Source: Diprion similis
Lineage: Eukaryota; Arthropoda; Insecta; Hymenoptera; Diprionidae
Assembly: GCF_021155765.1 (NCBI RefSeq)
Contig: NC_060107.1
Location: forward strand, 15,238,501 to 15,302,500
Direction: 5' to 3'
Length of the DNA stretch: 64,000 nt
A program made the position numbers and the translations under genes. Position 1 is the stretch's first letter, and the number at the start of each line of letters is the position of its first letter. Under the pieces are notes generated by a model. It was given only the letters and a program-made list of their open reading frames with translations. It had not been told where the DNA came from and searched no databases. Shown here piece after piece: positions 1 to 64,000 of the stretch.

Positions 1-113
1 AGAATTTATTACATATTATGGTTTGGTGATTCACAGGAGTCCCAACTCTCTGGATGACATTACTACAAAAACTCCACAGATGAGCATTCAAGTATACAAA
101 CTGTTTCCTTGGA

Positions 114-395
114 TTGGAAAGTTGGTGTCAATGGCATAACACAGAGACTGAAGAAGCTCTTGATGAGTATACGCATAAGCCACCTCTGAACGACAAAGTT
201 CTAGAAGTAATTAGATCGATTTACAACGATTTGACGGATAATTTACTAGAAAGATGTTTGGGAGTAAACATCCAAAATAGTAATGAATCTCTGAACTCAC
301 TAGTTTGGAATTTTGCACCAGAGCACATACATTCTGGTCCGGCCACGATCGAAATTGCCATCTACCTAAGAGTTTCCATTTTTAACAAAGTCTAG
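114..395 (+). mobile_element. Fragment of a transposon-like ORF
   Basis: An open frame of about 93 codons with no ATG at its head (it opens at a TTG) and no clear splice partners. It contains the phrase NSNESLNSLVWNFAP, followed by HIHSGPATIEIAIYL. From memory this resembles a repetitive protein family with Mutator-like transposase ancestry that occurs in many copies in arthropod genomes; that recall is not verified here. A basic lysine-rich stretch about 110 bp further on (494-679, another frame) could be its decayed tail. I read it as a truncated repeat copy rather than a host gene. Confidence 0.4.
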
Positions 396-1510
396 CAGTA
401 TTTTACAAATATTTTCAGTTATGGGAATATTCAGTTATTGGTCAGTAAACAAAAGTGTATGCTTATTAGAATACCAATAGTGGGTTTGCTGATTTGAGAG
501 ACAGGCCTCAGAATCATCACAAAAAAAAGGTCAAAGCCTCTCGAATAAGAAAGGTCAGCTGCCTACTACATGTCGGGAAAAAAAAAAAAGCCTTTATGAC
601 TCAGGAATCGCCGATTAATGGTATGTATCTTAAAATTCAATTGAAGAAGAAAAAAGAAAATTTCTATAAAAATGTTTAATATAAAAATCTGAATTAGTGA
701 CCTTGTAAATTCTCAAGTATCACTTTGATCCTTTTTTACTTTTGGTGCCGAAAAAAAGACAAGAATTCTGAATGCATTTTTCTTGAAACTATATTTTTCC
801 AACTGATGGACATGCTAACTCAAAAACTAATCATTCGATTGATTTCAAATTTGGTGTGTATATTTGTGACCCAATTGTTTATTGCACCAACTAGTAATAT
901 CGGATAAAAGTTTTTTTTTTTTTTTTTTTTTTATGAACAATTATTGTTATTAAAAGTAAAAAAAAACATTACCAAAATTACTACACTTCATTTTTACGAC
1001 ACCGCCCGTTAGTAAATTTCACTTCCTGTCGTATTCTTTACTCCCAGCCATAGTTACACTCACTAATTGCTACTCTTTTTGATTTTTCAATTTCAGAAAA
1101 GCACAGCACCCGGTACCACTTTTTTATCTCTACACCCGCGACACTGTGGAGTGGCCGTAATCAACATAATTTTTAATTACAAAACTTACAGAGTAGTTCT
1201 AAATATCAATAAATAAGTACAAAAAATATCGGGCGAAATATTTATCAGTTCCTGCATAAAGGATTCCTAAAAACAGGCCAAAAAATCCTTGTCTAGACTA
1301 AAATACCCCCTTAACTTTACATTACTATTTATTATTTATTAAGGTTTACAGTATTCATGGTTAGTGATAAATTTACTGTATGAACGATCGAACAATATAA
1401 AAATCTAAGACAAGGGAAAAGGTGTAACAAATTTTACAAGTTTTTTCTAATTTAGGTAACTATTCTTAATATTACTATTATTATTGTTGTTATTATTCGG
1501 TTTCGACCAG
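396..1510. other. AT-rich stretch without a supported gene
   Basis: No exon with convincing coding character was found on either strand. A pure T run of 22 bases lies at 911-932. The missing first coding exon of OTUD6B would be expected here or to the left of the window, but I see no ATG exon with a fitting donor and protein sequence. Confidence 0.5.
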
Positions 1511-2690
1511 CTCAAATCCAGAATTTGAAAAAGTCTATCTGCAAGGGTGATAAAAAACGGAAAAAAGAGATAACTGAGGAAATAGCACAGCTCGAGATTG
1601 ATCTGGATAAAAAACAGGAGCAGGAGATAATCGATTCAAGAATCAAGGAAGTCCCAGTTGCAAACGAAGACGTCTTACCCGATGATAACCAGCCAGAACC
1701 GGCGCAACAACGTATATCAAAAGCACAGAAGCGAAGAGACAAGAAAAGTAATGCAGAAAAGGAAAGAAATCAGAGGATCATCAAGCAGGAGGCAGAAAAT
1801 GTTCATGGGAAAAGAAACGTCGAAACACAAGCGATAATAAAAATACTCCAAGAACGTCACCTCCGGATCCATGAAATTCCCAGCGATGGTCATTGGTAAA
1901 TTCTTACTCATCGATTGTTTATATGTCGACAAAAAAAAATCATGGACACTTTTCACTGTTCATCGATACGAAATTCCATGTTTTCGGACAGCAGTTGAAC
2001 ATGCCCGACGAAATGTTTTATATTCCAGGATTCTGATAAGTTTTTTTTTTTAAGTTTATTGATCTTGTATCAGGCTACAATGATCTTTAGAATGGTCATA
2101 AACTTTACTTTCAGTTTGTACAACGCGGTTTCTCATCAGCTAAGAGAAATAGGAGAAATCCCGTTGGGCTTCAAGACTCTTAGATTGAAAACTTCGGAGT
2201 ACCTCAAAGCCAATATGAACGACTTTGTACCGTTCTTACACAATGCTGAATCGGAAGAAACTTTGTCTCCTGAACAGTATACGAAGTATTGCGACGATGT
2301 TGCGGGGACAACTGCATGGGGCGGTGCTGTTGAGGTATTAAATTCTTACTGGAATAAATTCAGTCACATTTGAGTGTTCACTACATTTTTTTTCTCAAAA
2401 AAAGTGAAAAATTTTGCTCTTAAATAAAACACCCTTGTAGATATACTGAATAATTTTCTTATGAATGTGATACTGATGCATTGAATGCTTCATCTCAACA
2501 GCTACAAGTTCTCTCCCAAGTTTTGAAGTGTCCGATTGAAGTGATACAAGCAACTGGATCTCCGTACGTTATAGGCGAGGAATATAAGGATGAAGGAAAA
2601 AAGGTTACCTTGACTTATCACCGCCACATGTACGGACTCGGCGCTCACTATAACTCTGTAACGAAATTTGCCATCAACGAAGAAAGTTGA
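1511..2690 (+). CDS. OTUD6B: OTU domain deubiquitinase OTUD6B, 5' end missing
   Basis: Three exons: 1511-1895, 2115-2334 and 2502-2690 (stop TGA). The first begins after an AG acceptor and opens with QIQNLKKSICKGDKKRKKE, the charged coiled-coil N-terminal region typical of OTUD6 proteins, so at least one upstream exon with the start codon is absent. The OTU cysteine-protease core spans the exon 1/2 junction: DGH at the end of the first exon plus a TGT codon split by the intron gives the catalytic Cys in DGHC-LYNAVSHQL. The last exon holds YGLGAHYNSV with the catalytic His. About 263 residues are visible, against roughly 290 for the family. It should cleave ubiquitin chains in the cytoplasm; OTUD6B is linked to proteasome and translation control. 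It is tail to tail with lysyl-tRNA synthetase, with stops 363 bp apart. Confidence 0.9.
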
Positions 2691-2938
2691 TCGACGTGTC
2701 GACTTAATTCATCCATCATTCATTGCAATTGTCGTAAAATTTGTCGCGCAATGGCGAATGAAAAAAAAATTTGAGGATAAACTGACCATGGATCATTTTT
2801 TCAAGCATTCGGAATCTAAAATTTAATACTTTTTCATTTTCGTTGCTATGAATTAAAAGTTTCGCTGGTGTATTCTGTTTCATAAATGGATTCAATTGAT
2901 TAAAAGAAAATATTTATCCCAATAATACGAGTTGATTC

Positions 2939-2944
2939 TTTATT
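2939..2944 (-). terminator. Poly(A) signal of the lysyl-tRNA synthetase gene
   Basis: AATAAA on the minus strand, 110 nt downstream of the KARS stop. It lies in the short gap between the two convergent genes. Confidence 0.55.
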
Positions 2945-3053
2945 TGCAATCAAAAGAATGATAATTTTAAATTAAGATGATGCTCATAAATAGTTACCGG
3001 TAACACTTGATTTTAGACAACGTTGTCACTATTTGTCGTATCGATTATGGATG

Positions 3054-6000
3054 TCAATCAGCTTTTTTTTCAGCTTCCTGATTCGCCTCTCTGTTTTTGT
3101 TTGGGTCATCCGGTCTCATGGCAGGGAAAAATAATACCTCCTGTAGAGAAAACAGGTTCTGATTAAACTTGATCAGATTTTACAAGTCCGAGTTACTCAG
3201 AGAATACAGTACCTTGATGTTATTGGAGTCTGTGAGAAACATTGTAAGTCTGTCAATTCCGAGTCCCCATCCAGCTGTTGGGGGTAATCCGTATTCCAAA
3301 GCAGTGCAGAAGTTTTCATCAACTAACTGAGCCTCGTCGTCTCCAGCTGCTTTGTCGCTTGCCTGTTGCTCGAACCTGCGAACAATTTACAAATAATACT
3401 AGACTTTTAGAAGTGAGAGTACTTGATACTTCCTGAAATAGGGGTTCGGTCTAACAGATTTGAGTTTCATTCAAGGTTTCATAGATGAAAATTGAGACGA
3501 TGGAATAGAAGAGCGTGAATAAAGCTCCAGATATTACCTTTCTCTCTGAACAAGCGGATCGTTCAACTCTGTATAAGCATTGCAGACTTCTTTTTTCATA
3601 ACGAAAAGCTCAAACCTCTCGGTTAATCCTTTCTCAGATCTGTGCCACTTCGCCAATGGCGACATGATTTGGGGGTGGTCCAAAATAAACGTTGGATTAA
3701 CGCACGTTTCCTCGATGAACTCGCCAACAAGCTGTAAAGGGTTGTTCATACATGAAAAAAAGTGATTTTATTCTAATTACTGATTTGATTTGTATTGAAT
3801 ATAATAATAATAATAATCATTGTCCCCAGAAGCTATAGTTTGTATGGGGGAAACGATCAGTAATCATTATTATGCGTCTGCAGCCACCTTAATTTGTTCA
3901 ATAGAAACACCTATGTTCGCACAGGGAGCACGGAAATCTGTGGATAATCTTGCCCAAGTGTAGCCGGAACGAGTTGAAACCTTGCTTTGCCAATTCATAG
4001 CCCAAATAACGTGATTCATCTTACAATTTTTGCAAATTGCTGCTCAGACCCTCTTCGACACACTGGGAATTTGAACCAAAGTCCTCCAATTCTGGTTTTG
4101 TACACTAGCGTGATGCAACTAAGGTTGGCTAACAAGTTAATATTTATGCAACTGACGGTTCACGTTTTATGTAAGAGTATTAAAAAAAAACTTTGAGAAG
4201 TATAATCCGAATTTTTCCAATAACATATTTACTATTTTAAGGGTCTTTGGAAACAAAATGAAAACAATACACTTGATCGAGAAATTCTAAGAAGATTTCA
4301 AGTTTTTGGGAAAGTCAATGCCTTGTTTTAAACTCCTAAACTCACCTTGTCGAGAAGCCTGGCAGTGGTCCGTGGTGCAGGACACTCTACATTGTGTTTT
4401 TTGCACAATTCACTCAGAAATTTTGTAGCTTCAGGCGTATTCAATTTATCGGGGTCGGGCAGCTTGACGTTCAACATTTCTTCAAGTGTTTTGAGCATTG
4501 GAACCCGCTTGAAAGGAGGTGTGAAGTCGATTTCCACTCCGTCACTATCCGGGCCTTCAGGGTGAAAAACTATCTTATATGTTCCGTGGATGCTCTTCAC
4601 CATGCCAGACAACATGTCTTCGGTTATTGTCATCAGATCGTTGTAGTCCGCATATGCCATGTAAAATTCACAAGTTGTGAATTCTGGGTTGTGGGTCAGG
4701 TCTATTCCCTCGTTTCTGAACTGTCTTCCTATCTCGTAAACTCGATCTATCCCTCCGACAACGAGCATCTGGGTGAAAACGACATTTTTTTTTACTGCAC
4801 ATTACACTGAAAGGAAGTTAGTTAGGTTTTGTTTTGGCGATAATGGACTCAAACAATGAATTAGAGCGTTAGGGAATACGATAAAGAAGTCAGTTGATTC
4901 TTCCCAGAAAATTGTCTGTATGTAACTTTCTATGAAGTTTGATAAATACAAATTGTTTCTCCTGCAAATTGAGTATGTATTCATTTTCGAGAGATAGAAC
5001 ATCTGGGTTGTACATACTTTGTGGTACAGTTCAGGAGCGATTCGCATGAAAAGATCCATGTTGAGATCGTTGTGATGTGTGATAAATGGTTTAGCAGTTG
5101 CACCGCCTGCTATCATGTTCATCATGGGTGTTTCAACCTCTAGAAATCCAATGTTATCAAGGAACTGACGTACATAGGCGATGATTTTTGCGCGAACGTG
5201 AAAGACCTGCCTGACCTTGTTGTTCAAAATAAGATCTAGATATCGTTGACGGAATCTCGTTTCCTGATAAGTAAAAGTTCGTTTAAAATGTTGAGAACAA
5301 TCATAAAAACCATTGTAAAACAGTTAGTAAATTATCTACCTTGTCTTTAAGCCCGTAGTGGAGATGGGGCAGCATGCGCAAACATGGAGTGAGCAGAGTT
5401 ATGCTTCTCGGCATGATCGAGAACTCTCCCTTTTTTGTTTTCCCCGGATTACCGACGATTCCGATTATGTCGCCCCTCCTTATCTTCGCCGTATCAACAA
5501 AGAATTTCTCCTCGTCTTCGTAGTGTCTCGCATTGGTCATCACCTGGATTTTTACACCCTCGCCTCGCAGATCGTAGAAGACCAGCTTTGCCCCCGACTC
5601 ACGAATAGCGTGGACACGACCGGCAATGCTGTGAATTTCATTCTCCAGGATCTCCCCTTCCTTAACATGACTAAACCTCTCTATGAATAATTCCAAGGAC
5701 GTTGAAACATGGAACTTATGTGGATAAGGATGCTGCCCAGCTGCCTTAAGCTGGCTAACTGTCTGTGTTCGTAACTTGAAATATTCCTATGAAAAAAAAG
5801 AAAGTAGTCTCAGAAACTGTGCAAAAATGGTCTTAAAAGACTAACGAAAAACCAATTCTAAAGCATATAATGGAAAAGATTACTTCGCTTAAGGGCATAT
5901 CAAGTTGTTGAAAGGCTCAAGTAAATAATGTTGAAAACAAATGGACCCCATCCTCTGAATTGAAAGTTAAATAAAAAGCCGTTTGTCAAATATAGAACAA

Positions 6001-7805
6001 TGTTATTCACACTAAAGATGGTGAACATGAATGGAACAACGTCACTACTATACAATGATAATGATGTGAGGAAAATTCGAGTCGGATATCAACTTTTTAG
6101 AAAAATGCACTGTTGCATTAGGGGTATACTTTTATTTACTTGGCTGTAGAAAAAACTTTTATTAGATTTAAACTTTGAGAATTCTGAATTTTGACCCGAA
6201 CCCACTACCATGACAATTTTTTTCATTGCATATAGTGCATCTATCAAATATGCTAATTTTGTCAGTAGATTACCTCTTACAAAAATCAACATAAAAATCT
6301 AAAAGTTTTCATGCACATTCACATAGAAGTTTAGAAAAAATATACATTAGATTACTATTTCTAAAGTGTTCTTAGTTCATCGCAGATATATTTTCTAGAG
6401 TAAAACAATAGACGTACGAATTATTCAAAGTTTTAGGACTAGTATAAACAGTTATTTTTAAGATAAGCAAGTATCTCTGTCGCATTATGAATTTCAATCC
6501 GAGAAATTGTTTGTACACTGACAACATAAAGGAGTTCACAAATATCGTACAAAAATAAAAAAAATAAAAAATTTTTTGAATGTAATTTTTGTGAAAAAAA
6601 AAATCATCTAGAACATCAGTGTGATATAATTAAGTGGTCAGTATTGTCATTTTTTGATAGTATTGCCATTAATATATTAAAATCTATTATCATGATTTTA
6701 CTCAGTTAAATCTAAAGAACATAATAATTGCAACTGACGCAGTACTTAACATACAATCTTTATAAATGTATAACAAAATAATGTTTTCAATATCTATATA
6801 GAAACTATGGCATCTGAAAAATGTTTTTTAGTTACATTTTGAAGCGAACATTATGATATTATATATCTATACGCATAGAGGTCTATGAACTTTTGCGACA
6901 CCGCAAGTTACTAGATTCTATAGTTCCACAAACATTGTATTCTGGCTAAACAACATTTTTCAAATAATTCAAAACGATTATGGGTATTTACAATTTGAGT
7001 CAAAGATCTTGATTGATTTACAAATACATGACAAGTAGTTTAAAAAAAATTGAAAATCAGTTAAAAGTGAAAACTGTGTCTTCAACTTACATTTGGGCTG
7101 ATTTCCTCCTCCTCCTTTCGGTTTGGTTTCTTATCCTTAACGGACTCCGCTTTGGCTTCAGCCGCTGCCAATTCTTTTACAGCTTGTTCTTTCGCCTTCT
7201 GTTCGGCCTTTAGACGTCTTTTCAGCTCGCTAAAGTGAACGAAAAATGATTGTTAGGTTATGTTACATTCGGCTTCTTTGAGTATTGATTTGTTTTCCAG
7301 TGGGAAATGAAACTGGAGGTTCAATTTCAATGACCCACCTCGAAAGAGGTCGTTGGATGGATATTCGTCGAAATATTGAATCTAATCTTAAGGAGGAAAA
7401 TTCTGTGAGCGAAGAGCCAATATTGCGAGAGCATTTGTTGGTTAGGATACGAAGCATGATGAATACACCGTGGAAGTTCCTAACCTACACAAATTTGATA
7501 ACATTCAAACTGTTGATATAATTAAGTTCGTGTACGAGATCGAAAACGGTACAGTCTGATAATTGACACAAAATTAATATGTCAAAATACAGAACATCGT
7601 GGCTGGCAACGTGGGAGCCTAGAGCGACAGACGGCACGCGTTTGTTTCAGGTTATTATCGAGAGTCCCGTGACTAAACTGAGTAATGAATTTATGGTCAC
7701 GCATTTTCTAGGCAGTGAAAATCGCCCTGGCAGAGTTGTCGAGAAAAATATTTACAATATTACTCACTTTTTTGAAACTTTTTCACCGTCGGCAGTATCG
7801 GCCAT
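3054..7805 (-). CDS. KARS1: Lysine--tRNA ligase (class II)
   Basis: Eight exons in coding order: 7768-7805, 7091-7229, 5340-5786, 5018-5263, 4346-4768, 3538-3731, 3213-3375 and 3054-3140; the phases agree and give 578 residues. The start exon encodes [12 protein letters not shown] and joins [11 protein letters not shown], the basic tRNA-binding N-terminal helix of animal cytosolic LysRS. The OB-fold anticodon-binding domain fills about residues 75-205 ([24 protein letters not shown]). Class II motif 1 is [10 protein letters not shown] (about 247), motif 2 has [15 protein letters not shown] (about 307), and motif 3 has GWGLGIDRL (about 531-539). It charges tRNA-Lys and in animals also sits in the multisynthetase complex. 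Many genomes make a mitochondrial form by alternative first exons; I did not find one here. Introns of 1.3 kb (5787-7090) and 0.5 kb (7230-7767) hold no recognisable gene. Confidence 0.96.
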
Positions 7806-9055
7806 GTTGGTAGCGTTTCGGGAAAGGTCTGGCGTTATTACGTTGGCAGCCTTGTACTTTGGGGAGGCCTGTCATCTTCGTAATTTTTTGTCAGTTCCTT
7901 CGAATTTTTCTCCACTTCCTCGTCTTTTTAGTCTCCAATACAAAACTATCAACTAATGATACTGGCATACACATTTGTATTCGAGTCGCGGATAGGTGAC
8001 AATCCGCTCAACTTGCACAGTACCGTTTAAAATATCTTGACGTCGGTGTCGCTCGACTTAGCAGCATTGCGGCTTATCTGACTTGACACATCTCCCTCTT
8101 GTTTAGGTCTCTTTATATGTTTGCATTTTGAATTTTTGTATTTCTTGAATAATGATTTTTTATATTCATGCAAATTTCGATTTTGTTTTGCCTTTGAGAG
8201 AGTAACAGTCGGATAAGTTTTGTCCAAGAAGCGGTTATTAGGTATTACAGGTATACTTAGTGATTGCTCCTCGTCTTGGATTGGTTTGCACCACTAATTA
8301 CGCATCAATCCTAGGCGAGCGACTTTAGACTATATACAATCATTATTTCTTTCGAAATCACGTGCATACAGCATCTGATTGAATCTTTCAAAATCGGCTG
8401 GATTTATCTAATTGTAAGAAAATTCAATGGAGTGAATTTCGCGGCGTTTTTATAGGATGAAAAATATTTTTTCTCAGAATTGATTTGCACGAATGTTTTT
8501 CTACAAAATGGTACCCTCACAAATTCAAATATATATAAGGCAACCTGAATATCATAGGATCAACAGCAGCGAATATGTAACGAAATATTTCCATTTTCCT
8601 GCGGTAACTTTGGAAAAGTTATAATCTTAGCGACTCGGAACGCAGCGCAACTGATTTTCCTAGCGAAATGACGTCGATATAACGTCTGCATGACTTCATC
8701 CTAACAATCCTTAAAAGCATCTAAAATTTTACAAAAAAATCGATAAAAAATTGAATCTCAGAATTGATTTGCGGAAGCATTTTTTTATTTTTTTTTTTTG
8801 CTAGTTGGAAAGAAGGCTTCCATTTCCAAAACGATAACTAGAATACCGTGGAACAAATAATTGCGAAACCGTCTCTTACATGATCCATGCCATGTCTCGT
8901 AATTAAGGTATAGTGTATAGTACGCGATTACCGATGTTTACACAACATTTTTCTACGCAACAGTAGGTCGTAAATATTTATAACATTCGCAATCATTGAT
9001 TTATACAGGTATATATAATTTCACGTACATGTTGTTACGTTTATTAATCTCACAT
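7806..9055. other. Interval between KARS and TMEM231
   Basis: Mostly AT-rich. Apart from the minus-strand open exon at 8027-8293, a second short open block at about 8330-8430 minus reads NPADFERFNQMLYARDFERN and looks coding-like, but I could not join the two in phase. No known family was recognised. Confidence 0.35.
8027..8293 (-). pseudogene. Orphan basic C-terminal exon or gene relic
   Basis: An 88-codon frame that opens right after a TAG that can serve as a splice acceptor, and closes with TTT TAA. The protein is hydrophilic and basic in the middle (KKSLFKKYKNSKCKHIKRPK) and ends SSDTDVKIF. It has no ATG, no partner exon I can join in phase, and no family I recognise. It may be the last exon of a small gene with upstream exons near 8.33-8.43 kb, or a decayed copy. 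Confidence 0.25.
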
Positions 9056-10373
9056 TCACTTCATTTTCCATGGTGGAATAACATAACTACGAACGTACCC
9101 TTTCACGAATATAATCTTAGTTATATATTTTCCTACGTAAGCAAAGAGGAAGAAAATTGCGAAGTATTGTATCCATGCCCACTTCAATTCTTCCCATAGT
9201 CCAGGTCGATAGTGAATCATTTCCTTGGAATAAAATATTTCCGTTTGTACTACAGTTTCTTCTTCGACGGAAAATCCTCTCTCCCACATCAGTTTGTCAT
9301 TTTCAATTTTAATCGCGACTTAAATTCAAACACAATATTCAAATATTAATAACAATTACTGTGAATATCAAATTACAATCCAATGATCAGTTAAACTTAC
9401 AGTTCCTACTTGCACTTTCTGTGAGCAATTCGAACAGTGTACGATCATTTATATCTGTAGAATAATTGTAAATATCATGGATGCCCTGATTGTGCAATAG
9501 AATTTTCTGATCCAATCGCAAGTCACCAACAATCGAGATTTTATGAACATTTGTAGGTATTGTGTATTGAAGAGCAGCCATTGCTTCCATTGTCAGTTTA
9601 TTTCTCTCCTAAAATTAATAAGCAATAAAATGAAGTTTAATTTTACCCCAAATATTTTGTCATTGTCAGATTATTTTTACACCATTCATGTGATAATTAT
9701 GTATGTCTGATTGAACTTAATGGTAAGTAAACAAACCCTCAACTCGTAGTTGAAGAACAGTAAAAGCCTGATGGAGTTTATCGGGATTTTCGCAAAAAAA
9801 CGCAATTCGAATTTCAAAGCATCGTTTAGCCCATCGTTATTGTAGTCAAATTCCTTTACCTGAATGTTTAAAATAACAATATCAAATAAATGAGAGAATA
9901 TCGACGCTGTTCATATTTACAATACTGAAAGTTCACACCTGTACCAACTTAACGTAATAATTAATGCAGCAATAATTTATCGATAATAATTGTGCAAAGC
10001 CACCTTTGTTATTATACAACTGTCCGTAATGCTGTTACCCTTGTAACTACGAAAAGTAGAACAAATAATTGGGCTGACATCTTTGTTACTCTCGGCTATC
10101 AATAAATATTTACGTTTAAATATTATGTCTGGTTTTTCTGAGTACGCGTAATTCCGGACCCAAAAACCTGGAATTCAATAGACAACGTTGGGTAATCAAT
10201 TAATGGAATTCAATCTACAAAATTGGAAACTCGCCTCCTGTCAAATGGATCACAATAATTGGAATTAATAGTATTGACAATGTAACAAGCAGCACAAAGA
10301 GCGTTCCGCAAGAGCGTAAATTTGATTTATATTTATATTGCACGCACTCGGAGAATATATCAACCACCGGCAT
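9056..10373 (-). CDS. TMEM231: Transmembrane protein 231 (ciliary transition zone)
   Basis: Five exons: 10235-10373, 10004-10167, 9737-9859, 9401-9608 and 9056-9318, giving 298 residues (about 316 in vertebrates). The start MPVVDIFSECVQYKYKSN matches the family head, followed by a membrane segment (LFVLLVTLSILLIPIIVI). The luminal part contains GFWVRNYAYSEKP, VKEFDYNNDG and IVGDLRLDQK. The C-terminus has YRPGLWEELKWAWIQYF leading into a second membrane segment. TMEM231 is a membrane member of the tectonic/MKS-B9 complex that gates the ciliary transition zone; in insects that means sensory neurons and sperm. Intron 1 appears to use a GC donor (see findings). The third exon also ends in a less usual donor, GTTTGT. 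Confidence 0.93.
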
Positions 10374-10938
10374 GTTGCCGCTTCTAGTTGTCTAGGCAAC
10401 TGTCGTAAACTGTATGAAATAAAGTTGCACGATAGGCTAGAAGGCTGCCCCTTAACTTTTCGAATCGGAAGATGGCGCTGGATGCCACATCAAGTGATAA
10501 TTTTTTTAGCTTGGTCCACGCTTGGTCATATCCTAAGGTCACATCTACCAATCCATATAATCCAGATAGATTCAATATCTCAAAATGAAAGTGCCACACT
10601 TTGCACGACGTCTTTTGTTTTGCTTTGTTATTCGTTGAATTTATTTAAAAAGATCAGCTGATTGCCAATCTCGGCGCCATGTTCGATTCTTGATTGTATG
10701 TTTATGAGATATACATATGTAGACGTTAAAAGATGAACCGATTAGACGAATGATTACATGGTTATTTATCGATAATATTAATAATAAATTGGAAATATAC
10801 AATTGTACTAATGCGATCTTAACGCATAATATATAATAAAATTATAATAATATAATATATATTATTTACAAAGGTAGAAGTAAAAAATTATTCTTGTAGT
10901 TTATAATTATTTACAAATTGCAAACATATTACTGATAT
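10374..10938. other. Short gap between TMEM231 and SLC66A2
   Basis: Upstream region of TMEM231 and downstream region of SLC66A2. It is AT-rich, with a palindromic AT run near 10830-10865. The open frame on the plus strand at 10338-10661 runs antisense across the TMEM231 start and has no family resemblance. No gene is seen. Confidence 0.5.
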
Positions 10939-13546
<2,608 letters not shown>

Positions 13547-16500
13547 ATGGATCAGACAGTGACTGAAGAAAATTTGCAACAGATATGCGCGAAATTATCC
13601 GACACAGAGGTACAAGTTAAATCAATATTTCTAAACTTTTCACACCGCATGACGCAATGTGAATGATACATGTTTGATTTCATTATTTTTCAGGTCGCTG
13701 TAAACAACGAGTTGGATCTTATTTTGTCCAGATATTGCCATGTCGAAGCGAAACTGCAGAATATCAGTAAAGTTCTTCCTAATCTTACGATAATCCATTC
13801 CGAAGCTGACAAACTGGGAGAAATGATCACGTTTACTAACAAGCTTGCTGAAAATGTTAGCGCCAAAGTTAGACGACTGGATTTAGCACGTGTACGATAT
13901 GCACATAAATTTATATGCATCTCATTTATTCATTCTTTTCAGATTTACTGTCTTATTCATAAATGATCTAATTAGCTGTAATTTATCTTATGTTCGATTA
14001 TTCATTTATTTATTCACTTACTCATTCAATCATTCAGTATCATTGACTGAAATCCATTGCAACTGCTATAATTTTTACCAGTAACTGTTGAATCGCTTCA
14101 GTTTTTGCTCAGTAAGATTTGTTATATCAATCTTACATACCTTGGCTGAAATTAATTTCAGAAAGTTTTAGTTTTGTCTCAGAATTTTCTTATAATTTGA
14201 GTATCTCTGACAAATTTTAACAATTTCAACAACACTATTCTACACAAAAAATTGAATCCACTAAGAATATTCAGTTAAAAATTGACAGAAAAGAAATTCG
14301 TAGATTGGATTATTTCATTAGTTCATGTGAATACAATTTCAAATTGAATTTCCGGCCTTCTTGTAAGACTGCTCTCTTTATCAAAGGATATCATAAACAC
14401 TCAGTTAACCTGAAACTTCTCTTTTACTTCACTTTTTCACTCTTTCCGCTTCTAGAGTTCTTGCAAATACGTGAATCTGAAGTAGTGTTTCTACAGCTTT
14501 AAATATTGTTATCATTTTTTGTTCACAGAGCAGAGTATCCGAATGTCAGAATCGAGTGCACGATGTTCTCGATTTACAGTTGTGCAGTCAAGGTGTTGCT
14601 GCAGCATTACGGAACGAGGATTACGAACAAGGTGCTGCACATGTGCATCGCTATTTATCCATGGATAGGCAACTCCTGGAGCGAACAGCTCAAGACGTTT
14701 CTGGAGATCACACAAGCATTTCGAGTTCACTAGTTACACTCCAGCAGGCTGCGCAACAGCTCAGAACAGTCATAACTCACAAGTTTGACGAGGCGGTAAA
14801 AGACGAAGACTTGGCGTCTGTCGAACGGTTTTTCAAAATATTCCCTTTATTGGGAATGCATAACGAAGGCCTCAGCAAATTTTGCCAGTATTTGTGCACC
14901 AAAGTAACTATTCCTCAAAATAAAATTAACGCGTCTATGGTCCATTCATTTTTTTATACCATCTGCTTTTTCATTCAAGCTCCAAGAAACTGCTCAAAAA
15001 AACTTGAAAGCTGCGCTCGACGCTAAACAGACAGACAAACGAGCATCAGTCATTTATGCAGACACCATGACCCTTTTGTTTGAAGGAATAGCGCGGGTCG
15101 TTGAAATTCATCAACCAATTATAGAAACTTTTTACGGCCCTGGAAAGTTGCTACCTACTGTCGTAATTTTACAAAAAGAATGTGATAGGTAAAGTAAACT
15201 CGTCTTAATCCTTAGTCACATTGTTCCACAGTTCCATTCACAAATTTCAATTCATAATTAAGGGATTTTTTTCTTCTGCTTAAGGATTAATTCTATTGCC
15301 TTCATTTACAGACAAATAAAGAAAATCGTCAGAGAATTTATGGTACATAGAAATGTTTCGAAAAAAGTACAGGCGATAAATGACCTGCTTCGCAAACAGA
15401 GTGCAGATAAAATCGATCCTAAGGATCTTGACTTACTCCTTGGGGAAATAACAATCATGCATTCTCGTGCCGAACTATACATCAGATTTCTGCGAAGACG
15501 AATAACTGTGAGTAACTGTACTTCATGGCTATTGAGTTTAAATAATATGTGAAGGGTCCTTGTTAAAAACCACGAACTTGAACCAAAAATGATATTTAAT
15601 GCCAATGTATGCCACAAGGCTTTGACTTTCTGCATTAACAGAACGACTTGGAGATTGGTGTAGCGAACAATGATCAGCGAAAAGATCAACTTCAGGAATT
15701 TGAATTGTATATCGGTAAATGTGAACTGGCTCACGCTATGCAAGAGTTGCTAGGTGCTTATCTGGCATTGGAGAGATATTTTTTGGAGGAAAGTGTGAAC
15801 AAAGCGGTCGGAATGGACACACTGGACCAAGATCAACAAACGTCGAGTATGCTCGATGACGTTTTCTTCATAGTACGCAAATGCATAAGGTTTGTTTCAA
15901 GTTTGAGAGCATAACTCCCGGGCTTATTCATTAAGGGTATATATATATATATGATCATGTTATTAGAATTAATTAGTACGAAGCATTATTTTTGATAATA
16001 CCGTCGACCATTTAGCTTGGTGACATTTTTAGCAATAGTGATATAAGTTTCGAAAATTCACTCATGTTTACAATCGCCTGTTTGTACCTCCATAATTCAG
16101 GCAAGGATTCAGATTATCAAATATCTTTCAGACGCGCAATTTCAAGCTGGAGCGTCGACGGTGTATGTGCTGTTGTTAATATGGCCTGTGGTATTCTCGA
16201 AGGGGAATTCGCGAGCCAACTAAGAAACAGACTGCGTCAAGGATATCCCGCAGGATACTTAGACTTGGCTCAAGCTTACAATGCTCTTCAGACTAGCATA
16301 CAGCACGGTCGTTTACAAGCATCGGACACAGAACTCGCACGGCTCATGTTTCTGGTAGTATTTACTTCTCAGGATTCGAACGTCCTCGATGGATATAATT
16401 TCGAACTATCGATTGCCTCCGTTTGGCTATGTCGCTATCATAAGTTTTTTAAAAAAGCGTTACCATGAGTCAAAATAGATTCATTTCAAAGTTTTCAAAT

Positions 16501-17474
16501 TTACACCAATCACAGGCGTACCTGAACAATACAGACGTCAGCATCGAACACGTTGAAACATTGACAAAGAGCCTTGGTGAAGAGATAGCAACGGCGTTTC
16601 CCAATATGCGAGAAAAAGAAAGGGGTAAATTTGACAGCTGTTTAGCTGGGTTACGAGGCGTAACGTCAACCTTGCGTGCAGTTGTCGACTATGGGCTAGA
16701 ACAGTTACGTGCAAGCGCTGTTAAACCGAGAGTAACGCCTTGGGTGGATTCATTTCTGTCATTGAATCATCATATAAACGAGGTAAAGGTTGCAAAAATA
16801 TCTGCAAGCAAGAGACGACCGAATAACTGGGCTCCGATCCAAAAATGAAATTGAAATACTCATTTACAGGATGAATTACTGGGATATGAAACTGAGGAAC
16901 CGTTTGTTCAGACTCTCGTGATGAACTTGGAGGGATTGCTGCAGGCGTTCAAAGGCGGACTCACACCTTCAAACTATGACGCGCTGATCGGCATTCTGAC
17001 AGCGGAAGTTACCGCCCGTTTCGAGAAAGTCGTTCTAAAATCAACCTTCAACAGGGTACGTATTTTCAATAGGCTTATTCATCATCGTCGCAACTGCTCA
17101 CAATGGCGAAAATAGTTCTCGGTTCAGTCGAAACAGGCAGTTACGAAGCTGTGTCGATGGATTCGATTTCTATCTGCCCATGAGTAATTACTATCCTTGG
17201 TTTTCCGATTCTCCAGGCAGGTGGACTTGTACTCGACAAGGAAATACGAGCTCTGGCAGGCTACTTAGCCGCAGCAACTTCTTGGTCTGTGCGTGACAAG
17301 TTTGCCAGATTGACTCAAATTGCAACGGTCCTCAGTGTCGAAAAAGTTGAGGAACTCGCTGACTACTGCGGTGCCGATGCCGTCGCCTGGCGATTAACTC
17401 CTGCTGAGGTCAGACGCATCGCTTCTCTGAGAACGGACTTAAGACCTGAAGATATAAAGAGATTGAAATTGTAA
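13547..17474 (+). CDS. COG4: Conserved oligomeric Golgi complex subunit 4
   Basis: Ten exons: 13547-13609, 13694-13891, 14529-14903, 14980-15188, 15312-15507, 15642-15889, 16132-16354, 16516-16782, 16870-17055 and 17217-17474, giving 740 residues (about 785 in human). All junctions keep phase. Marker phrases are [40 protein letters not shown], the mid-region [19 protein letters not shown], and the C-terminal [21 protein letters not shown]4 is a lobe A subunit of the COG tether; it binds the Golgi SNARE machinery and supports retrograde transport within the Golgi and glycosylation. The N-terminal part is helical or coiled-coil. The start lies in a short first exon ([19 protein letters not shown]). 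An ATTAAA at about 17481 lies right after the stop; more distal poly(A) sites are likely. Confidence 0.96.
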
Positions 17475-17865
17475 TACGATATTAAAGCTACTTGCGTGTT
17501 TATGAGAACATGAATTGTGTAACAACAATAATAATACAATGTAATGATTTGGAAATGCTTTTTGATTTTCAATTTCCTTGAGAAATCAGTTTGTCTTACC
17601 TAAACTTTAGTTTCCAACGAAACTGTATTTTAATTGAATGTACACAGAGTTTACAAGATGCAATCTTATAGACGATCAGTTTTTAATCATTGTTAGCCTT
17701 TGCCAGCGCATTGAAAGATGGCGCATCGCTTTCAATTACATGAAACAAAATATAAATGATACATCTTCACACGACACACAATAACACAACAAGATACTCA
17801 ACGTAAACAATCGCAAGTGCCAACCTCTGAATTTAAATTTAATTCGGGATCAGGATAATTGCGCA

Positions 17866-19516
17866 ATGTCTGATTCAGGTGAAATTGTGATGGAGAAAGA
17901 CACTGCGAATCCGACAAACCATGACAGCAATGTTGTACTGCGAGAGAAACGATCTGCTGAATGTGTAAAAAGAAATTTTGCATCGCAGCCTGTAATTTGT
18001 TTGGATGATGAGCAATTTTTGGCTAGAAAAATATCCTCGGCTCCTAATACTGGGACAGAAATATCTTACGACGATTTATGCGGCAAATGGTCATTTCCGG
18101 ATACTCCTGCATATCAGAGATATGATATTTCCCTGTTTCCTCGGATATACACTTGGAAATTTATTGATGAAATTGATGTGTTCTATTTGAAGCAATTTCA
18201 AGATGATAAAGAAGCTGTTCTAGCATTAATTAGTAAACAGCTGCTTGCTTTCTGTTGAAATATTCATAAAGTTCTGTGTATCGTAATGAAATATTCTGTC
18301 ACTTCAAATTCTTTCTACAACTAATTACTTTTATCAAAAAGTATAATTAAGCAAAATTCGACTTTCATGCTGCGTGTTCTTTTTTAGTTACAGCTAAAAG
18401 TAGTAAAAGTAATTGTCATAAGGTACTAAGCATACATTATTGATCAGAATTAGTTAAAACTTGGTATGAATTTTGAATTTTTTACAATGATGTAATTTCA
18501 CTGCAAATGGATAAAATTTAACGTACAAATAAATATCATAAATATCGGCCGTATATTATATTTTTTTGGAATGGATAACACATTTTTTTTGGTCTTCACA
18601 AGCATCTTATCAACTTCTAATCAATAATGTAATGCGTTCCCTACACCAAAAAGTTTTATTTCTTGAAAGAATCATATCTTATGTTCACCGATAACTTTTT
18701 ATCATTGTAAAAGTTATTCGATTTTAAGCAACTCATACATATAATATTTCAATTCATCAATTTCAGAAAAGAAGCTACCGGATAAAATTATATTTACCGG
18801 CACTAACAAAGACATTTTCCTTCAATTGATGTGGGAAGTTTTCAGATTTTCAAGGTATTTGTTAAAAACAGTATAGCATGTATTGTTCGTGCTATTGTTT
18901 CTCAGATTCTAAGAGAAATAGAATAGCCAATTTGTTTACTTACGCATTACTTACAAAGCCACGCCTGGCTTTTAGCCAACGGACACAGAACGTTACATAT
19001 TGTAAAATATTGTACAGCAAAGTAACCGTGCCAGTTATAATTCATAGAGATAACGGATACAGCGAGATGTCGATTTCCTCCTTGCTTGGACTTTTTTACT
19101 TCACGCATCGTTATTTTCTAACAACAATTTGGCGCACTGCTGAAGATACGTACGAATTTTTCAAGGAAAGTCTTCTGCTACATTCTGTTACGGTCAGTTT
19201 ACATATTCGTGTGACCCAAATCAGCCGTATTTTGTAATTGCATTACAAAAAATTGAGAAAACAAATCAAAGAATTGATAACAACCCGCGAAATGGCACCA
19301 GAGATTCCGCTCTTCAAATAATTTTTTCAGCATCCACCGAAAAGCATCGAAGTATTTACGCCGACAGAAAGCAAGCAAGTGCTTGATTTATTCTGGACGA
19401 TATACATGCGACAATTATCTTTGCTGAGACTTGTTTGTCTACCAAATTACCGATTGATACTGCGACTGCAAAATGTGTCTGCAGATTATCGTGATAAAGA
19501 AGAGGAAAAATTATAA
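17866..19516 (+). CDS. Uncharacterised four-exon protein, 303 residues
   Basis: Exons 17866-18232, 18767-18854, 18922-19192 and 19331-19516, with consistent phases (1, 2, 0) and a TAA stop. I do not recognise it with confidence. The N-terminus is polar (MSDSGEIVMEKD). A helical middle contains EIDVFYLKQFQDDKEAVLAL and IFLQLMWEVFRFSR. The C-terminal half has SLLGLFYFTHRYFLTTIW, YEFFKESLLLHSVTHPPKS and IYMRQLSLLRLVCL, and it ends in acidic and basic residues. No signal peptide is seen and no zinc motif. The order of helices faintly recalls vertebrate C8orf74, a testis protein of similar size, but that is a weak guess. The exon 2/3 junction is the least certain, because two other AG sites there would cause a stop. 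Its 3' end converges with the giant coiled-coil gene, stops about 240 bp apart. Confidence 0.7.
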
Positions 19517-19757
19517 CGAATTGGCATTAAATGCAGCATTGGTATATTTTGTCTGAGAAAAAATTAGCTGCAATGATATAAGGTATTATTATAAAACATT
19601 CGTTATAAGGTGAAAACCAGGTGTTCACTACAAATTTGACTAACTTCTTGGCCTCGCTGGCGCAAATACCACCAGATTGATACATAAACGATACAAAAGT
19701 AAAAATACCATTGCCCATGGCAGATGCAGATTCTATCAGATAGCCTTCAGAGTTTCT

Positions 19758-22700
19758 TCACTTGCTCGTCGACGACTGATAACCACAGTCGCGGCTTTCG
19801 TCCAACCCAGGATCGCTTTCGGCCTTGTTTATTGCATTTTTACTCCACCACTGGTTGTTCCTTCTCAACTCTTGAGTCAAATGCTCTATTTTTGGAAACC
19901 ACCAAGAATTACCGCAAGCCGATGTACGTCGAGCATTTCTTATCGGACCAAGAGAAGATTTCTGGAATATGAAATTGTGATAGTTGTTGACTTTCATACT
20001 TCGTATCCAAATAAAATATACCATAAATAAATTATCTATTTATTTTCGACTTGTACTAACTTTTCCTACACGCGAATGGTTGGAGTTTGATGGATCGGTT
20101 CGACCGTTGGGAAAATTTGAAATGAAAGTTTGGGAAGTTCTGTATCCATTGTACACACTCTTCATTCCTCTGCCGCAAACAGATGGCTTGTGGAGACGCT
20201 TTATTCTCTGTGTCAGCGCGCAATTTGCTCGTCGCAGTTCTCTGATTGTTGCTAGAAGTGCTCTGTACATGAAAGAAGAGGTTTTTGTTCCATTTTCAAG
20301 TATCAATGGATCTTATCAGCTCCATCAAATAATGGGAGGACCGAAAAGTACCGTTGAAGAAAACTTTGTGCGGATAATTGTGAACACGAATGAAATAACA
20401 TATGTGGTCTGTAATAAAAATAATCCTGAGAAAATTTTAATAACACAAGTTGAGATATCAACGCGAGAAAGTTTTATAATTAGAACGTTCGAAATAATTA
20501 AACTCTGGTCTTTTTGATCTGATTCATCATCATCATACAATCGGATTAAAAACACCAGAGTTTAATCGTTTCGAATTTTCTAATTATAAAACCTTTTCTC
20601 AAATTTTTGATTCCTTAGCTTGTGTTATTCGCATTTCCTTGTAATCATTTTTTACATAATATGGATGAAGAAATTTTTGTAATCCATTACTTTTTTTCAA
20701 ATGCAAGCTGCATCACTTGCTGTTGTTTAACATTGAGCTTAGATGCCAATGTCTCAACCAAATTCTTCTGCTCATCCATCCAAGCGCGAATACATGACAC
20801 TACATGTTGCGACTCGGTACACAATTCGGACCGACTCACTGCGACTTGACTCAATTCGGCTGACATGCTGACAAGTGATTTTGCCTTCACCTGATATTCT
20901 TGTCGTAATTCAAGCAACGATCTGTGCATATCTTGAAGCTGAAACGAATATTTTTAGTTCGATGAATTGTTACAAACAGAAGGAACAGATCCAATCTCAA
21001 AGAAAGAGTTAAATAAGAAGCATCAAATTATTCCGATTCGATGTTTGTATAAATGCTTACTTCATATACGTTTAAGAAGAATTACCTCTGATACGCATTT
21101 GAAATTTTTTTGTTCAAGTATGCTTTTCTTAGTAGCAAGGTCGCAATTTTCTTCCAGAGATTGTTGCAGCTGTTTCGACAAGCAGCATTTGACTTCTTCC
21201 ATTTTCAATAATTTTTCTTGGAGAGACCGGATCTGGAACCGGGAATCAAAACTGACGTTCAATATTATTGGAGATTGAAAATTCGTTATTTATATTCTCT
21301 GTCAAATTGGTGGTTTCAAATTGTCTGTATCATTTATATGTATTGTTAAAAAAATAAATAGACAGTTGAAAATTAGAAAAAAAAGGAACAGAAAATACCG
21401 AATGCAAAGTGAGCGTTGAATTGAGATTCGTTTTTCGGTATGTACCTCAATTTTGGACGCCGATTCTTTACACATGTTTGTTCTCAATTCCGTATGAACT
21501 TTTGCTAGTTCTGTACTTAATCTTTCACGCATATCATCTTCAATATTCTGCTGATATATACATGTACATATGTAACGAAAAATTATTGTGCGCAAAAAAG
21601 GTATCGAGAAATTAACTTACGCAGCTTGTGTGACTGTCAATTTGCGTCCTCAAATGCGTATTTTCAGTATCGTTACAACACATCAGCTCGTTCAGTTTTG
21701 CTTCTAATTTATTAACTGTAATTCGCAGAGCGTTGTTGTCTTCTTTGTGCTTTTGACACTGTTGAAATCGAATATCAGTAAAAAAAATTTCCCTATTAAT
21801 TTTATTAGTGTGCTTTGAAAATAGAAACTCACTTCTTGTTGGACAGATTCCAACTGACTGGCGTAACATTTGCTACGGCATTGAGCCTGACAAAGTTGAG
21901 AAGTTTTGGTCAAAAGCTCGTTGTGAGCATCCTCCAGTTCTTCGCTGAGCTTGTCGATGACATCTGACAGTCGATTTTCCTCCTGCTCCGCTAATGATAG
22001 TTTTGATAGCAACTTGTTTTCCTGAAAATCGAACGTTTACTAAGGCATTAGAATCGAACTATTCCACAGTATTAGATGCAACTTATGACGAGTTATCTCG
22101 ATTACCATGGATGTGAGCGCGTGTTGTAAATCCACCTCTCTCTTTGTTGCCTCGACTAAAAGCTCCTGGCTCTTGTTGAAATCTTGGGTTACTTTGCGAT
22201 AATTATTCTCCATCTGAGATAACTGCGTTTGAACACCTTTCAACTGAAATATAAAATGTTCTCTGAGATCCGATTCAACGTTTGCGACAGGCTGATTTTT
22301 TATGCGATGATTTCAAGCTACCCTTTTTTTCAAATCGCCGATGTCCTCACTCGCTTTGTTCTCGAATATACCTTGTTCCGCTTTCAGTATAGAATTAGCA
22401 TTCTAAAAAACGTGTACAGATTACGATCGATGCAATCAGAAGTAAGCTAATCATACTCGTGTCAGTTCTTTGCCATCATACCTTCAGAATTTGATGGTCG
22501 GCTTGCAGCTTTACCATGTCATCCGATTTTTCTTGCAATATCAGCTTTAGCGAAGAAACTCTATCGCGGAGTACAGCTAATATTTCCTTGGAAACATTTA
22601 ATTCGCCAAGACACTCTTCGGTCTGCTCTTCACTCATTTGTAACTGTTTCTCCAACTGTTCCATGTAACGAGAGTTCTCTCTTTTAGCTTCCTCAAAATT

Positions 22701-25700
22701 CTTGAGCTGATCAGATAGTGCTTTCATCTGGATAATGCAATTTTCATCAGTGCCATAATCGGTCACAAGATTTGCAAATTAGATATTGCCACAGTATTCC
22801 ACTATCATATGAAATCGGAAAGCGAAAGGCTTAATAAGTGATTCTAACAAAGTTTGGGGTGTCGTAATGGAATATTTCACCAATATTTCTTTTACTCCAA
22901 AGTAAAATAGGTCAGATGTCAATCAATTTTACTTTGAAATAGGATCGATTTACAATAAAAATCGAATCTCCACGGAAGTTAAACAAAATTAATTATTAGT
23001 CAATATTAAGCAGATCACAAACTATGCAAACACTTTTTCAATGTTGTTCCGCTTTATGGTCCCCGTGAATGATCTCTGACTGTAAAAGTACATCAATAAT
23101 TTGATAATCGCCCGACTGCATAAAAATATACACTTACTTCTTCGTTTTTCAGATTGACTTCATCGTGTAAGTGAGCAATTGTTTCTGAGCATCTTTTCAG
23201 CTTAAACTCAGTATTTTTGTTATCTAGTTGTAGAATCTCAAAATCCTTCCTCATACGTTCATTCAAGTTCTTCAATTCTTCGGTCCTCTAGAAATACGAT
23301 CAAATAGTAAGTCAATGTGATAATTATGACGATAAGACCTGCATACTAGGATGTTTAGTTTGGAAACAAAATTGTTGTTTTTTTCTTTGCTTTCAGTTCA
23401 CAAACTTGTATTTAGCAAAAACAAGGTCCTCGTGGAAGAACATCTCTTAAATCGAATTTGAAAAAGTTTTTCTGACAATTCATAGTGTTTATACTTAAAT
23501 AACACAAGGGACCTGTCGTGTGTTTTTTAGTTGCATTTTATAGAAAATATATTGCTTACAAAAATGTCCAGTGAGCGAGATCCATTACTTTATTACACAA
23601 AAGATTACATATTCTCCATATAATTGATAGGAAAATGCCTAACTTCGAGAGCAGCCTTTTGAAATTGTATTCAAGAGATATCCTTTGACATGAGTTTTTT
23701 TTTTTGCTATGTACAAGTTTTTCGGCTTAAAGGAGAGAAAAAAATTTTCGCTTCTAAATGAAACCCTACTGTTGTACAGAAAATAATTGGATCAGTTCAC
23801 GTAATCAGGGTTCACTCGAAGTAGCAAAGTTCGATGCGCATTTGACGGTTTGAACCAAGTACCTCTAATTCTTTCTTGAATTCCTTTAAAATCTTAAGTT
23901 CCTCCTCTTTGATTTTAGCTTCGTTGGCTAGTTTCGCTAAGTCACAGTTACATTGTTGAAGTTCATCCTTTACTACGACAGATTTGACTTGCTGATTGAT
24001 AACATTAAACAACGATAAACTCGGGGTATCGAATGAAATCCAAATACAGATAGAAGACGTGATAAGATTACCTGATTTTTCCCCAATTCTTGTTCCAAAT
24101 GAATTTCCTTTTCCTTCAGTATTTGCAGCTCGTTCACTACAGCTTCAGTTTGCCTTGTATGATCGCCCAATTCCTGCTTCAAAGATTCATTCTCCGTCCG
24201 CAATTGCTCGATATCGGAGTTAGATTTTCTCTCGGACTTCAATTCCTCTTCGAATATTTCCAAGTCTATTTTATATTTCTGTAGCTGCTTTCTCATGTCT
24301 TTATCTCTCTCGGTTGAAACCAATATTTTGTTTCGTAATTGCCTCTCAATGTTTTCAGATTTTTTCAATAAATCCTCCAACTCTTTTATCTTCCTGCCCT
24401 GGATCTCTTCCATGTCTTTCATTCTGGCATCCCTCGAGGCCAGTTTGCAGGTCAAATCTTTCATCGCACAATTTTTCTGATTTATCTCTGCTTTACAATT
24501 ACTAATTTCCGTTTGATAACATTTTAAGTCGTTTTCTTTCTTCGTCAAAATCGACCTGAAAAAGAAAACTAACTATTATCCCGTTTCCAAGTTGATTGAG
24601 AGTTTATTTTGTCCCAAGTTTACATTACTTCAGTTCTTGCAACTCTTCGCTTGCTTCCTGCCATAATCTTTTCAGATTTTTATACTTCTCTTCTAAGCAG
24701 TTCTTCGATTTCACAAGATTTTCCATCTGGAATTATACTTTATGTATATGACGATAACTGATTTAATGCTTTTAAGTCAACTTCATCCTCTACAATTACC
24801 TTAGTTGTGATGGTTTCGTATTCTTTGCGGTGGTTCTGTAGCTGATCCTAGAATATTGCCAAAGTATTAGAACAAGTACAAGTTATTCACCCAGTTTACA
24901 AATGTATGCTCAACATTTAACGTTCTACACCAGTTTTGGAATATTTTGCAAGCATGTTTAAAGAGTTACCAAAACGCTAGCGTTCGATATTACATTAACA
25001 CCGAAATCAGAAAGTACAAATTGACAATAGTCGAAATAAACAGGGCTGATAGTAATGTGATAAAGCTTTATTTTACACTTACAGAAATACAATGGAATTC
25101 TGTAGAAATCTATAATACACTACCTGTATTGTACTCAATATGGCAAAATATGCCGAGTGTAAATTCGTGACAATTAAAGAATTGTCCATTTGCTCTATCT
25201 TTTGCCTCAGCTGATGGACTGCTTCCCGTTGAAACTCTAAGATTGTGTCTTGCTTGGCAGCCTCGCAAATAAACGATATATTAAAGTAATAATATAGTGC
25301 TATTCTGAGTAGCGAGCTAAATTTTGTGTCAACGATGTTATTTACTCGGAAATCTTACCTCTTCGAAGCATTGACTGTACTGATATTGGGTTTCGTTTAA
25401 ATATAGTGTCAGTAATTGAATAGCTTCGTCTTTATCGTTAAGCTGTAATTAACACGAGATACACAATGTTTATAACATTATGAAAGATGTACATAATAAT
25501 CGATATTTCGTAAATAAAAAGTGGTGTAATTCAGAAAAAGCGACAGACTTAAAAAAATCTACCACTTTCAATAACAGTTCCACCGAGCAACGTGCGAATT
25601 TTTCACATGCACAGGCACGAACCAAATAGCATGTACAATTTATTTTTCAGAACAGGTTTTCTTAGCGATAAAAACTGTTGTTCATCCAAGTTTTTCACGG

Positions 25701-26240
25701 ATTTATTACAATAGAAATGGATATAAACAGGATTGCGTTTAACAGATACTGTAAAGAAACCAATCTCATGCTCTTGATATTCAATTTAATTGAATTCCAG
25801 ATTTACATATTAATGATTAAATAGATTTTGAAACATACTATTCTCACAAAATAAGATTTTAAATCAATTTTGAGTGGATGGAAACGAATTCTGGTTCGAA
25901 GTCTTTTAATATAGGCTCATCTAAGTTTAGCATCATACAGTGTATCCATGAGGAAAGTGCGCATCTATGCGCATGTGTCAAGTCGTTCAAATTTTATTGG
26001 CCTACAGTTACCGCCTAATTGGGCAGCCGACGAAATACCAATTGCGACTGTCACAAAATCTCTCTAGGAGTTCACCCTTAGCTGTAGGCTCCTAGGGACA
26101 TTTTCTGACAGTTGCGATTGGTATTACGTCGGCGGTAACTCTCGGCCAATAAAATTCGAACGACTTGACGCAGGCGCATAAGGCGCAGACTTCCCTTATG
26201 GATACACAGTAGAATTACAATTAAATCTGTATTTACAAGG

Positions 26241-26279
<39 letters not shown>

Positions 26280-29200
26280 TTATACACACAAAATGTATGC
26301 ATTGTATGTATAACAAGTTATTTTTGTATCTGTACAATTAGTAGTGTTAGATGAAAACGGACTAACTTAATGTAATTCATTGTTAATTGTACAAATCTCT
26401 GGCATCAAACGTCATGCACATTCCCATGGTTGTACATAGTCGATGAAGCGGAGTTCCTTAGTCCACTCACTTCGCTAGCCGCTCTGTTTCCCATTTGATC
26501 TAAGCGTCTCTTAGCTTCCACCACTGCTTCTTGTAGATTACCAATAGTTTGGACTTGGAGTTCATTCTGAAAATAAAACCTTACACGTAACTATAACTCA
26601 AAGAAGGTATGGAAAAAAAAAGCAGTGTTAAACTTTTCAAATGACAATTGCAAATTGTAATATGATACAAACCTCTTTTTCCAAACGAGTTTTCTGTTGT
26701 TCAAGTTCAATAATTGCCTGACCTTGCAGCTGAACCTGAATTGAGCAAAGATTTCATTTAATTACAATTTTTTGGCACGTTTTTTGTTTGAAAGTTGATA
26801 TACGGTGCAGAGGATTCAATGGGGACTAGTACGTAGCAAAAACTCATTATTACAGGATAAAAATGTGCACTATTTTCTCATGAGTATTTTGAATTATTAA
26901 GGTTTTCAAAACTTCATAGTTGACGTTTACTGTTGGAACATTAAAAATCACATTTTTTATAATTAACTCGTATGCAATCATAGCTTTGCAATACATGTTC
27001 AATTTTTAGCGAAACCATTTTATTATTGTGATGTTGAAGTTACATTGTTAGTGCAATTTGACTTCAAAACGTACTGCTGAGTGTGGGAATATATGGGAAG
27101 TCCTTTGTTGAATATTTGAATAGTATTTCGTCATTTCAAGCATAACTTGGCCAAAAATGAAGAGCAAGAAACTTCTTATACTCGAACAGAAATTGTATTT
27201 CCTCTGAAAATATAAACGTACCTTATGAAGTCAAATTGGATTAGTAGTGTACCTTAAACCTGCTGGCCTGAAATAATTATGAAAGCCATGATTTTTTCTT
27301 AAGTTTCAAGAAGTAACGAGTTTTGTAAAATCTCGAGAATATTTCATGGCAGAAATAATAATTAATATTTGCACGTATGATTAGTTTCTACCATATATTG
27401 AATCCCATGGTTAGCACCGCCCCAATCCTCATGGTATAAATTGTGAAAGACGTACCTCTGATTGTACGAGCTGCAAATTCTCCAACATCTTTTCTTTATG
27501 TAGATCCTGGGATACGTGAAAACAAACACAATGTTAAAAAAAATATTTATGCTTACTCTTACAAGGGGTAAATATTTTTAATGTAAAATTTAACGACATT
27601 TATAAATACCGAATATGTCTAATCTTACTTCAATGATCATTCCTTTTACTCAACACCAAGTAGTATACTATTTTGTAGTAAACACTTTTCATATTTTCTG
27701 TCCGTACGCTAAAATAGTTGACCGATATATATCTCTGTATACGCTTTTATTATCCATAAATGTCACGAAGAGAAATGTTTATCGAAACACGTTTCACGAA
27801 TGTATAAAAAAGCACTGCGCAATTTCATAATTCTTAGCGAGTGATAAAAAAGCTCAAATTCTCTGCGTGCAGCTTGGAAATTGCTTTGTTCTCAAGATTG
27901 ACCAAAGTATTTCAATTCACAGAGAACAAACTCAGGGTAATTTCAATCTGGAAATGTTCATTTCCGGTGAAAAATGGGTGAAGAAATAGAAGAAGAATCG
28001 GTTGGTTTTTACTGCATTAACAGATCAGGAGAAAATTTTGGTACTCTAAATGTTAAAACTGTGTTAATATAATGCCAAATTTAGGCAGCGAATAGTTAGA
28101 TATAATAAAGTTTATGATAATCCCACCTTTTCTTGCATCTTCTGATGTAAGTCCTTCAACTCCGCTTGAGTCATCTTAATCGAGTCTTTCTGTATACGTA
28201 TAATCTCTTCTTTATTTTCAAGCTGAAAGTAGGAACATGATTGATATTTTGAAAAAATGACAGACCGTGGTTTCATCAAAACGACTTAAAATTGTTATAT
28301 AATTTTTATGAAGAAAATAAAAATGGTGAGAAAATAATTGCAAGAATAAGATAATGGTATTTACCAGCTTTTCTTTGGAGCATAAAGTATTCCTAAGCTT
28401 GTCAACATCTGCAAAACATTGCTCTGTTGTTTGACCGTATTTTCTTAGTATATCCATTGCTGCTGAGAAAGAACCAGAGGACAGTGACGAATGTGAAGAT
28501 CCTTCGCACACCTGGAATTGATGAGTAATTAAAAATAACCATGAAAAAAATTGTTTTCGGAAAATTTGAGAATTTTTTACATGTTTACTTAGAACGTCAA
28601 TTTTTCTATTTTTTCAATTTTTTTAAACATTCTTCTCGGTTTTTCTGAAGAATTTCCGATAAATTCTTGTGCTTTCCTAAAATGTATAGAAATTTCTCAT
28701 TGTCTACATACGAAATTTAATTGAGCAGATTCGTGGCAAAAATCAGTAATATTTTTTGAAATTTAATTTTATGATTCGAGTTTTCTGTAAAAATTGTTCC
28801 ACCTCTAAACTCGACTTGGTAGAGGTAGTCCGAAACGTAACAACTCAAGGTTCAAATTATAATAATTCTTTCAAAAAAGTTTCTGGAAATTTTCGCAGAA
28901 CTCTCCGAAAATATAAAATATTTCTGAGCAAAATGATGAATTGAAGAGAATATTTGTTATCGAGAGAGTAAAATGTTAGTTTAATAGATTATTACAGTCC
29001 CAATATGTATCGCATGAATGCATAACAACGCACCAATTTTTTAAGCTCGTTTCCAAGTTCTTCCAAGCCACACCTAGCTGATTGCATAGTGTCCTGTAAA
29101 ACTTTGAAGGACTGCGGTATAGTCTGAAATAATAATAATAATAGTAAGAAAGTTGTTAGTATTATTAATAAAGAGAAAATATTGAAATTAAAATAATTAC

Positions 29201-32200
29201 CTCGAATTTGAAGTCTTGGCTGCAAATAGTATGCATTCCGTCTGATTTGTAATGACTCTGTAGGGAAGTAAATGTAAAAGACATGTCCAGAAAGAAATAA
29301 GACAAAGTTAACGATTATCCATTATCGGATTAATTATACTCACGCAACAACCTAGGAGATCTTTTGACTTTTTAAGCTCTATTTCACTGCAGTCAAGGTC
29401 CCGTCGCAGCACATCCTCCCTCTCTTTGTGCCTCCTTGCCTAAAATGACAAAACAGATGGCAAAAGTTCTTAGAACGAATGAAGTGGTTAAACTTTCCTT
29501 TATTATTGCTATTCTTACCTCGTTCTGAAGATCTCTTATCTGGTCCTGCAAATCAGAAACGCGATATTTCCACTCGTTCAGCTTGGCGTGTTTTTGTGCT
29601 TCGCATATTTCCTTTAAGAATTAGTCAATCGCTAGTTATAAAGATTTCTCAATATTCAATATTATATGAAACATATTTTATAATAGAGAATCATTGGTTC
29701 CTTACCAACGACGTTTTTACTCGGAAATCATCATATTCCTTTTGGACTTTTCTAAGATCATCCTTGATTTTGAAAAGGTCCTCTTGCTTGGTCTAGAAAA
29801 AGAAAAGACATGAATAATCGTAAGCTTATTAATCAAAATTCATTAGTAACGATTGAGAGAAAAGGAAATGGGACTGCGATATGTTGTTTCACTCAACTGA
29901 AATACAGTTCAGTTCAGACATGCCATTGGTTACGTGAAATGTCAAAAATCGAGACGTGAGAAGCACCAAAACAGCATTTACCTTGCAAAGAGAATCTTCG
30001 TAGTAATCGGTTTGATTTGTTAAGGCGCTGGAGTTTCCATTTGAGATCTGAAAGGTAGTATAAAAGAATTTACTTCGAGCAGTTAATCCCTCGTATAAAA
30101 CTGAAATAAGCGATAACTCACTTGTTCCATAACAGAAGAAAAGTTTTCTAGCATATCCTGCATTTTCGTATGCGTATTGTCAAGTTCGTGCTCAAGTCTG
30201 TTGAGTTTCTTACTCCTTTCAGAAAAGACGTTTTGGGCCATCTCGTTGTCGAGTAGCTTCACAACACATAAATATGATTGGAAAGTGGGAAAGAAAAACA
30301 AAAAGAATACGAAGATAACACTGAAATTACATTTCAGGTGTAAGAATTTTAATACTTATTGAATATTAAATATGTTTACGATTCCATTTTACTGTACACA
30401 TTTGATGGGGAAAAGTTACACTTACGACTTCATCTGCTTTTTTTTGAAAGTCTTTGAAGCATTCTTCCAGATAACTCAGCTGCCCTCTAACTTCCAATAA
30501 CGTTGCGACCGCATTGCACTCCTAGAATGCGATAATTTGTTTATAACAAACAGTATCACCTACTTTGTAAAATAAATAAAAATCAAAGTTAGCAGATGAT
30601 CAATTCAAAATATGTATTCTATAACAAATTAGTTAACGCAATTCTAATACTTTACCCCAGTTTGACAGATCTGTACATTTGCTATAATTTGCTGAATCTC
30701 GTCGTTCACTATACTCAATAAATGATCGCATTTGTGGACTTTCACAGCTCCAATTGAATTGCATTCCTTTGATGAAATGAAACAGTACCAAAAGGTCAAT
30801 TTATTTTTAACAAAGTTTTATAAACTTTATCTTTTACCTAAATACATCTGAAAAATTGCCAAATATTTACGTCAAGTTTGTTAATGGCGCCGCCGACGCA
30901 CCGGGACAAGTCACTTGTCATCTGATTTATTTCATTCTTCAGATCCTTTAACTTGATTGCACCATTTGCTATTCGCTCATTGTGCCTCAGTTTTTCTTGT
31001 TCCTATAAAGATCGAAACGATGTTCCATTTACTGTTTTCTGACTTTCAAAACTGACAGCTTCGAATTGAATTCTTATGTATTCTTACTTGGAGCTTGAAT
31101 TGGTTTATAGTGTCCGTCAAATTTTCCCTCGTCTTTGTCAAATGTTCCTGTATTTGCTTCACTAATTTGGTTAGCTCTATAAACTATGAAAGAGAATACG
31201 GGGTTCTTAAACTTTGCGAGATTGTGCGATAATTTGTACTTTACAATACTCTTGTAACTGAGCGAACCTTTTCGTGTCGACAATTCAACGAACTTATAAC
31301 ATTTGTCATTTCTTCACGCAGGTCTTCGGTAGCTGCCTGCGCTTCCACTGTACAAATTCTAAACTCTTCCATCATACGAAAGTGTTGGATTGCTTCGTTG
31401 ATTACCTGAATGCATTACAGTACAAGATAATAGTCTTAGCAATTTTTCCTCAGTGTATTTCACATTTTATGAACTGGAAAAGTAATCAACACTTACCACC
31501 GAAGATCCTTTTACAGGCGTGCAATCGTCCTTGCGCTTCTTTACCTGAAGCGAAAACCTGTCTTAGAAAACATACCCAGTGATCAAGGTTGGCAGATACA
31601 CTTACCGCTGTTTTTATTAAGTTTATCGCCTTCTCCTTGTCTTTATAGATTTTAGAGATACTCTCGATGCTGCTGGTTGTCCGTTTTTTCAAATTCTGCA
31701 TTTGTGTTCTGTTACTGTCATCTACGCATGACTGTAAAACAAATTTTATGAGTTCAGACTTGAATGAAGTCAAGCCGATCGACCAAATTTCATCTAAATT
31801 AGTTAATCCATTTCGAGTAATTGACAGACGAAAAAAGTTCATTTAGACAAAATGCTTGGGAATAGCTGAAATAGTTTTTTTCTAAATCTCAAAAGTTCTA
31901 AGCTGTGAAGAATCGCATTGATTGAGTTCCAAATCGTTGATATCCGTTAATTCATCGTCGAGATATCGTTGGACAAAAATTAATCAGAACCACGACCAGA
32001 AGTTCATCTGAAAATTTTTGGATGCGATTCCCTGAGCCTCAAAACATAGACATTTAGTGGAAACTGAACTTTTCATTTTTGGAGTAATTATATTCATATA
32101 CACATATATGCAACTTGTTTCTTCTTTGAAAACAGAAAGGGAGGAAGATGAAAATATCTTCAATTGGACATAATTGTGAAAACTAACGTATTTGGCGGTG

Positions 32201-35200
32201 ATTTCAACGATATGTGATAAACGTTTCAGCACAGCGTCAAAGCCGTTTAACAATGTTCTAGCGCTGCCGCAACATGTGTCCTAGATGAAACGGGTACAAA
32301 ATTGATTTAATAAGAAGCTCAACGAAAGTTAAAAAACAATTTTATGACAGAACTTGGTTTACTTTCGATAATTTGTTGCATCGTAAATCAGCAAGTAGTG
32401 ATTTCATGTTCTGCAATGTCACTTCGTTACTCGTGCTCTAAAATAATCATCAAACGAGATCAAATATAAGAATAATACCAAGAACCAGCAACTTGTTTCG
32501 CACGTTCTGAAACCTGGTAATTTTCAATAGGTCTGAATACATACTGCACATGAAGCAGACTGAAGTAAGTCAAGAAGAGACGTGATTTTTGTCTCGACTG
32601 CATCCCGATTGCTTTTCATAATCTCCATAAACTTGGTCTGCAATAAGTATTCAAGGAAATCGATAATCGTTGATTGATTCAATTTCAGACAGTTGAAAGA
32701 AAAAAAAAAGTATTGAAACTTATACATAACATTTTAAGAGCATGTTTATAAAAGCTACCTTCCTCAAAGCGTACGTGAGATCTTGTTTATTGCTAAACAC
32801 TTACATGACCAATTATTTCTGTCTTGTAATTAATGAGCAATTTTTCTGTGTCCAGTAATTTTTCCTGAACTTTTGCCACTCCGTTATCTCGGTGTAAATC
32901 CTAAACCGAGTGAAAACGGGAAGTAAAAGTAATTCGTGAATGAAATTTGCATTTTGGAACTTTACAATTCTTGCACCTTTACCTGCAGGTTACTAGAGAT
33001 GAGTTTTCAAAAAATTGAACAAACCTCTTTTTCCTTGGTGCTGACTTCTTCCAGGATCTTTTGCAGTTCCGTTCTCAATCCCAATAGCGCTTCTTTCTCC
33101 TTTTCCATCAACACTTTGGTATTTGATAAATAGACTAGAATCTCATCCTAAAATAGTAATTAAAATGGTATTAATGATGAAACTAGGATCAGAGTCGTTG
33201 CGATTTACAAAAGTATCAACCGTATTCATAATACCTGATGGTGACTTGGACTATTTCCGTCTGTTGCATCTTCTTCCTGAAACAGAGAAATGGACTTTAT
33301 AAATATGATCCATCAATGATCAATTTGAACGATTAATTCTTACCTCCACTGACGTGTCAGTTTTAATTCGCACCCTCCGAGCGGACGAACAAGTTTCCTG
33401 AAAATACAAAGAATATATTGCTAAATTGAAGGTTTGTTATGTTTGATGAACTTTTAGCGTAAAATGAATAGCAACAAACAAAAACTAACACAACTTCTGA
33501 ACCGATTTTGTAACTACTTGCGATTAGTGAATTAGTAATTCATAGACAATCAAGAATACATTGGCCGTTCGAACAAAATTTTATTAACTAACACAATAAT
33601 CAATAGTTCTTACAACGTGTAGTTATTCAATTATATATATATATGTATATATTTATATATTTCATTTTCAACTTGAAGGTGTTTTTTCCGAGACATAGTG
33701 CACCTGAATGCCTGTTGGTTGTTTGTTATTTCGTGAGTTAGAATCTTTGCAAGGTGGGGAGAGTTTTCTGCTGGATTTTATTATCTGATGATCGACTTCT
33801 TGGAAATATTTATTTCTGTTAACAACAACGTCGCTCTGCGTTTGCTGCTGAGAAACCATCGATTTTTCAAAACTTTCTCTACCATTGAGTCTGTTTTCAG
33901 GGTTCGAACGACGGTGCAAAGACGGCACTTTATTCTTGCAACATGGGGAAAATTGCAGGGGTGCGGAAGGGATGAACTTATGATAACATTCCCAGTAAGG
34001 CGGGTCAGTTGCGTCAATACCATTTCCGTCACAAGAACTTTGCATGCAGGAGAAACGCGACGATATTGAAGGCTAGAAATCCAAGCCTGAGTGTTATTCA
34101 CATGAATAAGGTGAAAATTTTGTGCGAGAAAGTAGACATTTTTGGGTTGTTCGTTTGGGAGAAACATTTTTTTTTTTACCACCGCAGCTCAAACTGTGCA
34201 AAAAAGTTATAAGTCTCAGCTCGAAGAAGAATTTATGTAAAAATTCGATTGACTAATCTGCAGGTGATTCAATTTTCTGTAAAAATATTTACACAAAAAA
34301 AAATCTTAATGATCAATTTTATGTACAAATTCATTTTTAAACGTCTTTGATGGCTGAATTATTGACTTTACAACGATCATTCAAATGACATTTTTATCCA
34401 CGATCTAATTGACTACAAAATACTTTCAGGAGGATTTTCTTTTTTTACCAGAAACGATAAGTTTTCAGGTAAAAGTAGAGTAAAAAAAAAAATGTTAGTC
34501 TCAAACAAAACACCCCGACAATTAGGTCAGAGTAATTACTTTAAGTTTGGCCTGCTTGAGCTCCCTTCTCATTTCTTTGATGATGTCGTCCTTGAAATGC
34601 GTTTGCATATCAGATTGGCGGCACTGTTCTTCGAGCATGGCGAGTTCCTCACGTAGAGACAAAACAAGATCATGTTTTTCAGCTACTTCGACCGTCAGGG
34701 CATCGCGAGTTTCAAGTGATTCCTAAAGGTGAGAATCGCTTTTAGATATTGAAGTTTTAAACTGATGATACGAATGTGAGAGAATATGATGAACAAACTT
34801 TTTTCAAACAAGTCATTCGATTTTCAAGCTGCTCAAGTTCCATGCACTTTTCATCCAGTTTAGACTGCAGAGTTTCCATTCCGATGCTCTTTTCGTGCAA
34901 TAGCTTCTCTAATTTAGTTTCACTCTCCATTAAATCCGACCGCAACTTTTCTATCTCTAGCTCACTTGTCTTTAAGGCATTTTCCACAATGTCAGCCATT
35001 CTGACAATCTGAACAGTAACAGATATCTTCAATATATATATTCAAATACAGTAATGATGAGAATAAATTAACTGGATAGAATCCGAAGCGAGCGATAAGC
35101 GCAGAGAACAAAGGTTTGCGCTGTAAAACTTGAAAACTTTTTCACTATTTCGTATCCAGTCATCGAGCAATTGAAACGTTTCGACACATATTTTTGGCCA

Positions 35201-38200
35201 TTTTACATACACAGTTTTATATACTCATCATGTATGATCCGATAAATGAAATAGTTCTGGAAATCCTTTACCGGTAAGAAATGTAGACACGTCTTTGAGA
35301 AAAACGATATAGATTGTCAAGAAAAGAATGATTCACACTGTTATTTAGCCATTTGAATGGTGCATAGGCCATTCTTAAATTCCTATTCACTCAAAAAGTT
35401 TGCGCATGTGTAATTCTGAATAAAATTATTACAATATATTGATATATATCAGATAAAACATCCAGTATAAACACATTTCCTACATGCAACTTAACGTGAT
35501 ATAATAGTTAGAATGGAATACAAGGGAATAGAATCGAAATTCCTGTTTTCTTTTTGTGCCGAGAGAGTAATTATACTTTCTGAGGGACTTACGTCAGAAT
35601 CAACGTCAACATCTGGTGAAGTTGATTGCAGTACAATTTGATTGGCCAATATAGAGCGGTTTTTCAGATTATCTCTAAGAGTTTGAAGTTTGGAGATGTA
35701 TTTTCTAATTGTCTCTTCTTTTAAAACTACTTGTTTGTTCTGTTCGGCCAACTTTTCTTCCAGATTTGTTCGATACCTGTAAAATTTGGTTTGATTTAAT
35801 CAGTTACGAGTTGCAATAGTGTCGACACATTTCTCTTCCAAATTGTGCTGACGATTACGTGATCTTGGACATTCATAAATTTGTGCAGCTTTGTTTACCG
35901 TGTCAAAAATTAAAGTGTCGGGCGTAGGGTATAAATCACGTTGTTAATTTGGAATGCTTCATTTTTTTTTCGGTGCAGTTGGCAAAATTTTTCACATAAA
36001 AAATAAAGTGTTTCGCACGGTGAAACATAAAAGTCAAATGATATTTAAAAATATTATTTTTTCAAATCGAAATTGTGTGATTGTAGAAGAATCATAGCAA
36101 AGTCGAAGATGTTCCAATGCATAACGTGATCGTTACCCTGTGACAAGCACTTTTACTTCTTCTGGCTGTAACCACGGAAGCCAAAGTTGCACAAATCTGC
36201 AATTATTATAAAATTCTTGGGATAGAAAAGTAAATTTAATAAAATATTTGTAATTCTAAATATCGTTAAATCAGTAATGCTTCATTTTCAATGACTTACG
36301 CCAAGGCCTGTTTCTCATTTTCCTTCAGTTGATCAACCTGCTCTTTTAGACTAGTGATGTACTCTGCTGTATCTTCTTTTTCCTAATTTGAGGGCAATTG
36401 TCAATTACTCCGTAGTTTTCTCAACAAGGTATTTTTTACTTTGAACGTTTTACATGAGTCGATAATAATTCTTTAATCGCCAGATTGTTTGTGACACTGA
36501 TTTTGATGGATAATAATTTAGTGCATGGAATATCCAGTTTTTATCATTATTATTGAAAAGTGAGCTTCCGATTTCGCGAAATTAAAAATTAGTAACAAAA
36601 ATACAAATAAAGCGCCACGCAATAACGAGATAACGTTTGTTTTTTCAAAACTTGTGAACTATACACGTGCGATTTTATTCAACAATTTCATATACATATC
36701 AGAGATCTCTTTATTAAAAAAAAATAGCTAGCAAAGCTGTTTGGTTTATACATTCAGCGTATTCTTGTAAAAAGATGTTTTTCCAATTGAATTACAATTG
36801 ACTTGGGCAAACTCGGTCTAGTTCTTCAATTAATAAATTATTCCAACGTGTTACATATAAGTTATAATGTAGTTGAGAAGAAAATAAAAATAATCAGTAT
36901 AAATTATAATAGCAAAATAAAAAATTATAACAGCAAAAGCTTTACAAAAAAATCATAAAGTTGAACTGGAAACAAAAAGTTTTGTATGTATGTACATTGC
37001 TAATACTAATAAAAAAACATTTGTATTTTCAGTAGTAAAACACAGAAGAGATGAAAAATAGAAGTAAATAAAAATTTTTATGAAAACCATGCTTGAAATG
37101 ACGACGGAAGGTTTTTCATGTCAAATTCATAGTTAGGTAAATGTTATTTCAAGTGTTTTTCAAACCTGAGACATTGATACAAAGTTACTGACTTGAATAT
37201 TTGGAAAAAAGTGAAAAGATAATCTACTGAAAAGTAATAGGCAAGTTATCCGTATCGCATGGAAAGCAGACTGTTGGACGAATGGTTGGACAGTCGCAAA
37301 AACTTCTATTTTCTGGACACTCTGGCCCTCTAGCAAGCCCTCGTCCCAATTCAAGAATAAGCCTAACTTTCTTGTCCGCAATTGTGCGTGAATTTACCTG
37401 TCCACAGGTGCAGCTGAAAGAAGAAAGAACCAAGTTGAAAAAAATAGAGTGCCTGAATAGAAAAGAAGAGTTTTTTGAAAAGGAAAAAAAGAAAAAAAAG
37501 TCCCACAGACATGAATGTTATCGTTCACAGTTATATCATGATGTAACAAAGAAGAAAAGATATTTATAAATGAAACTAATTATGGAAAGAACCTGATTAT
37601 AGTTATTAAAACGATATTTTTCCATTCTACTTTAGATGTAATTAACGGAAATGTTCCACTTTTCAGATTGCCAAAATAAAACTTTGTTGCATACAGGCAA
37701 AGCGGGATCTATGATAAATATTTCCAAATTTCTTTTCATCATATTCTCCACCTTGCTCCAAGTGCTAATAAGAAGATAATTTCAGCAAGTCCAGTGATTT
37801 GGTAGAAACTTACTCCAGAGGAGCTGGGATGTCGTTCGGCTGGATTTCAAAAAATGTTATCCCATCCAGACTCCAGCAATTTTCTCTTCTAGCCCTTCTT
37901 ATCAGCTCGAGCAGTCCTCTGATATCACTTTGGAGAAACTCTATTCTTTGCTGAAGCGTTTCTTCATCTTTCATAAGTTGAGTGACACGGTTTGCGAGAG
38001 CGGTGATAGACTGGATGATGATAAGCATTTAAAATACTGATGGCGAGAGAGAGAAACAACTTCAAATCAAAGAAGATATGTGTAACAGAATCGAACGATT
38101 GTACAACCGACAGTAAGTATTTTATAAAATTGACAACAGAAACATAAAGAACGTGCTTACAAATGTAAATATAACGTGTGTCGATGTCAAATTAAAAGGA

Positions 38201-39675
38201 AAAACTGTGCAAGTTGAAATTTCTAATTCGTATGAGAGATTCTATGAATTAGGGATTTGTGTCAATCTTTCAATTCCAAATATCCAGACACTAGTGTGAA
38301 TTTCTCCAACTTTGACGAGTGTGGAATTTGTAACGTTTACATGAAACCGAGTTAAAAATTTTCAGCTATGTGATGAATTGCAAAATATGGATTCGAAAAA
38401 AAACAGAGTAAACTAGTTCCGGTCATAACACATACAAAGCAATTTCAAAGTTGGAAAAATGTTGTTTTTGCCTTCAACATTACGAGACTCTGGTTATAAG
38501 TTATCACCAATAACTCACCCCATCATCATCCGTATTCCGCTTATTGATATTAGCAACTGCAGCAGTTGATTGTCGAAGCTTTTCTTCTAATAGTATGACT
38601 CTGTTTGCAGCTTCACGCTCAAGTTCCTCAACAGTACGTACCAGCATTGCATTTTGTTCGCCTAAATCTTTGACCCACTCTTCCATTATTTTCAACTTTG
38701 CCTGAAACGCACAGCATTTTATGTCATCAGAGAAGACATTGAAACGGATAAAGAATTGCTAAATAAAGTGGTTCACAAAGTGATAGACGAAATATAATGG
38801 AATAGTTTAAAGTAATCAGATTGATCAATTTCTATACTGCTAAATAATAATCATAATGTGTTGCTTTAAATTGCATTTATATGAATTACGACAGCAGATG
38901 ATTCATATAATTCAACATACAGTCTAAAAAAACTGCTGACTTAAATTAAACCAGTTACCAAACATTCGTGTAAACAAATAATCGTATCAATGTGTTTTGA
39001 ATTAAATTTACAAAAAGTATAGCAGCCGGCAACTAATATGGTTAGATTTTTTATCTAGAATAATTTTTGACTTAAAGGTAAACCGATTGCCAAGCATTTA
39101 CATAAACATTTCATCATATTGGTAACGTGTAGTTATAAATTGCATTCGTGTCAATTACAACAACAAATGACTCAAATGATTCAACTTTTCACCTACGATA
39201 ACTTCAAATTTGGAGTGAACTGATCGCTCAACATTTACACAAACATATTTAAATAAAATTTATGTGTTACTTTGAATAACATTTACACCGATCACAATAG
39301 CAGACGATTACTATAAATCAGTTATCGCACGATTAAAATATATCGATAGTGTGAATAAAGGTTGTAAATAAAGGGGAACACGAAAAGCATGATTGTAATG
39401 ACATGTGGACTAAGAAAAATAAAAAATACGCGGACCAGATGGAAAAATTTAATGTTGATAAAAGGGAGTAGAAATAAATAAGGCATGAATTGCTATTGAT
39501 TACTTACGTGATCCGAACCTCCGTCAGTACCTTCACTAATTTTCCCGATACGGTCTTCGTAAAGCTTTCGAAAATCATCAAGAATCCGTAAAGTACTAGT
39601 TTCGCCACACACGTCGCCTGTTTCCTCGTTGATACCCTGACAGCCCTTGGATGTCGGTTCGCCGGAATAATCCAT
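19758..39675 (-). CDS. Giant coiled-coil protein, yuri gagarin-like (long isoform)
   Basis: About 52 exons whose phases all agree, giving about 2169 residues. Exons: 39508-39675, 38519-38701, 37814-38010, 37398-37413, 36300-36382, 36137-36196, 35593-35776, 34799-35008, 34540-34722, 33344-33397, 33235-33276, 33025-33147, 32805-32900, 32545-32637, 32363-32437, 32188-32280, 31606-31731, 31497-31544, 31268-31405, 31088-31183, 30871-31002, 30656-30766, 30426-30521, 30122-30256, 29982-30047, 29706-29792, 29519-29611, 29344-29439, 29201-29257, 29034-29123, 28365-28511, 28127-28222, 27456-27506, 26673-26735, 26471-26566, 25359-25442, 25124-25261, 24800-24847, 24629-24726, 24072-24555, 23863-23991, 23138-23287, 22482-22727, 22322-22402, 22106-22243, 21833-22021, 21621-21758, 21446-21547, 21086-21232, 20691-20938, 20061-20262, 19758-19961. 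Almost all of it is heptad coiled coil. The N-terminus reads LRILDDFRKLYEDRIGKI and KIMEEWVKDLGEQNAMLV. A Trp-rich break, QLWLPWLQPEEV, lies near residue 225, and the C-terminal 120 residues are basic and non-coiled. From memory it resembles Drosophila yuri gagarin (sperm basal body, actin, gravitaxis); this is unverified. The weakest junction is the acceptor of the exon starting at 30256. Confidence 0.8.
20000..20035 (+). terminator. AATAAA cluster downstream of the unnamed gene
   Basis: Two plus-strand AATAAA hexamers lie close together about 490-510 nt past the stop of the 303-residue gene, within the last intron of the opposing coiled-coil gene. If used, the two transcripts would overlap tail to tail. 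Confidence 0.25.
25937..26210. repeat. Foldback (MITE-like) element in a coiled-coil gene intron
   Basis: A near-palindromic element of 274 bp. The left end reads ACAGTGTATCC and the right end is its reverse complement with one mismatch; the similarity continues inward through the blocks AAGTCGTTC/GAACGACTT, ATTTTATTGGCC/GGCCAATAAAAT and ACCAATTGCGACTGTCA/TGACAGTTGCGATTGGT. The arms are about 120 bp with few differences and a short unpaired centre. No ORF is present. It is non-autonomous and the responsible transposase is unknown. Confidence 0.8.
26243..26270. repeat. (AT)n microsatellite
   Basis: Fourteen uninterrupted AT dinucleotides, just right of the foldback element, followed by mixed AC/AT repeats. 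Confidence 0.9.
33580..33585 (-). terminator. Poly(A) signal of the short coiled-coil isoform
   Basis: AATAAA on the minus strand, 83 nt past the stop of the alternative terminal exon at 33668-34072. It supports an internal 3' end of the coiled-coil gene. Confidence 0.55.
33634..33662. repeat. AT-rich microsatellite
   Basis: Imperfect (TA)n run with ATGTAT interruptions, in the 3' UTR of the presumed short coiled-coil isoform. Confidence 0.7.
33668..34072 (-). CDS. Alternative terminal exon of the coiled-coil gene
   Basis: An open frame of 134 codons plus stop, beginning right after a TTTCTAG acceptor and in the phase (0) needed to follow the exon ending at 34540. It is not coiled coil: it is rich in Ser, Pro, Asn, Gln and Cys (FIPSAPLQFSPCCKNK, KLSPPCKDSNSRNNKQP) and ends EKTPSS. 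Joined to the first nine exons it gives a protein of about 562 residues, near 65 kDa. A poly(A) hexamer follows 83 nt after the stop. From memory, Drosophila yuri makes a medium isoform of about this size. Skipping this exon leads into the long form through the exon at 33344-33397, which accepts the same phase. Confidence 0.6.
   Translation of the reverse strand, partial: PSISSRFSCMQSSCDGNGIDATDPPYWECYHKFIPSAPLQFSPCCKNKVPSLHRRSNPENRLNGRESFEKSMVSQQQTQSDVVVNRNKYFQEVDHQIIKSSRKLSPPCKDSNSRNNKQPTGIQVHYVSEKTPSS
37224..37413 (-). CDS. Cys-rich alternative end, or 16-nt microexon with an open intron
   Basis: After a good acceptor (TTCTTTCAG) the frame stays open for 62 codons. It is strikingly rich in Cys and Pro: CTCGQVNSRT early, then ECPENRSFCDCPTIRPTVCF and CDTDNLP, ending at TAG. 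The acceptor phase (2) fits the exon ending at 37814. To reach the next coiled-coil exon (phase 0) the best donor is CAG-GTAAAT after only 16 nt (37398-37413). Two readings are therefore possible: a 16-nt microexon in the longer forms, and read-through of its donor to give a short isoform of about 245 residues with a Cys-rich tail. No AATAAA is seen close to the TAG. Confidence 0.45.
38850..39335. repeat. Degenerate tandem repeat, about 134-bp unit, four copies
   Basis: Four diverged copies begin near 38855, 38989, 39123 and 39261. Each carries a TGTGTT-like block, then ATTGCATTT-like and ACAGCAGATGA-like blocks, then a segment resembling TAAACCAGTTACCAAACATT. Spacing is 134-138 bp. It lies in intron 1 of the coiled-coil gene. 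No ORF is conserved. Confidence 0.65.
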
Positions 39676-40360
39676 CGCGAGGTCAAAGGATTATTTTTAT
39701 GATATTCACTCACGGCTCGGTCAAGTCATTTAATTTAAGGTTAATCAAACTCACAACCGACACGGATTATACTGAAAATATCGTCCATACACTAAAATCA
39801 ACACACTAACTCGCCATATTTGTTGACAAAGGCTGTATGCGCCATTGACTATCTAGGACTAGAGTATACCAACGATAGCGACGATATCCTCCTATGGCTA
39901 GATTTTCACTGGCAGCGACACGCTGCGACAACGAGAAACTTTCCGTGAGAATGTGTCTTGAATGTGTCCGCAAAGGCAGCTACATGCGCCCCCTTGAGTT
40001 GATAACGTAGTTTATCCTTTTATCTACTCTATCCATCATGTTTACTGGTGATGCTCTAAGACTTGACCTGATCAATCGTCTTTTTTAGAGATTACAAATT
40101 ACGAACATTGAATGAATATTCACACTTGTGTTAACTTGAAATAAAAACATATTTTTAATATTCACAGTATTGATACAGTTCTTCTATATACATAGTTTAT
40201 ACAAACACGTAATGTTGCAATGTTTTGTTGCAAACATTCAGTCGGAATGAAAATCATGACATTGGAATGAAATGTTTACACTGTTGACAATTTACCGAGC
40301 GTACTGTTTATCCAGTAACTTGAACACCTATTCGTTAACATCGTCGTTGATTTCGGCAGA

Positions 40361-40366
40361 TTTATT
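40361..40366 (-). terminator. Poly(A) signal of tube
   Basis: AATAAA on the minus strand, 31 nt past the stop of the Tube frame. It supports the protein ending here, with no further exons such as a kinase. Confidence 0.55.
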
Positions 40367-40396
40367 TCCAGATCTTGAATCGGTAAAACTGAATTG

Positions 40397-41913
40397 TCAA
40401 GAACTAACGTGACTTTGACCCCGCCCCAAGTCTGCTACTATTTGTGGCAATTCTGCTGTTACCAGTTCGTAATTTTCCGAGTTTCCGAGAGGGACGTTTG
40501 CACAAATCGGTAGGTTGTCATCAGTGTAATTGTCAGACGTATTCGTAGCAATAGTGTCAGAATTTGACGACGACGAATCCGATGATGTCGAAGAAGTTGA
40601 AACATTAGCGGTTTCTCTGAATGCTCGAAGTTTGACTGGCAATTCGGATTGATTCGACGATTGTTGTTTACCAATTCTGACGACAACTTGTGGCAATTCG
40701 CTTGTATCTAATTCGCTGTAAGTGTCTTGAAAGGCCTCACCAATCTTCGCCACAACTGCCGGCAATTCGATAGACTTCAATTCAAGCTGATCATAATCAT
40801 TGCCAATGGAAAACTCATTTGTGACATCATATGATGATCCAACACCGTTATTTTGTGCACGAAAATCTTCTTGTTCATTTTTGGCAGAGCTGTGTTCTTG
40901 AACCACTTTTTGGAGCCTAGACAGAGAACTATTTCCGCGATTATGAACGCTGTTGCTACTGAATTGTATCAAATTGGAATTGAAATTCTGATTCAGATTT
41001 TGATGGGTATTTGTAGACTCTGTACCGCTTCCACTGAATTGTATACAATCAAAATTGTCTCGGTTAATTACTTGTTCGTTGAGACTTAAATCGGAAGTTC
41101 GTCTAACCAAGACTTTTGATTCCGTTAAACTTTGATCCGAAAATTCATTTGGATAACTAAAACCATTCAAGATTACATCCAAAGTTTCTGGCGAATACGG
41201 AATTTGACAAGTCCGATTTTCATCATGCTCTGAAGCAATCTCATTCAACACTTCAATTTCTTCATCAGAAATGATCACTGGAGCGGCTGGACCACTCGAT
41301 GGTCTTTGCGGAGGTTGGCCTGAAAATGATGAACCACATTGCATTAATTACCAAGTTTGTCCCTTTGATTTCTTATCTGGTTTTAGTCAATACATTTGAC
41401 ATCATTTGTAAAATATTTATACAACAAAGTTTGTAAGAATTATCGAAAATCAGGTCACTGTGTATAAATTCATCATAAAGTTGTACATTTAAAACTTTCT
41501 TACCATGTAGCAAATCAACTGCAATATAATCTGCAGCTTTGAACAATTGAGCCTTGACGAGAAGATTCAAGGTGGACTGCAAAGTTGGCCTCTGTTTTCC
41601 CATTGTACTCCATTCTTCTAAAAATATTTCTGCCGCTGCTTTTCGTTGTTGCCGACTGGCTTGTTCAATGAGTCTGAGGATCGTAATAAAAATAATAAAA
41701 ATTCTGATTATTGTAACTGGTAATATTTGGATTTTATATTCAATATATGCGAACTCACTCAAAGTGTTCGGTATTGAATTTGGAGACATTTTCATTTCCT
41801 TCCTTGGGCACGATTGCCATCAACGTTTTCCATGAATCAGAGGCAGTTAATATTCTAGCAAGCTTATACAGTTCTCCAGGCCTCAATTTACGTATCTCAG
41901 TATTGGCATCCAT
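40397..41913 (-). CDS. tube: Tube, Toll-pathway death-domain adaptor
   Basis: Three exons, 41759-41913, 41504-41673 and 40397-41319, giving 415 residues (462 in Drosophila). The N-terminal death domain (about residues 5-105) starts with NTEIRKLRPGELYKLARIL, has SWKTLMAIVPKEG, and ends with LQSTLNLLVKAQLFKAADYI, matching Tube and IRAK4 rather than Pelle. The rest is low complexity (Ser, Asn, Gln) with three copies of a short motif: ELPAVVAKIG (293-302), ELPQVVVRIG (316-325) and ELPQIVADLG (398-407). These correspond to the C-terminal Tube repeats described in the fly protein. No kinase domain follows; a poly(A) hexamer lies just after the stop. Tube links MyD88 to Pelle at the membrane to release Dorsal/Dif-type NF-kB factors, in dorsal-ventral patterning and immunity. 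Confidence 0.88.
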
Positions 41914-43173
41914 ATCTACGTTTGCGTGGGTAATATCGATTTAAGAGTACTGATCTCCACATAAATTGTATTTTCGTTTAAAAACTTTTCAAGTGAATAT
42001 ATCGAAACACATGAATCGAGATTCGAACGGTTTATTTGTATAATAACACACGGACGATGCGTGAGCTCGCCTATTTCGGTATGTATGTATGTACGTATGC
42101 ACTGCATGAGTGTAATAGTTCAGGAATGGCGTCGGATTGGCGTCACCCACGGACAAGACCGTGCTCCGACCGCAACTAGATTCTGATCATTCTGATATAG
42201 CAGGCTGTCCTCCTAACGGCCCCAGCCACTACGTGGCGCTAGTAGTCACCTGCTCGCAATGCCGGGTTCCTATTGGTTATGGGAAATATGGTGGGCAGAG
42301 AGAAAGTGACCCCACTCGGCGCTGCTGAGCTGCTCAAATAAAGCCAGGTGCCGCTGAAATTTCCGAAAATAATAGTTCTAAATCTTGCCAACGGCCACGG
42401 CGGCGCTGGCGTAGAATATTCTCGAATTTGTAATTTGAAGCTGGGGTACCATTAATATGAGTTTAGCCGACAAACCGTCAAACTAATCTAATTTAATTAA
42501 TGGAATCATTTGCAGTTCGTCTGTAGATGATTGTAGTGCAGTTAGAATTGTTTGATGGTGAACTGATCTTTAAAAAAAATAATAAAAAATTCTGCATGTA
42601 TCTAGCCGATAATCTTGTGAAAAATGCAATATTTTTAATTAATTTTTTCATATTAGGATTCGACCTCAAGCCAACATTCGACCAGTCAGTAATGTTCATC
42701 GATGCATGCACTGTGGCTAACTTTATTTTTTCAACTTTTGTTTCTTTTCTACTCGTATTTTAGGTGCCTAGGCCGGTGAAACAGTGCACGGGAGAAATGG
42801 GAGAAACCATGACGACAGCCTCTCGGCGCTGTCATCCATATAACCTCTAAGATCGCGAGGGCACGAATAACCTCTTTCACAAAGTGCATAAGCCGTCATT
42901 TTAAGTATAAATATTTAATTTTGTCATATTTGATTATGCCACAGTGCATGCATCGATGAACATTACTGTACATACATTTATTGGCACGTCCTCTGAAGGG
43001 GAATAGCCATAAAGGAAGAACAAAGAGAAGGAGAAGAACAGGAAAGAAGCAACACAGTAGCAGTTAGACAGTCATTCATGTCTTACAAGTAAAACATATA
43101 TAGAGTGTATCGAACAAAAAACTCATCATTTCGTCTGTAAAATAAAAACATAGATTTCGATTGAATACAAATC
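41914..43173. other. Upstream region of tube
   Basis: Contains the tube promoter and 5' UTR. I see open frames on both strands (42137-42328, 42493-42763) without family resemblance or splice support. No gene is called. Confidence 0.45.
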
Positions 43174-43680
43174 TTATTCCAAACCCTCGTGGTCCATCAC
43201 AGGTGTAACTGTGAAAATTTTCCCAATTTTGATGAGTGATAACCGATCTGTAGAAATTTTTTCAAAATCTTCAAAAAGTAAAACGCCGCTTCTCTTTTTG
43301 CCAAAATAAGGCATCAATTGCCCAAGTTTCATAAATATTGCCTGAGCGGTATAGGAGTTTTGGCTCACTGCGTTTTCGAGGTGTATGTATGTACAGACTG
43401 CGTACTGAAATTCATGAAACTTCGGATCCATATCGATTGATTTTTTCCTTAGAGCATATGCTCTAAGATTTTTACCGATTCAATCGAGTCATGTTCGAAT
43501 ATTTTCAGTTTCGTGGCCATCGCTAAGTCCATGGCCTGTGGTGATGTAAATGGCGCACTGCACCGGATACAACGGATTTACACGCATTTTTAAATCCGGT
43601 ATTACGCCGTCGGCTATAGGAAAACCGGTATAACAGCCGCCGAGTAAACCTAAGGTGTAAAAGTAACCATTGTTTCTCAT
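43174..43680 (-). pseudogene. ORF pair in one frame, split by two TGA codons
   Basis: The upstream ORF (ATG at 43680) encodes 63 residues beginning MRNNGYFYTLGLLGGCYTGF and including RVNPLYPVQCAIYITTGHG. After TGA, two codons and a second TGA, the same frame stays open for about 102 codons to a TAA at 43174 (DPKFHEFQYAVCTYIHLENA, SGVLLFEDFEKISTDRLSL). I do not recognise the protein. It could be a gene broken by nonsense mutations, two ORFs of one transcript, or a chance pair. The second part has an ATG at 43431 preceded by an in-frame basic stretch. A palindrome AGAGCATATGCTCT sits between the two parts. Confidence 0.35.
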
Positions 43681-45719
43681 TTATATCCAGCATCAATGAA
43701 TTCTATGCCTAGGTACTGAAATGCAGTATAAAAATGGCATCCCTCTGTCTCTGCCTTTGACAAAATTTTGAATTGAGTAATTCGATTAGCGGCGTACGGC
43801 AGTTTCGTGGCAAATCTGTTGTCCGAGCTAATCAAAACACAGAGATAGACGATTGTATTGAAAATTTCTAGGGGTTTTAGCGGGAGGGAGTTCGAGTTCG
43901 TATTCTTTGCTTTGTCGTTCGTGGCTGAATCCTAGAAATCATGCGATTATTCTAGCCACACTCGGATTGGAGGATTTTTGCGAACTGCGGATGTTATAAA
44001 TAGTTAATTATGTTCGTAAATCCAAGATTTACCGAGCTGAACTGCGTGTTTGTGTTGCGTCTATGTATGAGATAATTTACATGCCGCGTGCCGCTCCTGA
44101 AATTCGCCATAGTGTAAGAAGTTATGAAGTTCGCATAATTCGGGGTGTATGTTACAGTTTTACTAAGAGGTGTAACTGATTGTCGTTGGATAACTTTAGG
44201 TGAGTGCCGAATATTTTCAGATGTTATTACCTAAATTTTAAAAATTTTCTGGATTAATGTTACGTTTGTGTTTAAATTCTAAATATCGCTCGTTATCAAC
44301 TTCGCAGATACGTTATCCCGTAACTATTTCGGTTGATTGCGCAAACAAATTAGGATGATTCCGCGACAACACTTGACGATTATTTTTTTTTATTGTTAAT
44401 TTAATATATTCTTTCGCTTCACTTTGTTGCACTTGTTTCCATTAATAGCCCAAGATCGCGGCATAACCTCTTTATACTTTATCCTCGGTTTTTCAATCTT
44501 TTGCGTAAAATTGACCTTGGAGTTAAACCGATTACTCGTAATTCTCTTCAAATATCGAAGTACAGGTATCTCAAACGTAAAAAAGGGCTTTCCAGCCCGA
44601 CTCTCCACGCAATTCTGAACAAAAACTCTCCAATAAATTTTCATTTCATGTAAAAATCAAAAAACGGCACGGATTTTACAAAATCACAATAGTAAATTCG
44701 TAGAATTCATGCCATTTCTTATTTTTGCGTGAAATGAAAATTAATTGGAGTGTTTCTGTTCAGAATTTCCTATAAAATTCTTTCAATTCAGGCCAAGCAA
44801 CATTGACTTAATTTATTTCAAATCACTGGCAAAAGTCATTTAAATTCACTTGAACTTTAATGACTTTCCAAAGTCTTGAATTTGGGATGCCCTTGAATTG
44901 GAGTTAATTCACAGTCATTAGAATTAAATTACAGTCTTCGTTTGGATGATGCAATTCCTGATATGCTTACATTGTCCTTAAAAGACTTAGATTATAGACA
45001 ATGAACAGGATTTTGCACGAGATTAAAGTTTGTAACTTATCAAGTGATAATATAGATTGGCAAAGAATAATTGAGATGAGCATAAATCTTGTTATTTACG
45101 CCAAAGTAACACATTAATTTCACATTAATAGTTTCTTGTGCTGTAGGCTACGAAGTTCAACCTCATGATTTCACCACATTCATTAAATAGCAATTCGCAA
45201 TTTAATATTTAACTTTTCCATTGACATGGCTGTTATGCATAAAATGAAAGAGATGTTAATGCTTAAAATATTAGCATGCATCATCAAGTATTTAATATTG
45301 GTTCAACCAATTCAATATTCCTTAACGGTCCTTTTGCTGTTTGTTTAGATATGAAGCACAATTGGAAATGGAATATCTACTATGAGCTAGGAGTAAGTAC
45401 TATTCGAATGTCTTTTTTACTCGAAAGGTATCAATAAATTACCTGTTTACGAAAATGAAGCTGTATTCAATGTATATACCAATTACCTTGTTTATCTTAC
45501 AATTCACAGAGATCATTTTACATTTCAATTTAATACTGGATTTCTAAAAACGATAGTAAATGTAATGAAACACTGTAAAGGCATTAGAATCTACTTCATT
45601 CTATGCTCATCAGCCACTATTAATTAATAATCACAATTACAAATGCAGAATGGTGATTTTCTTTGGGAGATATAAAAACTGTCACTAACATTTTTCTTTG
45701 TACATTCTAGAAACTTTGA
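43681..45719. other. 5' region of the mitochondrial carrier gene
   Basis: Holds the promoter and probably a non-coding first exon of the carrier gene. A plausible 5' UTR exon lies near 45349-45390, between a TTTGTTTAG acceptor-like site and a GTAAGT donor. No other gene is supported; a weak minus-strand ORF at 44396-44644 overlaps a foldback element. Confidence 0.35.
44611..44768. repeat. Small foldback element
   Basis: Arms of about 47 bp at 44611-44657 and 44721-44768 are reverse complements with only a few mismatches (for example TTCTGAACA/TGTTCAGAA and TTTTCATTTCA/TGAAATGAAAA). The loop is about 63 bp. It is MITE-like and has no ORF. Confidence 0.7.
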
Positions 45720-48480
45720 ATGGGTATGGGCGCAAGGGACTGGAAGGATTGGAGACCTTTCGTATATGGGGGATTAGCATCAATTGTTGCAGAATTTGGT
45801 CAGTAGGCATAAAGTAACAGATCGGGGCTTTGGATGAAAGGAACTTCTGGTTCACGTGGAAAAAATCAAATTATTTTTTTAGGCACATTTCCATTGGATA
45901 CAACAAAGACTCGTCTTCAGGTACAGGGACAAAAACTGGACCACAATCATGCCTCTTTAAGATACTCTGGCATGACAGATGCATTGGTGCAAATCTCAAG
46001 ACAGGAAGGATACAGAGCTTTATATTCTGGGTTAGCTGGTTTTTGTTTACGATATTGTGATCAAACATGTGATATACTGCAGTCAGCTCAAAAAAGGAGT
46101 CAAATAAAGGTTTAAAAGAATATCTATTGTGCAGGAAAAAATTTTGATGTACTGAATTTTAATACTTAATTATATTAACAACATTAGAGAAGAAATCACG
46201 TTATTCTATAATCCGCTCAGACACCAGAAATTCCATACTGCTTGTCTAAACCTGATGACAAATGAACCGTTTTATTCGATAATAAATGACGTGTACACAA
46301 ATGAAACAATATCCGTACTGTGCGATAAAAACAAGTAAAAACAATGAAAATGTTCAAAATGCTTCAACTCTAGTGTTTTTAATCTGGTCTAAGTGTTTTC
46401 GAACTCGTTCTGCGAACGATCTCAAAAATATTTAAGAATTCTGAAATTCTAGTGTAGTTATAACGTGAAATTGTAATTGTTAACAAACTCCTGCTGTATT
46501 ATACTTACACAAATCGATGTTTACGCACTCTAGAGTTAACTGTACGTTAATTTTTATTCAGGCAATCTGTAGGGATTTCTATAGCGACCCAAGTGAGCCA
46601 GAAAATATTAGAATCGAATAAAAAATACCAGAGTGTAATAATTTTTAACGTTCTAATTGCAAAACCTCTGTTCAGATTTTTGACATTTTCTTATCGCGAA
46701 TTAATTTCAATTACATAATACGAATGTTGCTTCATTTGTTTTTACCACCATCGGTATAAATAACGCTACTGGAAATTTGTTGAATGTGTTATTTTTTCTC
46801 TTTTCACAACTTTGATTCAGACAGTACAGTCCAATCCTTCAACCTTTGTTTTGACATATTTCTGAGCTGACTATAGTGCCACAAATCCTTCACGCAATTT
46901 CTATAACGGATCGATTAACATGTGCCTTTATCTAATTTTTCACTATCAGGATCAGCTCTGCTGTTCTGAGACAAGCCACATACGGTACAATTAAATTTGG
47001 GACTTATTACTCGCTTAAAAGAGCAGCAACAGATAAATGGGGGGCTGATGACCTAGTCCTGATAAATATAGTTTGTGCAGCAGTAGCGGGTGCCTTTTCA
47101 AGCGCAATTGCCAACCCAACAGACGTGGTAAAAGTTCGTATGCAAGTCAGAGGCGTTGAAGCAAATGTGTCCTTGTTCAGTTGCTTTCAAGATGTTTACC
47201 ACAATGAAGGTGTTCGTGGCTTGTGGAAGGTAAAATTGCCATAAATTAAGATTAATCTGCCGCTGTCACTCTGAAGCAGGAGTTGTTTATATTAAAACTT
47301 TCGAATTAACAGTGTACTTAAAATACAGAGGTTTTACTTTTTGCGCAGGGAGTCGGACCAACCGCTCAACGAGCGGCAATCATTGCAGCTGTGGAATTGC
47401 CGATATACGACTACAGTAAACAGAAGTTATTGAACACGCTTGGAGATAGCGTGGCAAATCACTTTGTGTGAGTAATGAAGGATGTTTAATATCATGTAAA
47501 AATCGGAACCAGGCTATTGGCAAGTTGAACATTTTTTTGGGATGCACTCATCTCAAGGTCATTTGCCATTAGCAGACAACCAGCGCAATTTATATTGAAT
47601 GTGTTAAAAAATTTGCTTGCAGGTCAAGTTTTATTGCCAGTATGGGCAGTGCGGTAGCTTCAACTCCAATTGATGTTGTGCGAGTATGTACATAAAGTTT
47701 TCAATAACACTCATGGACAAAGGGTTGACCATCCTTGAAACCTGGTGTACTACTCAAGGAATGTCATGAAATATATGAAATCACATGAAATTATTTAAAT
47801 TGTAATGTGAAAGCTTTTGAAATCTGGGGTATACACCAACTAATGAGTGGTTAACCCCTTGCTTGTGGACTTTTTTTTGAACAGATTATAACTGTATAGA
47901 ATCTCTCATCAATTAGATCATCTAATCAAATGATTGATAGTTGAAATTTGATCGTCTGATTTAAGATCCTAGTTATACAATGTTATGTAAAATTACTCTG
48001 GTACCCAAATTTTGCGCTTTCAAAATGAAAAAAATTTTAATTTGAAAGCACTCGAATCAGCTGACCGTATCAAACTCTAATATGTTTTAGCATTCTAGAA
48101 GTATGAATATGACGAAGTTCACCCATGGCATTTCAAAATATTATTTTTATTAGGTAACTCGAATAAAATACCTGTTTCTTATTTCAGACGCGCTTAATGA
48201 ATCAAAGAAGGGTTCGTTTGGCTTGTGGCGGTCTTTCAGCCAGTATTTACTCGGGTAGCATGGACTGCTTTGTTCAGGTATGATGATAAATGCATGCAAG
48301 TTATTAATGCTTAAAAATAAATTAATTCAATTAAACTAAATGATTGATGCTATGAAATTTCAGACTGTGAAGAACGAAGGTTTCTTTGCCTTGTACAAAG
48401 GTTTTATTCCAACCTGGTTCAGGATGGGTCCTTGGAATATAATCTTTTTCATAACATATGAACAGTTGAAACGTTATTGA
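45720..48480 (+). CDS. Bmcp: Mitochondrial carrier, BMCP1/UCP5 type
   Basis: Seven exons: 45720-45798, 45883-46030, 46950-47229, 47349-47467, 47623-47683, 48188-48277 and 48364-48480, giving 297 residues. All three SLC25 signature motifs are present: [20 protein letters not shown] and PIDVVRTRLM, each followed by a GxxxLYKG-like half (ALYSG, GLWKG, ALYKG). The N-terminus [20 protein letters not shown] and the tail [20 protein letters not shown] place it with SLC25A14/SLC25A30 and fly Bmcp rather than UCP4. Six membrane helices are expected in the mitochondrial inner membrane. It is thought to move small anions or affect proton leak and redox balance; the substrate is not settled. After exon 2 the usual WPAVLRQ is SSAVLRQ. 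A 0.9 kb intron 2 carries a dispersed repeat near 46790. AATAAA at about 49061 could be the poly(A) signal. Confidence 0.93.
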
Positions 48481-50970
48481 GTACAACGTGCAGACTAATA
48501 GAGTTTCAGCGCCTGTAGTCAGTATTGAACTCTACCGCAAATTTAGTAATCATCCATCCAAACATAGTTTTATCAATTTACGGCTTATGGTAAGTTCATT
48601 ACGTGAATTGATCTAAATCTAATTCTGTGAGAAATGCTTAGTACATAAATTAAAGCTATATGTTTTCCAGTTGCTGGTTATCAACACCGATAAGGATGTA
48701 CAGATCAGGGTGTCTGTATTGGCACATAAGGACAAATACTCAGTCTCTTTCTTTGTGAATGCTACATTCGTAGTATGTTTTTAAATGCTTGACAGATAGA
48801 AACTGCGTTTCGCTTATAGAAATTTTTGTCCAATGAAAGGCGATATCATTTTTAATTGAATTAGCAAATTGGCTCGTCAGTAATATTTATTATTATTATT
48901 ATAAGTTGCTATGTGAATGACGCTATTCAATAGTTTTACGTATATACCTTTAAGACGTACTTATAAATACAAGTCGAAACGTGATAACTACTTATTGAGC
49001 TATTAATTATTATACGCATATACGACAAATAGATCTTACGAATATACGGCCATAGTTAGAAATAAAAAATATTCAACTACACATATCACAAAAGAAAGTA
49101 GTAGATTATCGCATTTCAGAGTAAAAATATTCTCAATTTGCATTCTGATTCTCATTTGACGATGAGTCTTTGTATTTACATGTAAAAATGACAATCTGTC
49201 TCATAGAACATACCAAATATTAGAATATTTAAATACTCTGGGTTACACGCGTTACGAAAAGAGTATTGTTCAATGGTTTTTAAAAGTGTGATGCAATTCG
49301 GATAAACATGTTTCTTGCAGACATACCAAAGTATTTCTGAAAATTATAGTTACAATATGAAATATTACTCGGAAGAAAAAAACAAAAAAATGTATTCCAA
49401 CAGTGCTGGTTCTTCTATCTTTGTATCGATTAAATTCAGCACATACTATTTCTGAAGTAATTGCAATAAGATGAAATCAGTAATCAGCATTTGCGCCTTT
49501 ATATTATGATGCTTGAGAGTCTATATTGTAATCTTAGGTGGTTGATGTTTAATCATTTCTTTGAAGCAGTACAAATTAGTGTAGGAAAATCGAGTACGTG
49601 TATTATTTATTTGCTTCATAACGAAATTGTCTATACTTGTGGCAACTAGGTACATCGATACGAGTTGTTACCGTGATAATATCTTACTGGTATTGAAGAA
49701 GCATGACAAAACATTATGTTATAGTATTTATAAATCGTAAAACTATTGAGTGCTGCAATAGACATGAGAAACCAATCTTGAAATAAATCAACTGTTTTTG
49801 ATGTTTCTTCAAATATTCCAGGAGAATAACTAACGTGTCCCAAAATATCCACTTGCCGTTAGTTATCAAAAGTTAGGCGTGTTATTTGGATCATGGTTGA
49901 GATGATTTAATTTACAACAACGCCTGAAATGTATATTTTGTGAAATGAGGCTGCTTATTACATCACGAATATAATCCTGAGATTTAATTTGTACATAAAT
50001 GTGAAGTGACAATAGCGTCACTCTACATTGAAGTAATCAACAAGTTATGCTATTTCCGATATTATCGTCTTAACCCAGAAACAAATGTAGCGCGATAACA
50101 CCTGCTTGGAGTGTTTAATCTTCAATGCCTGTAAAGCGTGCGTAAAGTGCGCTATTTTCGAACAATGCGGACAACGACGTTGGCGCATGCGCATAACTGT
50201 TCACTTTATAAACTACGTTCGTCGTAAAATTAAATTATCTATTTCTGCCAAAAATGTCAAATGGTTTTTGTGACAGTAAATACAGCAGTCGAACAGTTTG
50301 CCAATTAAAAAATTGTTCCCAACAATATTTATCGGACTCAATAAAATAAGGTTGCAACAAAATAAGGTTATGTTGGCCGGCAATACATACATATAGTATC
50401 GATCATGTATGGAAGTTCAGACACTTCTACGAAATTTTTAAGAATTATTAGAATTTGTCAGTGTAGATCAGAAAAACTGAGAAATGGTCCAACTGTGAAA
50501 TTCAGTTTCTGAGCACATCCGTACATATTTCTGAATGTTTTTTATACACTTTCCGCCAGATGCTGGATAACTTTTCCAAAAACAAAAACCCAGAAAATAT
50601 TGTTTCAGACTTCAATTTTGTGATATCGGGCTAATGTAAGGTGAAATATTGGATGAAAAATTGCTTTTATAACGAGATACAACCCTAAAGTTTGTACAAT
50701 ATATTTAATACCACAAGAATCTTTGAAAACATAAACTTAGATAAATACTGATATACAGCAAATTTAATGAAGATATATTGATCTAATATTGTAACTCGTT
50801 CAGAAATAGAACTTTAAAATTGAATAGAGAAATATTATTATTGGATGCTTCAATCTTTTGGAATTTTATGCATTGATTTAAACCATATCGTCAAGCATAT
50901 ATTTACTGACATGTTGCCCAGTTGTGTTACAGAATAAATACATAAATAATTCACGCCAAACAGTCTGTTC
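48481..50970. other. Gene-free interval
   Basis: Plausible 3' UTR of the carrier gene up to about 49.1 kb, then AT-rich DNA with no supported ORF up to the EMC5 stop. Nothing else is recognised. Confidence 0.5.
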
Positions 50971-51622
50971 TCAATTCATTGTCAGTAAATCATCTTCAAG
51001 AGATGATTTTTGAACCTGTGGTAAATAGTAAGGGGATAGCGATCTACCACGATGATTATACATCTGAAAAGATGGCAGGTTCCTCAGCGTTTCCCATGAT
51101 TTACTTTCCAAGTCAACCGCGGCACGTATTTCTTTGAAGTCACCTGCTATAAACATGACTGCGTACATGACTAAGAAGAGACTTGCAATGCCTTGGGTTA
51201 TAATCTGAAATTAGTGAAAGTTATTCTATTTATTTGTTTATTTATATTCATGAACTATGAACATAAGAACAAAAAGCTCAAGCTGAGAAACAAATCTATC
51301 TATAATTATGCATTACACCCTACACATTTATTGATTGGTAATAATTACTTACGTCTACAGGTAATGTTATAAATTCTTGCTCCGTTATACGTAAATATGA
51401 TCGATCTAAAAGCAAATAAGATATTCGTTAGTTGAACCAAATTGTAACAAACATTTGATGGGTGTGTAAAAATCAAAGTCACTTTTACATACTAATTATA
51501 TGAGTTAGAAAGTGTTCGTATTCTTGTTTAGTGAACTTACGCTGAGCCGCTGAGTATGCTGCATGCAGCAAGGAAATAAAACCAGTAATCAAAATTACTT
51601 TGTGTAGCGTAGTGGCACTCAT
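50971..51622 (-). CDS. EMC5: ER membrane protein complex subunit 5 (MMGT1)
   Basis: Three exons, 51541-51622, 51353-51405 and 50971-51204, giving 122 residues (131 in human). The first membrane helix is KVILITGFISLLHAAYSAA, followed by the conserved QHRSYLRITEQEF and LPVD. The second helix is IITQGIASLFLVMYAVMFI, followed by AGDFKEI, then SWETLRNLPSFQMYNHRGR. EMC5 spans the ER membrane and forms part of the EMC core that inserts tail-anchored and multipass proteins. The MMGT1 name reflects an older report of magnesium transport. The start is in a short exon just inside a region of MITE copies; EMSY starts 870 bp away on the other strand. Confidence 0.95.
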
Positions 51623-51760
51623 TTTGTGTTTTCAAAATGTTTATTTAACGCTACGGTTGTGAGATATTCAGAGGTTATGCGTATTCATATACTCATAGAA
51701 CTCGTCCACTGATTATAACCTTAAAATCCACCACTTTCAAGTTGACCACTGAAATATAGG

Positions 51761-51888
51761 GTGCGTTCCGAAATTAGCTGTTGGTGCTGTCAACAATCTT
51801 TTATCTCTTTTGCGCCCCCGAGTTCGTGTGTAGCTTTGCCTTTGTCCTAGGGAGTTTTTAGCTCTGTCAGCTAATTTCGGAAAGCACC
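51761..51888. repeat. MITE with 20-bp terminal inverted repeats
   Basis: A 128-bp element. Its first 20 bases, GTGCGTTCCGAAATTAGCTG, match the reverse complement of its last 20 with one mismatch. No ORF is present. It sits 139 bp upstream of the EMC5 start codon. Confidence 0.75.
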
Positions 51889-51935
51889 TATAAACAGCCC
51901 ATTTCCGCATATATCCCTAGGCGATGTTCTCCAGA

Positions 51936-52030
51936 GTTGTGTTCTGAAATTAGCTGAAAGCGCTAAAAATTCCCTAGGACGGAGGCAGAGCTACTCACAA
52001 ACTTGAAGCGCAAAGGAGATAAAAGATTGT
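51936..52030. repeat. Second, inverted and truncated MITE copy
   Basis: Reverse-complement match to the neighbouring MITE: shared blocks include GAAATTAGCTGA, AAAATTCCCTAGGAC and GATAAAAGATTGTT. It keeps one terminal repeat and lacks the other end. The two copies together form an imperfect inverted repeat of about 95-bp arms. Confidence 0.7.
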
Positions 52031-52491
52031 TTAACATGTCCATTTCACGCGCGTTTTCTTTTGTAAATTGGTGACATTACATTTTGCATGCTATTGCTCT
52101 CTCCGGCACCCCTACTGCCACGGTGATCGGTCCAGCATTTTTATATTACAGCGTATATAGATCATGGTCCATTGTATGGATCTTCGACGGCATTCGAAGA
52201 ACACTGCAAGTCTGAAAAATAATCATCCGCCGTCAGCACAAAAAAGTCTCTAGGAATTAGACACACATACCAACATTTTTAATTGAGAAAAAAATCAAAC
52301 TGGTATAGCGCTGCGAGCTTATATCGAAGAGCATCCTTTGTCTGTGCATCGACTGTTATCGATCGACCATGTGACAACTTCATTATCAACTGAAATTATT
52401 GTTGTCGACAGTTTGTTAAAATGTCTAAATTATTTTGAAATAATGAAGGGACTCGTTTGTATTTAACGTAATCAGTTTTTACTCTGTAACA

Positions 52492-55400
52492 ATGTGGCCT
52501 GGAAGGCTGGACTTGTCTCGTGATGAGTGTAAGAAGTGTTTACGTTATCTCGGTAAGGTTATGTACAATATTAATTTAAGTATTTTATTTTTTATTTGAA
52601 TTTTGTATGATTAAATCACTCGTTTTTCACTTATTTTCCTAATTCTATGATTTATTCGTTTAAGTAAACTTGGTAGTGTCTTAATATGTGTCTAATACTG
52701 TAATATTCGAAAGAAATTCAATGCTAAAGCTATTCACCTTTTTTTGACCTCGTACTCCAATTTTATTCTAAGTCTACTCACCTTCCTACTCATCTTCCAA
52801 ATTATTAAATCCTAAATCAATTTACTATCAAGCATAGTTATGAAAAGAACATATATTACTTGTGATTACAGTTGCTCGAACTTATTTGCCTAAGCACTTT
52901 ATCTCTGTGTATTAAATATCTTGGTCTTTTTGGGATATAAGGTACTTGTATTCAACCGATTAAACACCTGAATGTAAGGTTTCAAATTACTTCTAATTGG
53001 AGTAATAAAATAAATTCTGTTTCTGATACTCTATAATTTACAACTAATGGAATGACTAGAAATTGATTGAAATTCGAATAAAAGTTGCTTGCTCTATCCG
53101 TAATTTAGTTTAAAGAATGGACTCTGCTGATTTGAACCAAGCAAGCACAGTTTCATAATATCCAAATCATTGTATGGTACAAGAAAATTCTATGTTACAC
53201 TTTAGTTCGAAAATAATTCAAAGACATGCAATTATGGTAATTTACTCAACTATAGCATTGGCATAAGAATGAATGACTCAACCATCTGAACCAGAAGTTC
53301 GGAGAAAGAAAAACTTGTATTATTCAAATGTGCTCAGAGTCATTTCTCATTTCTGTTATATAGCATGGATATTTTTGCGTTTCAAACATTTCACCCCTTC
53401 TTTTCCTTACCATAGCTAAGTACACTTCAGTAGAAATCTACACGTGTCAAGTTTTACTTGGCAAGTATCGTAGATATGCCATAAGAGGAGAGGAATAAAT
53501 GAAACGATATGCGTGATTTTATTGAGGAGTGGTATACAAGCATATAGTGAAACCTTTTTCTCTCACATTGGTAATAATTTGTTTCAGAATTAGAAGCCTA
53601 TGGTAATATGGTATCGGTATTGCGAGCGCAGGGCTCATTTACCACTGAAAAACAAAAGCTATTGCAAGAATTAGCGAAAGCTCTTCATATTTCAAATGAA
53701 AGACATCGTGCTGAGGTTCGTCGTGCCGTTAATGACGAGAAACTGACCGTTATTGCTGAGCAGTGAGTTTGCCTGATTGAATCTCTGCTTGGTTGGATTA
53801 ACAAAATGTCAGAAACAGATATTGTCCTACTCTTTGAAAGCAGTCCCAATATATAATTTTCGCATGTTTTACCATCAATTACAACCAATAAGTATTGCGC
53901 TCACTCAGATTTACTTTGTTAGATTAAATGGCCCGAATACTGGTACAGATTGGGCCATCGAAGGTCGACGAATGATTCCCCTCTTGCCTAGGCTGAAAGC
54001 AGGAAATATTTTCACAACCTTAGCCAACAGTTTGTCACTTGCAACTTCCGTTGCCAATGCTAAAAAGGGGGCAACATCTCAACAAGAGACACCAGATATA
54101 AAAGGTTGGTAAAAATCGCTGTTTCACACTCCTCTGTATCCATTCATCATGAAAGTTTCCTTCGTTTTCAGCATGTCCTAGGTTTCGTAGTCGGTTTCAG
54201 GTTCACAGTTGAAACGATTATATTAGTATTCCTAATTCTTAAAATAATCATAACATCAAGGAAAACTACAACAGTTACAAATAATTGTGAGATCTGTTTA
54301 CCTTATGTATTCAATATTATTCTTCGCTTGATATATTTCTAAATAATTCCTTCATCATTTTCCGTAGTTCATAAATAAAGCATATTCATTATATTCTTCT
54401 TTTAATTATTTTTCTAGTCAAATTACAGACAGAATTTGTCTTGGGGAAGTTAGAAGAGAAGAAATCACCCGTTAGTCCAATTGCCGTACAGCCAGAAAGG
54501 CATCCTGTAGGTAGAAAAAGAAGAAGATCAGGAGTTGAGGTAACAAACTTTCAATCAGTCTTTAATATCATCATTGTGACATTAGACACGTGATTTATAA
54601 ATTTACAAATTGTTCTGAATGATTTGTAAAATTTTTTAACCAGTGCACAAAGGAACGTCAATCTCACTATACCTAAAAGGCAAAGATATATTAATGATAC
54701 TTTCGTATCGTATTTTAAAAAGAGTAGTTAGAATTTGAGAAGAATTGAAAAAAAGTAACTGTACTGCCTCATTTGCAGCTCCAAGATGTTTCTGGTGGTT
54801 TAAATAGATTTAATGACACTGCTAACATCGTGAGAGATGTTGTTACATCTGATTCTTGCATAGAATCAGAATCATTGTGTTCAGTACCAACTTCGTTACC
54901 TAATAAGGTAAAAACATCAAGTTAGCGCTGCTACTGTGGCTTCTTTGTTCGCCTATTATTTCTTAGTGGTTCAAAATTTAGGTATTTCGAGTATAAATGA
55001 TTCTTTTTAATATTCACCAGGTGTTTATAGTGCCCACAAGCACAACTGTGGCCATGTCAAGAAATGAAATTGTCGATGATGTTGAGGTAAATCCTGCTAA
55101 TTCATCTTGCTCAACAAGCACAACCTTTCAACATAATACTTCTGTTCATCCTAGTGGAAGTAATTGCAGCAGATTAAATTTAACAGGTTTTTCAATCATT
55201 CAAATATCTATTGTAATATAAACGCTCATCAGCAAACGTGAATTGAATATAAGTATACATAAAATTAACACAAATTAATCGATTAGTTGGAAAATTAAAT
55301 TAAACTACTCTCTATGCATATGTTTCAATATGAATCCATTCAAAATAACGCTTTTCCAAACTATGTAGTCCTTTTTATGGCAAAATAATTATCGTTAGTC

Positions 55401-58400
55401 TTTTGCTAGTGAAGATGTTGCTGATAAGCTGTAAAGTAGAATATTTCAAACAGATTTCTTTGATGAATTTTCTGATGCCTTCTGAAAAGATATAATTCAC
55501 AAAAGATGTTGTAAAAGTAAACTGAAGTTCATTGTGAAATTTCAGAGGAAATCAGGGGTTTTCATTTCATTTTAGAGAAAAACTTGCATCGTGGTAGATT
55601 ATGTTAGTATTACGATACACGTATGATTTATTTTTCAGTTCCATGTAAAAACATTACAACTCCAATTGCGTCTTGCTCTCAAACACTGCTTCAAACTGGG
55701 CAGTCACTTTCCACATTTGTATCTGGATACGTGACTGTCACTGCAGCTAGCAAAGTACGAGCAAAAGTGATACCAACGCAAATAATGGTCCAGCCCAAAA
55801 CGACACCGTTGGTAATATCTACCTGCGGTTTTCAACATGCCAATGCAAATATCAAACAGTCAGAAGTTTCTGATATTCAAACGAGCAACGAAGGTGATAA
55901 AAATATGATTACTAAATAGTTGAGCATCTATTATTTCATATCATTGAAATTTTTTTTAAATACTTCAATACACAATTTATATATTAAATAATGTAAAACA
56001 AATTCTTTCTTTTTCAATATCAGGTGCGAAATTAGTGCAGTTAACGAATTGTGTACAAAATGCAGTCAGAATTACCAGTAGTACAACTTCCACGTGTGTC
56101 CAAGCGGTAATGACTACCGCAAACTCAAGTACAAGATCCGCTATTGGATTAAAGCCGATACCATTACGTAATTATAACTCAACATGTATAGATGAAGTTC
56201 TTTCGTAGTGGAAGCGAGGTTTCTGATACTATTATTTCTATCATTTACATCAGGGTAGTTCAAATAACTAACTAGTCTTCTTCTGAGACTTGTTTCAATA
56301 ACTGAAAAAAATCTTCTCCAAAAAAGGGAGAGGCTAAATATTTTTATTCATTTATTTCGATAGAAAATGGACCTCGAATGGTAACTCTGAATACTGAAGT
56401 AGCATCGAGCGGACCTGGTCCTCCTCATAACAGTTCTACCACAACAGTATTAACATGTAAAAAAATGCCAACTGTAAAAACTGGTCAAAAGCCAGTCAAT
56501 ATGGTAATGAGCTGATAAGAGCAATCAACCATCATCGAATCTGGTTTATATGGCTTGTTTGCTTGATTTTGATCAACTTCAATTTTTATCTTCATTTATT
56601 AAATTTCGCACATAATGACTCATCTTAAAATACCTAGACATATTATGAATATTTTTTTACAGGGTATCACGTTGAATTCTAGTAAAAGTGTAAATATAAC
56701 ATCTGATATTGGCTCAAGGGTGGCTGCCAAAGGCAATGTAATCGTTGTGCAAAAAGGTCCTGCTAAAGGTGTAACATTATCTCATGCTGGAAAGGTAATT
56801 GTCGAACTGAGAGCAGTTTTTCTTTTTTTGTTGGAACTGAACAACCGTAATTTTAAATTTTAGGAAGTATTAGGCAAAGTTATTGTTGGTGGGAAAAATG
56901 TATGTTTATCAAATCCGCAGTCTGCTGGTACAATAGCTTTGCTGCCACATAGAATTACCGTTAGTGAGGAACAATCTTTAGCTGTGTTGTCCCCATTAAA
57001 TTCTTCTCAACCCGAACCAGTCAAAATCAACGCAAAGGTAATCCTTACTGGTTTTAAAATAATTAATCTTCTTATGATTGATTTTGTGATTTGATCTGTG
57101 CATTGCCTTATAATTTGCCACGATCTTTGCAAAGGAAATACAAAAGTGATACGATTGCGATGAGCCCGAATCGATACAGATCCAGTACACAATAACTTCT
57201 TGAAATGTGATTATGTTTACAGGCGGGAAACATGATTGTGTTTGATCTGCGACAGGATTCTATAAAGAAGAATAAAGTCCTTTCTGAGATTCTTGAAGCT
57301 TCTGGCGTATTTAATTCAGAATCAAAGACTGCTATTTTAAATACTAATTCTCATTTGTTGATAAAAGAACAAAACAAAGAAGCTCAAACTCCGACTTGCC
57401 CTATTAGCAAATCATCATACGTGAAGAGTGGGGCCACGATTAGTTTCGTAATGGATTCGAAAGATCATAGGTCAGTAATTATTATGTACTCTTTGTGAAG
57501 AAGAGGCAATGAAATTTACAGTAAGAATTTTATTCTGTAAATTGTTTCAGGAAAAACAAAGAAACTATAGCGAGTATAAATTCTGATAAAACAGAAGCTC
57601 CAGATGAATCTAAGAACAAAGTTTCTGAAGAAAAACTCGGAAATTTAGACTGCATTAGTGAAATGCAAGGATCACTAGATCCTCAAACTGGCGTCTACAG
57701 TTTTGAAACATCAGGTAAATTCAAAATATAATGTGCATATGATTTTTCATGAAGAAAACACTATCCAGTGAAATCCTATCTATTGATTTGGATCAACAAT
57801 GCACGTATGAAAAAATGACAATTACATTCTCTACAACAGAATAAATTCATGTGTTAATGAAATTAGACGAAGAAGTGTTTCGTACAAGTCGCTTGAGTAT
57901 TGATCCTAAAAGATTGTTTGAATCAGTAATTCCGTAACCGCTGTAAATATTTTGAGCTTGAAATGGTCGATCCAAAATCCTAATGGCGTCGTATTTAATT
58001 ATAAAAGTAATTTTTTCACGCATATTTTACTCTGTGTTAACTCAACGTAACAAATCAAAAATTCAACTACTTGCACAGTTTTGTGTTCCTTTAGATAAAT
58101 ACGATTTGGCTAAAACAATAAGCTGTTAGTACGACGCCATCTTGCCATAGTCACGTTAATACTTTGGATATATAATAAGCAAAAACCTTGTAAACTGTGT
58201 GTGTTCACAGAAAATGCAATAAACAATATTCAGACAGGAGAATCCATATCGAATTCTGGGATAGACATATTCAGCACCGCATTGGCTTCAGCAGATATAA
58301 ATCTGGAAAGTTTCCAGTACATTGATGAAAACGACAGTAATAACTTATTGGATGATGCCGGAAGTCAGATTCTAGCCATAGATCATCTAACACATCTGTA

Positions 58401-58440
58401 TGATAGCCAGCAATCGATCAGTGATAAGTCAAATAGTTAA
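52492..58440 (+). CDS. EMSY: EMSY-like transcriptional repressor (ENT domain)
   Basis: Fourteen exons: 52492-52552, 53588-53762, 53923-54104, 54418-54539, 54779-54907, 55021-55186, 55639-55893, 56024-56167, 56364-56503, 56663-56794, 56864-57037, 57223-57470, 57551-57714 and 58211-58440, giving 773 residues (about 1320 in human). The ENT domain covers residues 6-100: LDLSRDECKKCLRYLELEAY, MVSVLRAQG, SNERHRAEVRRAVNDEKLT, then TDWAIEGRRMIPLLPRL. After it come a basic stretch (VGRKRRRSG) and long Thr/Ser/Val-rich disordered segments with repeated VIVVQK- and VVSIS-like phrases, as in EMSY. EMSY binds chromatin proteins (HP1/chromoshadow, SIN3-KDM5 type complexes) in the nucleus. The donor of exon 8 is uncertain: 56167 (TAC-GTAATT) keeps the phase, but a site near 56130 also would. 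Confidence 0.92.
52553..53587. other. First intron of EMSY
   Basis: A 1.0 kb AT-rich intron. No nested gene or repeat was recognised. Confidence 0.6.
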
Positions 58441-58614
58441 TATTCAAGCGCGAACGTGCAGTTTAGTTTATTAGCTACCGCAATTGGATTTTGAAAATAC
58501 TAATATATATTTTATATATAGGTCTAATAATTTTTATAAGTTTCCTGGCATAATATTGATATTATTGTTTGATATTTATACGAACCTTAATTAATAGAAA
58601 ACATCATTAGTTTG

Positions 58615-58620
58615 AATAAA
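58615..58620 (+). terminator. Poly(A) signal of EMSY
   Basis: AATAAA, 175 nt past the stop. Confidence 0.5.
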
Positions 58621-59042
58621 TATTTTGTCATTCTGTTGGTACAAATATTAATGTGTTAATTATTACTACTACTACTGTTATTACCGTTACCTTTGCTATA
58701 ATAATCCTGTGCAAAGTACACATTAATTTCCAAATATATGAGCAACGATACCCCTCCCATATACTATGAAATATTTTTCTCCTTCCCATCAAATGCCCAT
58801 TTATCAACAGACAAATCTTTTTACAATTAGTTTTGCCCGAGAGTCTGGTCAGAATATTTCGTTAAATCGGTTTGCTGTATGATGAAATCTCCTTTAATGA
58901 CATTCTGGAAATATCGTTTCAAAAAAATTGACACCATATTCCAAGTTTTTCACATGTTTGTCGTAAATCGCGGACTGCGATGATCAATGATGACTGATAA
59001 CATGCATTGAGGTAAATATTCGTAGTAGAAAGGTATTAGTTC

Positions 59043-59048
59043 TTTATT
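59043..59048 (-). terminator. Poly(A) signal of SmB
   Basis: AATAAA on the minus strand, 51 nt past the SmB stop, facing the EMSY 3' end. Confidence 0.6.
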
Positions 59049-59098
59049 TATCATAATCATGTTTTTCCAAGAATCAAAATATAGACTTAAAGTTGAAC

Positions 59099-61773
59099 TC
59101 AATACGGACGTGGAGGTGGGCCACCTCGCATCATGCCAGGAGGTGGTCCCCGCATTCCAGGAGGACCCATTGGCGGACCGCCACGACCCATCGGTGGCAT
59201 TCCAGGAGGCATTCCTGCAATAAAATGTATTTATTCTTTGACTGAACAACTTGAGAAAAAAATGATCATTTTTATGTTCTTGATATCTTGACAATAGTTT
59301 GAAAAGGAAAGGTCACTCAATTTGGTTTTGAAAATTTGCTTGCTTTACCCTGTTTTTCTGACTGAAATTACGCTTTTTCCCTGACTTTTTGCCGCAGCAG
59401 GTCACATTTTAGAACACTTTTTCTGTAAGTTTGAAACTGTTGAAATTGAATAATTTTTCAATAGAAAGCAATTCATGGGTACTGATTAATATGAATCTTT
59501 TTTTTTTCAAAATGAAAGGGCTGCACTGACGGATAATAATCTCCAGCAATATACCAATGTGGTGAACATGAATGAAACATCGTTACTACATAGTAGTTTC
59601 ATTCATGTTTAGTCATTAATTAACACTACCTGAATATTTTTTGAACAAGTTTTACTCTTTTCACAACTTTTGATTCAGATAGTGAGACCGATTCATTCTT
59701 AAGAATACACTGTCACAATGTTACGAACATTATCATTACCATGTTTATAGATAAATAATGATAAATCAATGCAAACAGAGTTCAATTAACTGTCAAACAA
59801 GTGGAGCGAGTGAGAAAAATGATGGAAAACTAGTTTAAATTATCAATGATAGTTGGAAATTTGAGAGATTGCAGTCATTACACAGTTCACAGCACTCAAC
59901 CGAAGTAATTTGAGGGAGAATGAGGGGTATTGCGGTTTGGAATATTCCGCACTTGCAAAAAAAAAAAAAATGAGGACGCTATACTTGATTTCCATGTGGA
60001 CTTATGTAGTGTAACGTGGCATTTCTCGAGCTAGTCGGGTAACAGTCCGGGAGGTGTTTTCGCAGCAGCCTGGGAGCTTAGGAGTCAGAACAGTTGCTCG
60101 AAAAGCAAAAGGTCCCGGGTTGAAATCCCGGTCCAATCCAGGCCGTGAAACATTTTTTCTCAACACGCCAGAATGGCACGTCACAGTAAATAACTCCAAA
60201 TATCAAAGTTCACAGATCTTAAATGCCTAAAAGAGCACAACAGCCAAATTCTACACGCAATTAATAAAAACATTCTAATGTATTTTTGTGATATGGAAAA
60301 ATAAAAAATGGCATTAAGTTGTGATATGACTACGCTGTTTTCATGCCACATCTATACTTATGATTGAAACCGAAATGTTTCAAGACCTTTTTAAAATAAA
60401 TACGATATGTAGAATGTGACAGTAATTCCTTTGTTCTCGTTTGAAATCTGTGAACTTGGATATTTGGATGGAAAGAGAAAGCAAAATTCAAAAAATTAAA
60501 ATTAATATAACGTGGCTAACTGTCAATAATAGATGGTTTTTGTGGCAAACGATGTGCTTCAGTGTATATTCAGAGTAAACCATCAGTTTTAGAATGCTTG
60601 TAGAAGAAGAAAAAGAAATGAGGCAGTTTTAGGGCAAATAAGATAACCACCGTGAATCCTGGAATAGCATATTTCTCGCAACTATTTTTGAGCGTAGTGA
60701 CTGATTCAAGAGTTTTTATGGGAAGCCATCTCATTTTTTCGTTAAACTTCCTAACTTCGGAAAACAAATCGTAAGGCTTTGAGATTATATTTTACAAATT
60801 ATTCGATTGTTAATATATGTAATAATTTATTGGGCCTAGCTGACCAGGGCAACCTTCTTAGCATCAAAATGATCATATCAAAAAAATTTTCATGATGAAT
60901 CAATGTTTTCGAGAAAGAATGAGATCGATTTTTATAAGAACTCTTAAATCTTTCCAACTTTTCCACACTGAACAAATTTCCCTGGCATTTGACGATTTTC
61001 AAAGTTTTCCAAGCAAGTATTCATCATATCTGGGCAGTAAATTTAAAATGTGGAGGGCAAAGAAAATGTCATTTTACCCATCATTCCTGGCGGTGGACCC
61101 ATCATACCAGGTGGTGGCCCGCCGACTGGCATGCGAGGAGGGCCTCCAGGGTGCATCTGGGGCGGCGCAGATACTTGGCCTCTGCCACCTGGGGTCATTA
61201 TTTGCTGGGAAGGGCCACCTACGCCGCGAACTGGACCTTGCAGGCCAGCGGGTACACCTGAGACGTTGGCAGGCATGCCGCGACCAGCTGCCCGGCCCAT
61301 TCCGGGACCTGGAGCAGCGCCAGGAATTGGAACACGAGGTAAGCCTTCTTCTGGAGGAGGGGGACCTTCTACTGTAAGAGAGACAATGTTCTCGCCTCGG
61401 AGAAGGACGAAGCCTAGAATTCTCTTCTCTTCACGTTCGGGTTGTTTGGTATTTTTTGGTTTTATCCTTCTGAACTCTTCGCAATCACCAAGAATCAGGT
61501 TCATATGCTTGTCGAACGCTTTGAAGGTGCCAATGAACGTTCTAGAGTCTTGTAGAATTATTCTAACTCTGAAGTTTATATGCTGAAGCATTTTGTTGTT
61601 CTTCCCGATCGTCTATGAAAAACGTGTAAATTTTAATTCATTTTCGATGTCAGGTTGAAGGAATGCAATCGCAGTCAAGTGGTAATACCGACTTGGTTAA
61701 CGCATTTCAGGTTAGAATAGTGATTATCGTTAAAGAAACGCTTAAGCGTGGTCTAAAAATTTAAACTTACCAT
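59099..61773 (-). CDS. SmB: Small nuclear ribonucleoprotein SmB/B'
   Basis: Three exons: 61771-61773, 61078-61612 and 59099-59214, giving 217 residues. The first coding exon is only the ATG, followed directly by GTAAGT. The Sm fold comes first: Sm1 [35 protein letters not shown], and Sm2 [18 protein letters not shown]. The C-terminal half is Gly/Pro/Met-rich with [16 protein letters not shown] and RG/GRG sites, which in this family are targets of symmetric arginine methylation and bind WW or GYF domains. SmB is a member of the heptameric Sm ring on U1, U2, U4 and U5 snRNA. A 1.86 kb intron splits the proline-rich tail, and most of the tail's last 38 residues are in the final exon. Without splicing, exon 2 would run on about 11 codons to a stop. 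Confidence 0.95.
59565..59609. repeat. Hairpin of 14-bp perfect arms
   Basis: AACATGAATGAAAC at 59565-59578 is the exact reverse complement of 59596-59609. The left arm resembles a stretch near 6020-6045 in the KARS intron, so it is probably the end of a dispersed element. Confidence 0.6.
60068..60143 (+). other. tRNA-like element (SINE head or tRNA pseudogene)
   Basis: A 76-base stretch with a perfect 5-bp T-stem (CCGGG/CCCGG) and a 7-base loop TTGAAAT, like a decayed TTCGAAT B box; an A-box-like GAGCTTAGGAG; a 4- to 5-bp anticodon-like stem (TTGCT/AGCAA); and outer ends GCCTGGG/TCCAGGC able to pair over 7 bp. Five extra bases separate the T arm from the 3' outer strand, and the anticodon loop is not normal, so it is unlikely to be a working tRNA. 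It fits the polymerase III head of a tRNA-derived SINE lying in the SmB intron. Confidence 0.4.
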
Positions 61774-62068
61774 TTTGAAGAATTGCGATTACACTTCTTT
61801 GTATGGAAACACAATATCGGTGGTTTATGCACCCCCGAATCCACTGTAAACGGTCTACAGTTTATACTCCTCACAACGTTGCTACTTTACTTATTTGTAC
61901 CGGCGAGCACAGATTACTGCGTACACACAGATGGAGGCAACACACTGCGACAAAACTTGTCCCTAGTTTGAAGAGCTATGTGAATGCGATTTGAGCGTCT
62001 CTTACGGGAAAAAGTGAAATTTTCGCTATTAAGGCCCCGCTGACCTGGCATGTCATATATATATTTCG

Positions 62069-62076
62069 TGACGTCA
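62069..62076. promoter_or_regulatory. CRE-like palindrome TGACGTCA
   Basis: A perfect CREB/ATF site, about 300 bp upstream of the SmB start codon. Confidence 0.4.
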
Positions 62077-62581
62077 GAAGCGGGGAAATTGGGTGAAAAC
62101 GCCTATACGAATCCTGCGATAACGAGAGTATGAATCTTACTCGGAAATATTTTAAATCGTAGCTTGAATAATAGTGTACGTGTGAATCTCCGTCACTGCT
62201 CAGGCAAATCGCTGATAATGTTTATAATAAAGAATGATGAAGTGAATAAAATCACGCGACAACAAACATGGCCGATCGGAGCTACCGCATGTTGAATATT
62301 CACTGATTGCGCTGTTCCACAATTTCTTTCACCCTCGCCAGGGAGATTCACACGTACAAAAGCACACACGTTATCCGGGAAAATTTATACTATCAGTTAT
62401 TTCTTTGTAAACATGGCTCGATTCGTATACGCGTTTTTCATGTGACAGCAGCCCGTTTATGGTCCACAAGAAGTATGTTTCGATCTGTAACTGACATCAT
62501 TGGTTGGATCTAACAGAACAAGCCAATGAAATCAGCGGCCTTAGTTCACCGTTCAACGTTCAGAGGCGCTGCACGTATTTA

Positions 62582-62589
62582 TGACGTCA
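62582..62589. promoter_or_regulatory. Second CRE-like palindrome TGACGTCA
   Basis: An identical 8-bp site 513 bp further upstream of SmB. Confidence 0.35.
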
Positions 62590-64000
62590 CGATTTGATAT
62601 TTTCAAGTCACTTCAGCGGCACCTTAAATATGAAAAAACAGAAAGGCGGCGATCGTCACCTATAAATATGGAGGGTAGAGAGAAGGAGGCACAACTCGGC
62701 GCTATACGTAATGATAAAACTCAAGAAAATAGTTTTAATGCGTATGAATTTCTCGATATATATATATGTATATACCCCGACTTCGAATTACAAATCCGAG
62801 AATAATCTGCGCCAGCACTGCCGTCGGCAAGAATTAGAACTATGATATGGCGAAATGTCGGCCGTAGCTAGCTTCATGTAAGAAGCACCAATACGGCCTC
62901 CATGCGGCCTCCTTCTCTGTGTCCTCCATAGTGAGCAGGGAGAAGAGCAGAAGAGCACTCTTCGGGTTTAAACCGCAAGAGGCGCTTATGCCGCATCTCG
63001 ACAGCTCTTCTCACTGACATATTTGCGCAGCAAATGACAGTCTCTACTGAGGAAGTTGGTCCTCCATATAATGCTTGCTTCCATGCAAGGCGCAACTTTG
63101 GTAAAATATAAAACGCGCTGAAAGGCGCGAAACTGCGCGCGCCCTTTGATTGGTTGCACGCCCAACCGCGCCGCGCCGCACTGCGCGCATAGAAAGCAAG
63201 CATTAGACTGGGGTTTTACTGTCTATGAGTTTTACATACGAATCCCCATGCTTGCCCGCGCCGCCGAAAGAGCGATGATCGCAACGAACCTAGTGGCGAC
63301 TAGTGAACTACCATCGTATCTTCAAATAGCGCCCCTACCCGTTTCAGTAGAGTTTTCAGACCTGTATGTAAAGGCCGAAGTATTGTATTTTGTTATTTTG
63401 AATAAACTCGAGTGGAATATTTTACATATATTCTTGAAAAATAATCATCGTCGTTCATGACTACAAATCTACAGTGTGATCACAGAGTACGTCATGTTGG
63501 GTTTACTTGACGGCAACTTGATGGTGATACATTACTGAGCTCTCGACTGACGACCAATTGAATGTTTACAAAGCAACAGACATTAACTGTGACTGTTTCC
63601 TTATCTCTCATTTTGTTGTTAGCACAGGCAAGACAGGGAATACGCAGTCCATGCTCTATGTATATGATTACGCTACGATCGTTTCGGTAAAGCAGGAGGG
63701 ATACAAAACTACTGTCAGTCATGACAACAAATAGCGAAACATGTTCATAGAGATGTAAAATGGCTTAATATTAGAACGTAGTAGGATAGCGATTTTGTAG
63801 AAATCCTCTTTTTTATATACTGCGTAAAGTCAAGGTAATAGAATAGCTCGTCGATTTCTGATTATTGACAAAGTTCCAACCGATTTTGAAAACATCAAAA
63901 TTAGATGTTTCATACTCTATTTCGACCAGTCCCATGTCGATCAGGCCACGCAATAAGAAGGCACAACAGACAAACCTAGAAATGTAGTTGTATCTTTCAA

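What the first reader, a model, noticed from the sequence alone, without database searches (positions are those of the whole stretch)
19758..39675. One 20-kb coiled-coil gene with about 52 in-phase exons
Every minus-strand open block between 19.8 and 39.7 kb can be joined with consistent splice phase into one protein of about 2169 residues. Automated annotation often splits such loci. The N-terminal region and the predicted isoform sizes agree with what I remember of Drosophila yuri gagarin, known for sperm basal-body and gravity-response phenotypes. The long form would be far larger than the best-studied fly isoforms.
Basis: partly seen in the sequence, partly recalled or inferred. Interest (0 to 1): 0.7.

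Follow-up and report, generated by a model that had tools for sequence, protein, structure and literature searches.

The report
Large many-exon insect coiled-coil gene
A 20-kb stretch of an insect chromosome carries one large gene, cut into about 52 small exons, for a rod-like coiled-coil protein of about 2,170 residues; the gene looks real, but its proposed identity as the fly sperm and gravity gene yuri gagarin could not be shown.

Summary
A splice-aware gene finder written here, allowing any intron phase, joins the minus-strand blocks into one gene starting at 39675 in 8 of 8 parameter settings. The score is 517.6, against 0 on the opposite strand and 0-6.6 in 20 simulated sequences. Models trained on half the gene rebuild it, and the same finder recovers the neighbours COG4, lysyl-tRNA synthetase and Tube, with one 16-residue error seen in LysRS. 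About 56% of residues are predicted coiled coil. Two exon searches found no second copy.

The Yuri identity is not shown. Pfam's Yuri_gagarin model (PF15934) matched nothing in this locus, and no fly Yuri sequence could be reached. One of three predicted short-form sizes resembles published Yuri isoforms. TTAGG repeats suggest a non-fly insect. A single full-length transcript cannot be shown from DNA. Most likely this is an ordinary, divergent, large coiled-coil scaffold gene, perhaps with alternative 3' ends.

The parts
19758..39675 (-). whole coding span of the coiled-coil gene, 52 exons, 2,170 aa
39508..39675 (-). exon 1 with start ATG at 39675 (G at -3, G at +4; in-frame stop TAA just upstream)
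   Evidence: 8 of 8 runs
38519..38701 (-). exon 2
   Evidence: 8 of 8
37814..38010 (-). exon 3 (ends in phase 2)
   Evidence: 8 of 8
37398..37413 (-). exon 4, 16-nt microexon restoring phase 0
   Evidence: 8 of 8
36300..36382 (-). exon 5
   Evidence: 8 of 8
36137..36196 (-). exon 6, possible cassette, in phase but weak
   Evidence: hand-added; 0 of 8
35593..35776 (-). exon 7
   Evidence: 8 of 8
34799..35008 (-). exon 8 (weak donor GTTTGT)
   Evidence: 8 of 8
34540..34722 (-). exon 9
   Evidence: 8 of 8
33668..34072 (-). possible alternative 3'-terminal exon (134 aa, weak acceptor, AATAAA at 33585)
   Evidence: weak
33344..33397 (-). exon 10
   Evidence: 8 of 8
33235..33276 (-). exon 11
   Evidence: 5 of 8
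33025..33147 (-). exon 12
   Evidence: 8 of 8
32805..32900 (-). exon 13
   Evidence: 8 of 8
32545..32637 (-). exon 14
   Evidence: 8 of 8
32363..32437 (-). exon 15 (weak sites)
   Evidence: 1 of 8; stops in both other frames
32188..32280 (-). exon 16 (weak donor)
   Evidence: 1 of 8; stops in both other frames
31606..31731 (-). exon 17
   Evidence: 8 of 8
31497..31544 (-). exon 18
   Evidence: 8 of 8
31268..31405 (-). exon 19
   Evidence: 8 of 8
31088..31183 (-). exon 20
   Evidence: 8 of 8
30871..31002 (-). exon 21
   Evidence: 8 of 8
30656..30766 (-). exon 22
   Evidence: 5 of 8
30426..30521 (-). exon 23
   Evidence: 8 of 8
30122..30256 (-). exon 24
   Evidence: 8 of 8
29982..30047 (-). exon 25
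   Evidence: 8 of 8
29706..29792 (-). exon 26
   Evidence: 8 of 8
29519..29611 (-). exon 27
   Evidence: 8 of 8
29344..29439 (-). exon 28
   Evidence: 8 of 8
29201..29257 (-). exon 29
   Evidence: 2 of 8; negative codon score
29034..29123 (-). exon 30 (acceptor at 29123 set by hand; the finder used 29093)
28365..28511 (-). exon 31
   Evidence: 8 of 8
28127..28222 (-). exon 32
   Evidence: 8 of 8
27456..27506 (-). exon 33
   Evidence: 8 of 8
26673..26735 (-). exon 34
   Evidence: 8 of 8
26471..26566 (-). exon 35; if its donor is not used the frame stops at 26405 (1,249-aa form)
   Evidence: 8 of 8
25359..25442 (-). exon 36
   Evidence: 8 of 8
25124..25261 (-). exon 37 (weak acceptor)
   Evidence: 8 of 8
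24800..24847 (-). exon 38
   Evidence: 8 of 8
24629..24726 (-). exon 39 (ends in phase 2)
   Evidence: 8 of 8
24072..24555 (-). exon 40, longest exon (484 nt), coiled coil
   Evidence: 8 of 8
23863..23991 (-). exon 41
   Evidence: 8 of 8
23138..23287 (-). exon 42
   Evidence: 8 of 8
22482..22727 (-). exon 43
   Evidence: 8 of 8
22322..22402 (-). exon 44
   Evidence: 8 of 8
22106..22243 (-). exon 45
   Evidence: 8 of 8
21833..22021 (-). exon 46
   Evidence: 8 of 8
21621..21758 (-). exon 47
   Evidence: 8 of 8
21446..21550 (-). exon 48
   Evidence: 8 of 8
21086..21232 (-). exon 49
   Evidence: 8 of 8
20691..20938 (-). exon 50; without its donor the frame stops at 20687
   Evidence: start in 8 of 8, end varies
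20061..20262 (-). exon 51 (negative codon score, in phase)
   Evidence: start in 4 of 8, other end
19758..19961 (-). exon 52, terminal, stop TGA (negative codon score)

Best explanation
The locus is one gene, with no second copy found, of what is probably a non-dipteran insect. It encodes a large cytoplasmic coiled-coil protein of about 2,170 residues, perhaps with shorter forms made by alternative 3' ends (a possible terminal exon near 33.7 kb, read-through to a stop at 26405, and stops at 20687 or 20040). Supported by sequence: the exon chain, the reading frame and the heptad-rich composition. Inferred: the protein dimerises into an extended, interrupted rod that acts as a scaffold or tether on the cytoskeleton or centrosome/basal body. 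Short forms would keep the N-terminal end, and the long form would add reach and binding surface. Because 46 of 51 introns are phase 0, many exons could be skipped without a frameshift, so the rod length could be varied by splicing; this too is inferred. Whether it is the orthologue of fly Yuri is open; I put that at about 0.3.
For: One gene in 8 of 8 settings. 517.6 against 0 (plus strand) and 0-6.6 (20 simulations). Rebuilt by models trained on either half of the gene. Chosen frame best in 48 of 52 exons with half-trained codon models. 56% coiled coil against 5-20% shuffled; heptad register continues across 10 of 17 testable junctions against 23% for swapped junctions (binomial p 0.0017). 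Positive control: the same finder, retrained on each neighbour and at intron penalty -6, rebuilds COG4, LysRS and Tube; the LysRS model aligns from residue 5 to 499 of 508 with a solved LysRS, with 16 residues missed. No hydrophobic segment of transmembrane strength: the highest 19-residue mean is 1.06. Searches with exon 40 and with exons 2-4 found no other place better than E 0.19.
Against: No RNA evidence. Ten exons rest on weaker support, and exons 6, 29, 51 and 52 have negative codon scores; the end of the gene varied between runs. GT-AG introns and the open frame are built into the method. The splice, COILS and hydropathy tables were typed from recall. The codon model was trained on the locus itself, apart from the half-gene tests. 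The register test used only 14 to 20 of 51 junctions. The alternative ends are weak: of six candidate stops only three have AATAAA or ATTAAA within 150 nt (33668, 20687, 20040), and AATAAA occurs 28 times in the 22.8 kb searched. The scaffold role rests on composition alone: no Pfam family reached its cut-off, and 4 searches of solved structures gave no hit below E 0.01 (they did not cover exons 6, 9, 24-40 and 47-49).
Confidence: 0.85

Rival explanations
1. The gene is the orthologue of Drosophila yuri gagarin, in a form much longer than the studied fly isoforms, working at the sperm basal body and head-tail junction.
For: Large coiled-coil protein with possible alternative ends; one predicted form of about 62 kDa (542 aa) is near the published 64-65 kDa fly forms.
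Against: Pfam PF15934 Yuri_gagarin has no match in the locus. The 37.6- and 143-kDa forms do not match the published 30 and 101-107 kDa. A 2025 review calls Yuri Drosophila-specific (passages). The window genome has TTAGG repeats at a contig end, so it is probably not a fly.
Confidence: 0.3
2. Two or three neighbouring genes: an N-terminal gene ending near 33.67 kb (with a poly-A signal at 33585) and one or more further coiled-coil genes starting downstream, for example in exon 12.
For: A poly-A signal follows the 33668 stop. Exons 10 and 11 are short (18 and 14 codons) with small coding scores of 3.2 and 2.3, so open frames there could be chance. The donor of exon 9 is weak (0.7).
Against: Exon 10 has the strongest acceptor of the listed exons (5.3), which a first exon does not need. 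The possible terminal exon has a weak acceptor (-1.1) and a negative codon score (-25.1), and so long an open frame in that intron has a chance of 16% at the stretch's own base composition (1.2% at intron composition). All 8 settings kept one gene. The runs with gene penalty 0 or above, where that cut output can be read, broke the locus into many fragments, but that setting rewards spurious genes and says nothing either way.
Confidence: 0.12
3. The orthologue of another animal coiled-coil protein of centrioles or sperm (for example the CCDC157/Pif1A, PMFBP1 or centlein kinds), or a lineage-restricted insect protein.
For: Same general architecture; such proteins diverge fast (recalled).
Against: No family in Pfam reached its cut-off for any piece scanned.
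Confidence: 0.5
4. Chance chain of open blocks with no real gene.
For: Most joins are phase 0, so skipping or adding an exon seldom breaks the frame; the in-phase property is therefore weaker evidence than it looks. Introns of the neighbouring gene models are also mostly phase 0 (12 of 17, one LysRS junction being wrong).
Against: Controls.
Confidence: 0.01

Closest known systems
Drosophila yuri gagarin (Yuri)
   Same: Cytoplasmic coiled-coil protein with several isoforms and no transmembrane segment (PMC12539209 passages); here coiled coil and no transmembrane-strength segment.
   Different: No match to PF15934; predicted long form of 250.8 kDa against a largest published 101-107 kDa; probably not a fly genome.
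Drosophila Pif1A / CCDC157 and other sperm or centriole coiled-coil proteins
   Same: Coiled coil; for Pif1A, several transcripts (PMC6370830 passages).
Generic large coiled-coil rods (golgins, rootletin, CEP proteins; recalled)
   Same: Length, heptads, acidic pI, many exons.
   Different: No recognisable domain or relative found by Pfam or in the parts searched against solved structures.

Membership tests
Yuri gagarin family (Pfam PF15934) | match to the curated profile above its cut-off of 28 bits | tested here: not met
   Own genome, exon by exon: no window match, best elsewhere 18.5 bits. Spliced model and pieces: no PF15934 hit. Exons 6, 11, 29 and the first 30 nt of exon 30 were in no spliced piece scanned with Pfam.
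Yuri gagarin family (Pfam PF15934) | reciprocal best hit to Drosophila Yuri | not testable with these tools
   No insect protein or genome collection offered
Yuri gagarin family (Pfam PF15934) | isoform classes of 30, 64-65 and 101-107 kDa | tested here: inconclusive
   Predicted 37.6, about 62 and 143 kDa plus long forms; alternative ends unproven
Yuri gagarin family (Pfam PF15934) | sperm basal body / head-tail role with Spag4 | not testable with these tools
   Needs expression and mutants
Large coiled-coil proteins | long stretches of heptad repeats | tested here: met
   56% of residues P>0.5 against 5-20% in 20 shuffles; 20 segments, longest 123 residues (COILS table recalled)
Single protein-coding gene | one ATG-to-stop coding frame through spliced exons, beyond chance | tested here: met
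   Score 517.6 against 0-6.6 in 20 simulations; rebuilt by half-trained models
Single protein-coding gene | one transcript spanning all exons | not testable with these tools
   Needs long-read RNA

The most novel reading that the evidence does not exclude
The gene is a long-form Yuri orthologue in a non-dipteran insect. Yuri would then not be Drosophila-specific, and the studied fly forms would be shortened relics of a roughly 250-kDa tether between nucleus and basal body.
Probability: 0.25. Interest if true: 0.5.

Novelty: new member of a known kind. Interest (0 to 1): 0.25.

Why it matters
If it is Yuri, a protein described in a 2025 review as Drosophila-specific would be an older insect scaffold, and its long form could be tested as the missing cytoplasmic link in sperm head-tail attachment. 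If not, it is still a nearly complete model of a hard-to-annotate gene with 52 exons, a 16-nt microexon and possible alternative ends.

Tried and rejected
Pfam on the whole 1,880-aa first model gave 0 families; pieces gave only sub-cut-off matches, the lowest E-value being DUF6987 at 23.7 bits against a cut-off of 26. PF15934 in the genome gave two weak places (L002, L003). Read by eye, L002 is a plain coiled coil and L003 looks plakin-like (recalled, untested); neither is a better Yuri candidate. Searches of solved structures: best E 0.025, 0.11, 0.012, none up to 0.01; taken as chance. Viral contigs gave no relative. Exon duplication was tested and rejected: the best exon-exon score, 54, lies within the maxima of 45-67 of 20 shuffles. 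Phase-0 dominance (46 of 51) was considered as something special and played down: neighbours show 12 of 17, although AAG/CAG sites in the coding sequence are as common at phase 1 as at phase 0. Dynein light chain TQT-type motifs: none in the 2,170-aa protein; the possible terminal exon, not in that search, holds a TQS by eye. Gene penalties of 0 or more in the finder fragment the locus because they reward spurious genes; not used. Literature: searches found 0 papers; one listed 13 and 51 listed 20 of 30, and no title, abstract start or passage that I saw reports Yuri outside flies, but most of these papers were not opened; one search was swamped by its other terms (none of the 10 papers listed holds the name) and search 33, for yuri beside Cog4, was uninformative. 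Two yuri papers named (PMC2915878, PMC3390024) are not held.

Full report
What was checked. The window is 64 kb of contig C3 in a 269-Mb, 60-contig genome. TTAGG repeats lie at the start of contig C1 (the capped listing runs to base 529), with 16,775 overlapping exact matches to six repeats in the genome and 0 for the reversed control. From recalled knowledge, TTAGG telomeres are typical of insects but lost in flies, so this is probably a non-dipteran insect. The next gene on the minus strand is Tube (Tube Death domain). On the other side COG4 lies on the plus strand, with a plus-strand open frame without a Pfam match at 17785-18258 between.

Gene model. I wrote a splice-aware dynamic-programming gene finder that accepts GT-AG introns only, allows all phases and any number of genes on the strand. 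Its codon model was trained iteratively on the locus, and its splice-site weights are recalled insect-like values. It gave one gene from the ATG at 39675, first with 44 exons and 1,881 codons. Across 8 intron penalties it gave one gene starting at 39675 every time, with 44 to 55 exons (at low penalties two listed exons are zero-length artefacts). Adding, by hand, in-phase exons with plausible sites gave 52 exons, 2,170 residues and 250.8 kDa, with a stop at 19758. Ten of the 52 exons are less secure and are marked in the parts list.

Controls. Score 517.6 on the minus strand of the locus, 0 on the plus strand, and 0 to 6.6 in 20 Markov-3 sequences. Four other 21.8-kb stretches gave 85.2 (1-21800 plus, holding COG4), 73.1 (1-21800 minus, holding LysRS and also the 3' end of this gene), 36.1 and 2.1 (41001-62800 plus and minus) (genes). 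Codon models trained on one half of the coding sequence score the other half positively in the right frame (0.27 bits per codon) and negatively in the five others, and rebuild a single 44- or 45-exon gene. With these half-trained models the chosen frame is best in 48 of 52 exons; the other two frames hold 152 and 146 stops. As a positive control, the same finder, retrained locally at intron penalty -6, recovered COG4 (10 exons, 740 aa, all three COG4 Pfam domains nearly complete), LysRS (7 exons, 508 aa, aligned to a solved LysRS, 3bju, human by recall, over residues 5-499 with 16 residues missed at one junction) and Tube (3 exons, 415 aa). So small errors at single junctions should be expected in the 52-exon model too.

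Protein. 56% of residues lie in predicted coiled coil against 5 to 20% in 20 shuffles. The best heptad register continues across 10 of 17, 8 of 14 and 8 of 20 testable junctions with windows of 21, 18 and 14 residues, against 23%, 21% and 19% for swapped junctions (binomial p 0.0017, 0.0034, 0.021). The untested junctions (31 to 37 of 51) lacked a coiled-coil-like window on one side or lay at an end. No hydrophobic segment of transmembrane strength was found. No exon duplications. Searches with exon 40 and with exons 2-4 found only this locus as a strong match; other places were at E 0.19 or worse.

Alternative ends. Read-through after exon 7 gives 330 aa (37.6 kDa), after exon 35 1,249 aa (143 kDa), after exon 50 2,036 aa and after exon 51 2,109 aa. 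A possible terminal exon, 34072-33668, gives 562 aa, or 542 aa (62.1 kDa) without exon 6, and is followed by AATAAA at 33585. Its support is weak: acceptor -1.1, codon score -25.1, and a chance of 1.2% to 16% for so long an open frame depending on composition. AATAAA occurs 28 times in the 22.8 kb searched, so one match means little; the next signal after the stop at 35491 is more than 1.5 kb away, after 26405 about 400 nt, after 20687 about 120 nt (ATTAAA), at 20040 it overlaps the stop, and after 19758 it is about 370 nt away.

Identity. Pfam holds a Yuri_gagarin model, PF15934. It has no match in the window and none over its cut-off in the genome, and no match in the spliced protein or pieces (exons 6, 11, 29 and the first 30 nt of exon 30 not included). 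This counts against the identity but does not exclude a divergent orthologue, since the reach of that model outside flies could not be measured. No fly protein could be compared. Passages of a 2025 review (PMC12539209) describe Yuri as Drosophila-specific, cytosolic, with 30, 64-65 and 101-107 kDa isoforms, needed for head-tail linkage; only the about 62-kDa form here is close. The full-text searches that bear on it listed no report of Yuri outside flies in what I saw, mostly titles and abstract starts; passages of PMC5627270 mention Y-linked yuri in two Drosophila species.

Verdict. The likely role is that of a cytoplasmic scaffold or tether, inferred from architecture only.

Noticed in passing
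window 13547-17474 (+): COG4 gene, 10 exons, 740 aa, with all three COG4 Pfam domains.
   Followed up: partly
window 41913-40397 (-): Tube, with Tube Death domain and a tail carrying repeated ELPxVVxxIG-like motifs (by eye); no kinase domain matched in the model at E up to 0.001.
   Followed up: partly
window 5898-3054 (-): Lysyl-tRNA synthetase, 508 aa in the model, 24 solved LysRS sequences matched at E below 1e-100.
   Followed up: partly
window 61612-61043 (-): LSM-domain protein with Pro/Gly-rich tail, looks like SmB (name recalled).
   Followed up: no
window 34188-33668 (-): Two overlapping minus-strand frames of 135 and 134 codons are both open inside one intron of the coiled-coil gene.
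   Followed up: partly
window 25936-26211: Inside the intron after exon 35, three nested pairs of inverted arms (23, 50 and 45 nt, 87-90% complementary) make up a hairpin-like element of about 276 bp, perhaps a small foldback mobile element; other copies not looked for.
   Followed up: partly
genome contig C7:8182164-8182700: A partial COX1 match with 5 TGA codons on a long contig, probably a nuclear mitochondrial insertion.
   Followed up: no
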